Assembly (NCBI RefSeq): GCF_030158645.1
Contig: NZ_JAOASO010000045.1
Coordinates: 1 to 64,000 of the forward strand
Reading direction: 5' to 3'
Source of the DNA: Hydrogenophaga sp.
GTDB lineage: Bacteria > Pseudomonadota > Gammaproteobacteria > Burkholderiales > Burkholderiaceae_C
DNA: 64,000 bases
Within the stretch, counting starts at the first letter, position 1. Every line of letters begins with the position of its first letter. Shown one piece after another: positions 1 to 64,000 of the stretch. The notes below the pieces were generated by a model. That model did no database searches and was not told the DNA's origin. It saw only the letters and a list, made by a program, of their open reading frames with translations. Position numbers and translations under genes: made by a program.

Positions 1-32
1 TTGAGCAGCAGCTTCGCGCGGTCGTCCAACAT
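1..32 (-). CDS. hrcA: HrcA heat-inducible transcription repressor, N-terminal fragment
   Basis: Only the first ten codons lie in the window. Read on the minus strand from the ATG at 32 they give [10 protein letters not shown], which matches the conserved start of HrcA (MLDxRAKxLL). HrcA represses groE/dnaK operons by binding CIRCE elements. A divergent hrcA next to nadK-recN is the usual Burkholderiales arrangement and supports the call. No CIRCE inverted repeat is visible in the 94-bp gap to nadK. The gene is truncated by the window edge, so nothing can be said about its integrity. Confidence 0.72.
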
Positions 33-126
33 CGTTTCATTTTACGGAGAGACCGGTGCCCGGTACGGTTCGCAGGCGAGGGTTTTCGGGCAATCCACCA
101 CAGACAGGCTATGTTGTAATTTGGAC

Positions 127-1044
127 ATGAGCATGCCCCCCGACACACGGTCCACACCCTCCCGAACGGACCGTCCCTTGCGCTTCGCGCATGTGGTCAT
201 CGTCGGCAAATACCACGCACCCGGGTCGCGCGACGCGGTGGACGAGATCGCCCACTTCCTGCACGACCAAGGTTGCGATGTGTCGATCGAGCAGGAAACC
301 GCGTTCAACACCGGGCTCACGCAGTACCCGGCGCTCACCGTGCCCGAGATGGGTCAGCACTGCGACCTGGCCCTGGTGGTGGGCGGTGACGGCACGATGC
401 TGGGCATCGGTCGCCAGCTGGCGCGCTACGGTGTACCGCTGGTGGGCATCAACCAGGGACGCCTGGGTTTCATCACCGACATCCCATTTGAAGACTTCCG
501 AGACAAGCTGCGCCCCATCCTGCGCGGCGAGTTTGAGGACGACCCACGCTCGCTCATGGCCGCGGGCGTGTGGCGCGATGGCCGCAGCGTGTTCGAGGCC
601 ACCGCCCTCAACGACGTGGTGGTCAACCGCGGTGGTGCGGCCAGCATGATCGAACTGCGGGTGGAGGTGGACGGGCACTTCGTGGCCAATCAGCGCGCCG
701 ACGGCTTGATCATTGCCTCGCCCACCGGCTCCACCGCTTACGCCTTGTCGGCTGGCGGCCCCTTGCTCCACCCGGCCATCGGCGGCTGGTTGATGGTGCC
801 GATTGCACCGCACACCTTGTCGAACCGGCCGGTGGTGTTGCCCGGCCATTGTGAGATCGCCATGGAGATTGTTTCAGGCAAAGAGGCCAGCGCCAATTTC
901 GACATGCAGTCCTTCACCAGCCTGCTGCCCGGCGACCGCATCGTGGTCCGCCGCTCCGAGCATGCCCTTCGCCTGCTGCACCCGGTCGGCTGGAGCTACT
1001 TCGACACCTTGCGGAAAAAACTCCACTGGAACGAAGGCGTCTGA
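127..1044 (+). CDS. nadK: NAD kinase
   Basis: ATP-dependent NAD kinase, which phosphorylates NAD+ to NADP+ in the cytoplasm. The 305-residue product (ATG at 127; the frame is open to the window edge but upstream codons do not resemble the family) has the GGDGT motif at residues 86-90, the [10 protein letters not shown] segment and the SPTGSTAY nucleotide-binding motif, all characteristic of NadK. Length fits the family (about 290-305). It is divergent from hrcA and is followed 45 bp later by recN in the same direction, so the two may be co-transcribed. Confidence 0.96.
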
Positions 1045-1089
1045 GGAACCGGCAGAATCCGGCCTGTCCCCAACCTCACACACCCCGAC

Positions 1090-2733
1090 ATGAGCCTCCG
1101 CCGCATCGCCTTGCGCGACTTCGTCATCGTGCAATCCCTCGACCTGGAACTCGACCAGGGCTTTGGCGTACTCACAGGCGAAACCGGTGCGGGAAAATCG
1201 ATTCTCATCGACGCACTCCAGTTGGCGCTGGGCGCGCGTGCCGAGAGCGGTGTGGTGCGCGAAGGCGCTGCGCGTTGCGAAATCGCTGCCGAATTCGACG
1301 CACTCCCCTCCGTCACACCCTGGCTGGAGGAGCACGGTTTCCCGGTCGACGACAGCCTGCTCTTGCGCCGCACCGTGGACACCGAAGGCCGCAGCCGCGC
1401 CTGGATCAATGGCAGCGCCGCCACCATGGCCCAGCTCAAGGCCCTGGCCGACGGTCTGGTCGACATCCACGGCCAACACGCCTGGCAGAGCCTCACGCGG
1501 GCGGAAGCCGTGCGCGACCTGCTCGACGCCTACGCCGGCATCGACACCCAGGCAGCCGCCCTCGCCTGGTCGCACTGGCGCCACCAGCGCAAGGCGCTGG
1601 ACAACGCCACCGAGAAACAGAACACACTGCAGCAGGAAAGCGAACGCTTGTCCTGGCAGATCACCGAGCTCGACAAGCTCTCTCCCCTGCCGGGCGAGTG
1701 GGAAGAACTGAACACACAACACAGCCGCCTGGCCAACGCGCAAGGTCTGCTGGACGCCGCTCAAGCAGCCGTCACTGCCCTGGACGATGAAGAATCCAAC
1801 GCCGCAGCGCTGATCCACCGTGCGCTGACGGCGCTGCAGGCACAAGCCCACATCGAGCCGCGTTTTGCAGACGGCATCGCCGCGCTGGAAGCCGCCCTCG
1901 CCCTGGTGCAGGACACGGTGCACAACCTGCACCAGTACACGCGCCACACCGACCAGGACCCGTCCAGTCTGGAAGCGCTCGACCAGCGCCTGGCGCAATG
2001 GGTGTCGCTGGCGCGCCGTTACCGCCGCAACCCCGAAGAATTGGCCGATGTGCTGGCGCAATGGAAGCGTGAACTCACCACCATCGACCGGGCGCTGGAT
2101 CTGGACGCGCTCCAACAAGCCGAGCGGTCGGCCTGGAAATCCTTCAACACCGAGGTGCTGGGCATCACCAAGGAACGCCAGAAGGCAGCGCCCAAACTGT
2201 CGAAGGCGGTCACGCAGAGCATGCAGACCCTGGGCATGCAGGGCGGCGTGTTCGAAGTGGCTTTGCTGCGCCTCGATGAACCCCAGGCGCACGGCTGGGA
2301 ACAGGTTGAATTCCGGGTGGCGGGCCATGCGGGCGCCACACCCAAACCGGTGGGCAAGGTGGCCTCGGGCGGTGAACTCTCGCGCATCGCGCTCGCCATC
2401 TCGGTGGTCACCAGCCGCCTCGGACAAGCGCCCACCTTGATCTTTGACGAAGTGGACTCCGGCATCGGTGGCGCTGTGGCACACACCGTGGGCCAATTGT
2501 TGCGCCAGCTCGGACGCGACCGCCAGGTGCTGGCCGTGACCCACCTGCCCCAGGTGGCGGCGTGTGCCGACCACCACCTGCTGGTGAGCAAACAGCTGGT
2601 GGGCAAACAAACACTGAGCACGGTGGCGCCAATCGGACACGAAGCGCGGGTGGTCGAGCTCGCGCGCATGCTGGGTGGCAGCGGGAAGTCGGAGATTTCG
2701 CTGGCGCACGCCCGCGAACTCCTCTCGGCGTGA
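1090..2733 (+). CDS. recN: DNA repair protein RecN
   Basis: SMC-like ATPase that tethers DNA ends during double-strand break repair. The product has 547 residues: an N-terminal Walker A (GETGAGKS, residues 30-37), a long charged and coiled-coil centre (about 150-370), and a C-terminal half with the ABC signature region ([14 protein letters not shown]) and Walker B ([12 protein letters not shown]). The length is normal for RecN. It lies between nadK and rapZ. No LexA box was recognised upstream, so SOS control is not shown by the sequence. Confidence 0.95.
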
Positions 2734-2747
2734 TCGCTCCAACCGCC

Positions 2748-3662
2748 ATGACATCAACAAACGACGCCCCGATCCACCTGGTGCTGATCACCGGCATGTC
2801 CGGCTCGGGCAAATCGGTCGCACTCACCGCGCTGGAGGACGTGGGCTTTTATTGCGTGGACAACCTGCCACCCGAATTGCTCGAGGCCTTCATCGAACTC
2901 GAACAGAGCCACAAAGCCAGCAAGGTCGCGATTGCCATGGACGTGCGCAGCGCGGGCTCATTGCCGGGCTTGCCCAAGCGGCTGGCGCAACTTCAGCACC
3001 ACGCGCAGCGTCCGGTGAACCTCACGACGGTCTTCCTCGACGCGACCACCGACACGCTGGTGCGCCGGTTTTCGGAAACGCGGCGCCTGCATCCGCTCTC
3101 GCTCAAGCAGTTCAACGACCAGCACCGCGCCCTGACCGACGCCATCGAGCAGGAACGGGAGCTGCTGGCCGAACTTCGAGACCAGGCACTGGTGCTCGAC
3201 ACCAGCCTGATCCGTCCCACGCACCTGCGCAGCCAGATCAAGGACCTGCTGGGTGCCACGCAAGCGCCACTCACGCTCGTGTTCGAGTCCTTCGCGTTCA
3301 AGCGCGGCATTCCGATGGACGCCGACTTCGTGTTCGATGTGCGCATGCTGGCCAACCCACACTACGAACCCCACCTCAAACCACTGACCGGCCGCGACGC
3401 AGCGGTGGCCGCCTACCTGAACGCGCAGCCGGAGGTGCGGCAGATGGAGCAGCAGATCACCGATTTTCTGGCGCACTGGCTGCCGCAAATGCTGCGCGAC
3501 CACCGCAGCTATGTGACCGTGGCCGTTGGCTGCACCGGCGGGCAGCACCGCTCCGTGTACCTGGTGGAGCAACTCGCGCGAGCGTTCGGCGCGGATTGGT
3601 CAACGCGAGTGAGGCACCGCGAATCCGACAGCTGGCCAACACCGATGGTGCCCGGCGTTTAA
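2748..3662 (+). CDS. rapZ: RNase adapter protein RapZ
   Basis: P-loop nucleotide-binding protein. In E. coli RapZ delivers the small RNA GlmZ to RNase E and so controls amino-sugar synthesis; the role in betaproteobacteria is inferred by family. The Walker A GMSGSGKS is at residues 16-23, followed by the family segment [12 protein letters not shown], and the C-terminal signature [20 protein letters not shown] is intact. The ATG at 2748 gives 304 residues, about 20 more than the E. coli protein, the surplus being a C-terminal tail. It starts 14 bp after recN and its stop overlaps the stop of the convergent mutY gene by 4 bp. Confidence 0.94.
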
Positions 3663-4762
3663 GTCTGCGCAAACAGATCGGGCGTCTGCAAGGCCTGCAA
3701 CAGCAGCTTCACAGGTGTGGGCAAGCCATGCTGGCCCAGGCGGGCAGCGTCCACCCATCGGCCTTCGGGCAATTCGCCGGGCATCGGCGCCGACGCCAGT
3801 TCCAGCAACAGGGGGTGCAATCGCAACTCACGGTGGGTGAGGCTGTGCGAGACAGCGTCCAGCGCGACCAGTCGATCCACCCAGGCTGAGGGCAAGCCAG
3901 CGTGGGCGGCCTGCTCGCTTTCAAACACCGGCGGGCAATACAGCCCGGCCCAGATGCCGCTGGCAGGTCGGCGCTGCAACCAGAAGCGCTCGGGTCCGTC
4001 GGCGAGCTTCACCAGCAACAACCACCAGCTTTCATGGCGGCGCTTCAAGGTGCGGGACTTCACCGGAAACCGCTGCGGCTCACCCGCTTGGAGGCCCCGG
4101 CAAATGCCCTGCATGGGGCACTGCCCGCAGGCCGGACGGCTGCGTGTGCAGACCGTTGCGCCCAGGTCCATCAGGCCTTGTGTGTAGGCGGTCATGTCGT
4201 CGGCAGCCGGGTTGTCCGGCAACAGCGCCTGCGCCAACGCCCACAACGCGCGTTGGGATTTTGTCTGGGCCAGATCGCCTTCAAACGCGAGCAAGCGCGT
4301 GAGCACCCTGCGCACATTGCCGTCCACGATGGACACGCGCTCACCAAAACAGAACGATGCGATGGCGGCCGCGGTGGATGCACCGATGCCGGGCAAGGTT
4401 TCGAGCCCGGCGGCCGTTGAAGGGAACTCACCGCCGTGCTGCTCGACCACCGCCTGCGCGCAACGGTGAAGGTTGCGAGCGCGGCTGTAATAGCCGAGGC
4501 CGCTCCACAACGCCATGACCTCGTCGGCGTCGGCGGCGGCCAACGCCTGCACGTCGGGGAATCGCTCGAGGAATTGCGCGTAGTAGCCCAGCACGGTGCT
4601 CACCTGGGTCTGCTGCAGCATGACCTCGGACAGCCACACGCGGTAAGGATCGCGACTGCCCTGCCAGGGCATGCCGCTGCGCCCGGCGCGGCGTTGCCAC
4701 TCGATCAACAGGGGTGCAAAGTCGCGAGGCAAGTCGACCCGTTGGCCGACGACGCCGCTCAT
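3659..4762 (-). CDS. mutY: A/G-specific adenine DNA glycosylase MutY
   Basis: Removes adenine mispaired with 8-oxoguanine. The 367-residue protein carries the catalytic Glu in [10 protein letters not shown] (E46), the helix-hairpin-helix [12 protein letters not shown] followed by the catalytic Asp of VDGNVRRV (D147), and the 4Fe-4S cluster cysteines with C-x6-C-x2-C-x5-C spacing. A C-terminal NUDIX-like domain (after about residue 230) recognises 8-oxoG. Its start codon overlaps the stop of the upstream dynamin gene by 4 bp (ATGA), so the two are probably translationally coupled. mutM, which acts in the same GO repair system, lies just beyond the dynamin gene. Confidence 0.96.
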
Positions 4763-6702
4763 GCCGCCAGGGCTTCGGCGGGTTCTTCGTCCGGCGCGGC
4801 CATCAGGTGGTCCGTCAGCTCGGACAACTTGGTGTCCAGCAGATTGAGCTTGACCTGGTGCGTCTGCAGTTCGCGGATGCGCTCGTCAAGTCCCCCCGCC
4901 GCTTGCTGGATGCGTGACACCGCTTCAATGCGCCGGGTGAAGTTGCGTCGGCGTTCGCGCAGTTGGGCATCCAACTGTGCCGCTGCCGATTTGTTCCACA
5001 GCTCCACCTCGTTGACCGCGGTGTCGTACACCACGCGCAAGCGGCTCATGAGCGCGCGCGCCAGGCGTTCGGCAAATTCGGGATTGGCCAACTTGAGCGC
5101 GTTGCCCAGGCTCAGGTACTGCAGGTGGCTCTTCTCGATCAGGTCGAGGTCTTTCACATACTGGGCCAGCTGGGGCGGCATGGGCGCCTGCAACGAAAAG
5201 CCGTACTCGGCGTTCAGGCTCTTGAAACTGCCTTCCAACATGGACTGGATGTCGCCCGCCATGCCGTCGGCCTTGTGCATGTCGGCGCGCAGCCGGTCAA
5301 AGGTGTGGTCGTACGCGCGGCGCACGCCCAACTTGATGCCCGGCTGGCGCAGCGCCTTGGCCAACACCGCCACCTCGGTCTTGAGGTGGGTGGCACTCAA
5401 CATGGCGAACAGGTCTTTGAGCAAGCGCAAGTGCACCGAACGCACCGCCTGGATCTTGGCACCACTGGCATCAAAATCGGCCTGTTCCTGCTCGATGCGC
5501 AGACGCATCTGCTTGATCACGCCGGCGTTCTTGCCGCGCAAGCCTTCCAGCTCCTGGATTTGCTCGACGAGGTCGCGCGAGCGGGTGTGCACCATGCGCG
5601 TGGTCTCTACCCGCAAGGACTGGATGCCGGTGGCCACCGCCGCGCTCAGGATCTTGCGCCGCTGCCCCAGCAGGTCCACACCGAGTGCCGTTTCCAGCTC
5701 CATCAGGTTGCTGGCCTCCAGCAGTTTCTTGTCGCGATGGACCTTGGCCAGCAGGCCTTTTTGTGCAGACACCGCCAGCACCTGGCGCGGCGAAAGTCCG
5801 AGGATCTCGGCCGAGTCGGTGCGCTGCGATGCGATTTGCAACTGCACCTGCTCGGGGGAGCTCAGCGCGTCCCACATGGTGTCGATCTTGTTGAGCACCA
5901 CCAGCCGCGACTCTTTGCCTTCACCCAGCACCGACAGGTGCTGGCGCCAGATGGTCAGATCGGACTTGGTCACGCCGGTGTCGGCCGCCAGGATGAACAC
6001 CACCGCTTGGGCCTGCGGCAGCAGGCTGACAGTGAGTTCGGGTTCGGCACCAATCGCATTCAATCCCGGCGTGTCCAGAATCACCAGACCTTGTTTGAGC
6101 AGCGGGTGCGCCATGTTGATCAAGGCGTGGCGCCACTTGGGCACCTCCACCGTACCGTCCGCAGCGGTCAGCGGATTGTCTTCAGGCGCTTCATCGCTCC
6201 AGAAACCCAGACCGCGTGCTTCGTCCAGCGTCACGCGCCGCACCTCGGCCACTTTCTGGATCGCACTCGCCAGTTGCTTGGGATCGTTCACGTCCAGATC
6301 AATGCGCTCCCACTTGTCGGGAGCGTTGCGCCAATCGAGCAAGGAGAGGGGCTGCAAACGGGTCTCGATGGGCAGCAGGCGCAGGCAGGGAGGCACTTCC
6401 GCGTCGTAACCCAGCTCGGTGGGACACATCGTCGTGCGACCCGCACTCGCCGGCATGATGCGGCGCCCGTAACCGGCGAAGAACACCGCGTTGATCAGCT
6501 CCGATTTGCCACGCGAGAACTCGGCCACGAAGGCCACCATGATCTTGTCGTTCTTGACCTGGGCGTGAAGTCCGTCAAGCCGCTCGCGGATGCCGGGCTC
6601 CATCAGGTCGTGGTCGGTCAACCACTCGGCAAGCAGCCGCAACCGCAAGGCAAACTGCTTGCGCCATGCACCGTGTTGATCAAATTCCTGGTTGAAACTC
6701 AT
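4759..6702 (-). CDS. Dynamin-family GTPase
   Basis: Large GTPase of the bacterial dynamin-like group, which bind and remodel membranes; the specific cellular role is unknown. In 647 residues the G1 P-loop region reads AEFSRGKS (about residues 60-67), with G3 DTPGLN and G4 NKID following, then a long helical, charged stalk-like region (about 330-640) with no clear transmembrane segment. The first glycine of the canonical GxxxxGKS loop is alanine here, which I recall as usual in this subfamily. The 4-bp overlap with mutY suggests one transcript. The upstream 92-bp gap separates it from mutM on the same strand. Confidence 0.9.
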   Translation of the reverse strand: MSFNQEFDQHGAWRKQFALRLRLLAEWLTDHDLMEPGIRERLDGLHAQVKNDKIMVAFVAEFSRGKSELINAVFFAGYGRRIMPASAGRTTMCPTELGYDAEVPPCLRLLPIETRLQPLSLLDWRNAPDKWERIDLDVNDPKQLASAIQKVAEVRRVTLDEARGLGFWSDEAPEDNPLTAADGTVEVPKWRHALINMAHPLLKQGLVILDTPGLNAIGAEPELTVSLLPQAQAVVFILAADTGVTKSDLTIWRQHLSVLGEGKESRLVVLNKIDTMWDALSSPEQVQLQIASQRTDSAEILGLSPRQVLAVSAQKGLLAKVHRDKKLLEASNLMELETALGVDLLGQRRKILSAAVATGIQSLRVETTRMVHTRSRDLVEQIQELEGLRGKNAGVIKQMRLRIEQEQADFDASGAKIQAVRSVHLRLLKDLFAMLSATHLKTEVAVLAKALRQPGIKLGVRRAYDHTFDRLRADMHKADGMAGDIQSMLEGSFKSLNAEYGFSLQAPMPPQLAQYVKDLDLIEKSHLQYLSLGNALKLANPEFAERLARALMSRLRVVYDTAVNEVELWNKSAAAQLDAQLRERRRNFTRRIEAVSRIQQAAGGLDERIRELQTHQVKLNLLDTKLSELTDHLMAAPDEEPAEALAA

Positions 6703-6794
6703 AGTCCTGTGTCGCGTCCGTCAATCAATATAGCATCGGGTCCCGCCGCAAAACCGGACGGACCGCATGCCGTGCCAACGGCACCGGTCGTCGA

Positions 6795-7610
6795 TCAAAT
6801 TTTCTGGCAAGTGGTGCAAAAAAACGTCGATCTTTGCCCCTGACGCATGGACTTGACCGCCGTGCCACACACCCTGCAGGGCTGACCTTCCCGGCCGTAC
6901 ACCATCGCGTCCAACTGAAAGTAGCCCGACTGACCTTCGGCGCTGGAGAAATCGCGCAAGGTGCTGCCGCCCAGCGCCACGGCGCGGTTGAGCACCTGCA
7001 CGATGGCGGTGTGCAGACGCAGAGCCCTCGGTTTGCTCAGGCGATCGGCGCGCACGGTGGGCCGGATTCCCGCCAGAAACAAGGCTTCCGATGCGTAGAT
7101 GTTGCCCACCCCCACCACAATGTCACCGGCCAGCAGAACCTGTTTGATCGGCGAGCGGCGGAGTTGGAGGGCTCGGTGAAAGGCGAGCGGGTCGAACCCC
7201 CCTTCCAGAGGCTCCACACCCAGCTTGCCCAGCAGCTTGTCGGCGGGCGTGACATCAAGGGCCGGCGCATACACCACCGCACCGAACCGCCGGGGGTCGT
7301 GCAAGCGCAATGTCCCCCGGCTGGTCAGCAGCTCAAGGTGATCGTGATGGCCCCGAGGCGGCAGTTCGTGCGCGAACTGCAGACTGCCCGACATGCCCAA
7401 GTGCAGCAGCAGATGGCCTTCGTCCAGATTGAGCAACAGGTACTTGCCCCGCCGGGTAACCGATCGGACCAGGCGTCCTTCGAGCGAGGCCACGTCGCAA
7501 CCCAGGGGCCACCGCAGCGGCTTGCCCATCTCCATCCGCAGTATCGATGCGCCCGCGATGCGGTCGGCGAAGCTGCGCCGCGTGACTTCGACTTCAGGGA
7601 GTTCGGGCAT
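6795..7610 (-). CDS. mutM: Formamidopyrimidine-DNA glycosylase (Fpg/MutM)
   Basis: Excises 8-oxoguanine and other oxidised purines and nicks the abasic site. The start at 7610 is fixed by the mechanism: the protein must begin M-P-E-L-P-E so that Pro2 becomes the N-terminal nucleophile. An upstream in-frame start at 7655 would bury it. The 271-residue protein ends in the C-x2-C-x16-C-x2-C zinc finger required for DNA binding. It is divergent from the TPR gene at 7702. Together with mutY nearby it makes two of the three GO-system enzymes. Confidence 0.96.
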
Positions 7611-7701
7611 GGATCTGCATTTCCTTTGACACAGCCGGAACGCTTGTGCGGTCATCGGATCAGACCCCTGCGCCCCTGAAACCTTCCATTATCATGAACC
7701 G

Positions 7702-9516
7702 ATGAATACCTTGCACCGCCTCGCAGGCCCATCCACTCGGCATTTCGGGCTTGCGCGCAGATCGGCCCTGGCCCTCGCTCTGGGCATTGGTTGCTGGAGC
7801 GCCCTTGCCCAGACGGCACCGGTGGTGCCCGCGCCAGCAAGCCCCGTGGCGCCAGCTGCCGGAGGTGTCGTCAGCTCGGCGCTGACCGCCCCGCTCTTTT
7901 ACCAATTGCTGCTGGGCGAGTTGAACGTTCGCGCGGGCGAGCCCGGGACGGGCTATTCGTTCATCCTGGACGCCGCGCGCAAACAGCGCGATCCACTGCT
8001 CTACCGCCGTGCGGTTGAAGTGGCGCTGCAGGCCCGCTCGGGCGAAGCAGCCCTCACCGCAGCCCGGGCCTGGTCAGACGACATCCCGGGCAGCTCTGAA
8101 GCCAACCGCTTTGTGCTGCAAATCCTGCTGGCCCTCAACCGCGTCAATGAAACCGGACCGGTGTTGCAAACCATCCTCAAAGACGCCAGCGCATCCGAGC
8201 GCAACGACGCCATCAACGCCATTCCCCAGACTTTTTCTCGCGTGACCGACAAGGCGCGGGCCGCAGCCGTGGTGCGCGAAGCGTTGGGTCCCTATCTCAA
8301 GCAACCGGCCCACGCGGCGCCCGCCTTCACGTCGGTGGGCCGCATGTATCTGGCGCAAGACCAGTTACCTGAAGCACTCGTGTCGGCCCGCCTGGGCCAC
8401 ACCGCTGAACCGGCGTCTCCTTTCCCCGCCCTGCTGGCGCTGGAGATCATGGAGCGCGGGGAAGCCTCGGCCGAGCCCATCGTGCGTCAGCAAATCGAAG
8501 CCAGCAGCATCTCAACCCCTGCCGACACGGCAGTTGCACTCTCGTACGCGCGTACCTTGCTGGACACACAACGGAATGCGGAAGCCCGCGCACAGCTCGA
8601 AAAACTGACCACGCGTCAGCCCGAACAGGCGGAGCCCTGGCTGTTGCTGGGCTCCATGCAACTGCAGGAAAACGCCCTGCCAGCCGCCACCGCATCGTTG
8701 GAAAAGTACATGGGGCTGGCGCGACAGGCTGGCGACGAGCGATCCGCTCGCGGGCTCACGCAGGCCTATTTGATGATGGCGCAGATCGCAGAGAAGCGGC
8801 AGGACTTCCCCGCCGCCAACGCCTGGCTGGACCGCATCGAAAATGCCGACGACATCATGGCGGCGCAGATGCGGCGGGCATCGGTGCTGGCCCGGCAAGG
8901 CAAGATGGCGCAGGCCCGTGCCCTGCTGCGCAGCCAGCCCGAGCGCACCCCGGAAGACGCGCGTCTGAAGCTGGTGGCCGAAGCCCAGTTGTTGCGCGAC
9001 TTCAAGGCGTGGAAAGAAGCGTACGAGGTCTACGGCGAAGCAGTGGCCCGGTTCCCCGATTTGCCCGATCTGCGCTACGACCAGGCCATGATGGCCGAGA
9101 AGGCGGGCAAGCCAGCGGACATGGAGGTGCTGCTGCGCGCATTGATCGCGGCCAAACCCGATTTCCACCACGCCTACAACGCCCTGGGCTATTCGCTGGC
9201 CGACCGCAACGAGCGCCTGCCCGAAGCCAAGAAGCTGATCGAAAAAGCGGTGGAACTGGCACCCGGAGATGCCTACATCCAGGACAGCCTGGGCTGGGTG
9301 GAATTCCGGCTGGGCAACACGGCGCGAGCGGTTGAAATCCTTCAAGCGGCGTATGGCAAGCGCCCAGACCCGGAAATCGCGGCGCACTTGGGTGAGGTGC
9401 TGTGGTCGCAAGGACAGCGCGATCAGGCGCTCAAGATCTGGCGCGAGGGCCTGCTGCTGTCTTCCGACAACGAGACCCTGCAAGGAACGCTCAAGCGACT
9501 GCGCGTCAAACCATGA
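7702..9516 (+). CDS. Tetratricopeptide-repeat protein, exported
   Basis: The 604-residue protein starts with a signal peptide (charged start, hydrophobic stretch about residues 20-36, cleavage near ALAQ), followed by a Pro/Ala-rich linker and then TPR-type helical repeats through most of the chain. The best conserved repeat is near the C-terminus (AYNALGYSLADR...A..L...A..L.P.D). No enzymatic motif is seen. TPR proteins scaffold protein complexes; this one is probably periplasmic. Its stop codon overlaps the start of lolB (ATGA), and this TPR-lolB-ispE order is common in Burkholderiales, which suggests a cell-envelope role. The precise function is unknown. Confidence 0.88.
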   Translation: MNTLHRLAGPSTRHFGLARRSALALALGIGCWSALAQTAPVVPAPASPVAPAAGGVVSSALTAPLFYQLLLGELNVRAGEPGTGYSFILDAARKQRDPLLYRRAVEVALQARSGEAALTAARAWSDDIPGSSEANRFVLQILLALNRVNETGPVLQTILKDASASERNDAINAIPQTFSRVTDKARAAAVVREALGPYLKQPAHAAPAFTSVGRMYLAQDQLPEALVSARLGHTAEPASPFPALLALEIMERGEASAEPIVRQQIEASSISTPADTAVALSYARTLLDTQRNAEARAQLEKLTTRQPEQAEPWLLLGSMQLQENALPAATASLEKYMGLARQAGDERSARGLTQAYLMMAQIAEKRQDFPAANAWLDRIENADDIMAAQMRRASVLARQGKMAQARALLRSQPERTPEDARLKLVAEAQLLRDFKAWKEAYEVYGEAVARFPDLPDLRYDQAMMAEKAGKPADMEVLLRALIAAKPDFHHAYNALGYSLADRNERLPEAKKLIEKAVELAPGDAYIQDSLGWVEFRLGNTARAVEILQAAYGKRPDPEIAAHLGEVLWSQGQRDQALKIWREGLLLSSDNETLQGTLKRLRVKP

Positions 9517-9986
9517 GATGGGCAGCGCTGCTGGTCTCAGCCGCTTTGCTGTCGGCCTGCGCCACACCACAACGAGCCGTTCAGCCCGGGGAAGAACTCT
9601 GGAGTGGCCGTCTGGCCATGACCGTGCAGAGCGATCCACCCCAGTCTTTCTCGGCTGGCTTTGATCTGCGCGGTACGCCCAGTGCGGGCGAACTGCAACT
9701 CACCACGCCGCTGGGCACCTCGCTGGCCACCGTGGTGTGGTCTCCCGGCCGCGCGGAGATGCGCCAGGGCGGGCAGGTCACGCGTCGGGGCAGCCTGGAC
9801 GAACTCACCACCGAACTCAGCGGCACCGCAGTGCCGGTGGCCGCCCTCTTCGGCTGGCTGCGCGGGCAGGCGGGCGAGGTACCCGGCTGGCAGGCCGATC
9901 TGAGCCGACAAGCCGAAGGACGCATCACGGCCCGTCGCATCGCGCCCGTGCCCACGGCCGAACTCCGGGTCGTCGTGGAGCCATGA
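9513..9986 (+). CDS. lolB: Outer membrane lipoprotein LolB
   Basis: LolB accepts lipoproteins from periplasmic LolA and inserts them in the outer membrane. The 157-residue product (ATG at 9513 in the ATGA overlap with the TPR gene) has a short signal peptide ending in the lipobox L-S-A-C at about residues 14-17, making it a lipoprotein itself. It shows the LolB layout: W-x-G-R-L-A near the start, then beta strands such as GELQLTTPLGTSLATVVW and the WLRGQ segment. It is slightly shorter than E. coli LolB. Its stop overlaps the ispE start, so TPR-lolB-ispE form a coupled operon. Confidence 0.9.
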   Translation: MRWAALLVSAALLSACATPQRAVQPGEELWSGRLAMTVQSDPPQSFSAGFDLRGTPSAGELQLTTPLGTSLATVVWSPGRAEMRQGGQVTRRGSLDELTTELSGTAVPVAALFGWLRGQAGEVPGWQADLSRQAEGRITARRIAPVPTAELRVVVEP

Positions 9987-10891
9987 TGTCGGGAACCGGT
10001 TTGCGTCGACTGCTGGAGGTGCCGGCGCCCGCCAAGCTCAACCTGTTCCTGCACATCACCGGGCGGCGCGACGATGGCTATCACCTGCTGCAGTCCGTCT
10101 TCATGCTGATCGACTGGTGCGACCGTTTGCACTTCGAATGGCGTGCGGACGGCGGCATCAGCCGCGAAGACCTCACGCCAGGTTCGCTGCCAGCCGAAGA
10201 CCTGTCGGTGCGCGCTGCCCGGGCGCTTCAGCGCGCCACCGGCTGCACCCAGGGCGTGCACATCGCGCTGGAAAAGCACCTGCCAGCCGAGGCCGGCATG
10301 GGCGGCGGATCATCTGACGCCGCCACCACCCTGCTGGCACTCAACCGCCTCTGGGGACTGGGACTGACGCGATCGCAGCTCTCGGCGATCGGGCTCACCC
10401 TTGGCGCCGATGTGCCCTTCTTCATCGGCGGGCGCCACGCCTGGGTCGAAGGCGTGGGCGAGCGCCTCACACCCCTGGGCATGCCCGCTGCGCGTTTTGT
10501 GGTGGTCAAACCACCGGGCGGCGCGTCCACGCAACGCATCTTCGGCGCGCCAGAACTCAAACGGGACACAAAAACGGCTATACTCCAAGGCTTTGCTGCA
10601 AACGACTTGCGAGAAGATGCCCAAGCAATTGGGGTGATCGACCTCCAGAAAATCCTGGAATTCGGACACAACGATCTTCAACCCGTGGCGCAGGCGCTGT
10701 GTCCCGATGTGGGACGCTGCATCCAGTGGTTGCAAGACCAAGGTTTGCAGGGGCGCATGACCGGATCGGGAACGGCGGTGTTTGCGCAGATGCCGCAGGC
10801 CATGCAACTGACCTCCGCCCCGAGCGACTGGACGGTTCGTGAATGCAGCAACATGGATGTCCATCCATTGCTCGACTGGTGCTCCGATTAG
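9983..10891 (+). CDS. ispE: 4-diphosphocytidyl-2-C-methyl-D-erythritol kinase
   Basis: GHMP-family kinase of the MEP isoprenoid pathway, phosphorylating CDP-methylerythritol. The 302-residue product begins near VPAPAKLNLFLHITGRRDDGYH, typical of IspE, and contains the GHMP ATP-binding loop PAEAGMGGGSSDAATTLLALN and the C-terminal GRMTGSGTAVFA motif. Two ATG codons overlap at 9983 and 9986; 9983 gives an ATGA overlap with lolB. tRNA-Gln follows after 97 bp, a linkage usual in betaproteobacteria. Confidence 0.95.
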   Translation: MMSGTGLRRLLEVPAPAKLNLFLHITGRRDDGYHLLQSVFMLIDWCDRLHFEWRADGGISREDLTPGSLPAEDLSVRAARALQRATGCTQGVHIALEKHLPAEAGMGGGSSDAATTLLALNRLWGLGLTRSQLSAIGLTLGADVPFFIGGRHAWVEGVGERLTPLGMPAARFVVVKPPGGASTQRIFGAPELKRDTKTAILQGFAANDLREDAQAIGVIDLQKILEFGHNDLQPVAQALCPDVGRCIQWLQDQGLQGRMTGSGTAVFAQMPQAMQLTSAPSDWTVRECSNMDVHPLLDWCSD

Positions 10892-10988
10892 AATCGGCAA
10901 GCGTTCAGCCCAGGCAGTGGTTGCGCAACCTGCGACAAGGTTTTTTTCGGTGGTCTGTCCGGCTTCACGCTGAACAAATCTCCTGCGT

Positions 10989-11065
10989 AGGGGAGTCGCC
11001 AAGTTGGTAAAGGCACTGGATTTTGATTCCAGCATGCGAGGGTTCGAGTCCTTCCTCCCCTGCCA
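10989..11065 (+). tRNA. tRNA-Gln (anticodon TTG)
   Basis: A 7-bp acceptor stem pairs AGGGGAG (10989-10995) with CTCCCCT (11055-11061), followed by a discriminator G and an encoded CCA. The anticodon stem CTGGA/TCCAG (11016-11020, 11028-11032) encloses the loop TTTTGAT with anticodon TTG at 11023-11025, reading CAA/CAG glutamine codons. The T arm contains GGTTCGAGTCC. It lies between ispE and prs and is followed by a strong hairpin terminator. Confidence 0.97.
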
Positions 11066-11093
11066 CCGTATTCATCACATCACGTACCCAACC

Positions 11094-11119
11094 GGCCGTT
11101 CCACGAACGGCCATTTTTT
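11094..11119 (+). terminator. Rho-independent terminator after tRNA-Gln
   Basis: A perfect 7-bp stem GGCCGTT / AACGGCC (11094-11100 with 11106-11112), loop CCACG, is followed by A and six T. It sits 28 bp after the tRNA and 44 bp before prs, so it should end the tRNA (and ispE) transcript. Confidence 0.88.
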
Positions 11120-11163
11120 GACGGCGATCCATTTGGGCCGTCGCTCAAACAGCTGGGAACCCC

Positions 11164-12138
11164 ATGCAAGTTCAGCCGCCCGATTTCATGATCTTCACCG
11201 GCAACGCCAATCCGGTGTTGGCCGCAGAGATCGCACAGCATCTGGGCACCCAGCTCGGTGCGGCCAACGTGGGGCGCTTCTCCGACGGTGAAGTCACTGT
11301 GGAAATCACACAAAACGTGCGCGCCCGCCACGTGTTCGTGATCCAGTCCACCTGCTCGCCGACCAACGAGAACCTGATGGAACTCATCATCATGGTCGAC
11401 GCGCTCAAGCGCGCATCGGCTGTGAGCATCTCGGCGGTCATCCCCTACTTCGGTTACGCCCGCCAGGACCGCCGCCCGCGCTCCGGCCGTGTGCCGATTT
11501 CGGCCAAGGTCGTGGCCAACATGCTGACCGCCGTGGGCGTGAACCGCGTGTTGACCATGGACTTGCACGCCGACCAGATCCAGGGTTTCTTCGACATCCC
11601 GGTGGACAACATCTACGCCTCGCCCGTGCTGTTGGGCGACCTGCGTCAGAAAAACTACCCCGACCTGCTCGTGGTCTCGCCCGACGTGGGCGGTGTGGTG
11701 CGCGCCCGCGCGCTGGCCAAGCAGCTCAACTGCGACATGGCCATCATCGACAAACGCCGGCCCAAGGCCAACGTGTCGGAAGTCATGCACGTGATCGGCG
11801 ACATCGACGGCCGCAACTGCGTGATCATGGACGACATGATCGACACCGCCGGCACGCTGGTCAAAGCAGCCGAGGTGCTCAAGGAACGCGGCGCCAAGCA
11901 CGTTTACGCGTACTGCACGCACCCGATCTTTTCGGGACCGGCCATCGAACGCATCGCCAAGGGCAACGCCCTCGACGAAGTGGTGGTCACCAACACGATC
12001 CCCTTGTCGCAAGCCGCCCAGGCCTGCGCCAAGATCCGCCAGCTCTCCGTGGCACCGCTGATGGCCGAAACCATCGCGCGCATTGCCTCGGGCGAGTCGG
12101 TGATGAGTTTGTTTGCCGATCAGGACAACCTCTTCTAA
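11164..12138 (+). CDS. prs: Ribose-phosphate pyrophosphokinase
   Basis: Makes PRPP from ribose-5-phosphate and ATP for nucleotide, histidine and tryptophan synthesis. The 324 residues include the early [11 protein letters not shown] region, the flexible-loop [16 protein letters not shown] segment, the metal-binding [12 protein letters not shown] motif and the PRPP-binding loop [12 protein letters not shown]. All key motifs are intact. It is flanked by terminators on both sides (11094-11119 and 12164-12193), which implies its own promoter between the tRNA terminator and 11164; no clear -10/-35 pair could be picked. Confidence 0.97.
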
Positions 12139-12163
12139 GAGGCCCGGAAGGCAGCAAGAAGCG

Positions 12164-12193
12164 GGTGGCCCCCATGGTGGGGGTCGCTCTTTT
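12164..12193 (+). terminator. Probable Rho-independent terminator between prs and rplY
   Basis: A 10-bp stem with five C-G pairs at its top (12164-12173 with 12179-12188, including G-T wobbles), loop ATGGT, is followed by C and four T. It lies 26 bp after prs and 47 bp before rplY. Because the T-run is short it may only partly stop transcription. Confidence 0.7.
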
Positions 12194-12239
12194 GAAACAG
12201 AGGCGTTCTGGTCGCGGAACCCCTCCACAGGAGTCAGTT

Positions 12240-12869
12240 ATGCAATTCGTCGCTTTTGAGCGCGCCAAGCAGGGTACGGGTGCGAGCCGCCGTCTCCGCA
12301 ACACCGGCCGCACGCCCGGTATCGTTTTTGGTGGGGAAGCACCCGCCGCCACGATCGAACTCGATCACAACGCCCTGTGGCACGCCCTGAAGAAGGAAGC
12401 GTTCCACTCCTCCATCCTCGAGATGGACGTGGCCGGCACCGTGCAAAAAGTGTTGCTGCGCGATGTGCAGTACCACCCGTACAAGCCCCTCGTGCTGCAC
12501 GTGGACTTCCAGCGCGTGAACGACAAGACCCGTCTGCACAAAAAAGTGCCGCTGCACTTCATCAACGAAGAGAACTCGCCTGCGGTCAAGACCGACAAGT
12601 GCGTGATCAACCACGTGATGACCGAGATCGAAATCGAGTGCCTGGCCACCCAGTTGCCCGAGCACATCACCGTTGACCTCGGCGAAGTCGTCAAGGGCGG
12701 CACCGTTCACACCGGCGACATCAAGTTGCCCAAGGGCATCAAGCTCGTGATGCACGGCCGCAAGAACCTGACCATCGCGACCGTGGTGGAGCCGGTTGAA
12801 GACGTGGTGGTGGCTGTTGTGGCCGCACCTGTTGACGACAAAAAAGGCGCCAAAGGCAAGAAGAAGTAA
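12240..12869 (+). CDS. rplY: 50S ribosomal protein L25/general stress protein Ctc
   Basis: Binds 5S rRNA in the large subunit. The 209-residue product is the long (CTC/TL5) form: an N-terminal L25 domain (about residues 1-95, beginning [20 protein letters not shown]) plus a C-terminal beta domain and a lysine-rich tail ending KGAKGKKK. The start at 12240 follows CAGGAG with good spacing and suits the family start; an earlier in-frame start does not. It is followed by the terminator at 12897-12923. Order prs-rplY-pth is the classic proteobacterial arrangement. Confidence 0.96.
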
Positions 12870-12896
12870 TCTGTCTTCGGACCGATAACCGCCTTG

Positions 12897-12923
12897 AAAC
12901 GGCCCGCCTTGGCGGGCCGTTTT
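12897..12923 (+). terminator. Rho-independent terminator after rplY
   Basis: A near-perfect inverted repeat, AAACGGCCCGCC (12897-12908) with GGCGGGCCGTTTT (12911-12923), is flanked by A on the left and T on the right, so it can act on the plus strand. It is 28 bp past the rplY stop and 38 bp before pth. Confidence 0.88.
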
Positions 12924-12960
12924 GCTTGGTGCCCCAGAGACCTGCCGATAATCCCACCCC

Positions 12961-14415
<1,455 letters not shown>

Positions 14416-14451
14416 GGCGCGAATTATGCGCGCGGGGCGGTCAGCGCCCGC

Positions 14452-15066
14452 TCACGGCGCGGGCAATGGCCGCAACAGGTGAAAGGCCACCGCGCCCGCC
14501 TTGCCCTGCCGGTGCACCTGAAGCCCCAGCGTCGCCAGTTCGTCGTCGAGCCAGGGGCGCGGCGCTTCCAGGTAGACGAAGCCCTCACCACCGATGGCCT
14601 GCCGCGCCGCCGCCAAGGCCGAGAGCACCAGGGTTTCGTTCTGCGCATCGGCGAACGGCGGATCGAGAAACACCACGTCAAAGCCCTGACCGGCGCGCTG
14701 GCGCAGCGCGGCCACACCATCACCGCGCTCCACGCGCACCGCAGTGGCCTTGAGCTTGGTCACCGTGCGGCTGAGGTTGGCGAGCAGAGCGCTGTCCTGC
14801 TCCACCAACACCACCTCCACCGCGCCGCGCGAAGCGGCTTCCAGGCCCAGCGCGCCGGTGCCGGCAAAGGCGTCCACACAGCGCAGGCCGGTGAGGTCCT
14901 GGCCCAGCCAGTTGAACAGGGTTTCGCGCACGCGCGAGGGTGTCGGTCGCAGGCCGGGCCGGTCGGCCACGGGCAGCAGCGTGCGTTTCCAGAGGCCGCC
15001 GATGATGCGGATTTCGTGCGGAGCGCTGGCCGCGGCGCGCGCCGCGGAAACGGGAGGTTTTTTCAT
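14452..15066 (-). CDS. rsmD: 16S rRNA (guanine(966)-N(2))-methyltransferase RsmD
   Basis: Methylates G966 in helix 31 of 16S rRNA. The 204-residue protein begins its conserved part with IRIIGGLWKRTLLPV, followed by RPTPSRVRETLFNWL, the SAM-binding DAFAGTGALGLEAASRGA and the catalytic DPPF motif. All RsmD signatures are present. It lies between the M16 peptidase pair and coaD on the same strand. Confidence 0.95.
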   Translation of the reverse strand: MKKPPVSAARAAASAPHEIRIIGGLWKRTLLPVADRPGLRPTPSRVRETLFNWLGQDLTGLRCVDAFAGTGALGLEAASRGAVEVVLVEQDSALLANLSRTVTKLKATAVRVERGDGVAALRQRAGQGFDVVFLDPPFADAQNETLVLSALAAARQAIGGEGFVYLEAPRPWLDDELATLGLQVHRQGKAGAVAFHLLRPLPAP

Positions 15067-15102
15067 GCCACCGAGCTTACGCGACCCGAACCCGCATCGC
15101 GC

Positions 15103-16449
15103 TCAGGGCTGGGCCCCCACCACCACGGTCACCATGCGGTCCGGCTGCAACACCCGGGCAAACGAGCGCCGGATGTCGGCCACGCTCACACGCTCGATCT
15201 GCTGCGTCCAGGTGTCCAGGTAGTCCAGTGGCAAGCCGTTCCAGCCGATGTTGGCCACGTTGTCGAGCAGCTTGCGGTTGCTGTCGATGCGCAGCGAAAA
15301 CCCGTTCACCAGGAACGCCTTGGCCGCCACCAGCTCGGCCTCGGTCGGCCCCTGCTCCACAAACTGCTTCACCACGTTGCGCGAGACCTCCACCGCCTGC
15401 GCGGCCTGGTCGGGCCGCGTGGTGAGGCCGATCTGGAAGGCGCCTGCGTGACGACCCGGTGCGAAGTAGCTGAACACGCTGTAAGTGAGACCCCGCTTCT
15501 CGCGTACCTCGGTGGTCAGGCGCGACACGAAGCCACCGCCACCCAGGATGTAGTTGCCCACGAACAGCGGGAAAAAGTCCGGGTCGTTGCGGGCAATACC
15601 GGGTTGACCGATGGACACCTGGGCTTGCGCGGCAGCAAACGGCAGGCGTTCGTCGATCGCGCGCTCCAGCGCCCGCACCTGCGGCACCGCGGGCAGCGGC
15701 TCGCATCCGTGCGACTTCAGCGGTGCCATGAACCGACCCACGATGGCGTCGGCCTGCGCGCGGTCGATCGCGCCCACCAGGGTCACCTGCGCGCGGCAGG
15801 CCACCACATGGCGGCGGTAGAAGGCCTGCATGTCGGCCACGTTGATCGCGTTGAAGGTGGCGGCATCAGGCTGGAAACCATAGGGATGCTGGCCGTACAC
15901 CGCGCGCGCAAACGCGCGGCCCGCCTGCGTGCCCGGCCGGTTTTCGGCTTCCTTGAGTGACGCCAGCAGGCGCTCGCGGTCGCGCTGCCACACCGCCTGG
16001 GGCCAGGCGGGTGCGGCGATCTGGCGCGCGGCCAGGGCCACAGCGCGCTGCAACAGGTCGGGCTCGGTCAGGGTACGCAGCGACAGGGTGAAGCGATCGG
16101 CGCTGGCCTGCGCGCCAAACTGTGCGCCCAGATCCACCCAGGCTTCGCTGAGCCGGTTCTCGTCCAGCGCGGGCAGGCCGGGCTGTGCGGTCACACCGCC
16201 CGAGAGCAAACCCGCCGTCGCGTTGGCCAGGCCGGCCTGCGCCGCCGGGTCGCGCCGGCTGCCACCGTCGAAGTCGAGCTGCACGTCCAGCATGGGGATG
16301 GACGGGCTCGCGACCAGGTAGACGCGCGCGCCGCTGGCGTGGGTCCAGTGCTCGATGGGAATGGCAGCCTGGGCGTTGTGGATCACGCTGGCGAGCAGGA
16401 CCGCCAACACGGCGGTGGAACGAAAAGAGATTCTCAGAACGGCTTTCAT
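15103..16449 (-). CDS. M16-family peptidase-like protein, non-catalytic partner
   Basis: The 448-residue protein has a signal peptide (about residues 1-28, ending near AQA) and the two-lobed M16 fold, including the RxxxY segment KRGLTYSVFSYF. The zinc-binding H-x-x-E-H expected near residue 75 is absent (the aligned stretch reads GLANATAGLL), so it should not be proteolytic alone. It starts within the stop of the neighbouring M16 gene (ATGA overlap), which retains HVLEH. The pair resembles two-subunit M16 peptidases in which one chain is catalytic. Location is likely periplasmic. Confidence 0.9.
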   Translation of the reverse strand: MKAVLRISFRSTAVLAVLLASVIHNAQAAIPIEHWTHASGARVYLVASPSIPMLDVQLDFDGGSRRDPAAQAGLANATAGLLSGGVTAQPGLPALDENRLSEAWVDLGAQFGAQASADRFTLSLRTLTEPDLLQRAVALAARQIAAPAWPQAVWQRDRERLLASLKEAENRPGTQAGRAFARAVYGQHPYGFQPDAATFNAINVADMQAFYRRHVVACRAQVTLVGAIDRAQADAIVGRFMAPLKSHGCEPLPAVPQVRALERAIDERLPFAAAQAQVSIGQPGIARNDPDFFPLFVGNYILGGGGFVSRLTTEVREKRGLTYSVFSYFAPGRHAGAFQIGLTTRPDQAAQAVEVSRNVVKQFVEQGPTEAELVAAKAFLVNGFSLRIDSNRKLLDNVANIGWNGLPLDYLDTWTQQIERVSVADIRRSFARVLQPDRMVTVVVGAQP

Positions 16450-17849
16450 TTCTGGCCCCCCTGGGGCACCAGCACCGCGGTGGTGAGCTGTTGATCGGAG
16501 AAATAGCGCTGCGCCACCGACTGCACTTGCGCGGCGGTCACCGCCTTCAGGCGGCCCATCAGCCGGTCGCCGGTGTGGATGTCCAGGCCATTGGCCCAGT
16601 AGCTGCCGAGTTCCTGCGCCTGGTTGAACACCGAGTCGAGTTTGTAGACCTCACCCGCCGTCCACTGCGTCTTCACGCGGCGCAGCTCGTCCTCGCTGAT
16701 GCCCTCGCGCGCGATGCGCTCCACCTCGGATTTGAGCGCTGCGGCCGCCATCTCGGGGGTGACGCCGCGCGCCGGCACCGCGCTCAGCGAGAAGAGCTGC
16801 GGACCGCGGCCCATGAGGCCATAGGAGGCACCTGCGCTGTCGGCGATGCGTTTGCCCGCGGTGCCCTGGCCCTGCACCAAGGCGCGGTCCAACCGGGCAC
16901 CGGCGTAGCCGTCGAGCACGGCCGAGAGCACCGTCAAGGCCAGCGCGTCCTGGCTCGCCGCGTCACCCTCGGCGGCACCGCTCCAGCGCGGCACCTTGTA
17001 AGCCAGCGCCACCACAGCCTGGTCGGCCACGGCGCGGTATTCCATGCGGCGCGGACCGGACTGCGGCGGCTCTTCGCGCGGCTTGCGCGCCGGCACGGCA
17101 CGGGCGGGGATGGGGCCGAAATGTTTCTCGGCCAGTGCGCGGGTCTTTTCCACATCGACATCACCCGCGATCACCACGGCGGCATTCGCCGGCGTGTACC
17201 AGCGTTGATGGAACTCACGCGCATCGTTGGGCGTGAGCGACTCGATGTCGCTCATCCAGCCGATGATGGGCCGGCGGTAGGGGCTCGCCTGATAGACCAT
17301 GGCGTTCATCGCCTCGAACATGCGTGCACGCGGCGACTCTTCGGTGCGCTGGCGCCGCTCTTCCTTCACGACCTCGATCTCGCGCTTGAACTCGTCGTCG
17401 CTCCACTGGTTGCGAGCGAAACGATCGGCTTCGAGCTTCATCACGGCCTCCAGCGCCTGCGCCGGCACCTGCTGGTGGTAGGCCGTGGCGTCGCGGCTGG
17501 TGAAGGCGTTGTCGCGCCCACCCAGGGCCGCGATGCGGCGCGAGAACTCGCCGGGCTTGAGGTCGGGCGTGCCCTTGAACATCATGTGTTCGAGCACATG
17601 GGCCACGCCCGAGGTGCCGTCCACCTCGTCGATGGAGCCCACCCGGACCCACAGCATGTGGGCCACGGTGGGCGCGCGTCGGTCGGGTCGCACGATCAGC
17701 GTCATGCCGTTGGACAGCGTGAAGCTCTGGGCCACCGGGGCGGCGGAAGGCGGGGTGGGGGTCTGTGCCAACGACCCGAAGGCCGCGAAAGCCAGTGCGA
17801 TGGACAGTGCGGCGTGGCGCCCGTCCGGCAGGTTCAGAGTGCGTTTCAT
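16446..17849 (-). CDS. M16-family zinc peptidase, catalytic subunit
   Basis: The 467-residue protein has a signal peptide (ending near SLAQ) and the M16 active site H-V-L-E-H (zinc ligands and catalytic Glu), with the downstream Glu supplied by the EVVKEERRQRTEE helix. An in-frame TTG at 17858 adds three residues, but ATG at 17849 gives the better signal-peptide start. It is coupled to the non-catalytic M16 gene by a 4-bp overlap and is divergent from ftsY, with start codons only about 30 bp apart. The substrate is unknown. Confidence 0.92.
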   Translation of the reverse strand: MKRTLNLPDGRHAALSIALAFAAFGSLAQTPTPPSAAPVAQSFTLSNGMTLIVRPDRRAPTVAHMLWVRVGSIDEVDGTSGVAHVLEHMMFKGTPDLKPGEFSRRIAALGGRDNAFTSRDATAYHQQVPAQALEAVMKLEADRFARNQWSDDEFKREIEVVKEERRQRTEESPRARMFEAMNAMVYQASPYRRPIIGWMSDIESLTPNDAREFHQRWYTPANAAVVIAGDVDVEKTRALAEKHFGPIPARAVPARKPREEPPQSGPRRMEYRAVADQAVVALAYKVPRWSGAAEGDAASQDALALTVLSAVLDGYAGARLDRALVQGQGTAGKRIADSAGASYGLMGRGPQLFSLSAVPARGVTPEMAAAALKSEVERIAREGISEDELRRVKTQWTAGEVYKLDSVFNQAQELGSYWANGLDIHTGDRLMGRLKAVTAAQVQSVAQRYFSDQQLTTAVLVPQGGQK

Positions 17850-17878
17850 AGAATGCAATGGATTCTAGAGATGGACAA

Positions 17879-18904
17879 ATGTTCTCGTTCTTTCGCAAAA
17901 AAGCCCCCACCGAGCCCTCACCGGCCAACCCCACGCCCCCCGCAGCCACACCTGCGGCAGCGCCTTCCGTCGAACTGGCACCCCCGCCACCCACCGCCGC
18001 ACCCGTGCGCCAGGGCTGGCTGGACAAACTCAAGAACGGGCTGCGCAAGACCGGCTCGAGCATCGCCACGGTATTCACCGGCACGCAGATCGATGACGCC
18101 CTGTACGAAGAGCTGGAAGCCGCGCTGCTGATGGCCGACACGGGCGTGAAGGCGACCACCCACTTGCTGGCCGACCTCAAGCGCCGGGTGAAGGAGAGCA
18201 AGACCACCGACCCCGCCGCCGTCAAGGGCCTTCTCGCCGATGCCATCACCGACCTGCTGATGCCGCTGCAAAAGCCGCTGGTGATCGGTGAACACAAGCC
18301 CACCGTGATCATGGTGGCGGGCGTGAACGGTGCGGGCAAGACCACCTCCATCGGCAAACTGACGCGCCACCTGGCACAGGGGGGCGCCAGCGTGCTGCTG
18401 GCCGCGGCCGACACCTTCCGCGCTGCCGCGCGCGAGCAACTCGCGGTGTGGGCCGACCGGAACACGGTGGAAATCATCACGCAGCAAGGCGGCGACCCGG
18501 CCGCGGTGAGTTTCGACGCGGTGACCGCCGGGCGCGCGCGCGGACGCGACGTGGTGCTGGTGGACACCGCCGGGCGCCTGCCGACCCAGCTGCACCTGAT
18601 GGAGGAGCTGCGCAAGATCAAGCGCGTGGTGCAGAAAGCCGATCCGTCATCACCGCACGAGGTGCTGCTGGTCATCGACGGCAACACCGGCCAGAACGCC
18701 CTGGCCCAGGTGAAGGCCTTCGACGAGACCCTGGGCCTCACCGGTCTCATCATCACCAAGCTCGACGGCACGGCCAAGGGCGGGGTGATCTGCGCGATCG
18801 CCCGAGAGAAGCCGGTGCCGATCTACTTCATCGGGGTGGGTGAGAAGCTGGAAGACCTGGAGACCTTCAACGCGCGCGAGTTTGCGCAGGCGTTGCTGTC
18901 CTGA
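17879..18904 (+). CDS. ftsY: Signal recognition particle receptor FtsY
   Basis: SRP receptor GTPase that docks ribosomes making membrane proteins. The ATG at 17879 (MFSFFRKK, a membrane-targeting basic start) gives 341 residues; the ORF could begin at 17858 but FtsY proteins of this group start MFSFF. A Pro/Ala-rich acidic linker precedes the NG domain, which carries GVNGAGKTTSIGKL, DTAGRLPTQ and TKLDGTAKGG. The gene is complete. The short divergent gap to the M16 gene must hold both promoters. Confidence 0.96.
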   Translation: MFSFFRKKAPTEPSPANPTPPAATPAAAPSVELAPPPPTAAPVRQGWLDKLKNGLRKTGSSIATVFTGTQIDDALYEELEAALLMADTGVKATTHLLADLKRRVKESKTTDPAAVKGLLADAITDLLMPLQKPLVIGEHKPTVIMVAGVNGAGKTTSIGKLTRHLAQGGASVLLAAADTFRAAAREQLAVWADRNTVEIITQQGGDPAAVSFDAVTAGRARGRDVVLVDTAGRLPTQLHLMEELRKIKRVVQKADPSSPHEVLLVIDGNTGQNALAQVKAFDETLGLTGLIITKLDGTAKGGVICAIAREKPVPIYFIGVGEKLEDLETFNAREFAQALLS

Positions 18905-18908
18905 GCAC

Positions 18909-19118
18909 TCAGCTTTCGTTGTCGGAGTAGTTGCGCCACTGGCCCATGACGTTGCGCATGGTCAGCAACTGGCGCTCGAAGCGCGGACAGGCCTGACACA
19001 TGGCCATGTGCACGCGCAGCGCCAGGCGCTCGACCAGCGGCAGGGCGCGGTCTTCGCGGGCAATCAGAAGCGCGGAGACTTCCTTGCAGGTGCGGCGCAG
19101 CGGATAGGCGGGCTTCAT
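18909..19118 (-). CDS. Zinc-binding anti-sigma factor (ZAS type)
   Basis: A 69-residue protein with the ZAS zinc pattern: C11, then H37-x3-C41-x2-C44. Such small anti-sigma factors hold ECF sigma factors inactive and often release them on thiol oxidation or metal stress. It follows the ECF sigma gene with a 4-bp ATGA overlap, the usual sigma/anti-sigma arrangement. No transmembrane segment is present, so it is cytosolic. The downstream target is inferred to be the neighbouring thioredoxin/bufferin genes. Confidence 0.82.
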   Translation of the reverse strand: MKPAYPLRRTCKEVSALLIAREDRALPLVERLALRVHMAMCQACPRFERQLLTMRNVMGQWRNYSDNES

Positions 19119-19699
19119 TTCGTTGACGGTCGGGCAAACCAGTTGATTTCAAGGCATTCGCGCAAGCGCAGCCGGGCCCGGTGCAGTTGAACGTACAGGT
19201 TGGTCGGTGTGAGCGACAGTTCCTTACAGATCTCCTCGCTGGAGAGTTCCAGCCATTCGCGCATCAGGAACAGGCGGCCCTGCACGGGCGGCAGTTTGTC
19301 GGTACAGGCTTCCAGCACCGCGAAGAACTGGCGGCTGTTCAGGTCCTGCTCCGGGTTGCCCCACTCGGCGGGTTTCTCGGCGTAGTGTCCATCGGCTTTG
19401 AAAGCCATGTGCTCCAGCGGGTCGGCGCCGTCGTCCTCATGGCCGCTGGACAGGCACACCTCGCGGCTGTTCTGCCGCAGGGCATCGATGATCTTGTGCT
19501 TGAGGATGCCGACCAGCCAGGTCTTGAGCTGGGACCGCTGCTCGAAACCCTGGGGGCGCGCAATTGCGGCCAGCATGGTTTCGGACACCGCGTCCTCGGC
19601 CCAGGTGTCGTTGCGCAGCTGCAGGCGTGCGAATTTGAGCAGGTACACGCGCAAATCCGCGACTTGTTGCTCGAACGACGGGGGGTTGGGCTGCGGCAT
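19115..19699 (-). CDS. ECF-type RNA polymerase sigma factor
   Basis: A 194-residue sigma-70 family protein with region 2 (LRNDTWAEDAVSETMLAAI, then LKTWLVGILKHKIIDALRQ) and region 4 (LPPVQGRLFLMREWLELSSEEICKELSLTPTNLYVQLHRARLRLRECL). The start is placed at 19699 (MPQPNPPS) rather than the 5' end of the open frame at 19771, because the extra 24 residues are not sigma-like and would overlap the divergent tlpA gene. It is coupled to the ZAS anti-sigma gene. With the divergent TlpA and bufferin genes it forms a plausible stress regulon. Confidence 0.9.
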   Translation of the reverse strand: MPQPNPPSFEQQVADLRVYLLKFARLQLRNDTWAEDAVSETMLAAIARPQGFEQRSQLKTWLVGILKHKIIDALRQNSREVCLSSGHEDDGADPLEHMAFKADGHYAEKPAEWGNPEQDLNSRQFFAVLEACTDKLPPVQGRLFLMREWLELSSEEICKELSLTPTNLYVQLHRARLRLRECLEINWFARPSTK

Positions 19700-19758
19700 G
19701 GGGGCTGAGTGTAATGAAACGTCGGGCACAACGACTGACGGGCACTCTGGAGGCTCCC

Positions 19759-20277
19759 ATGTCACTGTCACCCGCCCATTTCAAAGCGCGACTCGTTGCG
19801 CTGACCCTCACAACGGTCCTCTTTGCGCCCGCGGCGGCGGCACAAACCACGCCCGGCGTGCCGCAGCAGTTGCTCGGCAAGACGCTGGACGGCCAGGCTT
19901 TTGACCTGCAAGCCCTGCGCGGCAAGGTGGTGATGGTGGTCTTCTGGTCCACCGATTGCGCGGTCTGCCGCGACAAGATGCCCGAGCTGCGCGCCAACGT
20001 GAAAGGCTGGGCCGGTCAACCCTTCGAGCTGGTCGGTGTGAGCACCGACCGCCTGCGCAGCAACGCCGTGAACTACCAGCGATTGGTCAATGCCACGGTG
20101 CCCACGGGCCAGCGCTTCACCACGCTGTGGACCGGCGAGCCGCAGTACCGCGACAGCTTCGGCTCGCCAGGTCAGTTGCCCGCGGCCTTCCTGCTCGACA
20201 AGGCCGGACAGCTCGTGGAGCAGTACCACGGCCGCATTCCACCCGAGGCGTGGGACCGCATCGCCGACCTGCTCTGA
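19759..20277 (+). CDS. TlpA-family periplasmic thioredoxin-like protein
   Basis: A 172-residue exported redox protein: signal peptide to about residue 29 (VLFAPAAAAQ), then the AhpC/TSA-TlpA core FDLQALRGKVVMVVFWSTDCAVC with a C-A-V-C active site, followed by PGQLPAAFLLDKAGQLV (cis-Pro region). The ATG at 19759 has a GGAGG ribosome-binding site; the open frame extends to 19714 but that part is not conserved. It is divergent from the ECF sigma gene and 132 bp upstream of the DUF2282 gene, suggesting a role in disulfide handling linked to the bufferin operon. Confidence 0.88.
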   Translation: MSLSPAHFKARLVALTLTTVLFAPAAAAQTTPGVPQQLLGKTLDGQAFDLQALRGKVVMVVFWSTDCAVCRDKMPELRANVKGWAGQPFELVGVSTDRLRSNAVNYQRLVNATVPTGQRFTTLWTGEPQYRDSFGSPGQLPAAFLLDKAGQLVEQYHGRIPPEAWDRIADLL

Positions 20278-20288
20278 ACAATTTGTTC
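20276..20288. repeat. Short palindrome between tlpA and the DUF2282 gene
   Basis: GAACAA-T-TTGTTC is a perfect 6-bp inverted repeat around a single central base, overlapping the tlpA stop codon and 122 bp before the DUF2282 start. There is no T-tract, so a terminator is unlikely. It could be a dimeric-regulator operator; this is only a suggestion. Confidence 0.35.
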
Positions 20289-20409
20289 CAGGCGACGTAA
20301 GAAAGCCGCCCGACGCCAGACCAACCCCCAACCCGCTTGTGATGTGACCGAAAACCGGTTCTTCGCGGTGGGTTGTTCTTCAACCTGTCCTTTCCTTCAG
20401 GAGCTTCCC

Positions 20410-20691
20410 ATGAACCAACGCACCATGATCGCCGCCGCCGCCACTTCGCTGATGTCGCTGGCCCTGCTCTCCTCACCCGCCTTTGCACAGACCGCCGCCA
20501 AGGAGAAATGCTTCGGCATCGCCAAGGCCGGCCAGAACGATTGCGCCAACATCGCCGGCACCCATTCGTGCGCGGGCCAGTCCAAGGTGGACAACGACAA
20601 GGGCGAGTGGAAATACGTGCCCGCCGGCACCTGCAAACAGATGGGTGGCATGGGCCTGGAGCAGGCCAAGATGGACATGAAGAAGTCCTGA
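20410..20691 (+). CDS. bufA: DUF2282 bufferin-type precursor peptide (BufA1-like)
   Basis: A 93-residue secreted peptide: signal peptide to A26 (SSPAFA), then a mature part with four cysteines, C34, C45, C54 and C75, in the DUF2282 pattern EKCFGI...NDCA...THSCAG...GTC. Members of this family are precursors of ribosomally made, MNIO-modified peptides (bufferins) that bind copper in the periplasm; cysteines are converted to thiooxazole-type groups. The ATG at 20410 follows CAGGAGC. The next gene is the DUF692 (MNIO) enzyme, followed by DUF2063 and DoxX genes, the complete known set. The sequence supports the family; copper binding is inferred. Confidence 0.88.
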
Positions 20692-20718
20692 TCGCCGCAC
20701 CCTTTCAAGGCCAACGCC

Positions 20719-21624
20719 ATGATCGCCACCGAACCCCGCCCGCAGACCCACGAGGTCGCACGCGTGGGCATCGGCTGGCGGCACCCCCATCACGCCGAGC
20801 TGCTGCAGCGGCAGCCGGCCCTGGACTTCATCGAGGTCCATTCCGAAAACTTCTTTGCGCCCGGTGGCGCTGCGCGCGCCGTGCTGCGCCAGGGGCGTGA
20901 ACACTATGCCGTCAGCCTCCACGGCGTGGGCCTGTCGCTGGGCTCGGCCGCCGGCATCGACGCAGCGCACCTCGACCAGCTCGCGGCGCTGGTGGCCGAG
21001 ATCGAGCCGGTGCGCGTGAGTGACCACGCCTGTTTTGCACGCGGCAGCCTGTCGTCTCAACCCGAGCACGCGGTGCACGCCGCCGACCTGCTGCCCACCC
21101 CCTTCACCCGCGAAGCGCTGGATGCGATGTGCGCCAACGTGCAACGGGTGCAGGACCGCCTGCGCCGTCCGATCGCGGTGGAAAACCTGTCCGCCTATGT
21201 GCGCTGGCAGGTCAACGAACTGGGCGAGCCCGAGTTCCTCAATCATTTGGTCCGGCGCACCGGCTGCCACCTGCTGGTGGATCTGAACAACATCTTCGTC
21301 AACGCCCTCAACGACCGGCTGCTGGGCTCGTTGCAAGACCCGCTGGACGCGTGCCTCGGCTGGCTCGACGCCATCGAACCGGGCGCCGTGGTCGAGCTGC
21401 ACCTGGCCGGCCATGTCGACTGCGGCGACATCGTGATCGACGACCACGGCAGCCGCGTCGTGCCCGCGGTGTGGTCGCTGTACCGCCACGCCCTGTCGCG
21501 GTTCGGCGCCGTGCCCACCCTGATCGAATGGGACACCGACGTGCCCGACCTGCAGGTGCTGCTCGACGAAGCGGCGACAGCACGCGCCCACGCGGGCCAG
21601 ACCCTGGACCCGGCGGTCGCATGA
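20719..21624 (+). CDS. bufB: MNIO family (DUF692) RiPP-modifying enzyme
   Basis: Multinuclear non-heme iron-dependent oxidase of 301 residues with a TIM-barrel fold. Visible metal-site segments in order are EVHSENFF (39-46), [38 protein letters not shown] and ELHLAGH, then an IEWD motif. The family oxidises cysteines of the DUF2282 precursor encoded 27 bp upstream. Its stop overlaps the start of the DUF2063 gene. It is cytoplasmic, so modification would precede export of the precursor. Confidence 0.9.
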
Positions 21625-22448
21625 ACACCCTGATGCTGCAGCAGCAAAGCCTGCTCGACGCGCTGTTCGCCCGCCCCGGCAGCCCACAGGCTGCCGGGGC
21701 CGTGCATCACCTGAACACGTGGATCGAGCCGCGTGCGTCCCGCGGCCTCATGGCCTACCAGGCCAACGGCCATGCGCTCGCCGAGCGCTGTCTGCCCGCC
21801 GCCTACCCGGTGGTGGCGCAGCTCATCGGCCAGGACAGCGTCCACGCGCTGGCCCGCGACCTGTGGCACCGCCATCCGCCGGTGGGTGGCGATCTCGCCC
21901 AATGGGGCGATGCCCTGCCCGCCTTTCTGAGCGACAGCGACCAACTTGCCGACGTGCCCTACCTGGCCGACGTGGCGCGCGTCGAGTGGGCGCTGCACCG
22001 CGCGGCCAGCGCCCCGGATGCCGACCCCGACCTGCCCAGCTTCGGCCGCCTGTCCACCGAAGACCCCGAATCGCTCACGCTGTGGCTCGCACCCGGCACG
22101 GCCCTCATCCCCAGCGACTGGCCGGTGGTCAGCCTGGTCACCGCGCACACCAGCGGTGAACCCACCCTGGCCGAGGCCGGTCAGCGCGTGCGTGACCGCG
22201 TGGGTGAGACCGCCCTGGTCTGGCGACAGGGCTGGCAGCCCTGCGTGGCGGCGTGTCCCGCCAACGCGCTTGGCCTGCTGCGGGCGCTGCAGCGCGGCGC
22301 GGCGCTGACCGAGGCCCTGGGCGAGGCCCCGGCGGATTTCGATTTCTCCGACTGGCTCACGCAGGCCGTGCACAGCGGTCTGGTGCTCGGCGTGGCCGAC
22401 GCCACACCCCCACCCCCAAACACCCCACACACCGAGGAAACCCCATGA
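21621..22448 (+). CDS. bufC: DUF2063 protein, MNIO partner (BufC/HvfC-like)
   Basis: A 275-residue protein starting [17 protein letters not shown], with the DUF2063 segment [30 protein letters not shown] typical of the N-terminal helical domain. In characterised MNIO systems this partner binds the precursor and presents it to the oxidase. Start and stop overlap the neighbouring genes (ATGA at 21621 and at 22445), showing tight coupling. No catalytic motif is seen. The C-terminal tail is Pro/Thr-rich. Confidence 0.85.
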
Positions 22449-22933
22449 ACACACCCACCCTCCTGCAGCGCGGCCATGCGCTCTGGTCTGTCGTCACACA
22501 AGCGCTCAACGCGGCGCAACCGCTGGCCGCGCTCGCCGCACGCATCTACCTGGCCCAGGTGTTTTTTCTCTCGGGCCTGACCAAGGTCCGCGACTGGGAA
22601 ACCACGGTCCTGCTGTTCACCGAGGAATACAAAGTGCCCCTGCTCTCACCCCAGCTGGCCGCCCTGTCGGGGACGGCGGGTGAGCTGGTGTTGCCGGTGC
22701 TCTTGGTGCTCGGTCTGGCGGGGCGCTTTTCGGCGCTGGGGCTGTCGGTCGTGAATGCGGTGGCGGTGGTCAGCCTGGCCGAGATCGCACCCGCCGCGCT
22801 GCAGCAGCACATCACCTGGGGCGTGCTGCTGGCCGCGCTGGCCATCCACGGTGTCGGCAGGTGGTCGGTGGACTGCCTGTGGATCCAGCCCCGCCTCAAC
22901 CGGACAGCGGCAACGGGCATGGCCTTGAACTAA
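22445..22933 (+). CDS. bufD: DoxX-family membrane protein (BufD-like)
   Basis: A 162-residue protein with four predicted transmembrane helices (about 30-48, 70-95, 97-115 and 120-140) and the DoxX start ARIYLAQVFFLSGLTKVRDWETT. DoxX proteins are inner membrane proteins found at the end of many bufferin/Hvf operons; the function may be in membrane redox or metal handling but is unproven. It overlaps bufC by 4 bp and is the last gene of the four-gene unit. Confidence 0.85.
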   Translation: MNTPTLLQRGHALWSVVTQALNAAQPLAALAARIYLAQVFFLSGLTKVRDWETTVLLFTEEYKVPLLSPQLAALSGTAGELVLPVLLVLGLAGRFSALGLSVVNAVAVVSLAEIAPAALQQHITWGVLLAALAIHGVGRWSVDCLWIQPRLNRTAATGMALN

Positions 22934-22982
22934 GCTTCCGCAGGTCCATCGAAACCCATCGAATTTCCACGGAGACAACGCC

Positions 22983-24191
22983 TTGCCCCATTCCACCGCC
23001 CACCTCTCCCGCCGCCAGCTCCTGCTCGCCGCCGGCGCCGCCACCCTGACGCCGGCCTGGGCCCAGTCCGGCTGGCCCGCCATCGAACAGGCCGCGCGCG
23101 GCCAGACCGTGTTCTGGAACGCCTGGGCCGGCAGCGAGCAGACCAACGCCTACCTGCAGTGGGTGGCGCAACAGGTGCAGGCTTCGCACGGCATCAAGCT
23201 GCAGCACGTGAAGATCACCGACACCGCCGACGTGGTCAAACGCGTGCGCGCGGAAAAGGCCGCGGGCCGCACGGCCGCCGAGGGCACGGTGGACCTGGTG
23301 TGGATCAACGGCGAGAACTTCGCGGCCATGAAACGCGAAGGCCTGCTGTTCGGCCCGTACGCCGAATCGCTGCCCAACTTCAAGCGGGTCGACGTGGCCG
23401 GCAAGCCCACCACGCTCAACGATTTTTCCGTGCCCACCGACGGCATGGAATCGCCCTGGGGCATGGCGCAGTTCACCCTGTTTGCCGACAGCAAACGCCT
23501 GCCGCAGCTGCCTCAGAGCATGCAGGCGCTGCTGGCGCTGGCGCGGGCCCAGCCCGGGCGCATCACCCACCCGCGCCTGCCGGACTTTCACGGCACCACC
23601 TTCATCAAACAGGCGCTCGTTGAATTCGCACCCGACGCCAAAGCCCTGGCACAGCCAGTGACCGACGCTGCCTTCGCCGCGCAGACCACCGCGCTCTGGC
23701 CGTTCCTGGACGCGCTGCGCCCGCACCTGTGGCGCGCGGGCAAACAGTTCCCGCAGAACGCCGCCGCCGTGCGCCAGATGATGGCCGACGGTGAGCTGCT
23801 GATGGCCATCACCTTCAACCCGAACGAAGCCGCCAACGAGATCGCGGCCAAGCGCCTGCCCACCTCGGTGGTGAGCTGGCAGTTTGAAAAAGGCACGATC
23901 GGCAACACGCACTTCGTCGCCATTCCGTACAACGCACGCAGCAAGCCCGGCGCGCAGGTGGTGGCCAACTTCCTGCTCTCGCCCGCCGCGCAGGCGCGCA
24001 AGGCCGACATCGCGCACTGGGGCGACCCGACGGTGCTCGACGTGCCCCGCCTGCCCGCCGCCGAGCGGGCGCTGTTCCAGACCGGCAACCTGCCCGGCCT
24101 GGTGACCCAAGGCGCCCCCACGCTGCCCGAACCCCACGCCTCGTGGGTCGATCCGCTGGAGAAGGAGTGGGCGCGCCGCTACGGCGTGTGA
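22983..24191 (+). CDS. ABC transporter substrate-binding protein (YnjB-like)
   Basis: A 402-residue exported solute-binding protein starting at TTG 22983, with GGAGAC 9 bp upstream and no better start. The signal sequence includes an S-R-R-Q-L-L-L motif (residues 9-15), resembling a Tat signal, and ends at AWAQ. The mature part fits the YnjB-type extracellular binding family (WNAWAGSEQTNAYLQWVA, VDLVWINGENFAAMKREGLL). It is followed by a fused permease, an ATPase and a YnjF-like enzyme, exactly the E. coli ynjB-C-D-F types. The substrate is unknown; thiamine-like or phospholipid-head precursors have been speculated for this family. Confidence 0.82.
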   Translation: MPHSTAHLSRRQLLLAAGAATLTPAWAQSGWPAIEQAARGQTVFWNAWAGSEQTNAYLQWVAQQVQASHGIKLQHVKITDTADVVKRVRAEKAAGRTAAEGTVDLVWINGENFAAMKREGLLFGPYAESLPNFKRVDVAGKPTTLNDFSVPTDGMESPWGMAQFTLFADSKRLPQLPQSMQALLALARAQPGRITHPRLPDFHGTTFIKQALVEFAPDAKALAQPVTDAAFAAQTTALWPFLDALRPHLWRAGKQFPQNAAAVRQMMADGELLMAITFNPNEAANEIAAKRLPTSVVSWQFEKGTIGNTHFVAIPYNARSKPGAQVVANFLLSPAAQARKADIAHWGDPTVLDVPRLPAAERALFQTGNLPGLVTQGAPTLPEPHASWVDPLEKEWARRYGV

Positions 24192-25840
24192 TGCGTTTGT
24201 CGTCGAACGTTTCACGTCGGCACCTGGGTGCAGGCGCCCTGCTGGCGCTGGCGGCCGTGCCGGTGCTGTGGACCGCGCTCGAAGCGCTCAAGACCGGCAG
24301 CCACCCTGCGGCCTGGCGTGCACTCGCGCAAGACCCCGCGCTCACCCACGCCGCGCTGCTGACCCTGTGGACCGGCTTGGCCTCCACGCTGCTGGCCTGG
24401 TGGGGCGCGGCCGCGCTGCTCGCACGCGGCTTCGTGCGCCAGCGCCTCGCGCGCCTGCTGCGCGGCCTGCCGGTGATGCTGGCCACGCCCCACGCGGCGC
24501 TGGCCATCGGTTTTCTGTTTCTGCTCGCGCCCAGCGGCTGGCTGCTGCGCGCGCTCTCGCCCTGGCTCACCGGATTCGACAGCCCCCCGCCCTGGCCCAC
24601 CACACAAGATCCCTGGGGCCTGGGCCTCATCGCCGCGCTGGTGGCCAAAGAGATTCCGTTCCTGCTCTGGACCGCCGCCACCCAACTGCAGCGCGACGAC
24701 GTGCGCCAGCGCTGGCGCGCCGAGCACGCCCTGGCGCAAACGCTGGGCTACGCGCCGCGACGCGCCTTCTGGCTGGTGCTGTGGCCCCAGCTGGCCACCC
24801 GCCTGCGCTGGCCGCTGCTGGCGGTGCTGGCCTATGGGCTCACGGTGGTGGACATGGCGCTCGTCATCGGCCCGGCCAGCCCGCCCACGCTGGCCGTGCT
24901 GGCCTGGCAGTGGCTGCAGGACGCCGACCCGGCCACCTACGCGCAAGGCGCCGCGGCCGGCGTGTTGCTCGCGCTCATGGTGCTGGCGTGCAGCGCACTG
25001 TGGCTGGGCTTGCAGCACCTGCGGCGCAAGGCCTTGGCGCATGGGCACGGCGTACGCGGCTCGGTAGCGCGAACACCGGGCAGCGACATCGGCCTGTGGT
25101 TGCTGGTGGGCGTGTACGCCGCCGTGCTGCTGGCCCTCGCCGTGGGCAGCGTCAGCGGCGTCTGGGCCTTTCCAGCGGTGTGGCCGCAGAGCTTCACCAC
25201 CACGGCCTGGCAACAGGTGGCGCAGAGCAGCGACACGGTAGTCACCACGCTGTGGATGGCGGTGGGCAGCAGTGCCATGGCGTTGCTGTGGAGCGTGGCC
25301 TGGCTCGAGCTCGCACCCCGCCGCTGGGACGATGCCCTGCGCCCGCTGCTGTACCTGCCGCTGGTGCTACCCGCCGTGCTGTGGGTGGTGGGGCTGTACG
25401 GCGTGGGCCTGCAACTGCGGCTGGAAGGCCAGGCCAGCGGCCTGCTGATCGCTCACACGCTCATGGTGCTGCCCTACGTGCTGCTCTCGCTCAGCCCCGC
25501 CTACCTGGGATTCGACCCCCGCTACGCCCAGCTCAATGCGAGCCTGGGTCGATCGAGCGCGGCGTTTTTGCTGCGCGTGAAGTGGCCGCTGCTCAAACGC
25601 TCGATCGCCTCCGCTGCGGCGGTGGGCTTCGCGGTCAGCGTGGCGCAGTACCTCCCCACGCTCTACGTGGGCGCCGGCCGTTTCGCCAGCGTGACCACCG
25701 AAGCCGTCACACTCGCCTCGGGCGGGCAACGCTCGCTCACCAGCGCCTACGCCGGCCTGCAGCTCGCGCTGCCCGTGCTGGCCTTTGCGCTGGCGGCCTG
25801 GCTGGGCCGACCCCGACGATTCCGATCCACCACCGCATGA
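24191..25840 (+). CDS. ABC transporter permease, two-domain (YnjC-like)
   Basis: A 549-residue membrane protein made of two fused permease halves, each with about six transmembrane helices and a binding-protein-dependent transport loop (EHALAQTLGYAPRRAFWLVLWPQL in the first; LNASLGRSSAAFLLRVKWPLL in the second). The ATG at 24191 overlaps the stop of the substrate-binding gene (TGATG). A single gene encoding both permease halves is characteristic of the YnjC/ThiP-type importers. Confidence 0.86.
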   Translation: MRLSSNVSRRHLGAGALLALAAVPVLWTALEALKTGSHPAAWRALAQDPALTHAALLTLWTGLASTLLAWWGAAALLARGFVRQRLARLLRGLPVMLATPHAALAIGFLFLLAPSGWLLRALSPWLTGFDSPPPWPTTQDPWGLGLIAALVAKEIPFLLWTAATQLQRDDVRQRWRAEHALAQTLGYAPRRAFWLVLWPQLATRLRWPLLAVLAYGLTVVDMALVIGPASPPTLAVLAWQWLQDADPATYAQGAAAGVLLALMVLACSALWLGLQHLRRKALAHGHGVRGSVARTPGSDIGLWLLVGVYAAVLLALAVGSVSGVWAFPAVWPQSFTTTAWQQVAQSSDTVVTTLWMAVGSSAMALLWSVAWLELAPRRWDDALRPLLYLPLVLPAVLWVVGLYGVGLQLRLEGQASGLLIAHTLMVLPYVLLSLSPAYLGFDPRYAQLNASLGRSSAAFLLRVKWPLLKRSIASAAAVGFAVSVAQYLPTLYVGAGRFASVTTEAVTLASGGQRSLTSAYAGLQLALPVLAFALAAWLGRPRRFRSTTA

Positions 25841-26487
25841 CGCTCTCCGTTCACATCCGCCACCTCGCCACCCGCGACCACACGCTGGTGCAAGACCTGC
25901 GCTTCGACGTGCCGCCCGGCCACATCCTCACGCTCATGGGCGCCAGCGGCAGCGGCAAAAGCTCGGTGCTCGCGGCCATCGCCGGCACGCTGCACGGCGT
26001 GACCGAAGGCAGCGAGGCCTTGCGCTTCGAGGGCACGGTGACGCTGGACGGGCGTGACCTCACCCCCCTGCCCACCGCGCAGCGCGGCATCGGCCTGCTG
26101 TTCCAGGACGACCTGCTGTTCGCCCACATGACGGTGGCCGAGAACCTGCTGTTCGCCGTGCCCGCCGGGCCGAAGCGCGAGCGGCTGGCCGCGGTGGCGC
26201 AAGCGCTGGACGAAGCGGGCCTGGCCGGCTTCGGCGCGCGCGACCCGGCCACGCTGTCGGGCGGCCAACGCGCCCGCGTCGCGCTCATGCGCGCCCTGCT
26301 GGCGCGTCCCCGGGCCCTGCTGCTCGACGAGCCGTTTTCCAAACTCGACGCCGCGCTGCGAGACCAGTTCCGCGCCTTCGTGTTCGACCACCTGCGCGAC
26401 AGCGGCGTGCCCGCCGTGCTGGTGACGCACGACGCAGCGGACGTGGCCGACCCTTCGCTGGTGGTGGAGCTCGGCCGTGCTGGATAG
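25837..26487 (+). CDS. ABC transporter ATP-binding protein (YnjD-like)
   Basis: A 216-residue ATPase with Walker A GASGSGKS (about 35-42), Q-loop FQDDLLF, the signature LSGGQRARVALMRALLARP, Walker B ALLLDEPFSKLD and the H-loop VTHD. The ATG at 25837 overlaps the permease stop (ATGA). It should energise the YnjB/YnjC-like importer. The following gene begins inside its last codons. Confidence 0.9.
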   Translation: MTLSVHIRHLATRDHTLVQDLRFDVPPGHILTLMGASGSGKSSVLAAIAGTLHGVTEGSEALRFEGTVTLDGRDLTPLPTAQRGIGLLFQDDLLFAHMTVAENLLFAVPAGPKRERLAAVAQALDEAGLAGFGARDPATLSGGQRARVALMRALLARPRALLLDEPFSKLDAALRDQFRAFVFDHLRDSGVPAVLVTHDAADVADPSLVVELGRAG

Positions 26488-27082
26488 CGCCATTCAACAG
26501 ATCTTGAAGCCGGTGCTCAACCGCATCGCCCGCGGGCTGGTGCGCGCTGGCATCGGTGCCAACGCGCTCACGTTCATCGGCTTCGCGATCGGCATGGCCG
26601 CCGCCGTGGCCATCGTGTTCCAGCATTTCATGGCCGGTCTGGTGTTGTTGCTGCTCTCGCGGCTCATGGACGGGCTCGACGGTGCCGTGGCACGGCTCAC
26701 CCACCCCACCGATCGGGGCGGCTTCCTCGACATCACGCTGGACTTTCTGTTCTACGCGTCGATGCCGCTGGCGTTCGCCCTGACCAACCCGGCGCAGAAC
26801 GCGCTGCCGGCTGCCGTGTTGCTGGCCAGCTTCATGGGCACGGCCAGCAGCTTCCTGGCGTTTGCCATCGTGGCGGCCCAACGCGGGCTGGCCTCCACCG
26901 AGTTGCCCGACAAGAGCTTCTACTTTCTGGGTGGCTTGACCGAGGCCACCGAGACCATCGCGGCGTTTGTGGCCATGTGCCTGTGGCCGCAGTGGTTCGC
27001 GCCCATCGCCTATGGCTTTGCCGCCCTGTGCGCGATCACCACCGCGCTGCGCATCGGTTGGGGCTGGCAGCGCTTTCGCTGA
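26477..27082 (+). CDS. CDP-alcohol phosphatidyltransferase family protein (YnjF-like)
   Basis: A 201-residue integral membrane enzyme with about five helices and the CDP-alcohol phosphotransferase motif DG-x2-AR...G-x3-D-x3-D (DGAVAR...GGFLDITLD, roughly residues 59-80). It should transfer a phosphatidyl or similar group from a CDP-activated donor to an alcohol. The start is GTG at 26477, overlapping the ATPase gene by 11 bp. Its conserved linkage to a ynjBCD importer suggests the imported molecule may be the alcohol acceptor; this is inference. It is convergent with the P-type ATPase gene, 12 bp away. Confidence 0.85.
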   Translation: MLDSAIQQILKPVLNRIARGLVRAGIGANALTFIGFAIGMAAAVAIVFQHFMAGLVLLLLSRLMDGLDGAVARLTHPTDRGGFLDITLDFLFYASMPLAFALTNPAQNALPAAVLLASFMGTASSFLAFAIVAAQRGLASTELPDKSFYFLGGLTEATETIAAFVAMCLWPQWFAPIAYGFAALCAITTALRIGWGWQRFR

Positions 27083-27094
27083 CCGCCCCGGCCT

Positions 27095-29812
27095 TCACAT
27101 GCGGTGAACACCGCGGCGGCGCAGCACCCACTTCTCCGCCTCCACCGCCAGGAACATGCCGCCCGCCAAAGCGGCGATGACGCCCCAACTTGACGCGTCC
27201 AGCGCGGACGTGCCGAACAGCCGCTGCATCGGCGGCGCGTAGGTCAGCAGCATCTGCAGCACCAGCGTGACCACCACCGTGCCCAGCGCGACCGGGTTGC
27301 CCCTCCAGGTGGCGCGCGTGAAGGCGCTGGCGGTGAAGTGCCGCACGTTGAAAAGGTAAACGATTTCGCCCATCACCATCATGTTGATGACGGTGGTGCG
27401 CGCCATCTCCAGGCCTGCCCCGCGCGCCAGCTGCCAGTTGAAGACAAGAAACGAGGCCCCCATGAGCAGCAGGCTCACGAACACCACGCGCATCAGCATC
27501 CAGCGCGTGATGAGGGGTTCGTTCGCCGGTCGGGGTGGGCGCTGCATCACGCCGCGCTCGGCCGGCTCGAAGGCCAGCGAGATGTCCAGCGTGATGCTGG
27601 TGACCATGTTGATCCACAGGATCTGCGCAGCGGTGACCGGCATCGCCAGGCCGGCAAACACCGCCGCCAGGATCAGGCCGGCCTCACCACCGTTGGTGGG
27701 CAGCACAAACAGCAGCGACTTCTTGATGTTGTCGAACACGGTGCGCCCCTCGCGCACCGCCGCCGCGATGGTGGCGAAGTTGTCGTCGGTGAGCACCAGG
27801 TCGGCCGCTTCGCGCGCCGCGTCGGTGCCGCGCTGGCCCATGGCCACGCCGATGTCGGCGGCCTTGAGTGCCGGCGCGTCGTTCACGCCATCCCCCGTCA
27901 TGGCCACCAACTGCCCCCCGGACTGCAGCGTGGCCACGAGGCGCAGCTTGTGTTCGGGGCTGGCGCGGGCGATCACATCGGTCTGTGCGAGCCGTTCCTT
28001 CAACGCGGTGTCGTCGAGCTGGTCGATCTCTGCACCGGTCAGCGGTGGGCCATCGCGCAGGCCGATCGCGCGGCCGATGGCAGCGGCCGTCACCGCGTGG
28101 TCGCCGGTGATCATCACCACGCGGATGCCGGCGCGCCGGCACTCGGCCACTGCCGCCACAGCCTCGGCACGCGGGGGGTCCATCAAACCCACCAACCCGA
28201 GCAGGGTAAAGCGCGGGGTGATGTCGCCCATGTTCAATCCCACCGTGCCCGCCGGCAGGTCGCACTCGGCCAGCGCCAGCACCCGTTGGCCCTGGGAGGC
28301 GGTCTCGTCCATGCGCGCCTGCCAGGCGGCCCTGTCCAGCGGACCGCCTGCGGAGTCGCTCACGCACAGCGAGAGCACGCGCTCGGGTGCGCCCTTGAGC
28401 AACACGAACACGCGCCCGGCGTGGTCGTGGTGCAGCGTGGCCATGAAACGGTGTTCGGACTCGAACGGGATGTCGTCCCGCCGCGGCGTGAGCGCCGCCT
28501 CTTCCGCTGGGTCCAGCCCGGCCTTGCGCGCCATCGACAGCAGCGCGCCTTCGGTGGGGTCACCGGCCAGCACCCAGCCCGCCGTGGACGTGTGGTGCAG
28601 CTGGGCGTCGTTGCACAGCAACGCGCAACGCGCGAGGCGCTGCAGGTCGGCGTCCTGCAGCGCGTCCAGCGCCGCGCCACTGCGGTGGAACCCGCCCTCG
28701 GGTGCGTATCCGGCACCTGTCACGTCCAGCGTGCGGCCCGACAGCATCACGCACACGGCGGTCATTTCATTGCGGGTCAGGGTGCCGGTCTTGTCGGTGC
28801 AGATCACGCTGACCGAGCCCAGCGTTTCCACCGCGGGCAAACGCCGCACCACCGCGCGCTGGCGCGCCATGGCGGCGGTGCCGATGGCCAGCGTGATGGT
28901 GACGATGGCCGGCAGGCCCTCGGGAATGGCCGCCACAGCCAAACCCACCACCGCGAGGAACAACGCCAGCGGCGGCAGGCCACCGATGAAAAAACCGTAG
29001 AGAAATGTGATCACGCTCACCACGCCGATCACCAGCGTGATCCGGCGCGCGAACTGGTCCAGGCGGCGCGTGAGCGGTGTGGCCAGGCTGCCAAGGTCGG
29101 ACACCAGTGCGCCGATCTTGCCGATTTCGGTCTGGCTGGCCGTGGCCACCACCACGCCGCTGGCCTGCCCCACCGCCACGGTGGTGCCGGCAAACGCCAT
29201 GCACAGCCGGTCGCCCAGCGACGCATCCAGCGCCACGGGTGCAGCGTCCTTCTCGGCCGGCACCGACTCACCGGTCAGCGCGGACTCGTCGATCCGCAGG
29301 TTCTTGGTGCGCAGCAGCCGCAGGTCGGCCGGCACGCGCGCGCCCGACTCCAGCAGCACCACGTCGCCCGGCACCAAGTCAGCGGCGTCGATCTCGTGGC
29401 GGTCCCCACCGCGCAGCACGGTGGCCCGGCTGGCCAGCATGGCGCGCACGGCTTCCAGCGCACGTTCGGCCTTGCCCTCCTGCACGAAACCAATGACCGC
29501 GTTGATCACCACCACACCCAGGATCACCGCCGCGTCCAGGTAGTCGCGCAACCAGAGCGTGACGAGTGCGGCCGCGATCAGCACGTAGATCAGCAAGTTG
29601 TTGAACTGGCGCAGCACCCGCATCCCCACGCTGGCGGGCGCCACCTGCCCGATGCGGTTGGGGCCGTGGTGGGCCAGGCGCTCGGTGGCCTGGGCAGGGG
29701 TGAGGCCGGTATCGGTGGATTTCAGGCCGTCCAGAACCTGTTGACCTGGCTGGCTGTGCGGGCACGGTACAGCCAGGGGAAGCGTTTCAGACGTCCGATG
29801 TTGAAGGGGCAT
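27095..29812 (-). CDS. P-type cation-transporting ATPase (P2, PacL-like)
   Basis: A 905-residue pump when started at ATG 29812 (MPLQHRTSET); a GTG at 29884 would add 24 Cys-rich residues that are not typical. It has an N-terminal cation-ATPase domain (TGLTPAQATERLAHHGPN), actuator TGES (180-183), the M4 motif PEGLP (297-301), phosphorylation site DKTGT (340-344), hinge TGDGVNDAPALK and about ten transmembrane helices. PEGLP and the lack of heavy-metal-binding domains point to the P2 group (Ca2+/Mn2+ or monovalent cations) rather than copper or zinc exporters; the exact ion cannot be read from sequence. Confidence 0.9.
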   Translation of the reverse strand: MPLQHRTSETLPLAVPCPHSQPGQQVLDGLKSTDTGLTPAQATERLAHHGPNRIGQVAPASVGMRVLRQFNNLLIYVLIAAALVTLWLRDYLDAAVILGVVVINAVIGFVQEGKAERALEAVRAMLASRATVLRGGDRHEIDAADLVPGDVVLLESGARVPADLRLLRTKNLRIDESALTGESVPAEKDAAPVALDASLGDRLCMAFAGTTVAVGQASGVVVATASQTEIGKIGALVSDLGSLATPLTRRLDQFARRITLVIGVVSVITFLYGFFIGGLPPLALFLAVVGLAVAAIPEGLPAIVTITLAIGTAAMARQRAVVRRLPAVETLGSVSVICTDKTGTLTRNEMTAVCVMLSGRTLDVTGAGYAPEGGFHRSGAALDALQDADLQRLARCALLCNDAQLHHTSTAGWVLAGDPTEGALLSMARKAGLDPAEEAALTPRRDDIPFESEHRFMATLHHDHAGRVFVLLKGAPERVLSLCVSDSAGGPLDRAAWQARMDETASQGQRVLALAECDLPAGTVGLNMGDITPRFTLLGLVGLMDPPRAEAVAAVAECRRAGIRVVMITGDHAVTAAAIGRAIGLRDGPPLTGAEIDQLDDTALKERLAQTDVIARASPEHKLRLVATLQSGGQLVAMTGDGVNDAPALKAADIGVAMGQRGTDAAREAADLVLTDDNFATIAAAVREGRTVFDNIKKSLLFVLPTNGGEAGLILAAVFAGLAMPVTAAQILWINMVTSITLDISLAFEPAERGVMQRPPRPANEPLITRWMLMRVVFVSLLLMGASFLVFNWQLARGAGLEMARTTVINMMVMGEIVYLFNVRHFTASAFTRATWRGNPVALGTVVVTLVLQMLLTYAPPMQRLFGTSALDASSWGVIAALAGGMFLAVEAEKWVLRRRGVHRM

Positions 29813-29935
29813 GGCACAACATACGCCTTCGGCACAGGAACCACCATGACCATCATCAAAAAGGGCATTCAGACGTTTGCCCACGGCCCCATGGGATCGG
29901 CATGGGTCGGGTGCCGCTGGAGACCTGCCTCGGAT

Positions 29936-30580
29936 CTACCTGAGCAGCGCGATCACGAGAGCCGCCAGACAGGCCAGCGCAACACCCACCACCACCTTCA
30001 CGAAGCTTGTGCTGCCAGGTGCTGCAGCGGGTGGGATCTTGGAAGGCTGGCCCGGTGTGGCTGCGCGCGGCGAAGCGCGCCGCGCGGGCTGCACGACCGG
30101 ATCGGTCCCTGCGGCGAGCGCCTGCAGCTCGCTGGGCACGGTGTCCACCGCGTCGTCCTCATTGCGCATGAAGCGAACCGCCGCGTCGATCTGGTCTTTT
30201 GTCAGCTGATAGGGGTCGAACTCCGACCCGCCCCATTGCCGCAAAAGCGCCTGCAGGCGTTGTTCGCCCGGAACGTACTTCATCGACCAGGCGCCGAACG
30301 TGCGCGTGTTGATCGACGACTGCAACAACACCGTCACGTCGCGGTGACGGGGGTCGTTTTCGATCTTGCTGTAGAGGTTCTGCACGATCCGCGCATCGCC
30401 TTCGAGGCACTGCAGAAAGTAGCCATCCCCAAACAGAAGACCGCCCACCACGTCGAGCCGGGCGTTGTTCTTGCGGGACTTGGCCAGAATGCGGGCGATG
30501 CCGGGATCCAAGCCCTGGTGCGTCGCGCTGGGGGTTGTCACAGAGCGGCTGGCGTACACGAGCCGGATCAGTTGATTCAA
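29936..30580 (-). CDS. BLUF-domain blue-light sensor with C-terminal membrane anchor
   Basis: A 214-residue protein. Residues 1-100 are a BLUF (FAD-binding blue-light) domain with the key photochemical residues in place: Tyr9 (RLVYAS), Asn39 (KNNARLDVVGGLLF), Gln57 (GYFLQCLEGD), and Trp98/Met100 (GAWSMKY). After a helical region to about 150 comes an Ala/Pro-rich linker and one transmembrane helix near the end (about 190-212). No enzymatic output domain is fused, so signalling must go through a partner. It lies between a P-type ATPase gene and a glycosyltransferase gene on the same strand. Confidence 0.9.
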   Translation of the reverse strand: MNQLIRLVYASRSVTTPSATHQGLDPGIARILAKSRKNNARLDVVGGLLFGDGYFLQCLEGDARIVQNLYSKIENDPRHRDVTVLLQSSINTRTFGAWSMKYVPGEQRLQALLRQWGGSEFDPYQLTKDQIDAAVRFMRNEDDAVDTVPSELQALAAGTDPVVQPARRASPRAATPGQPSKIPPAAAPGSTSFVKVVVGVALACLAALVIALLR

Positions 30581-30671
30581 GGGAGGGGTCCTGTCGATGG
30601 GAAGGAGCGTGGGCCTTGCGGCGCACGCAGAGATTTTCGATCAGATCGCGCGGCCCCGGCCCGCGTCGGGT

Positions 30672-31985
30672 TTATCGGACAGCGCGCGCGTCGGTCAACG
30701 GCGTCGAGCGCCATTTCAGCCAGTCGGCGGGTTCGTCCACATCCCACAGCGTCGCCAGTTCGCGCCAGCTCGCACCCGCCACACGCACGCGCTCGCGGGT
30801 CTGCGTCAGCACCTGTGGCGTGCTCCATGCAACGTCGGTGAACACCTCGGGCACGGGCTTGCGCAGGCCCACCAGCACATAGCCGCCGTCCTCGGCCGGG
30901 ATCAGCACCACATCAACCGTCTGCAGCGCGTCGGCGGCTTGCTGCAGGTGCACAGGCGTGAGCGCAGGGCAGTCGGTGCCAACGATGAGCAGGGGCATCC
31001 GGGACGGCTTCGCAAAGTGGTGGGCCATGGCCGTCGCCATGCGGATGCCCAGGTCACCGTCGGGCTGTGTGAGGGCGTTCACACCCCGGTGGCGTGCGAG
31101 CGCGCGAAAGAAGCGGTGCGCCGCATCGGGCGCACACCACAGCGTCAGTTCGCCCGTGCTGGCGGAGCGCACGGTGGCCAGGGTTCTCAGGGCAAAGCCC
31201 CGCTGCGCACGGGCGGCACCGGCCGCGCCGAGCAGCGGGATCAACCGCGTCTTGGCCAGCCCGGCCACCGGGGCCTTGGCCATCACGGCCACGGCCGCCG
31301 GCGCGCGGGGCCGGTAGCCGTAACGCAAGGCGAGCGTGTGGGCATCCATTCCCAGCGCATGCGCAGCGCGCAGCCGCCACATCAGCAGCACGGTGCGCCA
31401 GAAACCGTGCTGGTCCCAGCGGCGGCCCGAGGTGGTCACGCGATCACGCAGGCAGGCCGGCGCTTCGATGGCCTTCAGGCGCTGGCTCAGATCGATGTCT
31501 TCCATCAGGGGCATCGCCGCGAAACCACCCAGCGATTCGAACAGCCGCCGCTGAACGAACACGGCCTGGTCGCCGGTGGCGATGCCGGTGAGGCGCGAGC
31601 GCCGGTTCATGAACCAGGCCACCATGGGCAGCAGCGGGTGCTGTCCGTCGATGCGAACGTCGAAGCGACCCCAGCGGTGGCCGCGTTGCAGCACCTGCTC
31701 GATCAGCCGGTCGGCGTTGGCGGGCAGGTGGGTGTCGGCGTGCAGGAACAGCAGCACATCGGCGCGGGTGGCGGCAGCGCCCGCGTTGAGTTGCGAAGCG
31801 CGGCCGCGCGGGGCCTGCAGCGCCTGGTCGGCCAGCGCTTGGGCGATGGCCGGGGTGCCGTCGGTGCTGCCACCGTCCACCACGATGAGTTCAGCACCGC
31901 GCGCGCGCAGCGGCGCCAGCGCCTGCAGCTTCGAAGCCAGCGTGCTGGCTTCGTTGAGCACCGGCACAACCAGGGCCAGCTTCAT
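30672..31985 (-). CDS. Two-domain glycosyltransferase (TIGR04283) / DUF2064 (TIGR04282) protein
   Basis: A 437-residue fusion. Residues about 1-225 are a family 2 glycosyltransferase (LALVVPVLNEASTL, VVDGGSTDGT, LFLHADTHLP, MEDIDLSQRL), matching the TIGR04283 type. From about 230 a second domain starts AVMAKAPVAGLAKTRLIPLLG, with GTDCPAL and EDGGYVLVGL, the DUF2064 nucleotidyltransferase-like family. The two are often separate neighbouring genes. Both are known from clusters making arsenosugar-like or glycolipid products, but no such partners are seen here. Its start overlaps the stop of the APH-like kinase gene (ATGA). Confidence 0.86.
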   Translation of the reverse strand: MKLALVVPVLNEASTLASKLQALAPLRARGAELIVVDGGSTDGTPAIAQALADQALQAPRGRASQLNAGAAATRADVLLFLHADTHLPANADRLIEQVLQRGHRWGRFDVRIDGQHPLLPMVAWFMNRRSRLTGIATGDQAVFVQRRLFESLGGFAAMPLMEDIDLSQRLKAIEAPACLRDRVTTSGRRWDQHGFWRTVLLMWRLRAAHALGMDAHTLALRYGYRPRAPAAVAVMAKAPVAGLAKTRLIPLLGAAGAARAQRGFALRTLATVRSASTGELTLWCAPDAAHRFFRALARHRGVNALTQPDGDLGIRMATAMAHHFAKPSRMPLLIVGTDCPALTPVHLQQAADALQTVDVVLIPAEDGGYVLVGLRKPVPEVFTDVAWSTPQVLTQTRERVRVAGASWRELATLWDVDEPADWLKWRSTPLTDARAVR

Positions 31986-33040
31986 GCGCGCATCCCGCGT
32001 TCAAACCGGTCGAAGCCGTCGAGCACCTCGGCCATCACGGCGGGGCCGAGGTAATGGTCCACCCGGTTGCGCACATGGGCCACCAACGCAGCTTCGCTGC
32101 GCTCGCTGGACCAGTCTTCGCCGTCGCCACCCGCACGCGCCGACGCTGACGACAGCGCGCGCCACTTGGCGCACCAGGTGATGGACCACAGCCACATGGC
32201 GCGGCGCAGCGGCCCGTGCCAGGCCTGCGCACCCGATGCGGTGGACCCCACCGCCTCGGCCCAGGCCGCATAAAAATCCAGCACCTCATACGCGGTGAGC
32301 ACGGCCTGCGTGTCCACATCCCAGGTGGTGGAGGTGTAGAGCGTGGCGTGGGCCAGGTCCAGGCCGGGGTGGGCGTAGCGGCACTTCTCCAGATCGACCA
32401 GCACGGCACGACCGTCGGGCTGCACGATGAAGTTGCCCGGGTGGGCGTCGAAGGCGACGAGGCAGCGCGCGGGCCGATCGGATCGTTCCAAAAGAGCCTG
32501 CAGTCGACGGCGCTCGCCCTCGATGGCCGCCATCACCGGCGCGGGCAAACCGGCCGCGCCGAGGTGAGCGGCCTGCGCGTCGATCTCGTGGGCCAGCGAC
32601 CGCAGCGGGTCGGCGGCGTTCAACAGGGGTGCGCGCGCCGCCGCCTCGGGCAGCGGCAGCGCGTGCAGGGCCGCGAGCGCCGCGGCCAGCGCGGGCAGGT
32701 CGTGCGGCAGGCGGGCCGGACGGCCCTCGATGGCCTGCACCAGCAGCGCGCCGCGTGGCAAGTGCTCGGAGGGCGGCAACACGCCGTGCAACACCGGCGT
32801 GTGGCCACTGGCCGCCGCGCGCTCGAAGCAGGCGCGCTGGTAGTGCAGGTTGTCCAGCGCGGCCAGGCCCAGCTGGCTCTGCTTCGGGATGCGCGCGAGC
32901 CAGCCGGTGCCTTGCAGGCGCACGTGGTCGTGCGCCAGGCCTTTGTCGGGCAGCGGCACCAGGGGCTGGTCGGCGGCGGGGTGACCCGCCGCCTGCAAGG
33001 CCGAACGCAAGCGCTGAATGACGTCGTTGGAAATCGGCAA
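31982..33040 (-). CDS. APH-family phosphotransferase
   Basis: A 352-residue aminoglycoside-phosphotransferase-fold kinase. The catalytic loop reads AFDAHPGNFIV, the usual H-G-D with Phe before the Asp, and the metal-binding Asp is in LVDLEKCRYAHPGLDLA. The probable start is TTG at 33040 (LPISNDVIQ) with GAGG about 10 bp upstream; there is no ATG nearby and the open frame further upstream runs antisense into the divergent gene. It is not evidently a resistance gene; members of this fold phosphorylate many small alcohols, and the coupled glycosyltransferase suggests a sugar or lipid substrate. Confidence 0.75.
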   Translation of the reverse strand: MPISNDVIQRLRSALQAAGHPAADQPLVPLPDKGLAHDHVRLQGTGWLARIPKQSQLGLAALDNLHYQRACFERAAASGHTPVLHGVLPPSEHLPRGALLVQAIEGRPARLPHDLPALAAALAALHALPLPEAAARAPLLNAADPLRSLAHEIDAQAAHLGAAGLPAPVMAAIEGERRRLQALLERSDRPARCLVAFDAHPGNFIVQPDGRAVLVDLEKCRYAHPGLDLAHATLYTSTTWDVDTQAVLTAYEVLDFYAAWAEAVGSTASGAQAWHGPLRRAMWLWSITWCAKWRALSSASARAGGDGEDWSSERSEAALVAHVRNRVDHYLGPAVMAEVLDGFDRFERGMRA

Positions 33041-33149
33041 GCCGGGATACCTCGGGGAAGACGGGATGAAGGCGGCGTTGAAGGGGCGAAGGTGTAAGAA
33101 TGCACCGGCCCTGGCGACCGACAGGTTGCAAACCCACACTGGAATTGTC

Positions 33150-35339
33150 GTGAGCTTTCGAAAAATCTTTCTGCTGGCCGTGGTCGCTCTGGGCATCGCG
33201 GCCTTTTTCTGGCTCGATCTGGGGCGCTTTCTGAGCCTGGAGTACCTCAAACAGAGCCAGGACCGCTTCGAGGCACTTTACGCGGCCGAGCCGCTGAAGG
33301 TGTCGCTGGCGTACTTTGCACTCTACGTGGTGGCCACCGCGCTTTCGTTCCCGGGCGCGGCCATCATCACGCTGGCCGGTGGTGCCATCTTCGGCCTGTG
33401 GTGGGGCACCCTGCTGGTGTCGTTCGCCTCCAGCCTGGGCGCCACGCTGGCGTTTCTGGTCTCGCGTTTCGTGCTGCGCGACAGCATCGAGGCCAAGTTC
33501 GGCAACCGCCTGGCCGAGATCAACCGCGGCATCGAGAAGGACGGCGCGTTCTACCTCTTCACGCTGCGGCTGATCCCGGTGGTGCCGTTCTTCGTGATCA
33601 ACCTGGTGATGGGCCTCACGAAGATGAAGGCGCTGACCTTCTATCTGGTGAGCCAGATCGGCATGCTGGCCGGCACGCTGGTGTATGTGAACGCGGGCAC
33701 GCAGCTGGCGCAGATCGACTCGCTCAAGGGCATCCTGAGCCCGGCGCTGCTGGGTTCCTTTGTGTTGCTGGGCGTGTTTCCGTTGATCGCGAAAGGCATC
33801 GTGGGCCTGCTGCAGAAACGCAAGGTGTACGCGCGCTGGGCCAGCGTGAAGCCCAAGCGCTTTGACCGCAACCTCATCGTGATCGGTGCGGGCGCGGGTG
33901 GCCTGGTCTCGGCCTACATTGCGGCGGTGGTGAAAGCCAAGGTCACGCTGGTGGAGGCACACAAGATGGGCGGCGACTGCCTGAACTACGGCTGCGTGCC
34001 GAGCAAGGCGCTCATCAAGAGCGCGAAGCTGGCGCACCAGATGCGCCACGGCGACACCTACGGCTTGCACAGCACGCCGCCCACCTTCAGCTTCAAGGCG
34101 GTGATGCAGCGCATCCAGGCCATCGTGCGCGCCATCGAACCGCACGACAGCGTGGAGCGCTACACCGGGCTCGGTGTGGAGGTGCTGCAGGGTTACGCGA
34201 AGCTGGTGAACCCCTGGACGGTGGAGATTGCGCTGAACGACGGCAGCAAGCAGACGCTCACCACCCGCAGCATCGTGATCGCGGCCGGTGCCCGGCCGTT
34301 TGTTCCACCCCTGCCCGGTCTGGAAGACAGCGGCTACGTGACCAGCGACACGATGTGGGAGAAGTTCGGTGAACTCGACGAGGTGCCCCAACGCCTGGTG
34401 GTGCTGGGCGGTGGGCCGATCGGCTGCGAACTCGCGCAGAGCTTTGCGCGCCTGGGCTCGCAGGTCACGCAGGTGGAGATGGGGCCGCGCGTGATGGCGC
34501 GCGAAGACGAAGAAGTGAGCGAGCTGGCGCGCCAGGCGCTCCTGAAAGACGGTGTGGATGTGCGCACCGGGCACAAGGCACTGCGGGTTGAAAAACATCC
34601 TGAGGGGCCTTCGACAGGCTCAGGCCGAACGGGGGGCGTGCTGGTGGTGGAACACGCCGGCGCCGAACAACGCATCGAATTCGACGAGCTGCTGTGCGCC
34701 GTGGGCCGCAGCGCGCGCCTCACCGGCTACGGCCTGGAAGAACTGGGCATTCCGACGAACAAGACGGTGGAGACCAACGAGTACCTGCAGACGCTCTACC
34801 CCAACATCTACGCGGCGGGCGACGTGGCCGGGCCCTACCAGTTCACCCACGTGGCGGCGCACCAGGCCTGGTACGCGGCGGTCAACGCGCTCTTCGGCGA
34901 CTTCAAGAAGTTCAAGGCCGACTACCGCGTGATCCCCTGGGCCACCTTCATCGACCCCGAGGTGGCGCGCGTGGGACTGAACGAGCAGGAGGCGAAAGAA
35001 CAAGGCATCGCGGTGGAGGTGACGAAGTACGGCATCGACGACCTCGACCGCGCCATCGCCGACAGCGAGGCACACGGCTTCGTGAAGGTGCTCACCGTGC
35101 CGGGCAAGGACACCATCCTGGGCGTGACCATCGTGGGCACGCACGCGGGTGATCTGCTGGCCGAGTACGTGCTGGCCATGAAACACGGCCTGGGCTTGAA
35201 CAAGATCCTGGGCACCATCCACACCTACCCCACGCTGGCCGAGGCCAACAAGTACGCGGCAGGCGAGTGGAAACGCGCGCACGCGCCGCAGCAGTTGCTG
35301 GCCTGGGTGGGCCGGTTCCACGACTGGCGGCGCGGGTGA
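33150..35339 (+). CDS. VTT/DedA-domain membrane protein fused to mercuric-reductase-like flavoprotein
   Basis: A 729-residue fusion. The N-terminal part (about 1-230) is a VTT/SNARE-associated (TVP38) membrane domain with GGAIFGLWWGTLLVSFASSLGATLAFLVSRF and FTLRLIPVVPFFVINLVMG. From about 245 follows a class I pyridine nucleotide-disulfide oxidoreductase: FAD motif VIGAGAGGLVSA, redox-active C277-x4-C282 (GDCLNYGC), NAD(P) motif VVLGGGPIGCELA and a C-terminal dimerisation domain. The start is GTG 33150 with GGAA upstream; an earlier ATG at 33018 is not VTT-like. A 23-bp dispersed repeat is inserted in frame near residue 487. The substrate is unknown; quinone or metal reduction at the membrane is plausible. 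Confidence 0.88.
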   Translation: MSFRKIFLLAVVALGIAAFFWLDLGRFLSLEYLKQSQDRFEALYAAEPLKVSLAYFALYVVATALSFPGAAIITLAGGAIFGLWWGTLLVSFASSLGATLAFLVSRFVLRDSIEAKFGNRLAEINRGIEKDGAFYLFTLRLIPVVPFFVINLVMGLTKMKALTFYLVSQIGMLAGTLVYVNAGTQLAQIDSLKGILSPALLGSFVLLGVFPLIAKGIVGLLQKRKVYARWASVKPKRFDRNLIVIGAGAGGLVSAYIAAVVKAKVTLVEAHKMGGDCLNYGCVPSKALIKSAKLAHQMRHGDTYGLHSTPPTFSFKAVMQRIQAIVRAIEPHDSVERYTGLGVEVLQGYAKLVNPWTVEIALNDGSKQTLTTRSIVIAAGARPFVPPLPGLEDSGYVTSDTMWEKFGELDEVPQRLVVLGGGPIGCELAQSFARLGSQVTQVEMGPRVMAREDEEVSELARQALLKDGVDVRTGHKALRVEKHPEGPSTGSGRTGGVLVVEHAGAEQRIEFDELLCAVGRSARLTGYGLEELGIPTNKTVETNEYLQTLYPNIYAAGDVAGPYQFTHVAAHQAWYAAVNALFGDFKKFKADYRVIPWATFIDPEVARVGLNEQEAKEQGIAVEVTKYGIDDLDRAIADSEAHGFVKVLTVPGKDTILGVTIVGTHAGDLLAEYVLAMKHGLGLNKILGTIHTYPTLAEANKYAAGEWKRAHAPQQLLAWVGRFHDWRRG
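34609..34631 (-). repeat. Dispersed 23-bp repeat, copy 1 (inside the VTT-reductase gene)
   Basis: Read on the plus strand this copy starts CTTCGACAGGCTCAG and ends GAACG. Its reverse complement matches the copy at 41511-41533 with one mismatch in 23 bp. It lies in frame and encodes part of a Ser/Thr/Gly-rich insert (PSTGSGRTGG) in the C-terminal half of the flavoprotein. Confidence 0.8.
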
Positions 35340-36091
35340 TGGCGCCAGCCCGCGCGCTCCTTGCGGCACTGCTCGCCACCGGTCTCAACGCATGGGCGCA
35401 GACGCCCTTGCCCGCCTTCGTGCAGACCGATGGCACGCTCAACCCCGCGTGGCGCTTCGTCGGATTCCCCAAGGCCAAGGCCGACCTGCCGCCCACCCGT
35501 TTTGAAGCCGGGCGCGTGGACAGTGTGGCCGCCGTGCAGGTGGCCACCGCGTCCAGCTACGGCACGCTGGTGCACGACTGGGCAGGCACCGCACCCGCCC
35601 GGTTGCAGTGGCGCTGGCGGCTGGACACACCGCTCTCGGGCGGCCAGAGCGCGCCCGACATCCTCACCAAAGCCGGCGACGACGCAGCTCTCAAGGTCTG
35701 TGTGATGTTCGACCACGCGCTGGACCGTGTGCCCTTTGTGGAGCGCACCGTGCTGCGCATTGCGCGCAGCGTGAGCGGCGAAGCCCTGCCGGCCGCCACC
35801 GTGTGCTACGTGTGGGACAGCACCCACACCGCTCTCACGCAGGGCCCCAACCCGTACACCAAACGCGTGCGCTTCATCAGCCTGCAGGGGCGAGGTGCGC
35901 CGCTGGCACGCTGGATCAACGAGTCGCGGGACGTGGCACAGGACTTCGCCACGCTCTTTGCCGACGAGTTGCCCGCAGGCACCCCCGCACCGCCCATCAC
36001 CCGCGTGCTGCTGGGCGCCGACAGCGACAACACCGCCAGCACCAGCAGCGGCTGGGTGGCCGACCTCCGGTGGTCCGACCGGGCGCCTTAA
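35339..36091 (+). CDS. DUF3047 exported protein
   Basis: A 250-residue protein with a signal peptide (ALLAALLATGLNAWAQ) and the DUF3047 core (WRWRLDTPLSGG, KAGDDAALKVCVMFD, YVWDSTH, RFISLQGRG, then LLGADSDNTAS near the end). The fold is likely a beta-sandwich; the function is unknown. The ATG at 35339 overlaps the stop of the VTT-reductase gene (TGATG), so the two are translationally coupled and probably work in the same envelope process. Confidence 0.82.
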   Translation: MAPARALLAALLATGLNAWAQTPLPAFVQTDGTLNPAWRFVGFPKAKADLPPTRFEAGRVDSVAAVQVATASSYGTLVHDWAGTAPARLQWRWRLDTPLSGGQSAPDILTKAGDDAALKVCVMFDHALDRVPFVERTVLRIARSVSGEALPAATVCYVWDSTHTALTQGPNPYTKRVRFISLQGRGAPLARWINESRDVAQDFATLFADELPAGTPAPPITRVLLGADSDNTASTSSGWVADLRWSDRAP

Positions 36092-36114
36092 CGCGCCACG
36101 TACCATCGGAGCCC

Positions 36115-37305
36115 ATGCACCACGGCATCAAAAAACTCCTCTTCCTCGGCGCCGGACATGCCCATGTGCATGTGCTGGCCAGCCTGGCGCAGCACCGGCC
36201 CGCCGACCTGGACGTGACGGTGCTCACCCCCTTCGGATACCAGACCTACAGCGGCATGACACCCGGTTTCGTGGCCGGCCACTACACCGAGGCCGACTGC
36301 CGCATCGCGCTGGAGCCGCTGGTGCGCGCCGCCGGCGCGCGCTGGGTGCAGGGCCGCTGCAACGGCATCGACCCGGTGGGCAACACGGTGAGCGTCACGG
36401 TGGCCGGCGGTGCCCAGGGCGTGCCCGCCACGCTGCCGTTTGACGAGCTGTCCATCGACACCGGCGCCGTGATCGACCGCGCACGCCTGGAGGCCGACAT
36501 GCCGGGCGCCGCCACCCACGCGCTGGCCGTGCGCCCGATCGAGGCCTTTGCCCAGCTCTGGCCGCAGGTGATGGCACTGGCGCAGCAGAAGCCGGTGTCG
36601 CTCGCGGTGGTGGGCGCGGGCGCGGCCGGCATCGAACTCGTTTTCGCGGCAGAGCAAGCCATCCGCCAGCACGGCATGCCGGGCGCGCGCTTCACGCTCA
36701 TCACCGGCGGCCCCGAGGTGGCGGAGAGCTACCGCCCGGGTGTGCAACGCAAGGTGCTGCGCCAGTTGAAGCGCCGCGGCATCACGGTGCTGCGCGAGGC
36801 CTGCGTGGGCATGGGCGCGGGTGAGGTGCTGCTGGGCAACGGCGCGCGCCTGGCCTGCGACGTGCCGCTGCTGGCCATCGGCACCCACGCGCCGCCCTGG
36901 CTGCAGGGCAGTGGCCTGGCCTTGTCGGATTCGGGGCACGTGCTGGTCAACGCGTTTCAGCAGAGCACCAGCCACCCGCAGGTGTTTGCCGCGGGCGACG
37001 TGGCCACGCGCGCCGATGTGCCGCACGCGCGCAGCGGCGTGTACGCCGTGCGCGCAGGCCCGCCGCTGGCGCACAACCTGCTGGCGTTTCACCAGCGCCA
37101 ACCCCTCAAGCCCCACCAGCCGCCGACCAACACGCTGAACCTGCTCTCGTGCGGCACCGGCCACGCCATTGCGAGCTATGGGCCGCTGAGCCTGGAAGGC
37201 GCCTGGGCCTGGCGCTGGAAGGACCGCATCGACCGCGGCTTCATCGAGCGTTACCGGGTCGGTCCCCGCCCCGCTGCTCAGGCCTCGGGCGAATCGGTGT
37301 CCTGA
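36115..37305 (+). CDS. FAD/NAD(P)-dependent oxidoreductase, SelD-associated type (TIGR03169-like)
   Basis: A 396-residue flavoprotein starting MHHGIKKLLFLGAGHAHVHVL, with the GAGHAH variant of the FAD Rossmann motif, a second Rossmann fold LAVVGAGAAGIELV and the C-terminal FAD motif VFAAGDVA. The GxGHxH start and overall layout match the family found fused to, or beside, selenophosphate synthase (SelD); here selD lies 1.5 kb downstream on the other strand. A role in selenium reduction is inferred from that association only. Its 3' end overlaps the convergent iron-permease-like gene by 28 bp. Confidence 0.82.
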   Translation: MHHGIKKLLFLGAGHAHVHVLASLAQHRPADLDVTVLTPFGYQTYSGMTPGFVAGHYTEADCRIALEPLVRAAGARWVQGRCNGIDPVGNTVSVTVAGGAQGVPATLPFDELSIDTGAVIDRARLEADMPGAATHALAVRPIEAFAQLWPQVMALAQQKPVSLAVVGAGAAGIELVFAAEQAIRQHGMPGARFTLITGGPEVAESYRPGVQRKVLRQLKRRGITVLREACVGMGAGEVLLGNGARLACDVPLLAIGTHAPPWLQGSGLALSDSGHVLVNAFQQSTSHPQVFAAGDVATRADVPHARSGVYAVRAGPPLAHNLLAFHQRQPLKPHQPPTNTLNLLSCGTGHAIASYGPLSLEGAWAWRWKDRIDRGFIERYRVGPRPAAQASGESVS

Positions 37306-37688
37306 CGGCCGCTCTCCAGTTCGGCGCGCGCCGCGCTGGCCAGCGACTGGTAACGCCGCCGGAATTCGTCGAGGCTGTCCTGCTCCAGCTCTTCGAGGTC
37401 GAGCAAGGCGTTGTGGGCGCCTTTGGTGGCGCGGATCAGTTCGTCGATCTTGATCTGCAGCGCCTCGGAATCGCGGTTCTGCGTGTTCTGGATCAGGAAC
37501 ACCATGAGGAAGGTGACGATGGTGGTGCCGGTGTTGATCACCAGCTGCCAGGTGTCGCTGAAATCAAAGAGAGGTCCGGTGATGAGCCACACCGCGATCA
37601 CCGCGGCGGCCAGCGCGAAGGTTTTGGGCCGTCCGCTCAGGCGCGCGATCTGGTTGGCAAACTTTGAGTATCCGATTCGGCTGGCCAT
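37278..37688 (-). CDS. Low-affinity iron permease family protein
   Basis: A 136-residue protein with two transmembrane helices (about 22-40 and 46-66) and the family segment FSDTWQLVINTGTTIVTFLMVFLIQNTQNRD, then a charged cytoplasmic helix rich in Asp/Glu. This matches the PF04120 family named after yeast Fet4, although transport by these short bacterial proteins is unproven. It overlaps the end of the convergent flavoprotein gene by 28 bp. Confidence 0.85.
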   Translation of the reverse strand: MASRIGYSKFANQIARLSGRPKTFALAAAVIAVWLITGPLFDFSDTWQLVINTGTTIVTFLMVFLIQNTQNRDSEALQIKIDELIRATKGAHNALLDLEELEQDSLDEFRRRYQSLASAARAELESGRQDTDSPEA

Positions 37689-37757
37689 GCGCGTTCTCCT
37701 GAAAACCGTGCTGGACCCATGCTACGCGCAGGGCCACACAGTCAGCCAGCCGGGCCG

Positions 37758-38453
37758 TCAACAGCCGAGCTGCTCGGCCAGGTGCACCAGGCTGCGCGCG
37801 TGAAAGGTGTTGGCCGCATCGGGTGACACGTCCTTGGGGTGCTGGGCACCGAACTCCAGCGGGCGCTCGATGTAGGCGGTGCGCAATCCGCAGGCCCGCG
37901 CCGCGGCCAGGTCGTCCTGGTGGGCGGCCACCAGCATCACGTCGCCGGGTGCCACGTCAAACACCCGGGCCACGCCCAGGTAGGTGGCCGGGTCGGGTTT
38001 GTAGGCGCGGAACACCTCGGCCGAGAGCACGCAGTCCCAGGGCAATCCCGCGCGTTTGGCCATGTTCGTGAGGAGACCGATGTTGCCGTTGGACAGGCTG
38101 CAGATGGTGTGGCGACTCTTCAGCCTGGTGAGCCCGGCCACCGTGTCGGGCCACGGATCGAGCCGGTGCCAGACCTTGTTGAGGTGCTGCTTCTGCGCCT
38201 CGGTGAGGTCCGTCAGTCCGAACTGCGGCAGCAGGTCATTGAGGATCAGCCGGTGAAGATCGTCGATCAGCGTCCAGCCCAGTTCGCCCGAGCGCACGCG
38301 CTGCATGGCCGGCTGGTAGCCCGCGCGCCAGGCCAGCGCAAACGCATCGGCGTCCACCTGCGGGTAAAGCGAAGCGACTTCGCGCTGGATGCTGCCGTGC
38401 CAGTCGACCACGGTGCCGAAGATGTCGAAGGCGAGGATGGGTGGGTGGGTCAT
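37758..38453 (-). CDS. Haloacid dehalogenase type II-like hydrolase
   Basis: A 231-residue HAD-superfamily protein. The nucleophile Asp10 is in LAFDIFGTVVDWH, the Ser motif is CSLSNGN, the Lys motif YKPDP and the acidic motif VAAHQDDLAAA, in the order typical of type II (L-2-haloacid) dehalogenases. The start is ATG 38453, overlapping the stop of the RidA-like gene by 4 bp. It is the last gene of an apparent senB-selD-ridA-HAD transcript. Substrate unknown; dehalogenase activity is not implied by context. Confidence 0.85.
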   Translation of the reverse strand: MTHPPILAFDIFGTVVDWHGSIQREVASLYPQVDADAFALAWRAGYQPAMQRVRSGELGWTLIDDLHRLILNDLLPQFGLTDLTEAQKQHLNKVWHRLDPWPDTVAGLTRLKSRHTICSLSNGNIGLLTNMAKRAGLPWDCVLSAEVFRAYKPDPATYLGVARVFDVAPGDVMLVAAHQDDLAAARACGLRTAYIERPLEFGAQHPKDVSPDAANTFHARSLVHLAEQLGC

Positions 38454-38839
38454 GGGTTGGACCGTTTGAGTGCCGTGACCTCGATCTCGATCTTCATGCG
38501 CGGATCGAGCAGGCCGGCGGTGATCATCATGGCGGCGGGGCGCGCCACACCCAGGTGTTTGCGCAGCACCGGCCAGCAGGCTTCGAAGTTGGCGCCATCG
38601 GGCAGCACGTAGTTCACACGCACCACGTCGTCCAGGCTCGCACCCGCCTGCTGGAGTGCGGCGGCGATGTTCTGCAGGCACTGCTCGGCCTGCTCCACCA
38701 CGCTCTCGGAGATGGTCATGGTGGTGTAGTCAAAGCCGGTGGTGCCCGAGACGAACACCCAGTCGCCCGCCACCACGCCGCGCGAATAGCCGATCTGCGC
38801 TTCGAACGGCGAACCCGAGCTGATGTGCCTGCGGTCCAT
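38450..38839 (-). CDS. RidA/YjgF-family protein
   Basis: A 129-residue protein with the RidA core (GDWVFVSGTTGFDY, QAEQCLQNIAAALQQAGASLDDVVRVNYVL, KIEIEVTAL). By my alignment to E. coli RidA from the KIEIE end, the catalytic Arg of the enamine deaminase group is replaced by a hydrophobic residue, so it may belong to a Rid subgroup without imine deaminase activity. It starts 3 bp after the selD stop and overlaps the HAD gene by 4 bp. Confidence 0.85.
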   Translation of the reverse strand: MDRRHISSGSPFEAQIGYSRGVVAGDWVFVSGTTGFDYTTMTISESVVEQAEQCLQNIAAALQQAGASLDDVVRVNYVLPDGANFEACWPVLRKHLGVARPAAMMITAGLLDPRMKIEIEVTALKRSNP

Positions 38840-38842
38840 GGT

Positions 38843-39916
38843 TCAGCGCACTTCCAGGCGCACGCCGTCGGCGGCGGGTGCCACGATCTCGCCAATGTCG
38901 GCGGCGCCGGCAAAGCCGTGCTGTTGGAAGATCGCCAGCACCGCGTCCACCGCCTCAGGCGCGCAGGCCACCAGCAGGCCGCCGCTGGTTTGCGGGTCGG
39001 ACAGCAAGGCCTGGTCCACCGGCTGCAGGTTGCTGGCCAGACGGACTTCATGACCGTAGGCCGCCCAGTTGCGGCCCGAAGCACCAGTGACCATGCCGGC
39101 TGCGGCCAGTTCGCGCACGCCGCCGATGAGCGGCACGCGCGCCATGTCGATGCGCACCGTGGTGTTGGCGCCGCGCGCCATTTCCATCACGTGGCCGGCG
39201 AGACCAAAGCCGGTGATGTCGGTGAGCGCGTGCACGCCGTCCAGCGCCGCGAGATCGGGGCCGGGCGTGTTGAGCTTGGTGGTGTTCTCGATCATCTGCG
39301 CGTAACCCTCGGTGCTCAGCGCGTCTTTCTTCAGCGCGGCCGAGAGCACACCCACGCCGATCGGCTTGCCCAGGATCAGGCGGTCGCCCACCTTCGCATC
39401 GGCATTGCGCTTCACACGCTGGGGGTGCACCAGGCCCAGGGCCACCAGACCGTAGATGGGCTCGACCGAGTCGATGGTGTGGCCACCCGCGATGGGGATG
39501 CCGGCCGCGCGGCAAACGTCCTGTCCGCCTTCCAGGATCTTGCCGATGGTCTCCGTGGACAACACACCGATGGGCATGCCGACCAGCGCCAGCGCCATGA
39601 TGGGTGTGCCGCCCATGGCGTACACGTCGCTGATGGCGTTGGTGGCGGCGATGCGACCGAAGTCGTACGGATCGTCCACGATGGGCATGAAGAAGTCGGT
39701 GGTGGCGATCAGCGCCTGCTCGTCGTTGAGCTGGTACACGGCCGCGTCGTCGGCGGTCTCGATGCCGACCAGCAGCTCCTTCGGCATCGGCATGGCCGCC
39801 GTGCCTTTCAGGATCTCGCTGAGCACGCCGGGCGCGATCTTGCAGCCGCAGCCGCCGCCGTGCGAGAGGCTGGTGAGGCGGGGCTGGGTGGCGGCGGTGG
39901 GGGTGGGTGCGTTCAT
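38843..39916 (-). CDS. selD: Selenophosphate synthase (SelD; SenC of the selenoneine pathway)
   Basis: Makes monoselenophosphate from selenide and ATP. The 357-residue protein has the N-terminal loop SHGGGCGCK with the catalytic Cys (C23) and Lys (K26); position 23 is Cys, not selenocysteine. Further motifs are ATTDFFMPIVDDPYDFGRIAATNAISDVYAMGG and the C-terminal LTDITGFGLAGH and DPQTSGGLL. The start ATG at 39916 lies 37 bp after senB. No selA, selB, selC or selU is in the window, and the neighbours are senB and senA, so the product is probably used for selenoneine. Confidence 0.95.
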   Translation of the reverse strand: MNAPTPTAATQPRLTSLSHGGGCGCKIAPGVLSEILKGTAAMPMPKELLVGIETADDAAVYQLNDEQALIATTDFFMPIVDDPYDFGRIAATNAISDVYAMGGTPIMALALVGMPIGVLSTETIGKILEGGQDVCRAAGIPIAGGHTIDSVEPIYGLVALGLVHPQRVKRNADAKVGDRLILGKPIGVGVLSAALKKDALSTEGYAQMIENTTKLNTPGPDLAALDGVHALTDITGFGLAGHVMEMARGANTTVRIDMARVPLIGGVRELAAAGMVTGASGRNWAAYGHEVRLASNLQPVDQALLSDPQTSGGLLVACAPEAVDAVLAIFQQHGFAGAADIGEIVAPAADGVRLEVR

Positions 39917-39953
39917 GGGTGTCTCCAGGGGAAATGAATTCGGTGGCGCGCGT

Positions 39954-40922
39954 TCAGCGCAGCTCGTGCAACACGGCCAGCAAGTTGGCCTGCTCGGTGC
40001 GTGGATCGAACAACGGCACGCGAAGCTCACATTGTGCGTGCAGGGCGTCCAGCCTGCCACCGGCCTCGCCCAAGCCCGCACGGCAGTCGCGCAAGGCCTG
40101 GACCAGCGCGGGCGCATCTCCGGGCGCAAAGTAGCCGCCGTAGTCGGTGCCCAACATGCCCACATTGCCGTCGATGCGGGAAGCCAGCACCGGCGTGCCG
40201 CACAGCACCGCCTCCAGCAGCACATGGGCACCGCCTTCCATGCGGCTGGTGTGCACCAGCACATGCGCTCGCTGGATGCGCGCGCGTGTCGCAGCGTGTG
40301 GCAACCCACCGAGCCAGCGGTAGTGCGGGCAGTCCCGCGCGGTGGCCTGCGCAGCCTCGCCCAGCGTGGGGTCGAGCGCGGCGCCGATGTGGTCGATGTG
40401 GATGCCCTCGTCGGGGCTCAGCAGGCGGGCTGCTTCAAACAGGGTCTGCGGCCATTTTTCGTCGCGCAGGTGGCCCACCATCACCGCGCGCAGGTGGGTG
40501 GTGGTCTTGGCCAGCGTCTGGCGCCGCGTGCCCGACTGGAACACCACGCGGCATTTGCCGCGCAGCGCCTCGGGCAACGCCAGCGGGCCTTGCGCCTGCA
40601 ACGCGACGAGGCGGTGCGCGAGCGCCAGCGAGCGTTGGGCATCGGCATCGGTTCCGATGTCGCGGTAAAGGTCGGTGCCGGTGAGTGCCAGCACCAGCGG
40701 GCGCTCCGGATGCGCTTTCGCCCAGGCGGCCACCGAAGGGGCCGAGCGGCGGGCGTGCAGGGCCAGCAACACATCACCCTCATCGCCCTGCGCCCATGCT
40801 TTTGCCACCCTCACCCGATAATGACCCGAGAGCATTCGCGTCCAGCGGCGGGCGGTTTGCCAGTTGCCGTTGTTGGCATCGGCCAGGGCCGGCGTGACGA
40901 TACAGATCGAAGGTTTTTTCAT
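39954..40922 (-). CDS. senB: Selenosugar synthase SenB (GT4-type glycosyltransferase)
   Basis: A 322-residue glycosyltransferase of GT-B type: start MKKPSICIVTPALADANNGNWQTA, central LVLALTGTDLYRDI and the donor-site motif RMEGGAHVLLEAVLCGTPVLAS. In the described pathway SenB joins selenophosphate to a UDP-sugar, giving a selenosugar. The assignment rests on this family type next to selD and the EgtB-like senA. ATG 40922 overlaps the senA ATG on the other strand (CATG, 40920-40923). An in-frame ATG at 40985 would add 21 residues and overlap senA. Confidence 0.87.
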   Translation of the reverse strand: MKKPSICIVTPALADANNGNWQTARRWTRMLSGHYRVRVAKAWAQGDEGDVLLALHARRSAPSVAAWAKAHPERPLVLALTGTDLYRDIGTDADAQRSLALAHRLVALQAQGPLALPEALRGKCRVVFQSGTRRQTLAKTTTHLRAVMVGHLRDEKWPQTLFEAARLLSPDEGIHIDHIGAALDPTLGEAAQATARDCPHYRWLGGLPHAATRARIQRAHVLVHTSRMEGGAHVLLEAVLCGTPVLASRIDGNVGMLGTDYGGYFAPGDAPALVQALRDCRAGLGEAGGRLDALHAQCELRVPLFDPRTEQANLLAVLHELR

Positions 40923-42123
40923 GGGTTTGAGCAGGTCAGCGATTGTGGGCGATGCGCCCTCGGGCGGGTGGTCCGCGGCCGACATGGCCCGCCATGCCGA
41001 CCGGGCAACGCTGGTCAGCGCGCTGGTGGACGCACGCGAGCGCACGCTGCGGCAGTTTGCGGCCTTCGAGCACGCCCTCGGCCCCAGCCTGCGCGTGCCC
41101 TGCGCGCCCGAGCTCAACCTGCCGCTGTGGGAGCTCGGTCACATCGGCTGGTTCGCCGACTGGTGGATCGCACGCAACCCGCAGCTCGGTCGGGGCCTGC
41201 AGGCGGACCCGCTGGTGGCCCGAAGCCCCGCCCGCCAGGTGGCGCGCGGCGTGGACGCCGAGGCCCTGTACGACTCCAGCGCGATCGCGCACGACCACCG
41301 CTGGCAGCTCGACCTCCCCGACGCCGAGACCACCCGCGCCGACCTGTCGGCCAGCCTCGCCCAGACGCTGGCGTTGCTGTGGGAGGCGCCCGATGACGAC
41401 ACCGGCCTGTACTTTTTCCGCCTCGCCCTGTTTCACGAAGACATGCACGCGGAGGCGGCGGTTTACATGGCGCAGGCGTTGGGCATCGACGTGGGCCATC
41501 CCTCGCCGCCCGTTCGGGCTGAGCCTGTCGAAGTCCGCACGGTCCACGTGCCGGCCAACCGCTGGACCCTGGGCTGGAGCGGCCCCGGCTTCGCTTTCGA
41601 CAACGAACTCGGCGCCCACCCCATTGACGTGAACGCCTTCGAGATCGACGCCGGCCCCGTGACCTGGGCGCGCTACCTGCCGATGGTGGACGCTGGTCTG
41701 GCCAGCGTTCCTCGTTACCTGCGGCGCACACCCCGGGGCTGGGAAACGCAGCGCTTCGGCACCTGGCAAGCGCTGGACCTGCAGGCCCCGGCCTGCCACC
41801 TGAGTGCCACCGAAGCGCAAGCCTGGTGCCGCTGGACCGGGCGGCGCCTGCCCACCGAAGCCGAATGGGAAGTGGCGGCCCACACTGCGCCGGGCTTTGC
41901 CTGGGGCGAGGTCTGGGAATGGACCGCGAACGCCTTCGCGCCCTTCCCCGGCTTTGCACCCCACCCCTACCGTGACTACTCGCAGCCGTGGTTCGATGGC
42001 CGCCCGGTGCTCAAGGGCGCCAGCAGCGCCACCCACCCACGCATGCGCCATCCCCAATACCGCAACTACTTCCCCGCCGAGCGCACCGACATCCTGGCCG
42101 GCTTTCGCAGCGTGCGCCCCTGA
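40921..42123 (+). CDS. senA: Selenoneine synthase SenA (EgtB-like)
   Basis: A 400-residue two-domain enzyme: N-terminal DinB-like helical domain with iron-binding His74 (ELGHIGW) and His172/His176 (FHEDMH), and a C-terminal formylglycine-generating/C-lectin-type domain (WTLGWSGPGFAFDNE, TGRRLPTEAEWEVAA, VWEWTANAF). It is expected to couple hercynine with the selenosugar made by SenB. The end NYFPAERTDILAGFRSV differs from the egtB product here (NFFPTDVRWQFSGLRLA), fitting a separate subfamily. ATG 40921 has GAAGG 7 bp upstream; ATG 40984 is an alternative. A 23-bp repeat is inserted in frame near residue 197. Confidence 0.87.
   Translation: MGLSRSAIVGDAPSGGWSAADMARHADRATLVSALVDARERTLRQFAAFEHALGPSLRVPCAPELNLPLWELGHIGWFADWWIARNPQLGRGLQADPLVARSPARQVARGVDAEALYDSSAIAHDHRWQLDLPDAETTRADLSASLAQTLALLWEAPDDDTGLYFFRLALFHEDMHAEAAVYMAQALGIDVGHPSPPVRAEPVEVRTVHVPANRWTLGWSGPGFAFDNELGAHPIDVNAFEIDAGPVTWARYLPMVDAGLASVPRYLRRTPRGWETQRFGTWQALDLQAPACHLSATEAQAWCRWTGRRLPTEAEWEVAAHTAPGFAWGEVWEWTANAFAPFPGFAPHPYRDYSQPWFDGRPVLKGASSATHPRMRHPQYRNYFPAERTDILAGFRSVRP
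41511..41533 (+). repeat. Dispersed 23-bp repeat, copy 2 (inside senA)
   Basis: This copy begins CGTTCGGGCTGAGCC and ends TCGAAG. It is the reverse complement of the copy at 34609-34631 with one mismatch, and lies in frame at the junction between the two senA domains, encoding P-V-R-A-E-P-V-E. Sequences of this kind are, to my knowledge, widespread as short interspersed elements in Comamonadaceae and other proteobacteria. Confidence 0.8.
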
Positions 42124-42924
42124 TCACCGACCCTTGCGGTAAGCGTCGGGCGTGGTGCCGGTCCGGCGGCGAAACATGCCGATGAAGGCCGAGGTGGAGG
42201 CGTAGCCCAGGTCTTGTGCGATGTGCTCCACCTTCCCGCCGGCTTCCAGCAGGGCCATGGCTTTCACCGTGCGCAAGCGCTGGCGCCATTCGGCCAGCGT
42301 CATGCCCAGCTGGCTCTGGCAGCGGCGCATGAGCGTGCGCTCGGTGGTGTGGACCAACGCCGCCCAATCGGCCACCGAACGCGCATCGCCCGGCGCCGCC
42401 TCCAGCGCCTGCAACACCGGCGCGAGCAGCGGGTCGTTGGACGTGGGCAGGTAACTGCCGCTCACCGGCGCGGTCTCCAGCTGGTCCAGCACCACCTGCA
42501 GCAGCCGCTCGTGCGGCGCGCCGTGTGCTTGCGCGGGCGGCGTCTGGCGCAGGTGCTCCAGCAGACCGTGCAGCAAGGGGCTCACGGTGAGCGCACACAC
42601 CTGCTGCGGCATGCGCGTCGCACGCTCGGGCACCACGTACACCGAACAGAACGAAGCCTCCTGGCGGTTCATGCCGGTGTGGTCCACGTCGGGGGGGAGC
42701 CACAGGCCGTACTGCGGCGGGATCAGGTAGTGCTCGGTGGCGAGCTGCACCTCCATCACGCCGCTGAAGGCGTAGACGAACTCGCCCCAGTGGTGGCGGT
42801 GGTGCGGGTAGGCCGCGTCGGCCGGCATCTGCGCTGCGCGGAACACGATGTCGCCCGGCAGCGCGTCGGTGAACGGCGCGGTCTGCAGGTGTTTGGCGGG
42901 CGGGCGGGCGGGGGAGCGCGGCAT
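42124..42924 (-). CDS. AraC-family transcriptional regulator with cupin sensor domain
   Basis: A 266-residue regulator. Residues about 25-115 form an AraC-type cupin (YPHHRHHWGEFVYAFSGVMEV, YGLWLPPDVDHTG), and the C-terminal 100 residues hold the double helix-turn-helix (SVADWAALVHTTERTLMRRCQ; IAQDLGYASTSAFIGMFRRRTGTTPDAYRKG). It ends exactly against the convergent senA stop with no gap. It is divergent from the EamA transporter gene across 96 bp, so that gene is the more likely target. Confidence 0.92.
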   Translation of the reverse strand: MPRSPARPPAKHLQTAPFTDALPGDIVFRAAQMPADAAYPHHRHHWGEFVYAFSGVMEVQLATEHYLIPPQYGLWLPPDVDHTGMNRQEASFCSVYVVPERATRMPQQVCALTVSPLLHGLLEHLRQTPPAQAHGAPHERLLQVVLDQLETAPVSGSYLPTSNDPLLAPVLQALEAAPGDARSVADWAALVHTTERTLMRRCQSQLGMTLAEWRQRLRTVKAMALLEAGGKVEHIAQDLGYASTSAFIGMFRRRTGTTPDAYRKGR

Positions 42925-43020
42925 GTTGACGGTCTGGGGAAGCGATTTGTCCGATTCTCGTTATCTGCCGCAGATCGGTCAAAGGACAATCACCCACCCG
43001 AACCCCCAACGAACGCCTTT

Positions 43021-43962
43021 GTGGACACCCGCCAATCTCTCGACGCCCGCGCCATTGGCCTCATGGTCGTGCTCTGCCTCACCTGGAGCCTGCAGCAGAT
43101 CGCGCTGAAGGCGACCGCGGCCGACTTCTCACCCATCCTGCAAATCGCGGTGCGATCGGGCATCGCCGCTGCGCTGGTGGGCCTGCTCATGTGGCGCCGG
43201 GGCGAAGGCTCGCTGCTGGCCGACGGCGCCTGGAAACCCGGCGTGGTGGCCGGTGCCCTGTTCGGGCTTGAATTCCTGCTGGTGGGCGAAGGCCTGGGCC
43301 ACACCTCGGCGGCGCACATGGTGGTGTTTCTCTACACCGCGCCGATCTTCGCGGCCCTGGGCCTGCAGTGGAAGCTGCCGTCCGAACGGCTGGCACCGGC
43401 GCAGTGGCTGGGCATCCTGCTGGCCTTCACCGGCATCGCCATTGCCTTCCTGCTGCGGGACACGCAGGGCAACCAGGACTGGAGCCGCATGCTCTGGGGC
43501 GACCTGCTGGGATTGCTGGGGGGCGCGGCCTGGGGCGCCACCACCGTGGTCATCCGCACCACGCGGCTGAGCCGCCTGCCGGCCACGCAAACCCTGCTCT
43601 ACCAGCTGCTCGGGGCCTTCGCGCTGCTGCTGCCGGCCGCCTTCCTCCTGGGCCAGACCACTTTCAACCCCACCCCGGTGGTGTGGGCGAGCCTGGCGTT
43701 CCAGTCGGTGGTGGTGGCCTTCGTCAGTTTTCTGGTCTGGTTCTGGCTGATGCGAAGCTACCTGGCCTCACGGCTGGGCGTGTTGTCGTTTCTCACGCCC
43801 TTGTTCGGTGTGGTGCTGGGCGCCTGGCTGTTGGGTGAGCGCATTGAAGCCAGCTTCCTCACCGGCGCCCTGCTGGTGCTCGCCGGCGTGGTGATGGTGA
43901 GCGGTCATGAGCTCTTCGCGCAGTGGTGGCGCAACCTCAGGCCGGCGCCCAGAACACGCTGA
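43021..43962 (+). CDS. EamA/DMT-family transporter
   Basis: A 313-residue inner membrane protein with ten predicted helices in two EamA repeats (first half LTWSLQQIALKA...; second half DLLGLLGGAAWGATTVVIR... and FLTPLFGVVLGAWLLGERI). The start is GTG at 43021 (VDTRQSLDARAIGLM); the frame is open further upstream but that overlaps the divergent regulator. Such proteins usually export amino acids or other metabolites. Its end overlaps the convergent egtD by 26 bp. Confidence 0.9.
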   Translation: MDTRQSLDARAIGLMVVLCLTWSLQQIALKATAADFSPILQIAVRSGIAAALVGLLMWRRGEGSLLADGAWKPGVVAGALFGLEFLLVGEGLGHTSAAHMVVFLYTAPIFAALGLQWKLPSERLAPAQWLGILLAFTGIAIAFLLRDTQGNQDWSRMLWGDLLGLLGGAAWGATTVVIRTTRLSRLPATQTLLYQLLGAFALLLPAAFLLGQTTFNPTPVVWASLAFQSVVVAFVSFLVWFWLMRSYLASRLGVLSFLTPLFGVVLGAWLLGERIEASFLTGALLVLAGVVMVSGHELFAQWWRNLRPAPRTR

Positions 43963-44938
43963 ACCAGCCCTGGGCGTCGCTCCAGTGGCGCGCCTCGCCG
44001 AAGCCGGCGTTGCGCAACAGCGCTTCAAAGTGGTCGGGCTGCCACTTGTAGGAGCTCTCGGTGTGCAGCCGTTCGCCCGCGGCAAACACACGCTGCCCAC
44101 CGGGCCAGCACACGGTCTGCTGCGCACTCGCTTCCAGGTGCATCTCGATGCGCGAAGCCTCTTCGTTGAACAGCCCCACGTGGCGCCACGCAGCCGGCGC
44201 AAAGTCGGCCCCCAGCACGCGGTTCACGTTGAGGAGCAGGTTGCGGTTGAACGCGCCGGTGACGCCCAGCGCGTCGTCGTAAGCCGGCTCCAGCACGGCG
44301 CGGGGTTTGACGCGGTCCACACCGATCAACAAGCCCCCGCCCGCGCCGCCCGAGCGGCACACCGCGTGCGCTTGCCTGAGCAGGGCCAGTGCCTCGACCG
44401 GGTCGAAGTTGCCGATGCTGGAGCCCGGGTAGAACACCACGCGCGGCGCCTGCGCGGCCGGGCCGTCGGCCAGCCAGTCGGCCACCTCGGCGCCGAGCGC
44501 AAAGCGGCTTGAAAAATCCATGCCCACGCCCAGCATCGCCAGCGCCGGGTGTTGCTGCTGCAGCTGCTGCAAGGTGTCGCGCAAATAGTCCACCGAAATG
44601 TCGATCGCCACATACGCGGCGGGCCGCAACACCGGGAACAGCCGGGCCGCCTTCACACAGCTGCCCGCGCCCAGGTCGAGCAGGATGGATCCGCCGGGCA
44701 CCACCTGCGCCATGTCGGCACCGTGCTGCTGGAAGATCGCCGCCTCGGTGCGCGTCGGGTAGTACTCGGGCAGCTCGGTGATGGCGTCGAACAGGCGCGA
44801 ACCCAGCGCGTCGTACAGGAACTTCGGCGAGATGTGAGCCGGCGTGGCCTGCAAACCAGCCACGAGTTCGGCGCGCAAGGCGGCCCGGTCTTCGTGGTGG
44901 AGCTGGATGAAGGGCGGAGCTGTGGTCTGGAGGGTCAT
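43937..44938 (-). CDS. egtD: L-histidine N(alpha)-methyltransferase EgtD
   Basis: Trimethylates histidine to hercynine using SAM, the first step of ergothioneine synthesis and the source of hercynine for selenoneine. The 333-residue protein (about 320 is usual) has ISPKFLYDALGSRLFDAITELPEYYPTRTE near the start, the SAM motif LLDLGAGSCVKAARL, FYPGSSIGNFDP, the NRDL-like segment FNRNLLLNVNRVLGADF and an ESSYKW motif. It lies between senA and egtB in this region but is transcribed alone; its own promoter should be in the 170-bp gap to the ABC transporter genes. Confidence 0.95.
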   Translation of the reverse strand: MTLQTTAPPFIQLHHEDRAALRAELVAGLQATPAHISPKFLYDALGSRLFDAITELPEYYPTRTEAAIFQQHGADMAQVVPGGSILLDLGAGSCVKAARLFPVLRPAAYVAIDISVDYLRDTLQQLQQQHPALAMLGVGMDFSSRFALGAEVADWLADGPAAQAPRVVFYPGSSIGNFDPVEALALLRQAHAVCRSGGAGGGLLIGVDRVKPRAVLEPAYDDALGVTGAFNRNLLLNVNRVLGADFAPAAWRHVGLFNEEASRIEMHLEASAQQTVCWPGGQRVFAAGERLHTESSYKWQPDHFEALLRNAGFGEARHWSDAQGWFSVFWAPA

Positions 44939-45108
44939 GGGCGCTTTCGGGAAGGGTCTTTATAGCGGAGGCGTCTTTCAACGTCGGTGCGCTGACCCGC
45001 TTTTCTACAGGGTCTTGCAAAGCTGACGGTCACTCGCCCGGCGCGGCGCGCGTCTGGAGCGGGTCGGGTCTAATACGCGCTCCCCAATCCCCCTTGACCG
45101 GATTCACC

Positions 45109-45972
45109 ATGTTCACAAACACCCCCCGCACCCTGCGCGCACTGTTCACCTGCGCCGTGCTCAGCCTCACCGCCGCCGCCCACGCGCAAACCGTGTTCCG
45201 CGTCACCACCATCCCCGAAGAAGCCGCCACCGAGCAGATCCGCAAGTTCACGCCGCTGGCCACCTACCTCGAAAAAGAACTCGGCGTCAAAGTCGAATTC
45301 ACCCCGGTGAGCGACTACCCCGCCGCCGTGGAAGCGCTGGTCAACAAAAAAGTTGACCTGGTCTGGTTCGGCGGCTTCACGTTTGTGCAGGCCAACATCC
45401 GCTCGGGTGGCAAGGTCGTGCCGCTGGCCCAGCGCGAGGAAGACACCAAGTTCCAGTCGGTCTTCATCGCCAAGACCGACTCGGGCATCAAGACCCTGGC
45501 CGACATGAAGGGCAAGCAGGTCTCGTTCGGCTCGCAGAGCAGCACCTCGGGCCACCTGATGCCGCGCAGCTTCCTGCTGGCGGCCAACATCGAGCCTGAG
45601 AAAGACTTCCGCCGCATCGCCTACAGCGGCGCGCACGACGCGACCATCGCCTCGGTGGTCAGCGGCAAGGTCGACGCGGCCGCGCTGGACATCACGGTCT
45701 GGAAAAAATTCGTGGCCGAGAACAAGGTCGACACCAAGGCGGTCGACGTGTTCTTCACCACGCCGGGTTACTTCAACTACAACTGGTCGGTGCACGCCGA
45801 CACGCCGGTGGCGATGCAGCAGAAGATCAAGGCCGCGCTGATCGGCCTGTCGCCGGCCAACCCCGAGCACGCCGAGATCTTGAAGCTCAACCGCGCCACG
45901 CGTTACATCGAAACCAAGCCCGAGAACTACAAGGGCCTGGAAGCCGCTGCGCGCAGCGCCGGCCTGCTCTGA
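45109..45972 (+). CDS. PhnD-like ABC transporter substrate-binding protein
   Basis: A 287-residue exported binding protein of the phosphate/phosphite/phosphonate (PhnD/SsuA/transferrin) group: signal peptide to AHAQ (about residue 27), then FRVTTIPEEAATEQIRKFTPLATYLEKELG, VDLVWFGGFTFVQA and SFGSQSSTSGHLMPR, typical of the oxyanion-binding cleft. ATG 45109 is chosen over an in-frame TTG at 45094. It heads a four-gene importer (binding protein, ATPase, two permeases) placed between egtD and egtB. The ligand is unknown; no C-P lyase genes are nearby. Confidence 0.85.
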   Translation: MFTNTPRTLRALFTCAVLSLTAAAHAQTVFRVTTIPEEAATEQIRKFTPLATYLEKELGVKVEFTPVSDYPAAVEALVNKKVDLVWFGGFTFVQANIRSGGKVVPLAQREEDTKFQSVFIAKTDSGIKTLADMKGKQVSFGSQSSTSGHLMPRSFLLAANIEPEKDFRRIAYSGAHDATIASVVSGKVDAAALDITVWKKFVAENKVDTKAVDVFFTTPGYFNYNWSVHADTPVAMQQKIKAALIGLSPANPEHAEILKLNRATRYIETKPENYKGLEAAARSAGLL

Positions 45973-45988
45973 TTCACCAGGCGGTCGG

Positions 45989-46822
45989 TTGAACATCACC
46001 CTGCAAGGCGTCTCGGCACGCCACCCGGCCGCGCGCTCCGGCCATGCGCCCGCGCTGCGCTCGCTCGATCTGCAAATCGCCTCGGGCGAGCAGGTCGCGG
46101 TGATCGGGCCGTCGGGCGCGGGCAAGACCACGCTGCTGCAGGTCATGGCCTGCGCGCTGCCGCCCACCGAAGGCCGCTTCACGCTCGACGGTCGCGAGCC
46201 CTGGGCGCTGCCGCGATCTGCGCTGCAGCGTCAACGGGGCCAGTTGTTTCTGGCGCCGCAGGTCCCGCCGCTGCCGCCGCGCCAGCGCGTGGTCACCTCG
46301 GTGCTCGCCGCGCGCCTGCCGGCCATGGGTTTGCCGGCCAGCTTGCGATCGCTGTTCTATCCCAACGACATCCCGGCCGCCTTCGACGCACTGGACCACT
46401 TTGACCTCGCCGACAAGCTCTTTGAACGGGTCGACCGGCTCTCGGGCGGTGAGCGCCAGCGCGTGGGCCTGGCGCGCGCGCTGCTCGCACCGGCCCGGCT
46501 CTGGCTGATCGACGAACCTTTGTCCGCGCTGGACCCCACCCGCTCCAAACAAGCCGTGTCCGCGCTGCAGGACGGCGCGCGCGAGCGCGGCGTGACGCTG
46601 GTGGCCACGCTGCACCAGGTGGACGTGGCGCTGGCCCACTTCCCGCGCATCGTCGGTTTGCGAGACGGGCAGCTGGCCTTTGACCTGCCCGCCGCCGAGG
46701 TGACGCAGGAGCGCCTGGCACGCCTGTACGACCAGTTTGAACACGAGCTGCGTGGTGAGGTGCCGGTGGTGGTGGCCGAGCCGCAGGCCACACCGCAACC
46801 CGCGGTGATGCACTGCCGCTGA
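45989..46822 (+). CDS. PhnC-like ABC transporter ATP-binding protein
   Basis: A 277-residue ATPase with Walker A GPSGAGKT (about 40-47), signature LSGGERQRVGLARALL and Walker B LWLIDEPLSALD, followed by the H-loop ATLHQVD. The last 30 residues are a Pro/Glu/Val-rich tail. The start appears to be TTG at 45989 with AGGCGG upstream. It is 16 bp downstream of the binding-protein gene and 2 bp before the first permease gene. Confidence 0.85.
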   Translation: MNITLQGVSARHPAARSGHAPALRSLDLQIASGEQVAVIGPSGAGKTTLLQVMACALPPTEGRFTLDGREPWALPRSALQRQRGQLFLAPQVPPLPPRQRVVTSVLAARLPAMGLPASLRSLFYPNDIPAAFDALDHFDLADKLFERVDRLSGGERQRVGLARALLAPARLWLIDEPLSALDPTRSKQAVSALQDGARERGVTLVATLHQVDVALAHFPRIVGLRDGQLAFDLPAAEVTQERLARLYDQFEHELRGEVPVVVAEPQATPQPAVMHCR

Positions 46823-46824
46823 GC

Positions 46825-47667
46825 ATGAGCGCGGCGATCCATTACTTGCGCACCGCGCCCGCGCGCGACCCTGCCTGGGCCTCCCGCGTCTTCTGGCTCG
46901 GCTTGGGCGCCGTGCTGCTGTGGCCGCTCATGGTGGCCACCGAGTTCAAGCCCTGGATCTTTCTGGAGCCCGACAACCTCAAGGTCACTCGCCAGTTTCT
47001 GGCCACCTTCTGGCCGCTGGTGGTCAACGCCGAGTTCATGGGCATGGTGGCGCGTGAAACCTGGCGCACCGTGGCCATGGCGACCGCCGGCGTCACGCTG
47101 GCGTTGATCGTGGCCATCCCGCTCACGCTGCTGTCGGTGCGCCTGCTGTCGGTCTCGGCCCTGTCGGGCCGCATGGCGCGCGGGCCGTTCTGGCTGCGCC
47201 AGCTGGTGCGCTGGTTGCTCATCGTGCTGCGCAGCATCCCCGAGCTGGTCTGGGCATTGGTGTTCGTGCGGGTGGTCGGCCTGGGCCCCACGGCCGGCGT
47301 GCTGGCGATCGCGCTCACCTACGGCGGCATGCTGGGCAAGGTGTATGGCGAGATCCTGGAAAGCGGTGAATCGCACGCCACCGAAACGCTTCTGCGCAAC
47401 GGCAGTGGCCGCCTGCAGGCCTTCTTTTACGGCCTGCTGCCGACCAACGCGGCCGAGCTCACCAGCTACACCGTGTACCGTTGGGAGTGCGCGATCCGCT
47501 CCTCGGTGGTGCTCGGCTTCGTGGGCGCGGGCGGCCTCGGCCAGCAGCTCGACAACTCCATGAAGATGTTCAACGGCGGCGAGGTGGCCACCATGCTGCT
47601 GGTGTTTGTGTTGCTGGTCGCGCTGGCGGACCGGGTGAGTTCGTGGCTGCGAAAGTCGCTCGGATGA
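46825..47667 (+). CDS. PhnE-like ABC transporter permease 1
   Basis: A 280-residue membrane protein with about six helices and the PhnE-type signature LLPTNAAELTSYTVYRWECAIRSSVVLGFVGAGGLGQQL. The segment IVLRSIPELVWALVFV is also typical. Its stop overlaps the start of the second permease by 4 bp (ATGA). Two different permeases imply a heterodimeric channel. Confidence 0.88.
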   Translation: MSAAIHYLRTAPARDPAWASRVFWLGLGAVLLWPLMVATEFKPWIFLEPDNLKVTRQFLATFWPLVVNAEFMGMVARETWRTVAMATAGVTLALIVAIPLTLLSVRLLSVSALSGRMARGPFWLRQLVRWLLIVLRSIPELVWALVFVRVVGLGPTAGVLAIALTYGGMLGKVYGEILESGESHATETLLRNGSGRLQAFFYGLLPTNAAELTSYTVYRWECAIRSSVVLGFVGAGGLGQQLDNSMKMFNGGEVATMLLVFVLLVALADRVSSWLRKSLG

Positions 47668-48488
47668 AACCCACCGCCGCCAACCCACCCTACAAGCTGC
47701 CCCCGCGCCTGTTCGACGCGCGCTGCAAGGCCTGCTGGTTCACCGCCGGCCTCATGGTGCTGGTGGTCGCGAGCTTCGCCTCGCTCGACCTGCAGTGGGG
47801 CCAGTTCCTCTCGCTGGAGGCGGCGCGCAGCATGGGCCGCTTCGTGGCGGAATTTTTCCCGCCCGACCTCTCGCCGGTGTTCGTGAAGAAGGTCGCCGTC
47901 GGCGCCTGGGAAACCCTGGCCATGTCGGCGCTGGGCACGGCACTGGCCGCGGCGGCCGGCCTGGCGCTGGCCCTGCCGGCGAGCCGCCTGCACGAGGCCG
48001 ACGCGGCCTGGGCCCGCGTGCCCACCCGCTGGGTGCTCAACGCGCTGCGCAGCATCCCCGAGCTGGTGTGGGCCGCGCTGCTGCTCATCTCGGCCGGCCT
48101 GGGTCCGTTCGCCGGCACGCTGGCGCTGGCCTTTCACACCACCGGTGTGCTGGGCCGCCTGTTCGCCGAAGCGATTGAAAACGCACCACCCGGCCCGGGC
48201 GACGCGCTGCGCGTGCAGGGTGTGGGCAATGTCCGCGTGTTTCTCTACGCCACGCTGCCCCAGGTGCTGCCGCAGCTCATGAGCTACACGCTGTACCGCT
48301 GGGAAAACAACATCCGCGCCGCCGCCGTGCTGGGCGTGGTGGGCGCCGGTGGCCTGGGCCAGCTGCTGGCCTTCCACATGGGCCTGTTCCAGATGAACAA
48401 GACCGCCACCATCCTCGGCGCCATGCTGCTCATGGTGGCGGTGGTGGACGCGGCCAGCCACGCCGCGCGGCGGTTGCTGACACGGTAG
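47664..48488 (+). CDS. PhnE-like ABC transporter permease 2
   Basis: A 274-residue permease related to the first, with NALRSIPELVWAALLLIS and TLPQVLPQLMSYTLYRWENNIRAAAVLGVVGAGGLGQLL. Its final stop lies 3 bp from the end of the convergent hipA gene. Like many PhnE pairs, the two permeases resemble each other and probably arose by duplication. Confidence 0.88.
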   Translation: MKPTAANPPYKLPPRLFDARCKACWFTAGLMVLVVASFASLDLQWGQFLSLEAARSMGRFVAEFFPPDLSPVFVKKVAVGAWETLAMSALGTALAAAAGLALALPASRLHEADAAWARVPTRWVLNALRSIPELVWAALLLISAGLGPFAGTLALAFHTTGVLGRLFAEAIENAPPGPGDALRVQGVGNVRVFLYATLPQVLPQLMSYTLYRWENNIRAAAVLGVVGAGGLGQLLAFHMGLFQMNKTATILGAMLLMVAVVDAASHAARRLLTR

Positions 48489-48491
48489 TAA

Positions 48492-49784
48492 TCACACCCG
48501 ACGCGGCCGTTTGCCGCGCCGGCTCTGCGCCTCCAACTGCTCTGCCACTGCGGCCAGTTGCTCAGGGCGCTCAGCCAGCTCGGCAGCCCTGACAAAGGCG
48601 GGCTGGAACCGCGCCACGTTCTCGCCCGGCACACCCTGCTCCCGCAGGCGTTGCTGCCAGTGGCCCGCCACGTGGTAGGCGGCATCACCGAGCCAGGCCA
48701 CGGCGTCGGGCAATTCAACACCGAAGTAAGAACAGACCGACAGCAGGTTGGGAGCCGAGCAGTCCTGCGAACCATCGGGCAACACGCTGAGCGCCAACGA
48801 GCCCACGAAACTGGGCAACGGTGTGATGTCGAAGGCGGGCGACAAGCGCCAGCCCTGGCCCGTGTGCAGCAGGCCGTGGTTGCGAGGGTGGTCGTCCCGG
48901 TTGCCCACCAAGGCGTTGTAGGCCATGCGACGCCACAGCTCGGTGAGGTCTTGTCGGCAATGCTGCTCGTCCGTGATCCAGCGCCGCATGCGGTCGGCCA
49001 GCACCAGGTAAGAGCGGCGGGCGTCGCCCGGCAAGGCACGGGCGTCCAGATCCAGCACCGTGCGGGCACTGGCATACAGGTGGCGCTGCGGCCGCCGGGG
49101 ATCGCCGGCGCGATCAAAGCGTTCGATCAGAAAAACCTCGTGGCTGTCGTGACGGATGAAGCGGACCCTGGGCACCCGCAGCCCCAGCTCGGCCGCCATC
49201 TGCATCACCACAAATTCGCGCGCTGGAAGGTTGGGCGCGTCGCCCCGGTCTTGCAGCTTGGCCAGCCACAAGGAGCCATCGTTTTCGATCGTGGCCTTGG
49301 GGCGTTCACCGCCGGCACTGGTGCCGTCGTCCTCGTTCATGCGGCGTATGGCCCGGCTCGACGGCGTGTCCTCATCCAGCAATTGCACCTGCTCAATCAA
49401 CTCGTGCAGGGTGTGCGGCGTCCAGCGGAGCTTGGCCTCGATGTCGCTGCACACCTCGATGGCGCCCACGCCATCGGGTGGGCCCAGCGCAAGCAACTCC
49501 AGCGGACCCAGTTCCCGGGTGTGCCGGGCCTGCAGCCGGTCACGGCCATAACCATCCGGCACGGCGTCCTCGATCACGCCGGGCAGCGCATGTTCGCCCA
49601 ACAGCTTGATGGCCGCTGAGCCACGGCCCAGGCGCAGGTGCATCGGGTCCAGCGGGCGCACGCCTTGGGCCGATTTGTAGTGACCCTCGTAAACGAAACG
49701 GCCTGCGCCCGCCTCCACGTCGATGTGCGCGGCCAACACCGGTTCGTTCGATCCGGGCAGCCAGGTCCAGACCGGCGAAGTCAT
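48492..49784 (-). CDS. hipA: HipA-family serine/threonine kinase toxin
   Basis: A 430-residue HipA-like kinase. It has the N-terminal HipA domain (VYEGHYKSAQG..., PLDPMHLRL), the P-loop-like GGERPKA segment, the catalytic motif NRDDHPRNHGLL and the DITP metal-binding motif. In E. coli HipA phosphorylates glutamyl-tRNA synthetase and induces persistence; other family members hit other tRNA synthetases. It starts in a 4-bp overlap with the hipB-like antitoxin gene. Confidence 0.9.
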   Translation of the reverse strand: MTSPVWTWLPGSNEPVLAAHIDVEAGAGRFVYEGHYKSAQGVRPLDPMHLRLGRGSAAIKLLGEHALPGVIEDAVPDGYGRDRLQARHTRELGPLELLALGPPDGVGAIEVCSDIEAKLRWTPHTLHELIEQVQLLDEDTPSSRAIRRMNEDDGTSAGGERPKATIENDGSLWLAKLQDRGDAPNLPAREFVVMQMAAELGLRVPRVRFIRHDSHEVFLIERFDRAGDPRRPQRHLYASARTVLDLDARALPGDARRSYLVLADRMRRWITDEQHCRQDLTELWRRMAYNALVGNRDDHPRNHGLLHTGQGWRLSPAFDITPLPSFVGSLALSVLPDGSQDCSAPNLLSVCSYFGVELPDAVAWLGDAAYHVAGHWQQRLREQGVPGENVARFQPAFVRAAELAERPEQLAAVAEQLEAQSRRGKRPRRV

Positions 49785-50077
49785 CGAGGTCTCCGCAATT
49801 GGTGGGTGGCGAACGTGGTCAGCGCCGGATCGCGCTGCGGCGCCAGCAGCTCGTCGAACTCGGCCAGCAGACCCAGGGCATCCAGCGCGCGGGCCAGCGT
49901 GCCCAGGGCCACCCCGGGATGGCCTTTTTCCAGCGCCACGATGGAGCTGGCACCCACGCCCGCGAGGTGCGCGAGGTCGCGTTGCGTGAGTCCCCGAGCG
50001 CGGCGCGCGAGCGCCACGCGCTCCCCCAGGTCTTGCAGGGAGCGGCTCGGGAGAACGGGAAATGGCGTTGCGCTCAT
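49781..50077 (-). CDS. hipB: HipB-like antitoxin, HTH repressor
   Basis: A 98-residue Cro/C1-type helix-turn-helix protein (LGERVALARRARGLTQRDLAHLAGVGASSIVALEKG) starting at ATG 50077; the frame is open upstream but the extra part runs antisense to egtB's end. It should bind HipA and repress the operon. Two inverted repeats immediately upstream (50092-50150) are good operator candidates. Confidence 0.88.
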   Translation of the reverse strand: MSATPFPVLPSRSLQDLGERVALARRARGLTQRDLAHLAGVGASSIVALEKGHPGVALGTLARALDALGLLAEFDELLAPQRDPALTTFATHQLRRPR

Positions 50078-50091
50078 TGCTGAAATTTCAA

Positions 50092-50150
50092 TCCAAAACT
50101 TAGCGATTGGACTGATTTTCCAGCATTGTTGTGTTTTGTCCAGCCAAAAC
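50092..50150. promoter_or_regulatory. Candidate hipBA operator region, two inverted repeats
   Basis: Upstream of hipB lie TCCAA (50092-50096) with TTGGA (50107-50111), spacer 10, and GTTTTG (50133-50138) with CAAAAC (50145-50150), spacer 6. Both are perfect dyads in the otherwise AT-richer 92-bp gap between egtB and hipB. HipB-type repressors bind paired dyads near their promoter; binding here is inferred. Confidence 0.55.
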
Positions 50151-50169
50151 GGCCGATGACGCTGATGCG

Positions 50170-51489
50170 CTACAGACTGCGCGCCAACCGCAACCCGCTG
50201 AACTGCCAGCGCACATCGGTCGGGAAAAAGTTGCGGTAGCTCGCGCGCAGGTGCGACGCCGGGGTGGCGCACGAGCCGCCGCGCAGCACGGTCTGGTTGA
50301 CCATGAACTTGCCGTTGTACTCACCCACCGCGCCCTCGGTGGGCTGGTAGCCCGGGTAGGCGCTGTAGCTGCTCGCCGTCCATTCCCAGACGTCGCCAAA
50401 CATCTGCAGCAGATCCGTGCCGGCCGCGCGCGCGGGCATGGGGTGCAGGGCGCCGGCGTCCTGCAGGTTGCCCTGCACCGGCAGGCCGGCCGCCGCGGCT
50501 TCCCACTCGGCCTCGGTGGGCAGTCGGGCGCCGGCCTGGTCGGTGTGGGTGGCCGAGGTCCAGCGGGCGAACGCGTCGGCCTCGAAGTAGCTCACGTGCA
50601 CCACCGGCGTGTGCGGATCCAGCGGCACATCGCCGTGCAGGGTGAACACGGTGGGCAGGGCGTGGGTGTCTTGGTGGAGCGTCCAGTACAGCGGCGCGCG
50701 GATGCCTTGCGTGCGCACCCAGTCCCAGCCAGCCGCGAGCCACCAGCGCGGGTCGGTGTAGCCGCCGTCGCGCACAAATTCCAGCCACTCGCCGTGCGTC
50801 ACCAGGCGGTTCATGAGCGCGTGCGGCTCCAGCCACTGCCGGTGGCGCGGGGATTCGTTGTCGAACGCAAAACCCTCACCGGCGTGGCCGATCTCGACCA
50901 AACCCCCTTCACGCTCGATCCACTGCGCGGGCACCGGCGACACCGAGACCAGCGGCCAGGCACGTTGGTACACCGGGCGCAGCGGGTTGATGGCGAGCAG
51001 GTGCTTGATGTCGGTGAGCAGCAGCTCCTGGTGCTGCTGCTCGTGGTGCAGGCCCATCGCGATCAGGCTCAGTGCGTCGGCACTGTCGGTGTGCGCGATC
51101 AGGTGCGCGATGCGTTCGTCCACCTGCTCGCGCCAGCGCCACACCTCGGCCAGGTCGGGCCGGGTGACCAGCCCGCGCTGCGACCGGGGAAACTGCTCGC
51201 CCACGCCGTTGTAGTAGCTGTTGTAGAGCACGCGGAACGCGGGGTTGAAGGGCTTGAAACCGGGCTCATGGGGCTCCAGCACGAAGGTCTCGAAAAACCA
51301 GGTGACGTGGGCCAGGTGCCACTTGGTCGGGCTGGCGTCGGCCATGGACTGGGCCTGGCAGTCCTCGGGCGAGAGCGGTGCGGCCAGCGAGCGCGTTTGT
51401 CCCCGCACCGCCTGGTAGCGCCGCGCGAGTTCCGTGCGATCCGCACCGGAACGGTTGCCTGCGGCGGGCTGGGGGGAGTCGTGTCGCAT
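50170..51489 (-). CDS. egtB: Ergothioneine biosynthesis sulfoxide synthase EgtB
   Basis: Non-heme iron enzyme joining hercynine to a thiol (cysteine or gamma-glutamylcysteine) with O2. The 439-residue protein has iron ligands His61 (HLAHVTW) and His149/His153 (HHEQQHQE) in a DinB-like domain and an FGE-sulfatase-type C-terminal domain with RLPTEAEWEAAA, VWEWTASSY, NGKFMVNQTVLRGGS and YRNFFPTDVRWQFSGLRLA. It is a different paralogue from senA. No egtA, egtC or egtE was seen. It begins 9 bp after the PQQ-type dehydrogenase gene, so they may be co-transcribed. Confidence 0.94.
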   Translation of the reverse strand: MRHDSPQPAAGNRSGADRTELARRYQAVRGQTRSLAAPLSPEDCQAQSMADASPTKWHLAHVTWFFETFVLEPHEPGFKPFNPAFRVLYNSYYNGVGEQFPRSQRGLVTRPDLAEVWRWREQVDERIAHLIAHTDSADALSLIAMGLHHEQQHQELLLTDIKHLLAINPLRPVYQRAWPLVSVSPVPAQWIEREGGLVEIGHAGEGFAFDNESPRHRQWLEPHALMNRLVTHGEWLEFVRDGGYTDPRWWLAAGWDWVRTQGIRAPLYWTLHQDTHALPTVFTLHGDVPLDPHTPVVHVSYFEADAFARWTSATHTDQAGARLPTEAEWEAAAAGLPVQGNLQDAGALHPMPARAAGTDLLQMFGDVWEWTASSYSAYPGYQPTEGAVGEYNGKFMVNQTVLRGGSCATPASHLRASYRNFFPTDVRWQFSGLRLARSL

Positions 51490-51498
51490 GGAGGCCTT

Positions 51499-52611
51499 TC
51501 AGCGCGCGGGCAGCAGGCGCAACAGCTGACCATCGCGGTCGTCGGTCAGCAGGTAGATGAACCCATCGGGGCCTTCGCGCACGTCGCGCACGCGCTGGTT
51601 GAGCTTGGGCAGCAGTTTTTCTTCGCGCACCACACGGCCACCTTCGATGACCAGACGCGAAAGGTAACGGAACTTGAGCGATCCGGCCAGCAGGCTGCCC
51701 TTCCAGGCTGGCCCGTAACGGTCGCTGGTGACAAACGCCAGGCCCGACGGTGCGATCGACGGGGTCCACTGGTGCAGCGGCTGCTCCAGCCCCGCCTTGC
51801 TGGTGATGCCGTCGCCGATGGCGCCGCCACCGTAGTTTTCGCCGTGCGTGATCACCGGCCAGCCGTAGTTTTTACCCGCCTCGGGACGGTTGATTTCGTC
51901 ACCGCCTTGTGGCCCGTGCTCGGAAGTCCACAGCCGGCCATCGGGCCCGAGCGCCGCACCCTGCAGGTTGCGGTGGCCGACGCTCCAGATTTCGGGCAGC
52001 GCGCCCAGGCGACCGACATGGGGGTTGTCCACGTGGGCGCCACCGGTGGCGCGCACGCGCACCACCTTGCCGTGGTGGTTGTCCAGCGTCTGGGCGTCGT
52101 TCATGCGGGAGTAACGGTCACCCAGGGTCAGAAACAGGCTGCCATCACCCGCCTGGACGATGCGGCAGCCAAAGTGCGATCGGCTGCTGATCTTGGGGGT
52201 CTGGCTGAAGATGACCTTCACGTCGTCGAGTCGGGTCGAGTCGCTGGAGAGCGTGGCCGACGCCAGGGCGGTGGAATTGCCGCTGCCGGTGGCCGCGGGC
52301 TCCGAAAAACAGAAGTACAGCGTGCGGTTGCGGTGGAAGTTTCGGTCGGTGATCACATCGAGCAGGCCGCCCTGCCCGCCCGCGTCCACCGCCGGCAAGC
52401 CCCCGAGCGGCGCACCGAGGCGGCCATCGGCGCCCACCACCCGCATGCGTCCGGGCCGTTCGGTCACCAGCATGCGGCCTTCGCCGATGAAGGCCACACC
52501 CCACGGGTTCTGCAGGCCGCTGGCCACCACCTCGGTGGTCTGGGCTTGCGCCAGCGTTGACGTGAGGCCGCCCACGGCCAGGGCGAATGAAAGGGCAATC
52601 GAGCGTGTCAT
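51499..52611 (-). CDS. PQQ-dependent aldose sugar dehydrogenase-like protein
   Basis: A 370-residue exported six-bladed beta-propeller of the soluble glucose/sorbosone dehydrogenase family: signal peptide (to ~residue 26), GLQNPWGVAFIGEGRMLVTERPGRMRVV, GGQGGLLDV, the active-site region SVGHRNLQG and GDEINRPEAGKNYGWP. The start at 52611 (MTRSIALS) has GGAG about 10 bp upstream; ATG 52620 is too close to that site. It likely oxidises sugars in the periplasm using PQQ. It is followed after 9 bp by egtB. Confidence 0.88.
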   Translation of the reverse strand: MTRSIALSFALAVGGLTSTLAQAQTTEVVASGLQNPWGVAFIGEGRMLVTERPGRMRVVGADGRLGAPLGGLPAVDAGGQGGLLDVITDRNFHRNRTLYFCFSEPAATGSGNSTALASATLSSDSTRLDDVKVIFSQTPKISSRSHFGCRIVQAGDGSLFLTLGDRYSRMNDAQTLDNHHGKVVRVRATGGAHVDNPHVGRLGALPEIWSVGHRNLQGAALGPDGRLWTSEHGPQGGDEINRPEAGKNYGWPVITHGENYGGGAIGDGITSKAGLEQPLHQWTPSIAPSGLAFVTSDRYGPAWKGSLLAGSLKFRYLSRLVIEGGRVVREEKLLPKLNQRVRDVREGPDGFIYLLTDDRDGQLLRLLPAR

Positions 52612-52688
52612 CAAGGGCATCTCCGGTGTCGTTTCACAAAGTCGACCGGGTTGGTGCCCGTGGGCACCCGAGGGTTCCCCCACGCCGG

Positions 52689-53273
52689 TCAACCGAAGGG
52701 CCGAACGCCGAACAGAAAGGCGTGCGCCCACACCACGAACAGCACGTACAGGCCCAGGCCACCCACGACGGCGATGGCGTCGTTGGCCTTGCTGCCGGGC
52801 AGCGCCGGGGCCGGGCGCGTCAGGCCCGCTGCAGCGCGTTTTTTCACCGAGATGCGGTCTGCCACCGCCCACGCCAGGAAGCCACCGAAGAGCAACACAT
52901 CGGCCAGCGTGCCGTTGGCCAGCAGGTGGGCCAGGGCCCAGAGCTTCACCGCCAACAGCATGGGGTGTTTGGCCGTGCGCTGGATGCGCCCGGGCAGGTA
53001 GGTCGCGAGCAACAGCACGAACACGGGCAGCATCAACAGCGCAGCGAGGTGCCGGAAGCCATTGGGCAAGGTGTAGAGCAACACCGGCGCCTCACGCGCC
53101 GCGCCATAGCCCACGACGATGAGCACAAAGCCGGCCAGCGAGACCAGTGAGTACAGGCCCTTCCAGGGCCCTTCACCCATCTGCTGGACCAGGCGGTTGC
53201 GCCCGTTGACCGACACGATGGACACCGAATGGATGCCCAGAAACAAGACCAGACCGAGGATCAACAACACCAT
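52689..53273 (-). CDS. NnrU-family membrane protein
   Basis: A 194-residue protein with about six hydrophobic helices, beginning MVLLILGLVLFLGIHSVSIV and containing TAKHPMLLAVKLWALAHLLANGTLADVLLFGGFLAWAV, the NnrU signature. The family is related to isoprenylcysteine methyltransferase-like membrane proteins and was named from denitrification loci; no such genes lie here. The function is unknown. The open frame continues upstream to 53480 but only the part from 53273 is conserved. Confidence 0.86.
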   Translation of the reverse strand: MVLLILGLVLFLGIHSVSIVSVNGRNRLVQQMGEGPWKGLYSLVSLAGFVLIVVGYGAAREAPVLLYTLPNGFRHLAALLMLPVFVLLLATYLPGRIQRTAKHPMLLAVKLWALAHLLANGTLADVLLFGGFLAWAVADRISVKKRAAAGLTRPAPALPGSKANDAIAVVGGLGLYVLFVVWAHAFLFGVRPFG

Positions 53274-53416
53274 GAGAGGGCTCCTGTGCACCCGGCCACC
53301 CGCCACCGGGCGGCCTGAGAACTGGGCTGACTCTAACGGGCTTTCATGCCCGAGCACGCCGGCCGGCCTTTGGGCGTGAGCAGCCTGCCCGCTGCAAAAC
53401 CTGACAGAGTCCGCGC

Positions 53417-54760
53417 ATGCCGCGCCTGCAACGCATCTCCGCCGTCCGCAACTGGACCGAGCGCCACGCCCACCGGCCACTCAAGCTGGCAGAAGACGAT
53501 GACGGTCGCATCTGGCTGCGCCTGGACGATCTGCGCCAGTGGATGCCCGGACTGCCCCAGGACGCCGCCCTCGCGCAAAAGCACCCCGGGCAGGTGCGGC
53601 TGGCCGACGCTTCCACCCGCCCCTACCTGGAAGCCAGCGCGTTCGCCTGGCTCACCCGCAAAAGCACCAACGCGCCCACGCTCAAGCTGGTCGCGTGGCT
53701 GGAGCACAACGTGCTCGCTCCCGCCCGCCGGCGCCATGCCTGGGCCGACTACCAGGGCCACGACGGCATGGCGAAATACCGCGACGTGCTCCCCGCCAAT
53801 GTCGAGAAGATCGTGCGCCACGTGGAGGGAGCGCCCTGGTGGAAGCTGGAGCTCGACCCGCGCTTCTGGGTCATCACGCAGGGGCACTGGCGCATGGCCA
53901 ACACGCTGGTGGCCGGCTTCGCGCTGGGGCTGCTGGCGCTCGGCGTGGCGGGCTGGCTGGAGAGCAAGACCTGGGATGTGGAGAACAGTTACCTGTCCTG
54001 GCTCTGGGCCGCCGTGGCCGTGACCCTGTGGGCGCTGGTGTGGAACGGCGCGTGGATCGTGGGGGCCGTGCGCACCAGCGCGCGCCGCGTGCACGAAGGC
54101 GTGGCGCCCTGGGTGGCGGTGGCGGGTCTGGTGGCCAACATGGTGGCCGCGCTGGTCATGGCCCTGGCCGTTGCCTCCAGCCTGGGCGCCCTGCTGCAGG
54201 GTTGGTGGTCGCACTACGGGCAAGGCCGCGGCGCGGTGACCATCACCCCGATGCGGTCCGAGAGCGGCGAGGTGACCCGTCTGGGTGTGACCGGCCACAT
54301 GGGCGTGGGCAGCACCCGCGCGCTCATGCGGGCGCTGGCGCAGTACCCCGACGTGCGCGTGCTCGAGATCACCAGCACCGGCGGGCTGATGACCGAGGGC
54401 CACGGCATGGCGCGCGTGGCCTTGCAGCGCGCGCTCAACACGCAGGTCACACAAACGTGCGCCAGCGCCTGCACGCTGGTGTTTGTGGCGGGCGAGCGGC
54501 GCCTGCTCGCACCCGAAGCCCGCATGGGATTTCAACCCCGCCCGGGGCCGTTCGGGTGGTTGGGCCTGGACCGGTCGTCCACGGATCAGGTGGTGGCCGA
54601 CTTTTACCGGGAGCGCGGCGTGCCCGAAGAATTCATCCAGAAAGCGCTCGGCGCACCCGGGTGGGATGTGTGGGAGCCCGGTCAGACCGGCCTGCTCGGT
54701 GCCGGCGTGGCCACGGGCCGCACCACCGCAGACGCACCCGGCGCGCCGGCCGGCAACTGA
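53417..54760 (+). CDS. Membrane protein with ClpP/crotonase-like periplasmic domain (COG3904-like)
   Basis: A 447-residue protein. An N-terminal soluble part (1-150, basic) is followed by about three transmembrane segments (160-185, 197-215, 232-258) and a C-terminal domain with the ClpP-like pattern LEITSTGGLMTEGHGMARVALQ and TCASACTLVFVAGERR. The serine in C-A-S-A-C occupies the position of a ClpP-type nucleophile. Related predicted periplasmic proteins (COG3904) are uncharacterised. It ends 4 bp from the convergent lipoprotein gene. Confidence 0.78.
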   Translation: MPRLQRISAVRNWTERHAHRPLKLAEDDDGRIWLRLDDLRQWMPGLPQDAALAQKHPGQVRLADASTRPYLEASAFAWLTRKSTNAPTLKLVAWLEHNVLAPARRRHAWADYQGHDGMAKYRDVLPANVEKIVRHVEGAPWWKLELDPRFWVITQGHWRMANTLVAGFALGLLALGVAGWLESKTWDVENSYLSWLWAAVAVTLWALVWNGAWIVGAVRTSARRVHEGVAPWVAVAGLVANMVAALVMALAVASSLGALLQGWWSHYGQGRGAVTITPMRSESGEVTRLGVTGHMGVGSTRALMRALAQYPDVRVLEITSTGGLMTEGHGMARVALQRALNTQVTQTCASACTLVFVAGERRLLAPEARMGFQPRPGPFGWLGLDRSSTDQVVADFYRERGVPEEFIQKALGAPGWDVWEPGQTGLLGAGVATGRTTADAPGAPAGN

Positions 54761-54764
54761 CACG

Positions 54765-55247
54765 TCAAGGAATGGCGCCGTTTTTGTTGCACTCGGGCGG
54801 CTCACCGTAGCCGGCCGAACGCACGGTCCGCTCCTGCGTGATTTCGATCTGGAACCACAGGCAGAAGTTGTTCTCGTAGCGGTAGTTCCACACCGTGCCC
54901 CGGTCGCGCCCGAGCCGCCACACCTCGCTCGGACGACCCAGCGCCAGCGACACCGCGTCCTGCGTCATCCCCGGTGCGATCTGGTTGAAGCGGGCTTCGG
55001 TCAGCACCTGCTCGGAACGGGTGGCGCGTCCGTCGGCGTCGAGGTACACAAAATACGTGTGACGGCCATACGGACCGCGCGGGTATTCGAGCCGCGTGCC
55101 GCCCTCCACGGCCCGCTGCACGTCGGGCGGCCCCATGCGGGCCACGATGGCTTCCCGGGTGGCACCCGCCACCTCCCTGGGCGGCCCGTAGCCGCTGCAC
55201 GCCGACAACAACGTCACCCCGGCCAGACCCCACCATGACATGCGCAT
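54765..55247 (-). CDS. SmpA/OmlA (BamE)-domain lipoprotein
   Basis: A 160-residue lipoprotein with lipobox L-S-A-C at Cys17. The middle (VEGGTRLEYPRGPYGRHTYFVYLDADGR, then FNQIAPGMTQDAVSLALGRPSEVWRL, then VWNYRY) is the two-repeat BamE/SmpA-like fold that binds outer-membrane assembly partners. It is probably not the essential BamE itself but a paralogue. An alternative start two codons later is possible. Confidence 0.8.
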   Translation of the reverse strand: MRMSWWGLAGVTLLSACSGYGPPREVAGATREAIVARMGPPDVQRAVEGGTRLEYPRGPYGRHTYFVYLDADGRATRSEQVLTEARFNQIAPGMTQDAVSLALGRPSEVWRLGRDRGTVWNYRYENNFCLWFQIEITQERTVRSAGYGEPPECNKNGAIP

Positions 55248-55304
55248 TGCTCGACTCCTGAGTTCAACAAACGGTGTCGTTGGACGGGGTTCGCGGGGAC
55301 AAGT

Positions 55305-56561
55305 TCAAGAGCGGCTGTAGGCCAGCCCCGAAGCCACGCCGCCGAACAGGTCGCCCTCGACCATGGCCACGCCCGGAAACTCGGCCTGCAGGGCGCGCTG
55401 GAACGGCCGCAGCGCCGACGAGCCGCCGGTGAGGTAGATCGCGTCCAGGGTGCCGTCTGTGAGGCCGGCGCGCTGCACGCATTCGCGGGCGCAGGCCACC
55501 GTGCGCGCCAGCAGCACACCCAGGTGGTCGCGCATGGCGTCGGCGTGCATGTCGGCGGTGAGGCCGCGCTCCACCTCAGACAGGTCCACCTGGGTGGCAC
55601 CGTCTTCGTTGGAGCATCGGATCTTGGCCTGCTCCACCTCGTGGGCGATGCGGTGTCCGTCACGGTGCTTGAGCACCTTCATCAGGCGCTCATGCAGCAC
55701 CACGTTGCTGTAATTCACGCGCAGCTGCTGCGCCTGGCTGAGCGCGCGCGGCTGGTAAAGCCACTGGATCAGGTGCCAGGTGGAGAGGTCAAAGAACACG
55801 CGGCTGGGCACCTCGCGCTGCTGCGGCCCCAGGTGCTTGTAGCCCAGCAGGGGCATGACCTGCTCCAGGCTGAGCTTCTGGTCGAAGTCGGTGCCGCCGA
55901 TGTGCACACCCGTGGTGGCCAACACGTCGCCCGCGCGGTCGGCCAGCTTCATGCGCTGCGGGCCCAGGCGCACCACGGTGAAGTCGGACGTGCCACCACC
56001 CAGGTCCACCACCAGCACCACGCGCTCAGCGTCCAGCCGGCGCTCGTAGTCCAGCGCGGCGGCGATTGGCTCCAGCTGGAACGACACCTGGCGGAACCCC
56101 ACGGCCTGCGCGGCCTGCCGCAGGGAGTCTTGCGCGAGCGCGTCGCGCTCCAGGTCGTCGTCCACAAAATGCACCGGCCGGCCCATCACCACCTGGGTGG
56201 GCGCCACGCCCAGCGTCTGCGCCGCGCGCTCGCGCAGCGCAGCCAGAAAGGTGGCCACGATCTCCTGGAAACTGATCTGCTGGAGGTTGACCACCGTGGT
56301 CTCCAACAGCAGCGGACTGCCCAGCAGACTCTTGAGCGACCGCATCAGACGGCCCTCGGTGCCCGCCAGATACTGCGCCACCGCGTCGCGACCGAAATGC
56401 GTGGTGCTGTCCTCCGAGTTGTAGAACACCGCCGTGGGCATGGAGACCGCCGTGCCCTCCAGCGCAATCAGGCGCGCCGTGCCCCGCACGTCGGCCCAGG
56501 CCATGGCCGAATTGGAAGTGCCGAAATCGATGCCGAGCGTGCCGTGGAGCGGAGGAGTCAT
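55305..56561 (-). CDS. Hsp70-family chaperone, YegD type
   Basis: A 418-residue actin/Hsp70 ATPase-fold protein lacking the peptide-binding domain of DnaK. ATP-site motifs are LGIDFGTSNSAMAW, VVDLGGGTSDFTVVRLG and ITLTGGSSALRPF-like YLTGGSSALRPFQ. The length and single-domain layout match YegD. The client is unknown. A small disordered protein gene and a PPOX stress gene lie upstream on the same strand, and an 8-bp hairpin lies in between. Confidence 0.88.
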   Translation of the reverse strand: MTPPLHGTLGIDFGTSNSAMAWADVRGTARLIALEGTAVSMPTAVFYNSEDSTTHFGRDAVAQYLAGTEGRLMRSLKSLLGSPLLLETTVVNLQQISFQEIVATFLAALRERAAQTLGVAPTQVVMGRPVHFVDDDLERDALAQDSLRQAAQAVGFRQVSFQLEPIAAALDYERRLDAERVVLVVDLGGGTSDFTVVRLGPQRMKLADRAGDVLATTGVHIGGTDFDQKLSLEQVMPLLGYKHLGPQQREVPSRVFFDLSTWHLIQWLYQPRALSQAQQLRVNYSNVVLHERLMKVLKHRDGHRIAHEVEQAKIRCSNEDGATQVDLSEVERGLTADMHADAMRDHLGVLLARTVACARECVQRAGLTDGTLDAIYLTGGSSALRPFQRALQAEFPGVAMVEGDLFGGVASGLAYSRS

Positions 56562-56642
56562 GGGGAGCGGTGGAGAGATGGCCCCCGAGGTTCTAGCGGA
56601 AGCGCCGGCTCATGGGGAGCGCGGATTCTGCCACCGATGCGT

Positions 56643-56662
56643 GGGGGCCCCCGTGGGCCCCC
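56643..56662. repeat. GC-rich hairpin between the YegD gene and the disordered-protein gene
   Basis: GGGGGCCC (56643-56650), loop CCGT, GGGCCCCC (56655-56662): a perfect 8-bp stem between two minus-strand genes. No T-tract follows, so transcription termination is uncertain; an mRNA-stability or processing role is equally possible. Confidence 0.5.
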
Positions 56663-56679
56663 TCTCCCGCCCAGCTGCG

Positions 56680-56985
56680 CTATGTGCGGCGGACGCTCGT
56701 TTTCTGCTGCCGCGGTGGTTGCCCGCCTGGACCCGGCACGTCCCTGGCGCGCTGTTGCGCGTCCAGTCCTGGCGTGGCGCGCATGTCGGTGTCCACCTGG
56801 CCCTGCTTCAAGTCTTGGTAGGCCTGCAGGATCTTCGGGTCCGGCTTGTCGTCGGTCATGTCCGTGTCCTGGTCGTTCTCGTGTGGCAACTTCAAGGGCG
56901 TCTTGCCATCCTCAGGCGGCGCCTCGAACGGTGTGTCGGGTTCAACGGGCTGGTGGGGCACCGCGGGTTGGCCCGGCTTGTTCAT
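56680..56985 (-). CDS. Small hypothetical protein, low complexity
   Basis: A 101-residue product rich in Pro, Asp, Gln and Thr with no hydrophobic core, no signal peptide and no transmembrane segment; it is predicted to be disordered. Its start overlaps the stop of the PPOX-type gene by 4 bp, which supports it being translated. I do not recognise the family. Confidence 0.6.
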   Translation of the reverse strand: MNKPGQPAVPHQPVEPDTPFEAPPEDGKTPLKLPHENDQDTDMTDDKPDPKILQAYQDLKQGQVDTDMRATPGLDAQQRARDVPGPGGQPPRQQKTSVRRT

Positions 56986-57509
56986 GCCAGGTTGCCGGTC
57001 GGCTGGGCGCCGCCGGCCAAACCCTGGTGCGAGCCGTGTTCACCCATGCCGATGGGCTTGCCCGCCACGGCGGACACGATGTTGCTGACCAGTCGGACCA
57101 TCTTGCTGTTGGGCGCGTCCCAGTAGTCGGCCGAGTGCGGCACGAACTTCAGCAAGGCCAGCGTGGGCGAGTCCACGCCATCGGGAAACCAGGGGCGCGC
57201 AAAGGGCGACCACAAGCGTTCGATGTGACCTCGGTCGGTCACGATCTCGCCGTGACCGGACAGCGACACATAGGTGCTGTCGTCGAGGTCGGTGAAAGCC
57301 AGGTTGGCCTGGGCCAGTCGCTCGACCTTGGAAGAACGCGTGTCCGTGAAAAACCAGATGGCGCCGCTGGCGTCCATTTCCAGCGCATACATGGGCCGGC
57401 TGGCGAGCGAACCGTCGGCCTCGACGGTGGTGAGCATCGAGGTGGCGATGTCTTCAATCAGCTCGGCGATGTGCTTGCGCTCGGGCGTGGTCTGCGTTTC
57501 GATGTTCAT
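56982..57509 (-). CDS. Pyridoxamine 5'-phosphate oxidase-like general stress protein
   Basis: A 175-residue split-barrel flavin-binding protein: ASMLTTVEADG-type strand (SMLTTVEADGSLASRPM), IWFFTDTRSSKVE, VSLSGHGEIVTD and DRGHIERLWSPFARPWF, matching the GSP26/PPOX general stress group, which binds FMN or F420. It is coupled to the small downstream protein. The physiological substrate is unknown. Confidence 0.88.
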   Translation of the reverse strand: MNIETQTTPERKHIAELIEDIATSMLTTVEADGSLASRPMYALEMDASGAIWFFTDTRSSKVERLAQANLAFTDLDDSTYVSLSGHGEIVTDRGHIERLWSPFARPWFPDGVDSPTLALLKFVPHSADYWDAPNSKMVRLVSNIVSAVAGKPIGMGEHGSHQGLAGGAQPTGNLA

Positions 57510-57616
57510 GGGTGGTCCTCGTCATCGTTGAATGAAGTGACCACGGTAAAAAGAAACGCGGGGTGGGTCTGTGCGCTGGCGAACGCGTCCTGGCATCAGC
57601 CCAGCGCACCTGGCGT

Positions 57617-57850
57617 TCATTCGCCGAGCAGGCGGGTGGCGATCTCGGTGGCGTCCAGCCGGTCGAAGCCCATGTTGTGGCGATGGGTCAGCGGCCCGCC
57701 GCCCGGGATCACCTGGCCGTGGGCGTCATGGCCAATGGCTTTGAACTTCCAGCGCCCGCCCACGAGCTTCAGGTTGCCGACCTGGCGACCCTGCACGTCC
57801 CGGACCGGGCAGGCGTCGCCCCGAACCGGGCCGATGGTCAGGCCCGGCAT
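57617..57850 (-). CDS. Small hypothetical protein coupled to serA
   Basis: A 77-residue product (MPGLTIGPVRGDACPV... to ...ATEIATRLLGE) whose ATG at 57850 overlaps the serA stop codon (TGATG), arguing for translational coupling. It has a compact mix of Gly, Lys and hydrophobic residues, a GGRWKFKAIG strand-like segment and one Cys. No transmembrane part. Not recognised. Confidence 0.6.
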   Translation of the reverse strand: MPGLTIGPVRGDACPVRDVQGRQVGNLKLVGGRWKFKAIGHDAHGQVIPGGGPLTHRHNMGFDRLDATEIATRLLGE

Positions 57851-59112
57851 CAGAACAGCACGCGGGTGCGCAAGGTGCCGTTGACACCGGCCAGCCCGGA
57901 CAAGGCAATGTCGGCGTGCTCGGCGTCGACATCGATGACCACGTAGCCCACGTCGTCGCGGGTCTGCAGGTACTGTGCGGCGATGTTGATGCCGTTGTCG
58001 GCAAAGACCCGGTTGATGGCCGACAGCACGCCCGGCACGTTGCGGTGCACGTGCAACAGACGGCGCTTGCCGGGGTGGGCAGGCAGAGCCACCTCGGGGA
58101 AGTTGACCGACGAGGTGGTGGTGCCGTTGTCGCTGTACCGGGCCAGTTTCTCCGCCACCTCGTGGCCGATGTTGGTTTGCGCCTCCAGCGTGGAGCCGCC
58201 GATGTGCGGTGTCAGGATCACGTTGTCCAGGCCGCGCAGCGGCGACTCGAAACGATCGGCGTTGCTCTGCGGCTCTTCTGGAAAAACGTCGATGGCGGCG
58301 CCGGCCAGGCGGTGTTCGCGCAGCGCCGCGGCCAGCGGCTCGATCTCGACCACGCGGCCGCGCGACGCGTTGATGAGCACCGCGCCGGGCTTCATCTGCG
58401 CGATCTCGCGCTCGCCGATCAGCCATTCGGTGCTGGCGTTCTCGGGCACGTGCAAGCTCACCACGTCGGCGGCGCCCAGCAGTTCGGGCAAGGTGGCCAA
58501 CTGGCGGGCGTTGCCCAGCGGCAGCTTGCTGAGCACGTCCACAAAGACCACCTGCATGCCCAGCGCTTCGGCCAGCACCGACAGCTGTGAACCGATGGCG
58601 CCGTAGCCGATGATGCCCAGCGTCTTGCCGCGGATCTCGTGGGCGTTGCGGGCCGTCTTGAGCCAGCCGCCGCGGTGCGCCACCGCGTTCTTTTCGGGCA
58701 CACCGCGCAGCAGCAGGATGGCCTCGCCCAGCACCAGCTCGGCCACCGACCGGGTGTTGGAGAACGGTGCGTTGAACACCGCGATACCGCGCTGCCGCGC
58801 CGCCACCAGGTCGACCTGGTTGGTGCCGATGCAGAAGCAGCCGATGGCGATCAGCTTGGGCGCGTGGGCCAGCACCTCGGCAGTGAGCTGGGTGCGCGAG
58901 CGGATGCCGACGAAGTGCACCTCGGCGATCTTCTGGCGGAGTTCTTCGTCGGACGGCGAGCCTGCGAGACTTTCGATCTGGCTGTAGCCGGCGGCTTGCA
59001 GCGTGGCGACGGCCGAGGGGTCGATGCCTTCGAGCAGGAGGAAGCGGATCTTGCGCTTGTCGAACGAGGTCGTGGCGGCTGGCGGGCTGGAGTGAGGGGG
59101 GGTGGTGCTCAT
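57850..59112 (-). CDS. serA: D-3-phosphoglycerate dehydrogenase with ACT domain
   Basis: First step of serine synthesis, oxidising 3-phosphoglycerate with NAD+. The 420-residue enzyme has GIRSRTQLTAEVL near the start, the NAD motif GIIGYGAIGSQLSVLAEALGM, the catalytic Arg in LINASRGRVVEI, and the catalytic His in TPHIGGSTLEAQTNIG. The C-terminal ACT domain (LLHVHRNVPGVLSAINRVFADNGINI) indicates feedback control by serine, as in E. coli SerA. A 77-residue gene is coupled to its 3' end. Confidence 0.95.
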   Translation of the reverse strand: MSTTPPHSSPPAATTSFDKRKIRFLLLEGIDPSAVATLQAAGYSQIESLAGSPSDEELRQKIAEVHFVGIRSRTQLTAEVLAHAPKLIAIGCFCIGTNQVDLVAARQRGIAVFNAPFSNTRSVAELVLGEAILLLRGVPEKNAVAHRGGWLKTARNAHEIRGKTLGIIGYGAIGSQLSVLAEALGMQVVFVDVLSKLPLGNARQLATLPELLGAADVVSLHVPENASTEWLIGEREIAQMKPGAVLINASRGRVVEIEPLAAALREHRLAGAAIDVFPEEPQSNADRFESPLRGLDNVILTPHIGGSTLEAQTNIGHEVAEKLARYSDNGTTTSSVNFPEVALPAHPGKRRLLHVHRNVPGVLSAINRVFADNGINIAAQYLQTRDDVGYVVIDVDAEHADIALSGLAGVNGTLRTRVLF

Positions 59113-59175
59113 AGCCGACCAATGTAGTCGGATCCGGCGAGGGCCGCTGGTTTGTGGAGGCCCACACGCCGCGCC

Positions 59176-60066
59176 CTACCAGGGCGGCGCCGCGAACCGT
59201 TGGACCAGAAAGTCGAGCAAGGCGCGCACCGCGGGGGCGAGGTGTCTGCGCGAAAGGTAGAGCGCGTGGATGGACATGGCCGGCGGCTGCCAGTCGGGCA
59301 GCACCACCACGAGCGAGCCCTTGGCCAGGTGCGGGTTGGCCAGGTAGGTGGGTTGAAGGGCCAGGCCACCGCCGGCCAGCGCGGCTTGCAACAAGGCCGT
59401 GGCTTCGTTGGCGCTGAGCTGGCTGCGGACCTTGACATCGCACACCTCGTCACCGCGCCTCAGGCTCCAGGTGCTCTTGCCGAAATTGGCAAAGCTCAGG
59501 CACCGGTGGTTCTCCAGCTCGCCCGGCGAGCTGGGTGTCCCGTGCTCGGCCAGATAGGCCGGGGAGGCCACGAGCACCGATGCACAGGGCGCCAGCACCC
59601 GCCCGATCAGGCTGGGATCGGGCTCGGCGCTGATGCGAATGGCCAGGTCGATGCGGGCTTCCACCAGATTGAGCGCACCTTCGCTGGCGTTGAGGTCGAT
59701 CTTCAGCTGGGGATGCAGCTTCAGAAAATCGGCCAGCGCGGCCGCCAGCTCGGCGTAGGCGAACGACACGCTGCACGTGACCCGCAGCTGACCACGCAGC
59801 GCTGTGTCATGGCGGCTGGTTTCCTGCTCCACGTCATCCGCCAGGGCCAGCATCTGCTGGCTGCGGCGCAGACACGTCTCGCCCGCATCGGTGAGCGTGA
59901 CGCTGCGCGTGGTGCGCTGCAACAGGCGGGCCCCGAGCCACTGTTCCAGCGCCCCGACGTGGCGCGTCACCATGGCCCGCGACATCTCCAGTTGATCGGC
60001 GGTGGCGCTGAAGCTGCCGTTCTCGGCCACCGCCACGAACACGCGCATGGCGGTCAGACGGTCCAT
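59176..60066 (-). CDS. LysR-family transcriptional regulator
   Basis: A 296-residue regulator with an N-terminal winged HTH (MRVFVAVAENGSFSATADQLEMSRAMVTRHVGALEQWLGARLLQRTTR) and a LysR substrate-binding domain. It starts at ATG 60066 and is divergent from the metallo-beta-lactamase-fold gene at 60190, its likely target. The frame is open further upstream but the HTH fixes the start. The inducer is unknown. Confidence 0.92.
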   Translation of the reverse strand: MDRLTAMRVFVAVAENGSFSATADQLEMSRAMVTRHVGALEQWLGARLLQRTTRSVTLTDAGETCLRRSQQMLALADDVEQETSRHDTALRGQLRVTCSVSFAYAELAAALADFLKLHPQLKIDLNASEGALNLVEARIDLAIRISAEPDPSLIGRVLAPCASVLVASPAYLAEHGTPSSPGELENHRCLSFANFGKSTWSLRRGDEVCDVKVRSQLSANEATALLQAALAGGGLALQPTYLANPHLAKGSLVVVLPDWQPPAMSIHALYLSRRHLAPAVRALLDFLVQRFAAPPW

Positions 60067-60133
60067 GATCTGATCGATTTCTGAAACATATATGGCCAAA
60101 TTTTGCGGTTTATTTGTTCGATTCAGGAAACTA

Positions 60134-60151
60134 CAGTGCGTTTCGGCACTG
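60134..60151. promoter_or_regulatory. Inverted repeat in the LysR/MBL divergent promoter region
   Basis: CAGTGC (60134-60139), spacer of six, GCACTG (60146-60151): a perfect dyad 39 bp before the MBL-fold gene start. It may be a hairpin in the leader or a binding site; it lacks the T-N11-A LysR core. Confidence 0.4.
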
Positions 60152-60189
60152 AAGAGTGTCAGCTTCCCAACACCTTTCAGGAGCCTTCC

Positions 60190-61053
60190 ATGATCCGCAC
60201 CACCCTCATCGCCGCTTCTCTGGCCATCGCCTTCACGGCCCACGCGGCGCAACCCCTGACCGTCCAGGTGTACAACGCCGCCGGCAACAGCTTCAACGTC
60301 AATTCCACCTTGGTCTATGGCAACAAAGAAGCCATGGTGATCGACGCAGGCTTCACCCGTGCGGACGCCCTGCGCATCGCCGCCAACGTGCTCGACAGCG
60401 GCAAACAACTCACCACCATTTACGTGAGCCAGGCAGACCCGGACTATCACTTCGGCGTCGAGACGCTCCAGGAGATCTTTCCGCAGGCCGAGGTGGTGAC
60501 CACACCCGCCGTGCTCGAAAAACTGAGCGCCAAGATGTCGGGCAAGCTCGCCTTCTGGGGTCCCAAGATGGGCGCCAACGCGCCGCGCAAACCCGTGGTG
60601 CCACGCGCGCTGGACGGCAACAGCCTGACGCTGGAAGGGCAGGTCATCGAGATTCGCGGCACGCAAGGCCTGCTGGCCCACCGGCCCTATGCCTGGATCC
60701 CGTCGATCAAGGCGGTGGTGGGCAACATCGGCGTTTTTGGCAACATGCACGTGTGGACCGCGGACACACAAAGCGCTGCCGAACGCGCCGCCTGGGTGGC
60801 CCAGCTGGACGAGATGACCGCACTCCGGCCCGACCTGGTGGTGCCCGGCCACATGAAGGCGGGCAGCTCGCTGGACGCCAGTGCCATCGGTTTCACGAGG
60901 GACTACCTGCGGACGTTCGAGAAGAACCTGGCCACCAGCAAGAACAGCGCAGAGCTGATCGACGCCATGAAAAAGGCCTATCCGCAGGTGACCGACGGTG
61001 CCTTGTCGTTGGACATTGGCGCCCGGGTCAACAAGGGCGAAATGAAGTGGTGA
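60190..61053 (+). CDS. Exported MBL-fold protein with atypical metal motif
   Basis: A 287-residue protein: signal peptide to AHAAQ (about residue 20), then a metallo-beta-lactamase-like fold (NSTLVYGNKEAMVIDAGF, ...VVPGHM, ARVNKGEMKW end). The canonical T/S-H-x-H-x-D-H is changed to S-Q-A-D-P-D-Y-H (residues 80-87): the first two His and the last His are replaced, only Asp85 remains, and His87 follows one position late. The metal content and activity are therefore uncertain. Divergent from the LysR gene. Confidence 0.83.
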   Translation: MIRTTLIAASLAIAFTAHAAQPLTVQVYNAAGNSFNVNSTLVYGNKEAMVIDAGFTRADALRIAANVLDSGKQLTTIYVSQADPDYHFGVETLQEIFPQAEVVTTPAVLEKLSAKMSGKLAFWGPKMGANAPRKPVVPRALDGNSLTLEGQVIEIRGTQGLLAHRPYAWIPSIKAVVGNIGVFGNMHVWTADTQSAAERAAWVAQLDEMTALRPDLVVPGHMKAGSSLDASAIGFTRDYLRTFEKNLATSKNSAELIDAMKKAYPQVTDGALSLDIGARVNKGEMKW

Positions 61054-61134
61054 GTCCGGGGCGCAAGAAGCAGCATGGCCCGGCCATGTTCACGGCGCAG
61101 CGCCGGGCCGGTCAGGCCTGAAGCTGCGCCAGGG

Positions 61135-61166
61135 CATGGGCTGCCGCCGCGCGTTGGCAGCCCATG
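61135..61166. terminator. Inverted repeat between convergent genes (terminator-like)
   Basis: CATGGGCTGCC (61135-61145) and GGCAGCCCATG (61156-61166) form a perfect 11-bp stem with a 10-nt loop in the gap between the MBL and nitroreductase genes, 81 bp from one stop and 10 bp from the other. There is no T-tract, so it may act as a Rho-independent pause or an RNA stabiliser. Confidence 0.5.
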
Positions 61167-61175
61167 GACACACGC

Positions 61176-61838
61176 TCACTTGACGTGTGTCGCAAACTGC
61201 TCCATCGGGCGGCGCACCTTCTTCAGGTTCACCAGCCAGTCGCCTTCGTCGGCCCGGTAGCCCAGCGGCAGGATGGCGACGCTGCGCAGACCGCGCTCGC
61301 GCAGTTTCAGGATCTCGTCGAGCTTGGAAGGGTCGAAGCCTTCCATCGGCGTGCTGTCCACCTCTTCGAAGGCGGCAGCGATCAGCGCGGCGCCCAGGCC
61401 GATGTAAGCCTGGCGGGCCGCGTGGTTGAAATTCACCTCGGCGTCGCGTTGCGGGTAGCTGTTCAGCAGGCTCTGGCGGTAGTTCTCCCATCCCTCGTTG
61501 GTGCCGCCGCGCTGTTCGTTCGTCAGATCGAACATGTGGTTGATGCGCTCGGCCGTGTAGTTGTCCCAGGCGGCGAACACCAGCAGGTGCGAGCCATCGG
61601 TGATCTGGGCCTGGTTCCACGCGATGGGCTTGATCTGCTCACGCACCGCCTGGCTGGTCACGACGATGATCTCGAACGGCTGCAGACCGCTGGACGTGGG
61701 CGCCAGACGCGCGGCCTCGACGATGCGGTCCACCTTGTCTTGCGGCACGGCCTTGGTGGCGTCCATCTTTTTGGCGGCGTAGCGCCACTGCAGCTTGTCC
61801 AGCAGCACGGGGGGGGTGGGTTGCGACAGGTCGCTCAT
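61176..61838 (-). CDS. NfsB-type NAD(P)H-dependent nitroreductase
   Basis: A 220-residue FMN enzyme starting at 61838 (MSDLSQPTPP). Motifs: LQWRYAAKKMD, AARLAPTSSGLQPFEIIVV and FNHAARQAYIGLGAALIAAAFEEVDSTPMEGFDP, the NfsB/FMN nitroreductase core. The open frame continues upstream to 62006 but is not conserved. It is divergent from the Crp/Fnr gene (202-bp gap). Nitroaromatic or quinone reduction is inferred. Confidence 0.9.
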   Translation of the reverse strand: MSDLSQPTPPVLLDKLQWRYAAKKMDATKAVPQDKVDRIVEAARLAPTSSGLQPFEIIVVTSQAVREQIKPIAWNQAQITDGSHLLVFAAWDNYTAERINHMFDLTNEQRGGTNEGWENYRQSLLNSYPQRDAEVNFNHAARQAYIGLGAALIAAAFEEVDSTPMEGFDPSKLDEILKLRERGLRSVAILPLGYRADEGDWLVNLKKVRRPMEQFATHVK

Positions 61839-62041
61839 GGGGGTCTTCTCCAAAGGGTGTGTTGCCTGCACCGTGCAGGCCGCCCGGGGATTTTGACGCA
61901 GCGCAGCAAATGCTGCCCGCCGCCGCACAGAAGGCGGTGGCCGCGAGCCCGACGGGTGGTTGTATTCATCGGTTGGCAAGCAGCGTACAAGCTGAAGGGT
62001 GATCAACCGCCCGGGCAGCGCTCAACCGAGAGGAGCACCGC

Positions 62042-62761
62042 TTGAACGAACCTGACAACCCGCTTCAAAACCACCTGTTGGCCTGCTTGCCCGAAACCGA
62101 GTGGCCAAGGTGGAAGCCCCAGCTTGAGCTGGTGGATCTGCCCTTGGGGAAGGTGCTGACCGAATCGGGAGCGCCGTTGACCGATGTGCACTTCCCCACC
62201 AGCGCCATCGTGTCCTTGCTCCATGTGCTGGAAGACGGTTCGTCCGCGGAGATCGCAGTGGTCGGATTTGAAGGGGTGGTGGGCATCTCCATCTTCATGG
62301 GCGGCGGCAGCACACCCAGCCGCTCCGTGGTGCAGAGCGCGGGCCAGGGTTACCGGATGCGCGCCGAGGCCATCAAGGCCGCGTTCGAACACTCCAATGC
62401 GGTCCTGCACCTGATGCTGCGGTTCACGCAGGCCTTGATCACCCAGATGAGTCAGACCGCCGTGTGCAACCGCTACCACTCGCTGGACCAGCAGCTTTGC
62501 CGGTGGCTGTTGCTCAGTCTGGACCGCTTGCACGGCAACGAGCTGGTGATGACGCAAGAGCTGATCTCCAACATGCTGGGCGTGCGGCGCGAGGGGGTGA
62601 CCGAAGCGGCGCTCAAGCTGCAAGCGGCCGGGTTGATCCGCTACGCGCGCGGCCACATCTCGGTGCTGGACCGGCCCGCGCTGGAGCACAGAACCTGTGA
62701 GTGCTACCAGGTGGTGAAGCGCGAGTACGACCGCTTGCTGCCGGGCAACACGGCGATCTGA
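62042..62761 (+). CDS. Crp/Fnr-family transcriptional regulator
   Basis: A 239-residue protein with an N-terminal cyclic-nucleotide-binding-like domain (LPLGKVLTESGAPLTDVHFPTSAIVSLLHVL) and a C-terminal winged helix (VMTQELISNMLGVRREGVTEAALKLQAAGLIRYARGHISVL). The start is TTG at 62042 with GAGAGGAG about 7 bp upstream. FNR-type Fe-S cysteines are not in the FNR positions. It may regulate the divergent nitroreductase; this is not shown by the sequence. Confidence 0.87.
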   Translation: MNEPDNPLQNHLLACLPETEWPRWKPQLELVDLPLGKVLTESGAPLTDVHFPTSAIVSLLHVLEDGSSAEIAVVGFEGVVGISIFMGGGSTPSRSVVQSAGQGYRMRAEAIKAAFEHSNAVLHLMLRFTQALITQMSQTAVCNRYHSLDQQLCRWLLLSLDRLHGNELVMTQELISNMLGVRREGVTEAALKLQAAGLIRYARGHISVLDRPALEHRTCECYQVVKREYDRLLPGNTAI

Positions 62762-62776
62762 GCCCGACGCCACCGG

Positions 62777-62794
62777 CGGGCACCGCGGTGCCCG
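62777..62794. repeat. 18-bp palindrome between convergent genes
   Basis: CGGGCACCG directly followed by CGGTGCCCG (62777-62794), in the 43-bp gap between the Crp/Fnr and FKBP stop codons. It is probably a weak bidirectional terminator hairpin, without a T-tract. Confidence 0.5.
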
Positions 62795-62804
62795 TGCAAC
62801 CGGG

Positions 62805-63233
62805 TTACCGCTTTCTCACCGCCAGCAGCTGCACCTGAAACTGCAAGGTGCTGTTGGCCGGGATCACGCCGGGAATGCCGCGCTCACCGTAGGCGGTGGC
62901 GGGGGGGCAGGTCACGTCGGCGGTGTCGCCGACCTTCATTTCCTGCAAGGCCTGCGTCCAGCAAGGCACCACGCGGTTGAGCGGGAAGGTGGCGGGCTCG
63001 CCGCGCTTGAACGAGCTGTCGAACTCTTTCCCGTCGGTCAGCGTGCCGCGGTAGTGCACCTGCACGGTGTCGGTGGCCGCAGGCTTTTCACCGGTTCCGG
63101 CGGCGGTCCATTTGAGTGCGACGCCCGAAGGCAGCGTTTTGTTGGCCGGCAAGGCACCGGCGGTCTGGGCATGAACCGAGGTGAAGACCGACAGCGCGGC
63201 CAGCAACGTGGCCAGTGACAAGGGTTTTTTCAT
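62805..63233 (-). CDS. FKBP-type peptidyl-prolyl isomerase, exported
   Basis: A 142-residue protein with a signal peptide (MKKPLSLATLLAALSVFTSVHAQ) and one FKBP domain (VQVHYRGTLTDGKEFDSSFKRGEPATFPL, MKVGDTADVTCPPATAYGERG, IPANSTLQFQVQLL). The conserved FDSS and Y-G-E-R-G residues are present; the usual Ile-x-GW segment is VVPCWTQAL. Likely a periplasmic folding factor. Confidence 0.9.
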   Translation of the reverse strand: MKKPLSLATLLAALSVFTSVHAQTAGALPANKTLPSGVALKWTAAGTGEKPAATDTVQVHYRGTLTDGKEFDSSFKRGEPATFPLNRVVPCWTQALQEMKVGDTADVTCPPATAYGERGIPGVIPANSTLQFQVQLLAVRKR

Positions 63234-63311
63234 GGCTGAAGAGTAGGTGAAAAGCGATGGCCCAGACCGGCGTGGGTGATCTCGGGTGGCCCGCGCGGGC
63301 CTCACTGGCTG

Positions 63312-64000
63312 CTAGCTGCTGGTGGCGCCCGGCTCCCTGGTGGGCGCTGGTGACGGCGGTGGTGTCCATCCCCCGCCCAGGGTCCGGTACACCGCCACCA
63401 GCGCGGTGGCCGTGCCCACCTGAGCCTGAACCAGCTGGTCGCGGGTGTTGAGCACTTCGCGTTCGGCATCGAGCACGGCGAGGAAGTCGGTCACGCCGGC
63501 GTCATAGCGCAGGCGCGCCAGGCCCGCGGCTTCTTCGGCGCTGCGGGCGGCCACGTCCAGCTTGTCCGCGCGTTGTGCGCTGCGGCTGTAGCTGCTGAAG
63601 GCACCTTCGGTTTCCTCCAGCGCCACGGCCACGGTCTGCTCGAAGCTGGCCAGGCTTTGCTGCGCTCGGGCTTCGCTGGCGCGGATGCGCGAGCGGATGG
63701 CGCCGAAGTCGAACGGCGTCCAGCTGATGCCGGCGCCCAGCGCATAACGGGCGGACTGGCCGTCGTTCAGATCGCCGATGCGCGCCGCGTTCAGGCCGAG
63801 CAGGCCCGACAACGAAAGACGCGGGTACAGCGCGGCGGTGGCCACGCCGATGTTGGCGGTGGCAGCGGCCAGCTCGCGTTCGGCGGCGATCAGGTCCGGC
63901 CGACGCTGCAGCCATTGCTCGGTGGTGCCCACGGGCAGCGTGGCCAGGTCGGTCACGGGCAGGCCGGGCAGTGGCGCGGGTGGGCTGAGCTCGGCCAGCA
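63312..64000 (-). CDS. NodT-family efflux outer membrane lipoprotein, C-terminal part
   Basis: The frame is open to the window end, so the N-terminus is missing; 229 codons of the C-terminal half are present. It shows LPVGTTEQWLQRRPDL, IGVATAALYPRLSLSGLLG and GISWTPFDFGAIRSRIRASEARAQQSLASFEQTVAVALEETEGAFSSY, then the LRYDAGVTDFLAVLDAEREVLNTRDQLVQAQ repeat, all typical of TolC/NodT outer-membrane efflux channels. The pump genes would lie further right or left outside the window. Partial because of the window edge, not because of a break. Confidence 0.9.
   Translation of the reverse strand, partial: LAELSPPAPLPGLPVTDLATLPVGTTEQWLQRRPDLIAAERELAAATANIGVATAALYPRLSLSGLLGLNAARIGDLNDGQSARYALGAGISWTPFDFGAIRSRIRASEARAQQSLASFEQTVAVALEETEGAFSSYSRSAQRADKLDVAARSAEEAAGLARLRYDAGVTDFLAVLDAEREVLNTRDQLVQAQVGTATALVAVYRTLGGGWTPPPSPAPTREPGATSS

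Follow-up and report, generated by a model that had tools for sequence, protein, structure and literature searches.

A predicted selenoneine island in Hydrogenophaga with an ergothioneine branch enzyme and a candidate selenium importer

Our study concerns 64,000 nucleotides of Hydrogenophaga sp. (NZ_JAOASO010000045.1, positions 1-64,000), referred to here as the window. The window contains selD, senB, senA, egtD, and egtB at 38843-51489, limits set by where selD ends and where egtB starts (Table 1); a previous reading made from the sequence alone had placed all five correctly, and each exceeds the cut-off of its family. Chance does not account for this set, since the family matches are full-length and the same genes are also found together in relatives. 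The inventory of the sequence-only reading was right about these enzymes but overlooked a four-gene ABC importer located between egtD and egtB (45109-48488), and the locus is wider still: in or beside it are an oxidoreductase, a HAD-type hydrolase, and several genes that are not conserved. Conservation was described from 80 SenB loci of relatives surveyed by tblastn with a lenient filter, 45 of which had full 10-kb flanks. The oxidoreductase belongs to a family (TIGR03169) that is the N-terminal fusion partner of SelD in other bacteria, and it forms one open frame with SelD in 20 of the 80 loci. The HAD hydrolase, found in 31 loci, retains at least 73% identity in 25 of them and 27-31% in six. 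The AraC regulator, the EamA permease, the RidA-like protein, and the HipAB pair were set aside as members of the system, being conserved in just 0-5 of the 80 loci; the HipA-like gene is probably an insertion.

Table 1. Features in and beside the locus. Pairs of the form x/y give the bits of the profile match and the curated NCBIfam cut-off; fractions of loci refer to the SenB loci of relatives.
Feature	Position	Strand	Evidence
DUF3047 protein, often adjoining the oxidoreductase gene in relatives	35267..36091	+	PF11249 144.5 bits; 18/80 loci
FAD/NAD oxidoreductase, Nterm_to_SelD family	36115..37305	+	TIGR03169 318/310
HAD type II hydrolase, frequent neighbour of selD in relatives	37758..38453	-	TIGR01428 163.2/125.4; 31/80 loci
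RidA-like protein, in few relatives' loci	38450..38839	-	PF01042 91.6 bits; 5/80 loci
selD/senC, selenophosphate synthase	38843..39916	-	544.5/299; TIGR00476 433.3/125; CGCK at residue 23
senB, selenosugar synthase	39954..40922	-	TIGR04348 430.8/300; 64% identity to V. paradoxus SenB
senA, iron-dependent selenoneine synthase	40984..42123 (alternative start ATG 40921)	+	NF041186 464.4/420; tree
AraC-family regulator, non-conserved in relatives' locus	42124..42924	-	profile match; 2/80 loci
EamA/DMT permease, non-conserved in relatives' locus	43021..43962	+	PF00892 115.2 bits; 2/80 loci
egtD, histidine N-alpha-methyltransferase (to hercynine)	43937..44938	-	TIGR03438 352.1/290.9
Periplasmic binding protein, candidate selenium importer, E/D/N allele	45109..45972	+	TIGR04553 357.8/250
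Importer ABC ATPase	45989..46822	+	best match PhnC family 185.1, under cut-off 266.1
Importer permease 1	46825..47667	+	PhnE family 193.4, under cut-off 216.7
Importer permease 2	47664..48488	+	PhnE family 258.9, over cut-off 216.7
HipA-like protein, probable insertion	48492..49784	-	weak HipA-family match 30/401; 0/80 loci
HipB-like antitoxin/regulator	49781..50077	-	TIGR03070 62.9/71.65; 0/80 loci
egtB, sulfoxide synthase	50170..51489	-	TIGR03440 552.2/360; 462.6 bits to EgtB 8qf6/6qki; tree

The window encodes two EgtB-like enzymes that are 34% identical and, as had been noted from the sequence, share the H...HxxxH iron site (H53, H151, and H155 in SenA, numbered from ATG 40984; H61, H149, and H153 in EgtB) and differ in their C-terminal ends. 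The common iron site and this identity would allow the gene called senA to be a second sulfur enzyme of the EgtB/OvoA type, within an ergothioneine cluster that has an unrelated glycosyltransferase. The profiles separate the two proteins: SenA scores 464.4/420 as SenA (NF041186) and just 171.3/360 as EgtB, while EgtB scores 552.2/360 as EgtB and 358.5/420 as SenA. The closest solved structures to SenA are 8ryz and 8k5i. In a tree of 88 rows (59 SenA-type and 23 EgtB-type proteins from relatives, four solved references, and the window proteins), SenA clusters with Variovorax paradoxus SenA (8ryz) and not with EgtB, the grouping that the sequence-only reading had named as fatal to its assignment; EgtB joins crystallised EgtB (8qf6), both placements have SH-aLRT values of 99-100, and a branch at 100 splits the groups. 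In addition, among 60 relatives, 26 of the 32 genomes with senB have senA at most 15 kb from it, a count that takes in a partial senA match (G029) and rests on 29 senB matches over the cut-off and three partial or below it (G004, G008, and G052), the partial senB of G014 being excluded. A second sulfur enzyme is, on this evidence, scarcely credible.

The longest senA open reading frame begins at TTG 40864, and ATG 40921 overlaps the start codon of senB on the opposite strand. A CACAAT element lies between the two genes in 15 aligned sequences (the window and 14 relatives), and the next in-frame ATG is at 40984; we therefore infer that 40984 is the likelier start, and the overlap of the start codons is probably an artefact of start-site choice. 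SenB keeps the proposed catalytic lysine (K158 in V. paradoxus, K156 here), as well as N20, T23, and E231 (E229 here), residues described in V. paradoxus (PMC10891094); the EGGAHV motif is present, and V157 of the V. paradoxus protein is replaced by Glu. The CGCK motif of SelD has Cys, not Sec. Since the genome also encodes SelU (343 bits) and a profile search of it gave no SelA match, the product of selD need not be used for selenoneine only; its earlier description as a selenoneine gene was correct as to family and missed this possible second use. From the sequences of these enzymes, selenoneine, a selenium antioxidant, is the expected product of the cluster.

EgtD is the sole match in its genome at E<=1e-40, so a single hercynine pool feeding both products is likely, as had been proposed. 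The product of EgtB is a sulfoxide, and a C-S lyase is needed to obtain ergothioneine. No EgtE-family C-S lyase exceeded the cut-off in 40 genomes, our own included (weaker matches occur in 14 of the 40), and no EgtE match was found at E<=1e-20 in our genome, which is 92.8% complete; an unrelated lyase could serve for this step. The claim that the locus holds every step to hercynine, ergothioneine, and selenoneine is thus borne out for EgtD, EgtB, SelD, SenB, and SenA, but not for the lyase, and the only complete arm within the locus is that of selenoneine.

At a threshold of at least 150 bits, the 80 SenB loci include senA in 59, egtD in 58, selD in 67, the binding protein in 46, and egtB in 23. 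Where full flanks were available, egtD is present in 35 of 45 loci, and senA, senB, egtD, and the binding protein occur together in 28, of which 15 also have egtB. The sen pathway was already known and egtD is frequent beside senAB in relatives, so the earlier account of the combined locus was overstated. We considered whether egtD-senB-selD operons without a nearby senA represent a variant pathway. Of 12 genomes searched that have an operon of this or a similar kind, eight (including those of L058, L060, L069, L073, and L098) have a SenA over the cut-off, so that senA is present but unlinked and the idea was rejected there; SenA was not found in the other four (L084, L089, L056, and L076), where a variant pathway may exist. 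A common operator of egtD and the importer was also discarded. In the 41 egtD-importer intergenic regions, TTCTTACAGGG occurs in eight, against none in 100 rounds of shuffling, and [GT]TNTAATA in 20, against 0.52 with shuffling; both look more like promoter elements shared among close relatives.

The importer diverges directly from egtD, with 315 bp between the family matches. Its binding protein passes TIGR04553, a family named as putative selenate-binding, and falls far below the PhnD cut-off (169.4/261.1). It is 38% identical to PhnD1, whose pocket residues Y46, F90, STS126-128, and H158 are kept in all 85 aligned proteins and whose cap residue Y206 is kept in 84 of the 85 (reference included in both counts); D13/N176/D205 of PhnD1 correspond to E/D/N in the window protein. 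An AlphaFold model (mean pLDDT 85.3) supports the binding-protein fold only, and its nearest folds bind phosphate, phosphite, methylphosphonate, and arsenate. By inference from these residues, a pocket that matches phosphite-binding PhnD1 would suit selenite better than selenate; it is important to note that phosphite would fit the same pocket just as well, so the sequence alone does not decide between them. The HtxB variant D206N, which binds neither phosphite nor hypophosphite, might be compared with the Asn that the window protein has at position 205 of PhnD1, but no weight was given to it: HtxB D206 is paired with Arg, and the two positions may not correspond.

It could accordingly be argued that the importer transports phosphite, phosphate, or phosphonates and sits in the island by chance, with selenium entering through sulfate or phosphate systems. 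The closest solved proteins, PhnD1 and PtxB, bind phosphite, phosphate, and methylphosphonate according to PMC5700983 and PMC10284923, permease 2 passes the PhnE cut-off, the PhnD1 pocket residues are shared, and phosphate transporters are reported to take up selenite (PMC9312934). We nevertheless regard this explanation as unlikely. The binding protein fails as PhnD and passes TIGR04553, the ATPase is below the PhnC cut-off, and the families of C-P lyase and phosphite dehydrogenase are absent among the 20 scanned proteins of 35267-54760. In addition, the distribution of the importer follows selenium. Among 398 genomes of the phylum, selD (E<=1e-40) was identified in 32 of the 34 with a TIGR04553-type binding protein and in 97 of the 364 without one (Fisher p 3.7e-15, which overstates the association, since related genomes are not independent); this association was counted for the TIGR04553 type alone among PhnD-type transporters. 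The two carriers without a selD match are G319, whose genome is 78% complete, and G200, whose binding protein lacks the cap Tyr and has no permease detected beside it.

Proximity to selenium genes gives the same picture. Outside our own genus, the matches to the binding protein and selD are at most 10 kb apart in 12 of the 30 genomes with both, and 229-342 bp apart in seven. Selenium genes lie near the importer in 13 of 32 loci of the phylum (sen genes in six, selD and selU in five, selA in one, and selD in one), and the queries used detected none in the other 19. Three of the 32 stretches span less than 16 kb. The count fell from 14 on removal of one locus (L131), whose supposed selB is the sulfate enzyme CysN. 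Profile scans of 12 of these nearby genes, from 10 of the 13 loci, returned the expected family every time, 11 over the cut-off; the SenA of L148 was under it (379.4/420). Among the 60 relatives, two of the 29 carriers (G006 and G019, 81% and 59% complete) lack both senB and selA. The binding protein scores above the TIGR04553 cut-off and also occurs in selenium-using genomes near selenium genes, and the importer is a good candidate for a dedicated bacterial selenium transporter.

The position of the importer between egtD and egtB, divergent from the former, might alternatively indicate that it belongs to the egt genes, with hercynine, ergothioneine, or a related betaine as its substrate. This is very improbable: in two genomes of the same genus (G003 and G012) the importer sits between selA and selB (SelB of L157 455.1/242.25), which places it inside an operon for selenocysteine; egtD and egtB are found on other contigs, and neither senA nor senB exceeds its cut-off. 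Structurally, the binding protein is closest to proteins that bind phosphonates or small inorganic oxyanions, and known ergothioneine importers have another type of binding protein.

The binding domain was found as two alleles, E/D/N (the window) and D/N/D, which are swapped between otherwise similar operons and both pass TIGR04553. In the D/N/D allele, an acid at the ligand might recognise a protonated oxyanion such as HSeO3-, whereas in E/D/N the acid would be shifted to the cap, leaving a pocket suited to a selenium oxyanion that has lost all its protons. The alleles could be exchanged by recombination whose breakpoint lies close to where the signal peptide ends, with the rest of the operon unchanged, which would let strains change their preferred selenium species or pH. 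We offer as a tentative proposal, possible rather than probable, that the operon is a dedicated high-affinity importer supplying selenium for selenoneine, selenocysteine, and selenouridine in different bacteria, with two exchangeable alleles that tune this preference. Natural allele pairs such as L049/L050 are ready-made tests of the determinants of ligand choice.

For the locus as a whole, we consider it probable that the genes form an island leading from selenium to selenoneine, accompanied by one enzyme of the ergothioneine branch. In this reading, the PhnD-type importer takes up a selenium oxyanion, which is most likely selenite. From the gene identities, catalytic residues, phylogeny, and linkage observed, we infer the fluxes, the imported ligand, and the role of the oxidoreductase as follows. 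Cellular thiols or reductases would reduce the oxyanion to selenide, a step in which the nearby SelD-partner oxidoreductase may take part; SelD would convert selenide to selenophosphate, also for SelU elsewhere in the genome, and SenB would combine selenophosphate with a UDP-sugar to give a selenosugar. EgtD would produce hercynine from histidine, SenA would join it with the selenosugar to form selenoneine, and EgtB would draw on the same hercynine towards ergothioneine, an arm whose C-S lyase was not found. If so, the importer would explain how selenoneine synthesis is supplied at environmental selenium levels.

Reviews state that a specific high-affinity selenium transporter is not known in prokaryotes (bacteria or archaea), and a 2024 study says the same of specific transporters and reports five candidates deleted in an archaeon, none of them required (PMC11097638). 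The novelty of the importer was judged against open-licence literature, partly from incomplete listings; the locus supplies a concrete candidate that is associated with a pathway to a selenium product and, in genomes of the same genus, with selenocysteine genes. Two earlier predictions (PMC5322559 and PMC5029168) were, like our importer, proposed from linkage to selD. One is YedE, which differs in being a membrane protein with sulfur transporters among its relatives; the other is an ABC ATPase, unnamed and located near an orphan selD, which could be related to the window importer. The TIGR04553 name is a guess, since the model is a hypothetical equivalog; the window protein passes its curated cut-off, as do both alleles, but the pocket argues for three-oxygen selenite instead of selenate. 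The PhnDCE/PtxABC phosphite importers (PhnD1 5lq5 and 7s6g; PtxB 5o2j) share with it the fold and, through STS, H, and the cap Tyr, the oxyanion pocket, whereas the window importer is linked to selenium genes and departs from PhnD1 in overall identity and at D13/N176/D205. Among the enzymes, the window EgtB matches the 8qf6/6qki/6o6l type over its full length (462 bits) with no EgtE lyase found alongside, and the ovoselenol synthase OvsA (8ux5), a related selenoxide synthase, forms a separate long branch of the tree (117 bits, against 366 for SenA). The nearest known system is senABC of V. paradoxus DSM 30034 (PMC9814287 and PMC10891094). The comparison concerns its three enzymes, which the window shares, with a SenB of the same catalytic residues and a SenA of the same clade; in the window, egtD, egtB, and the ABC importer are packed together with them into 13 kb.

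The genome holding the window (3.7 Mb in 169 contigs, 92.8% complete) carries, in order, selD (-), senB (-), senA (+), an AraC regulator (-), an EamA permease (+), egtD (-), the four-gene ABC importer (+; binding protein, ATPase and two permeases), a HipA/HipB-like pair (-) and egtB (-), flanked by genes for a RidA-like protein, a HAD type II hydrolase, an 'Nterm_to_SelD' oxidoreductase and a DUF3047 protein. In a profile scan, the SenA protein scored above the cut-off of the SenA model and below that of the EgtB model, and the EgtB protein did the converse; among solved structures, the former comes closest to the selenoneine synthases 8ryz and 8k5i (366 bits) and the latter to EgtB 8qf6/6qki/6o6l (462 bits). 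The sequence-only reading had named a grouping of SenA with EgtB as one outcome that would refute it. In a tree of 88 proteins (a quick search with SH-aLRT as sole support, in which the ovoselenol synthase OvsA and EgtB 4x8b are long branches), 59 SenA-type and 23 EgtB-type rows from relatives split at 100, the window SenA lying in the clade of 8ryz (99) and EgtB in that of 8qf6 (100). The iron site claimed for both enzymes is also borne out, the three iron histidines aligning between them. SenB is 64% identical to V. paradoxus SenB and, in the alignment, retains K158, N20, T23, E231, H58, R61, T83, T85 and R155 (V. paradoxus numbering; residues taken from PMC10891094), with Glu at the position of V157. 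The divergent senB and senA are separated by a CACAAT element, invariant across 15 aligned sequences, which is possibly a promoter element.

Positions of the features discussed and loci whose genes were matched by family scan
Feature	Sequence	Position or strand
Sen/egt locus	window	38843-51489
ABC importer	window	45109-48488 (+)
Intergenic region with CACAAT element	window	40923-40983
Oxidoreductase	window	36115-37305
HAD type II hydrolase	window	37758-38453
RiPP cluster	window	20344-22930
Sigma-70-like gene	window	19115-19771
Binding-protein gene, clearest pair	L049	6162-7022
Binding-protein gene, clearest pair	L050	6109-6972
cysN	L131 (G359)	1-1014
Tandem TIGR04553 genes	G326, C6	97533-99344
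SenB, confirmed	L125, L126, L127, L129, L148	
SenA, family match	L126, L148	
SelA, confirmed	L147	
SelU, confirmed	L146, L149, L150, L151, L152	
SelD, confirmed	L155	
EgtD, confirmed	L148	

A hercynine pool shared by both arms is very likely, as had been proposed, because only one EgtD match was obtained in the genome. The claim that every ergothioneine step is present was not supported: a C-S lyase is also needed, and none of the EgtE type exceeded the cut-off in 40 genomes, that of the window included (weaker matches in 14 of them); a different lyase could take its place. SelD need not serve selenoneine alone, given that SelU is encoded in the genome and SelA gave no match.

The gene arrangement is not rare in relatives, which were collected by name and are for the most part Hydrogenophaga and other Comamonadaceae or Burkholderiales. 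Among 60 genomes, own included, 32 have senB, with senA within 15 kb in 26 and egtD within 15 kb in 18; 8 of the 60 have the whole set (senA, egtD, binding protein, egtB) no more than 20 kb from senB. The 80 SenB loci that we compared are the best 80 of 253, so that the sample favours close relatives; the 45 with full flanks include senA in 38, egtD in 35, the binding protein in 33 and egtB in 18. The AraC, EamA, RidA and HipAB genes occur at only 0-5 of the 80 loci and are probably local insertions. Five loci (L058, L060, L069, L073, L098) have egtD-senB-selD with senA unlinked, elsewhere in the genome. At thirteen (L045, L046, L048, L049, L050, L052, L055, L062, L068, L079, L080, L083, L106), egtB lies on the same strand past the importer permeases, which would allow their co-transcription.

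The oxidoreductase belongs to a family that is fused to SelD elsewhere, lies in one open frame with a SelD at 20 of the 80 SenB loci, and likely acts together with SelD. The HAD hydrolase near selD, with matches at 31 of the 80 (25 at 73% identity or more, 6 at 27-31%), may possibly perform an unrecognised step of selenium metabolism. Elsewhere in the window is a RiPP cluster, which we take to be bufferin-like, comprising a multi-Cys DUF2282 protein, an MbnB/TglH-type enzyme, a DUF2063 partner and a DoxX protein; a sigma-70-like gene lies a short distance away.

The binding protein of the importer scores 357.8 (cut-off 250) in TIGR04553, 'putative selenate ABC transporter substrate-binding protein', a name that is a database guess. 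Across 398 phylum genomes, the binding protein (E<=1e-70) occurs in 34 and selD (E<=1e-40) in 129; selD is present in 32 of the 34 carriers versus 97 of the 364 non-carriers, these being related and not independent genomes, and G200 and G319 are the carriers with no selD match. Among the 60 relatives, neither senB nor selA was found in 2 of 29 carriers (G006 and G019, both incomplete genomes). Of the 30 genomes outside the own genus that have both genes, 12 have selD no more than 10 kb away from the binding-protein gene. In 32 phylum loci from carriers, excluding the own genome and one of the same genus, tblastn queries found selenium genes in 13 (sen genes in 6, selD with selU in 5, selA in 1, selD alone in 1) and none in the other 19. 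A family scan of 12 of these genes, in 10 of the 13 loci and leaving out L128, matched all to the expected family, all over the curated cut-off except SenA of L148 (379.4/420). A fourteenth locus, L131, was dropped, its supposed SelB being CysN (sulfate adenylyltransferase), encoded within 10 kb of the binding protein. In the distant genome G326, two TIGR04553 genes stand in tandem adjoining selD.

A further test concerned whether the importer is independent of the egt and sen genes. G003 and G012, of the same genus, have it inside a formate dehydrogenase/selenocysteine operon that runs in a single direction from formate dehydrogenase through fdhE, selA, a gene for a FAD protein and the importer's four genes to selB; neither genome has senB or senA over cut-off, and egtD and egtB are on contigs other than the importer's. 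SelA was called in both genomes, whose importer loci are L157 and L158; the scan of L157 gave formate dehydrogenase-N alpha at 1164.8/814.2, FdhE at 237.1/187.65 and SelB at 455.1/242.25, the FAD protein being weakly like sulfide:quinone reductases. In G027, the binding protein is 5.3 kb from selA, with no full importer beside it by tblastn.

The solved proteins nearest to the binding protein are PhnD1 and PtxB (phosphite, methylphosphonate or phosphate), followed by ArrX and AioX (arsenate, arsenite or sulfate). Selenite resembles phosphite in being a pyramidal anion with three oxygens, a lone pair taking the place of the hydrogen of phosphite; selenate carries four. The PhnD1 residues holding the phosphite oxygens (per PMC5700983) are kept in all 85 aligned proteins, and the capping tyrosine with them in 84. 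From this pocket and the shape of selenite, we infer that the ligand would be selenite and not selenate, after which the family is named; the same phosphite-type pocket keeps phosphite itself as the main rival.

The putative selenite importer has two binding-protein alleles. PhnD1 positions 13/176/205 are D/N/D in 49 of the 85 sequences, PhnD1 included, E/D/N in 31, the window included, and mixed in 5, all from distant phylum genomes; 46 SenB-locus proteins comprise 20 D/N/D, 26 E/D/N and no mixed types. The E/D/N proteins form a single clade at 100 even after removal of the three typing columns. On the ATPase and permease tree of 77 loci, which has long branches for several of its distant rows, the type changes at least 5 times, 3 of them forced by well-supported branches. 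The best example is the pair L049 and L050, whose ATPase, both permeases, egtD, senA, senB and egtB are 88-96% identical and oxidoreductase 86% (selD was left out, its match in L050 being short), and whose binding proteins are 69% identical and of opposite type. Taken in 60-base steps, their DNA identity ranges over 74-93% upstream, stands at 92% in the step inside the signal peptide, falls to 55-82% at +80 to +920 and returns to 77-95% through the ATPase gene to +1640, a profile expected if recombination had replaced the ligand-binding domain. Since selA has the E/D/N type near it in G003 and G012 and the D/N/D type in G027, the allele is not simply dictated by which selenium product is made. 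D205 of PhnD1 touches the ligand, which points to protonation of an oxygen (PMC5700983); our best guess is thus that the alleles may differ in ligand charge or protonation.

The sen pathway was already known (PMC9814287; PMC10891094). According to PMC9312934 and PMC13188914, prokaryotes have no known (specific) high-affinity selenium transporter, and PMC11097638 describes deletions of five candidates, none of which proved to be required. YedE has been proposed as a selenium transporter from linkage, and an unnamed ABC ATPase noted near orphan selD genes (PMC5322559 and PMC5029168). In open-licence papers, we found no literature on the importer and no mention of TIGR04553 or TIGR03169. The locus combines known enzymes with a candidate importer met here only as a database family name, which has two exchangeable binding alleles.
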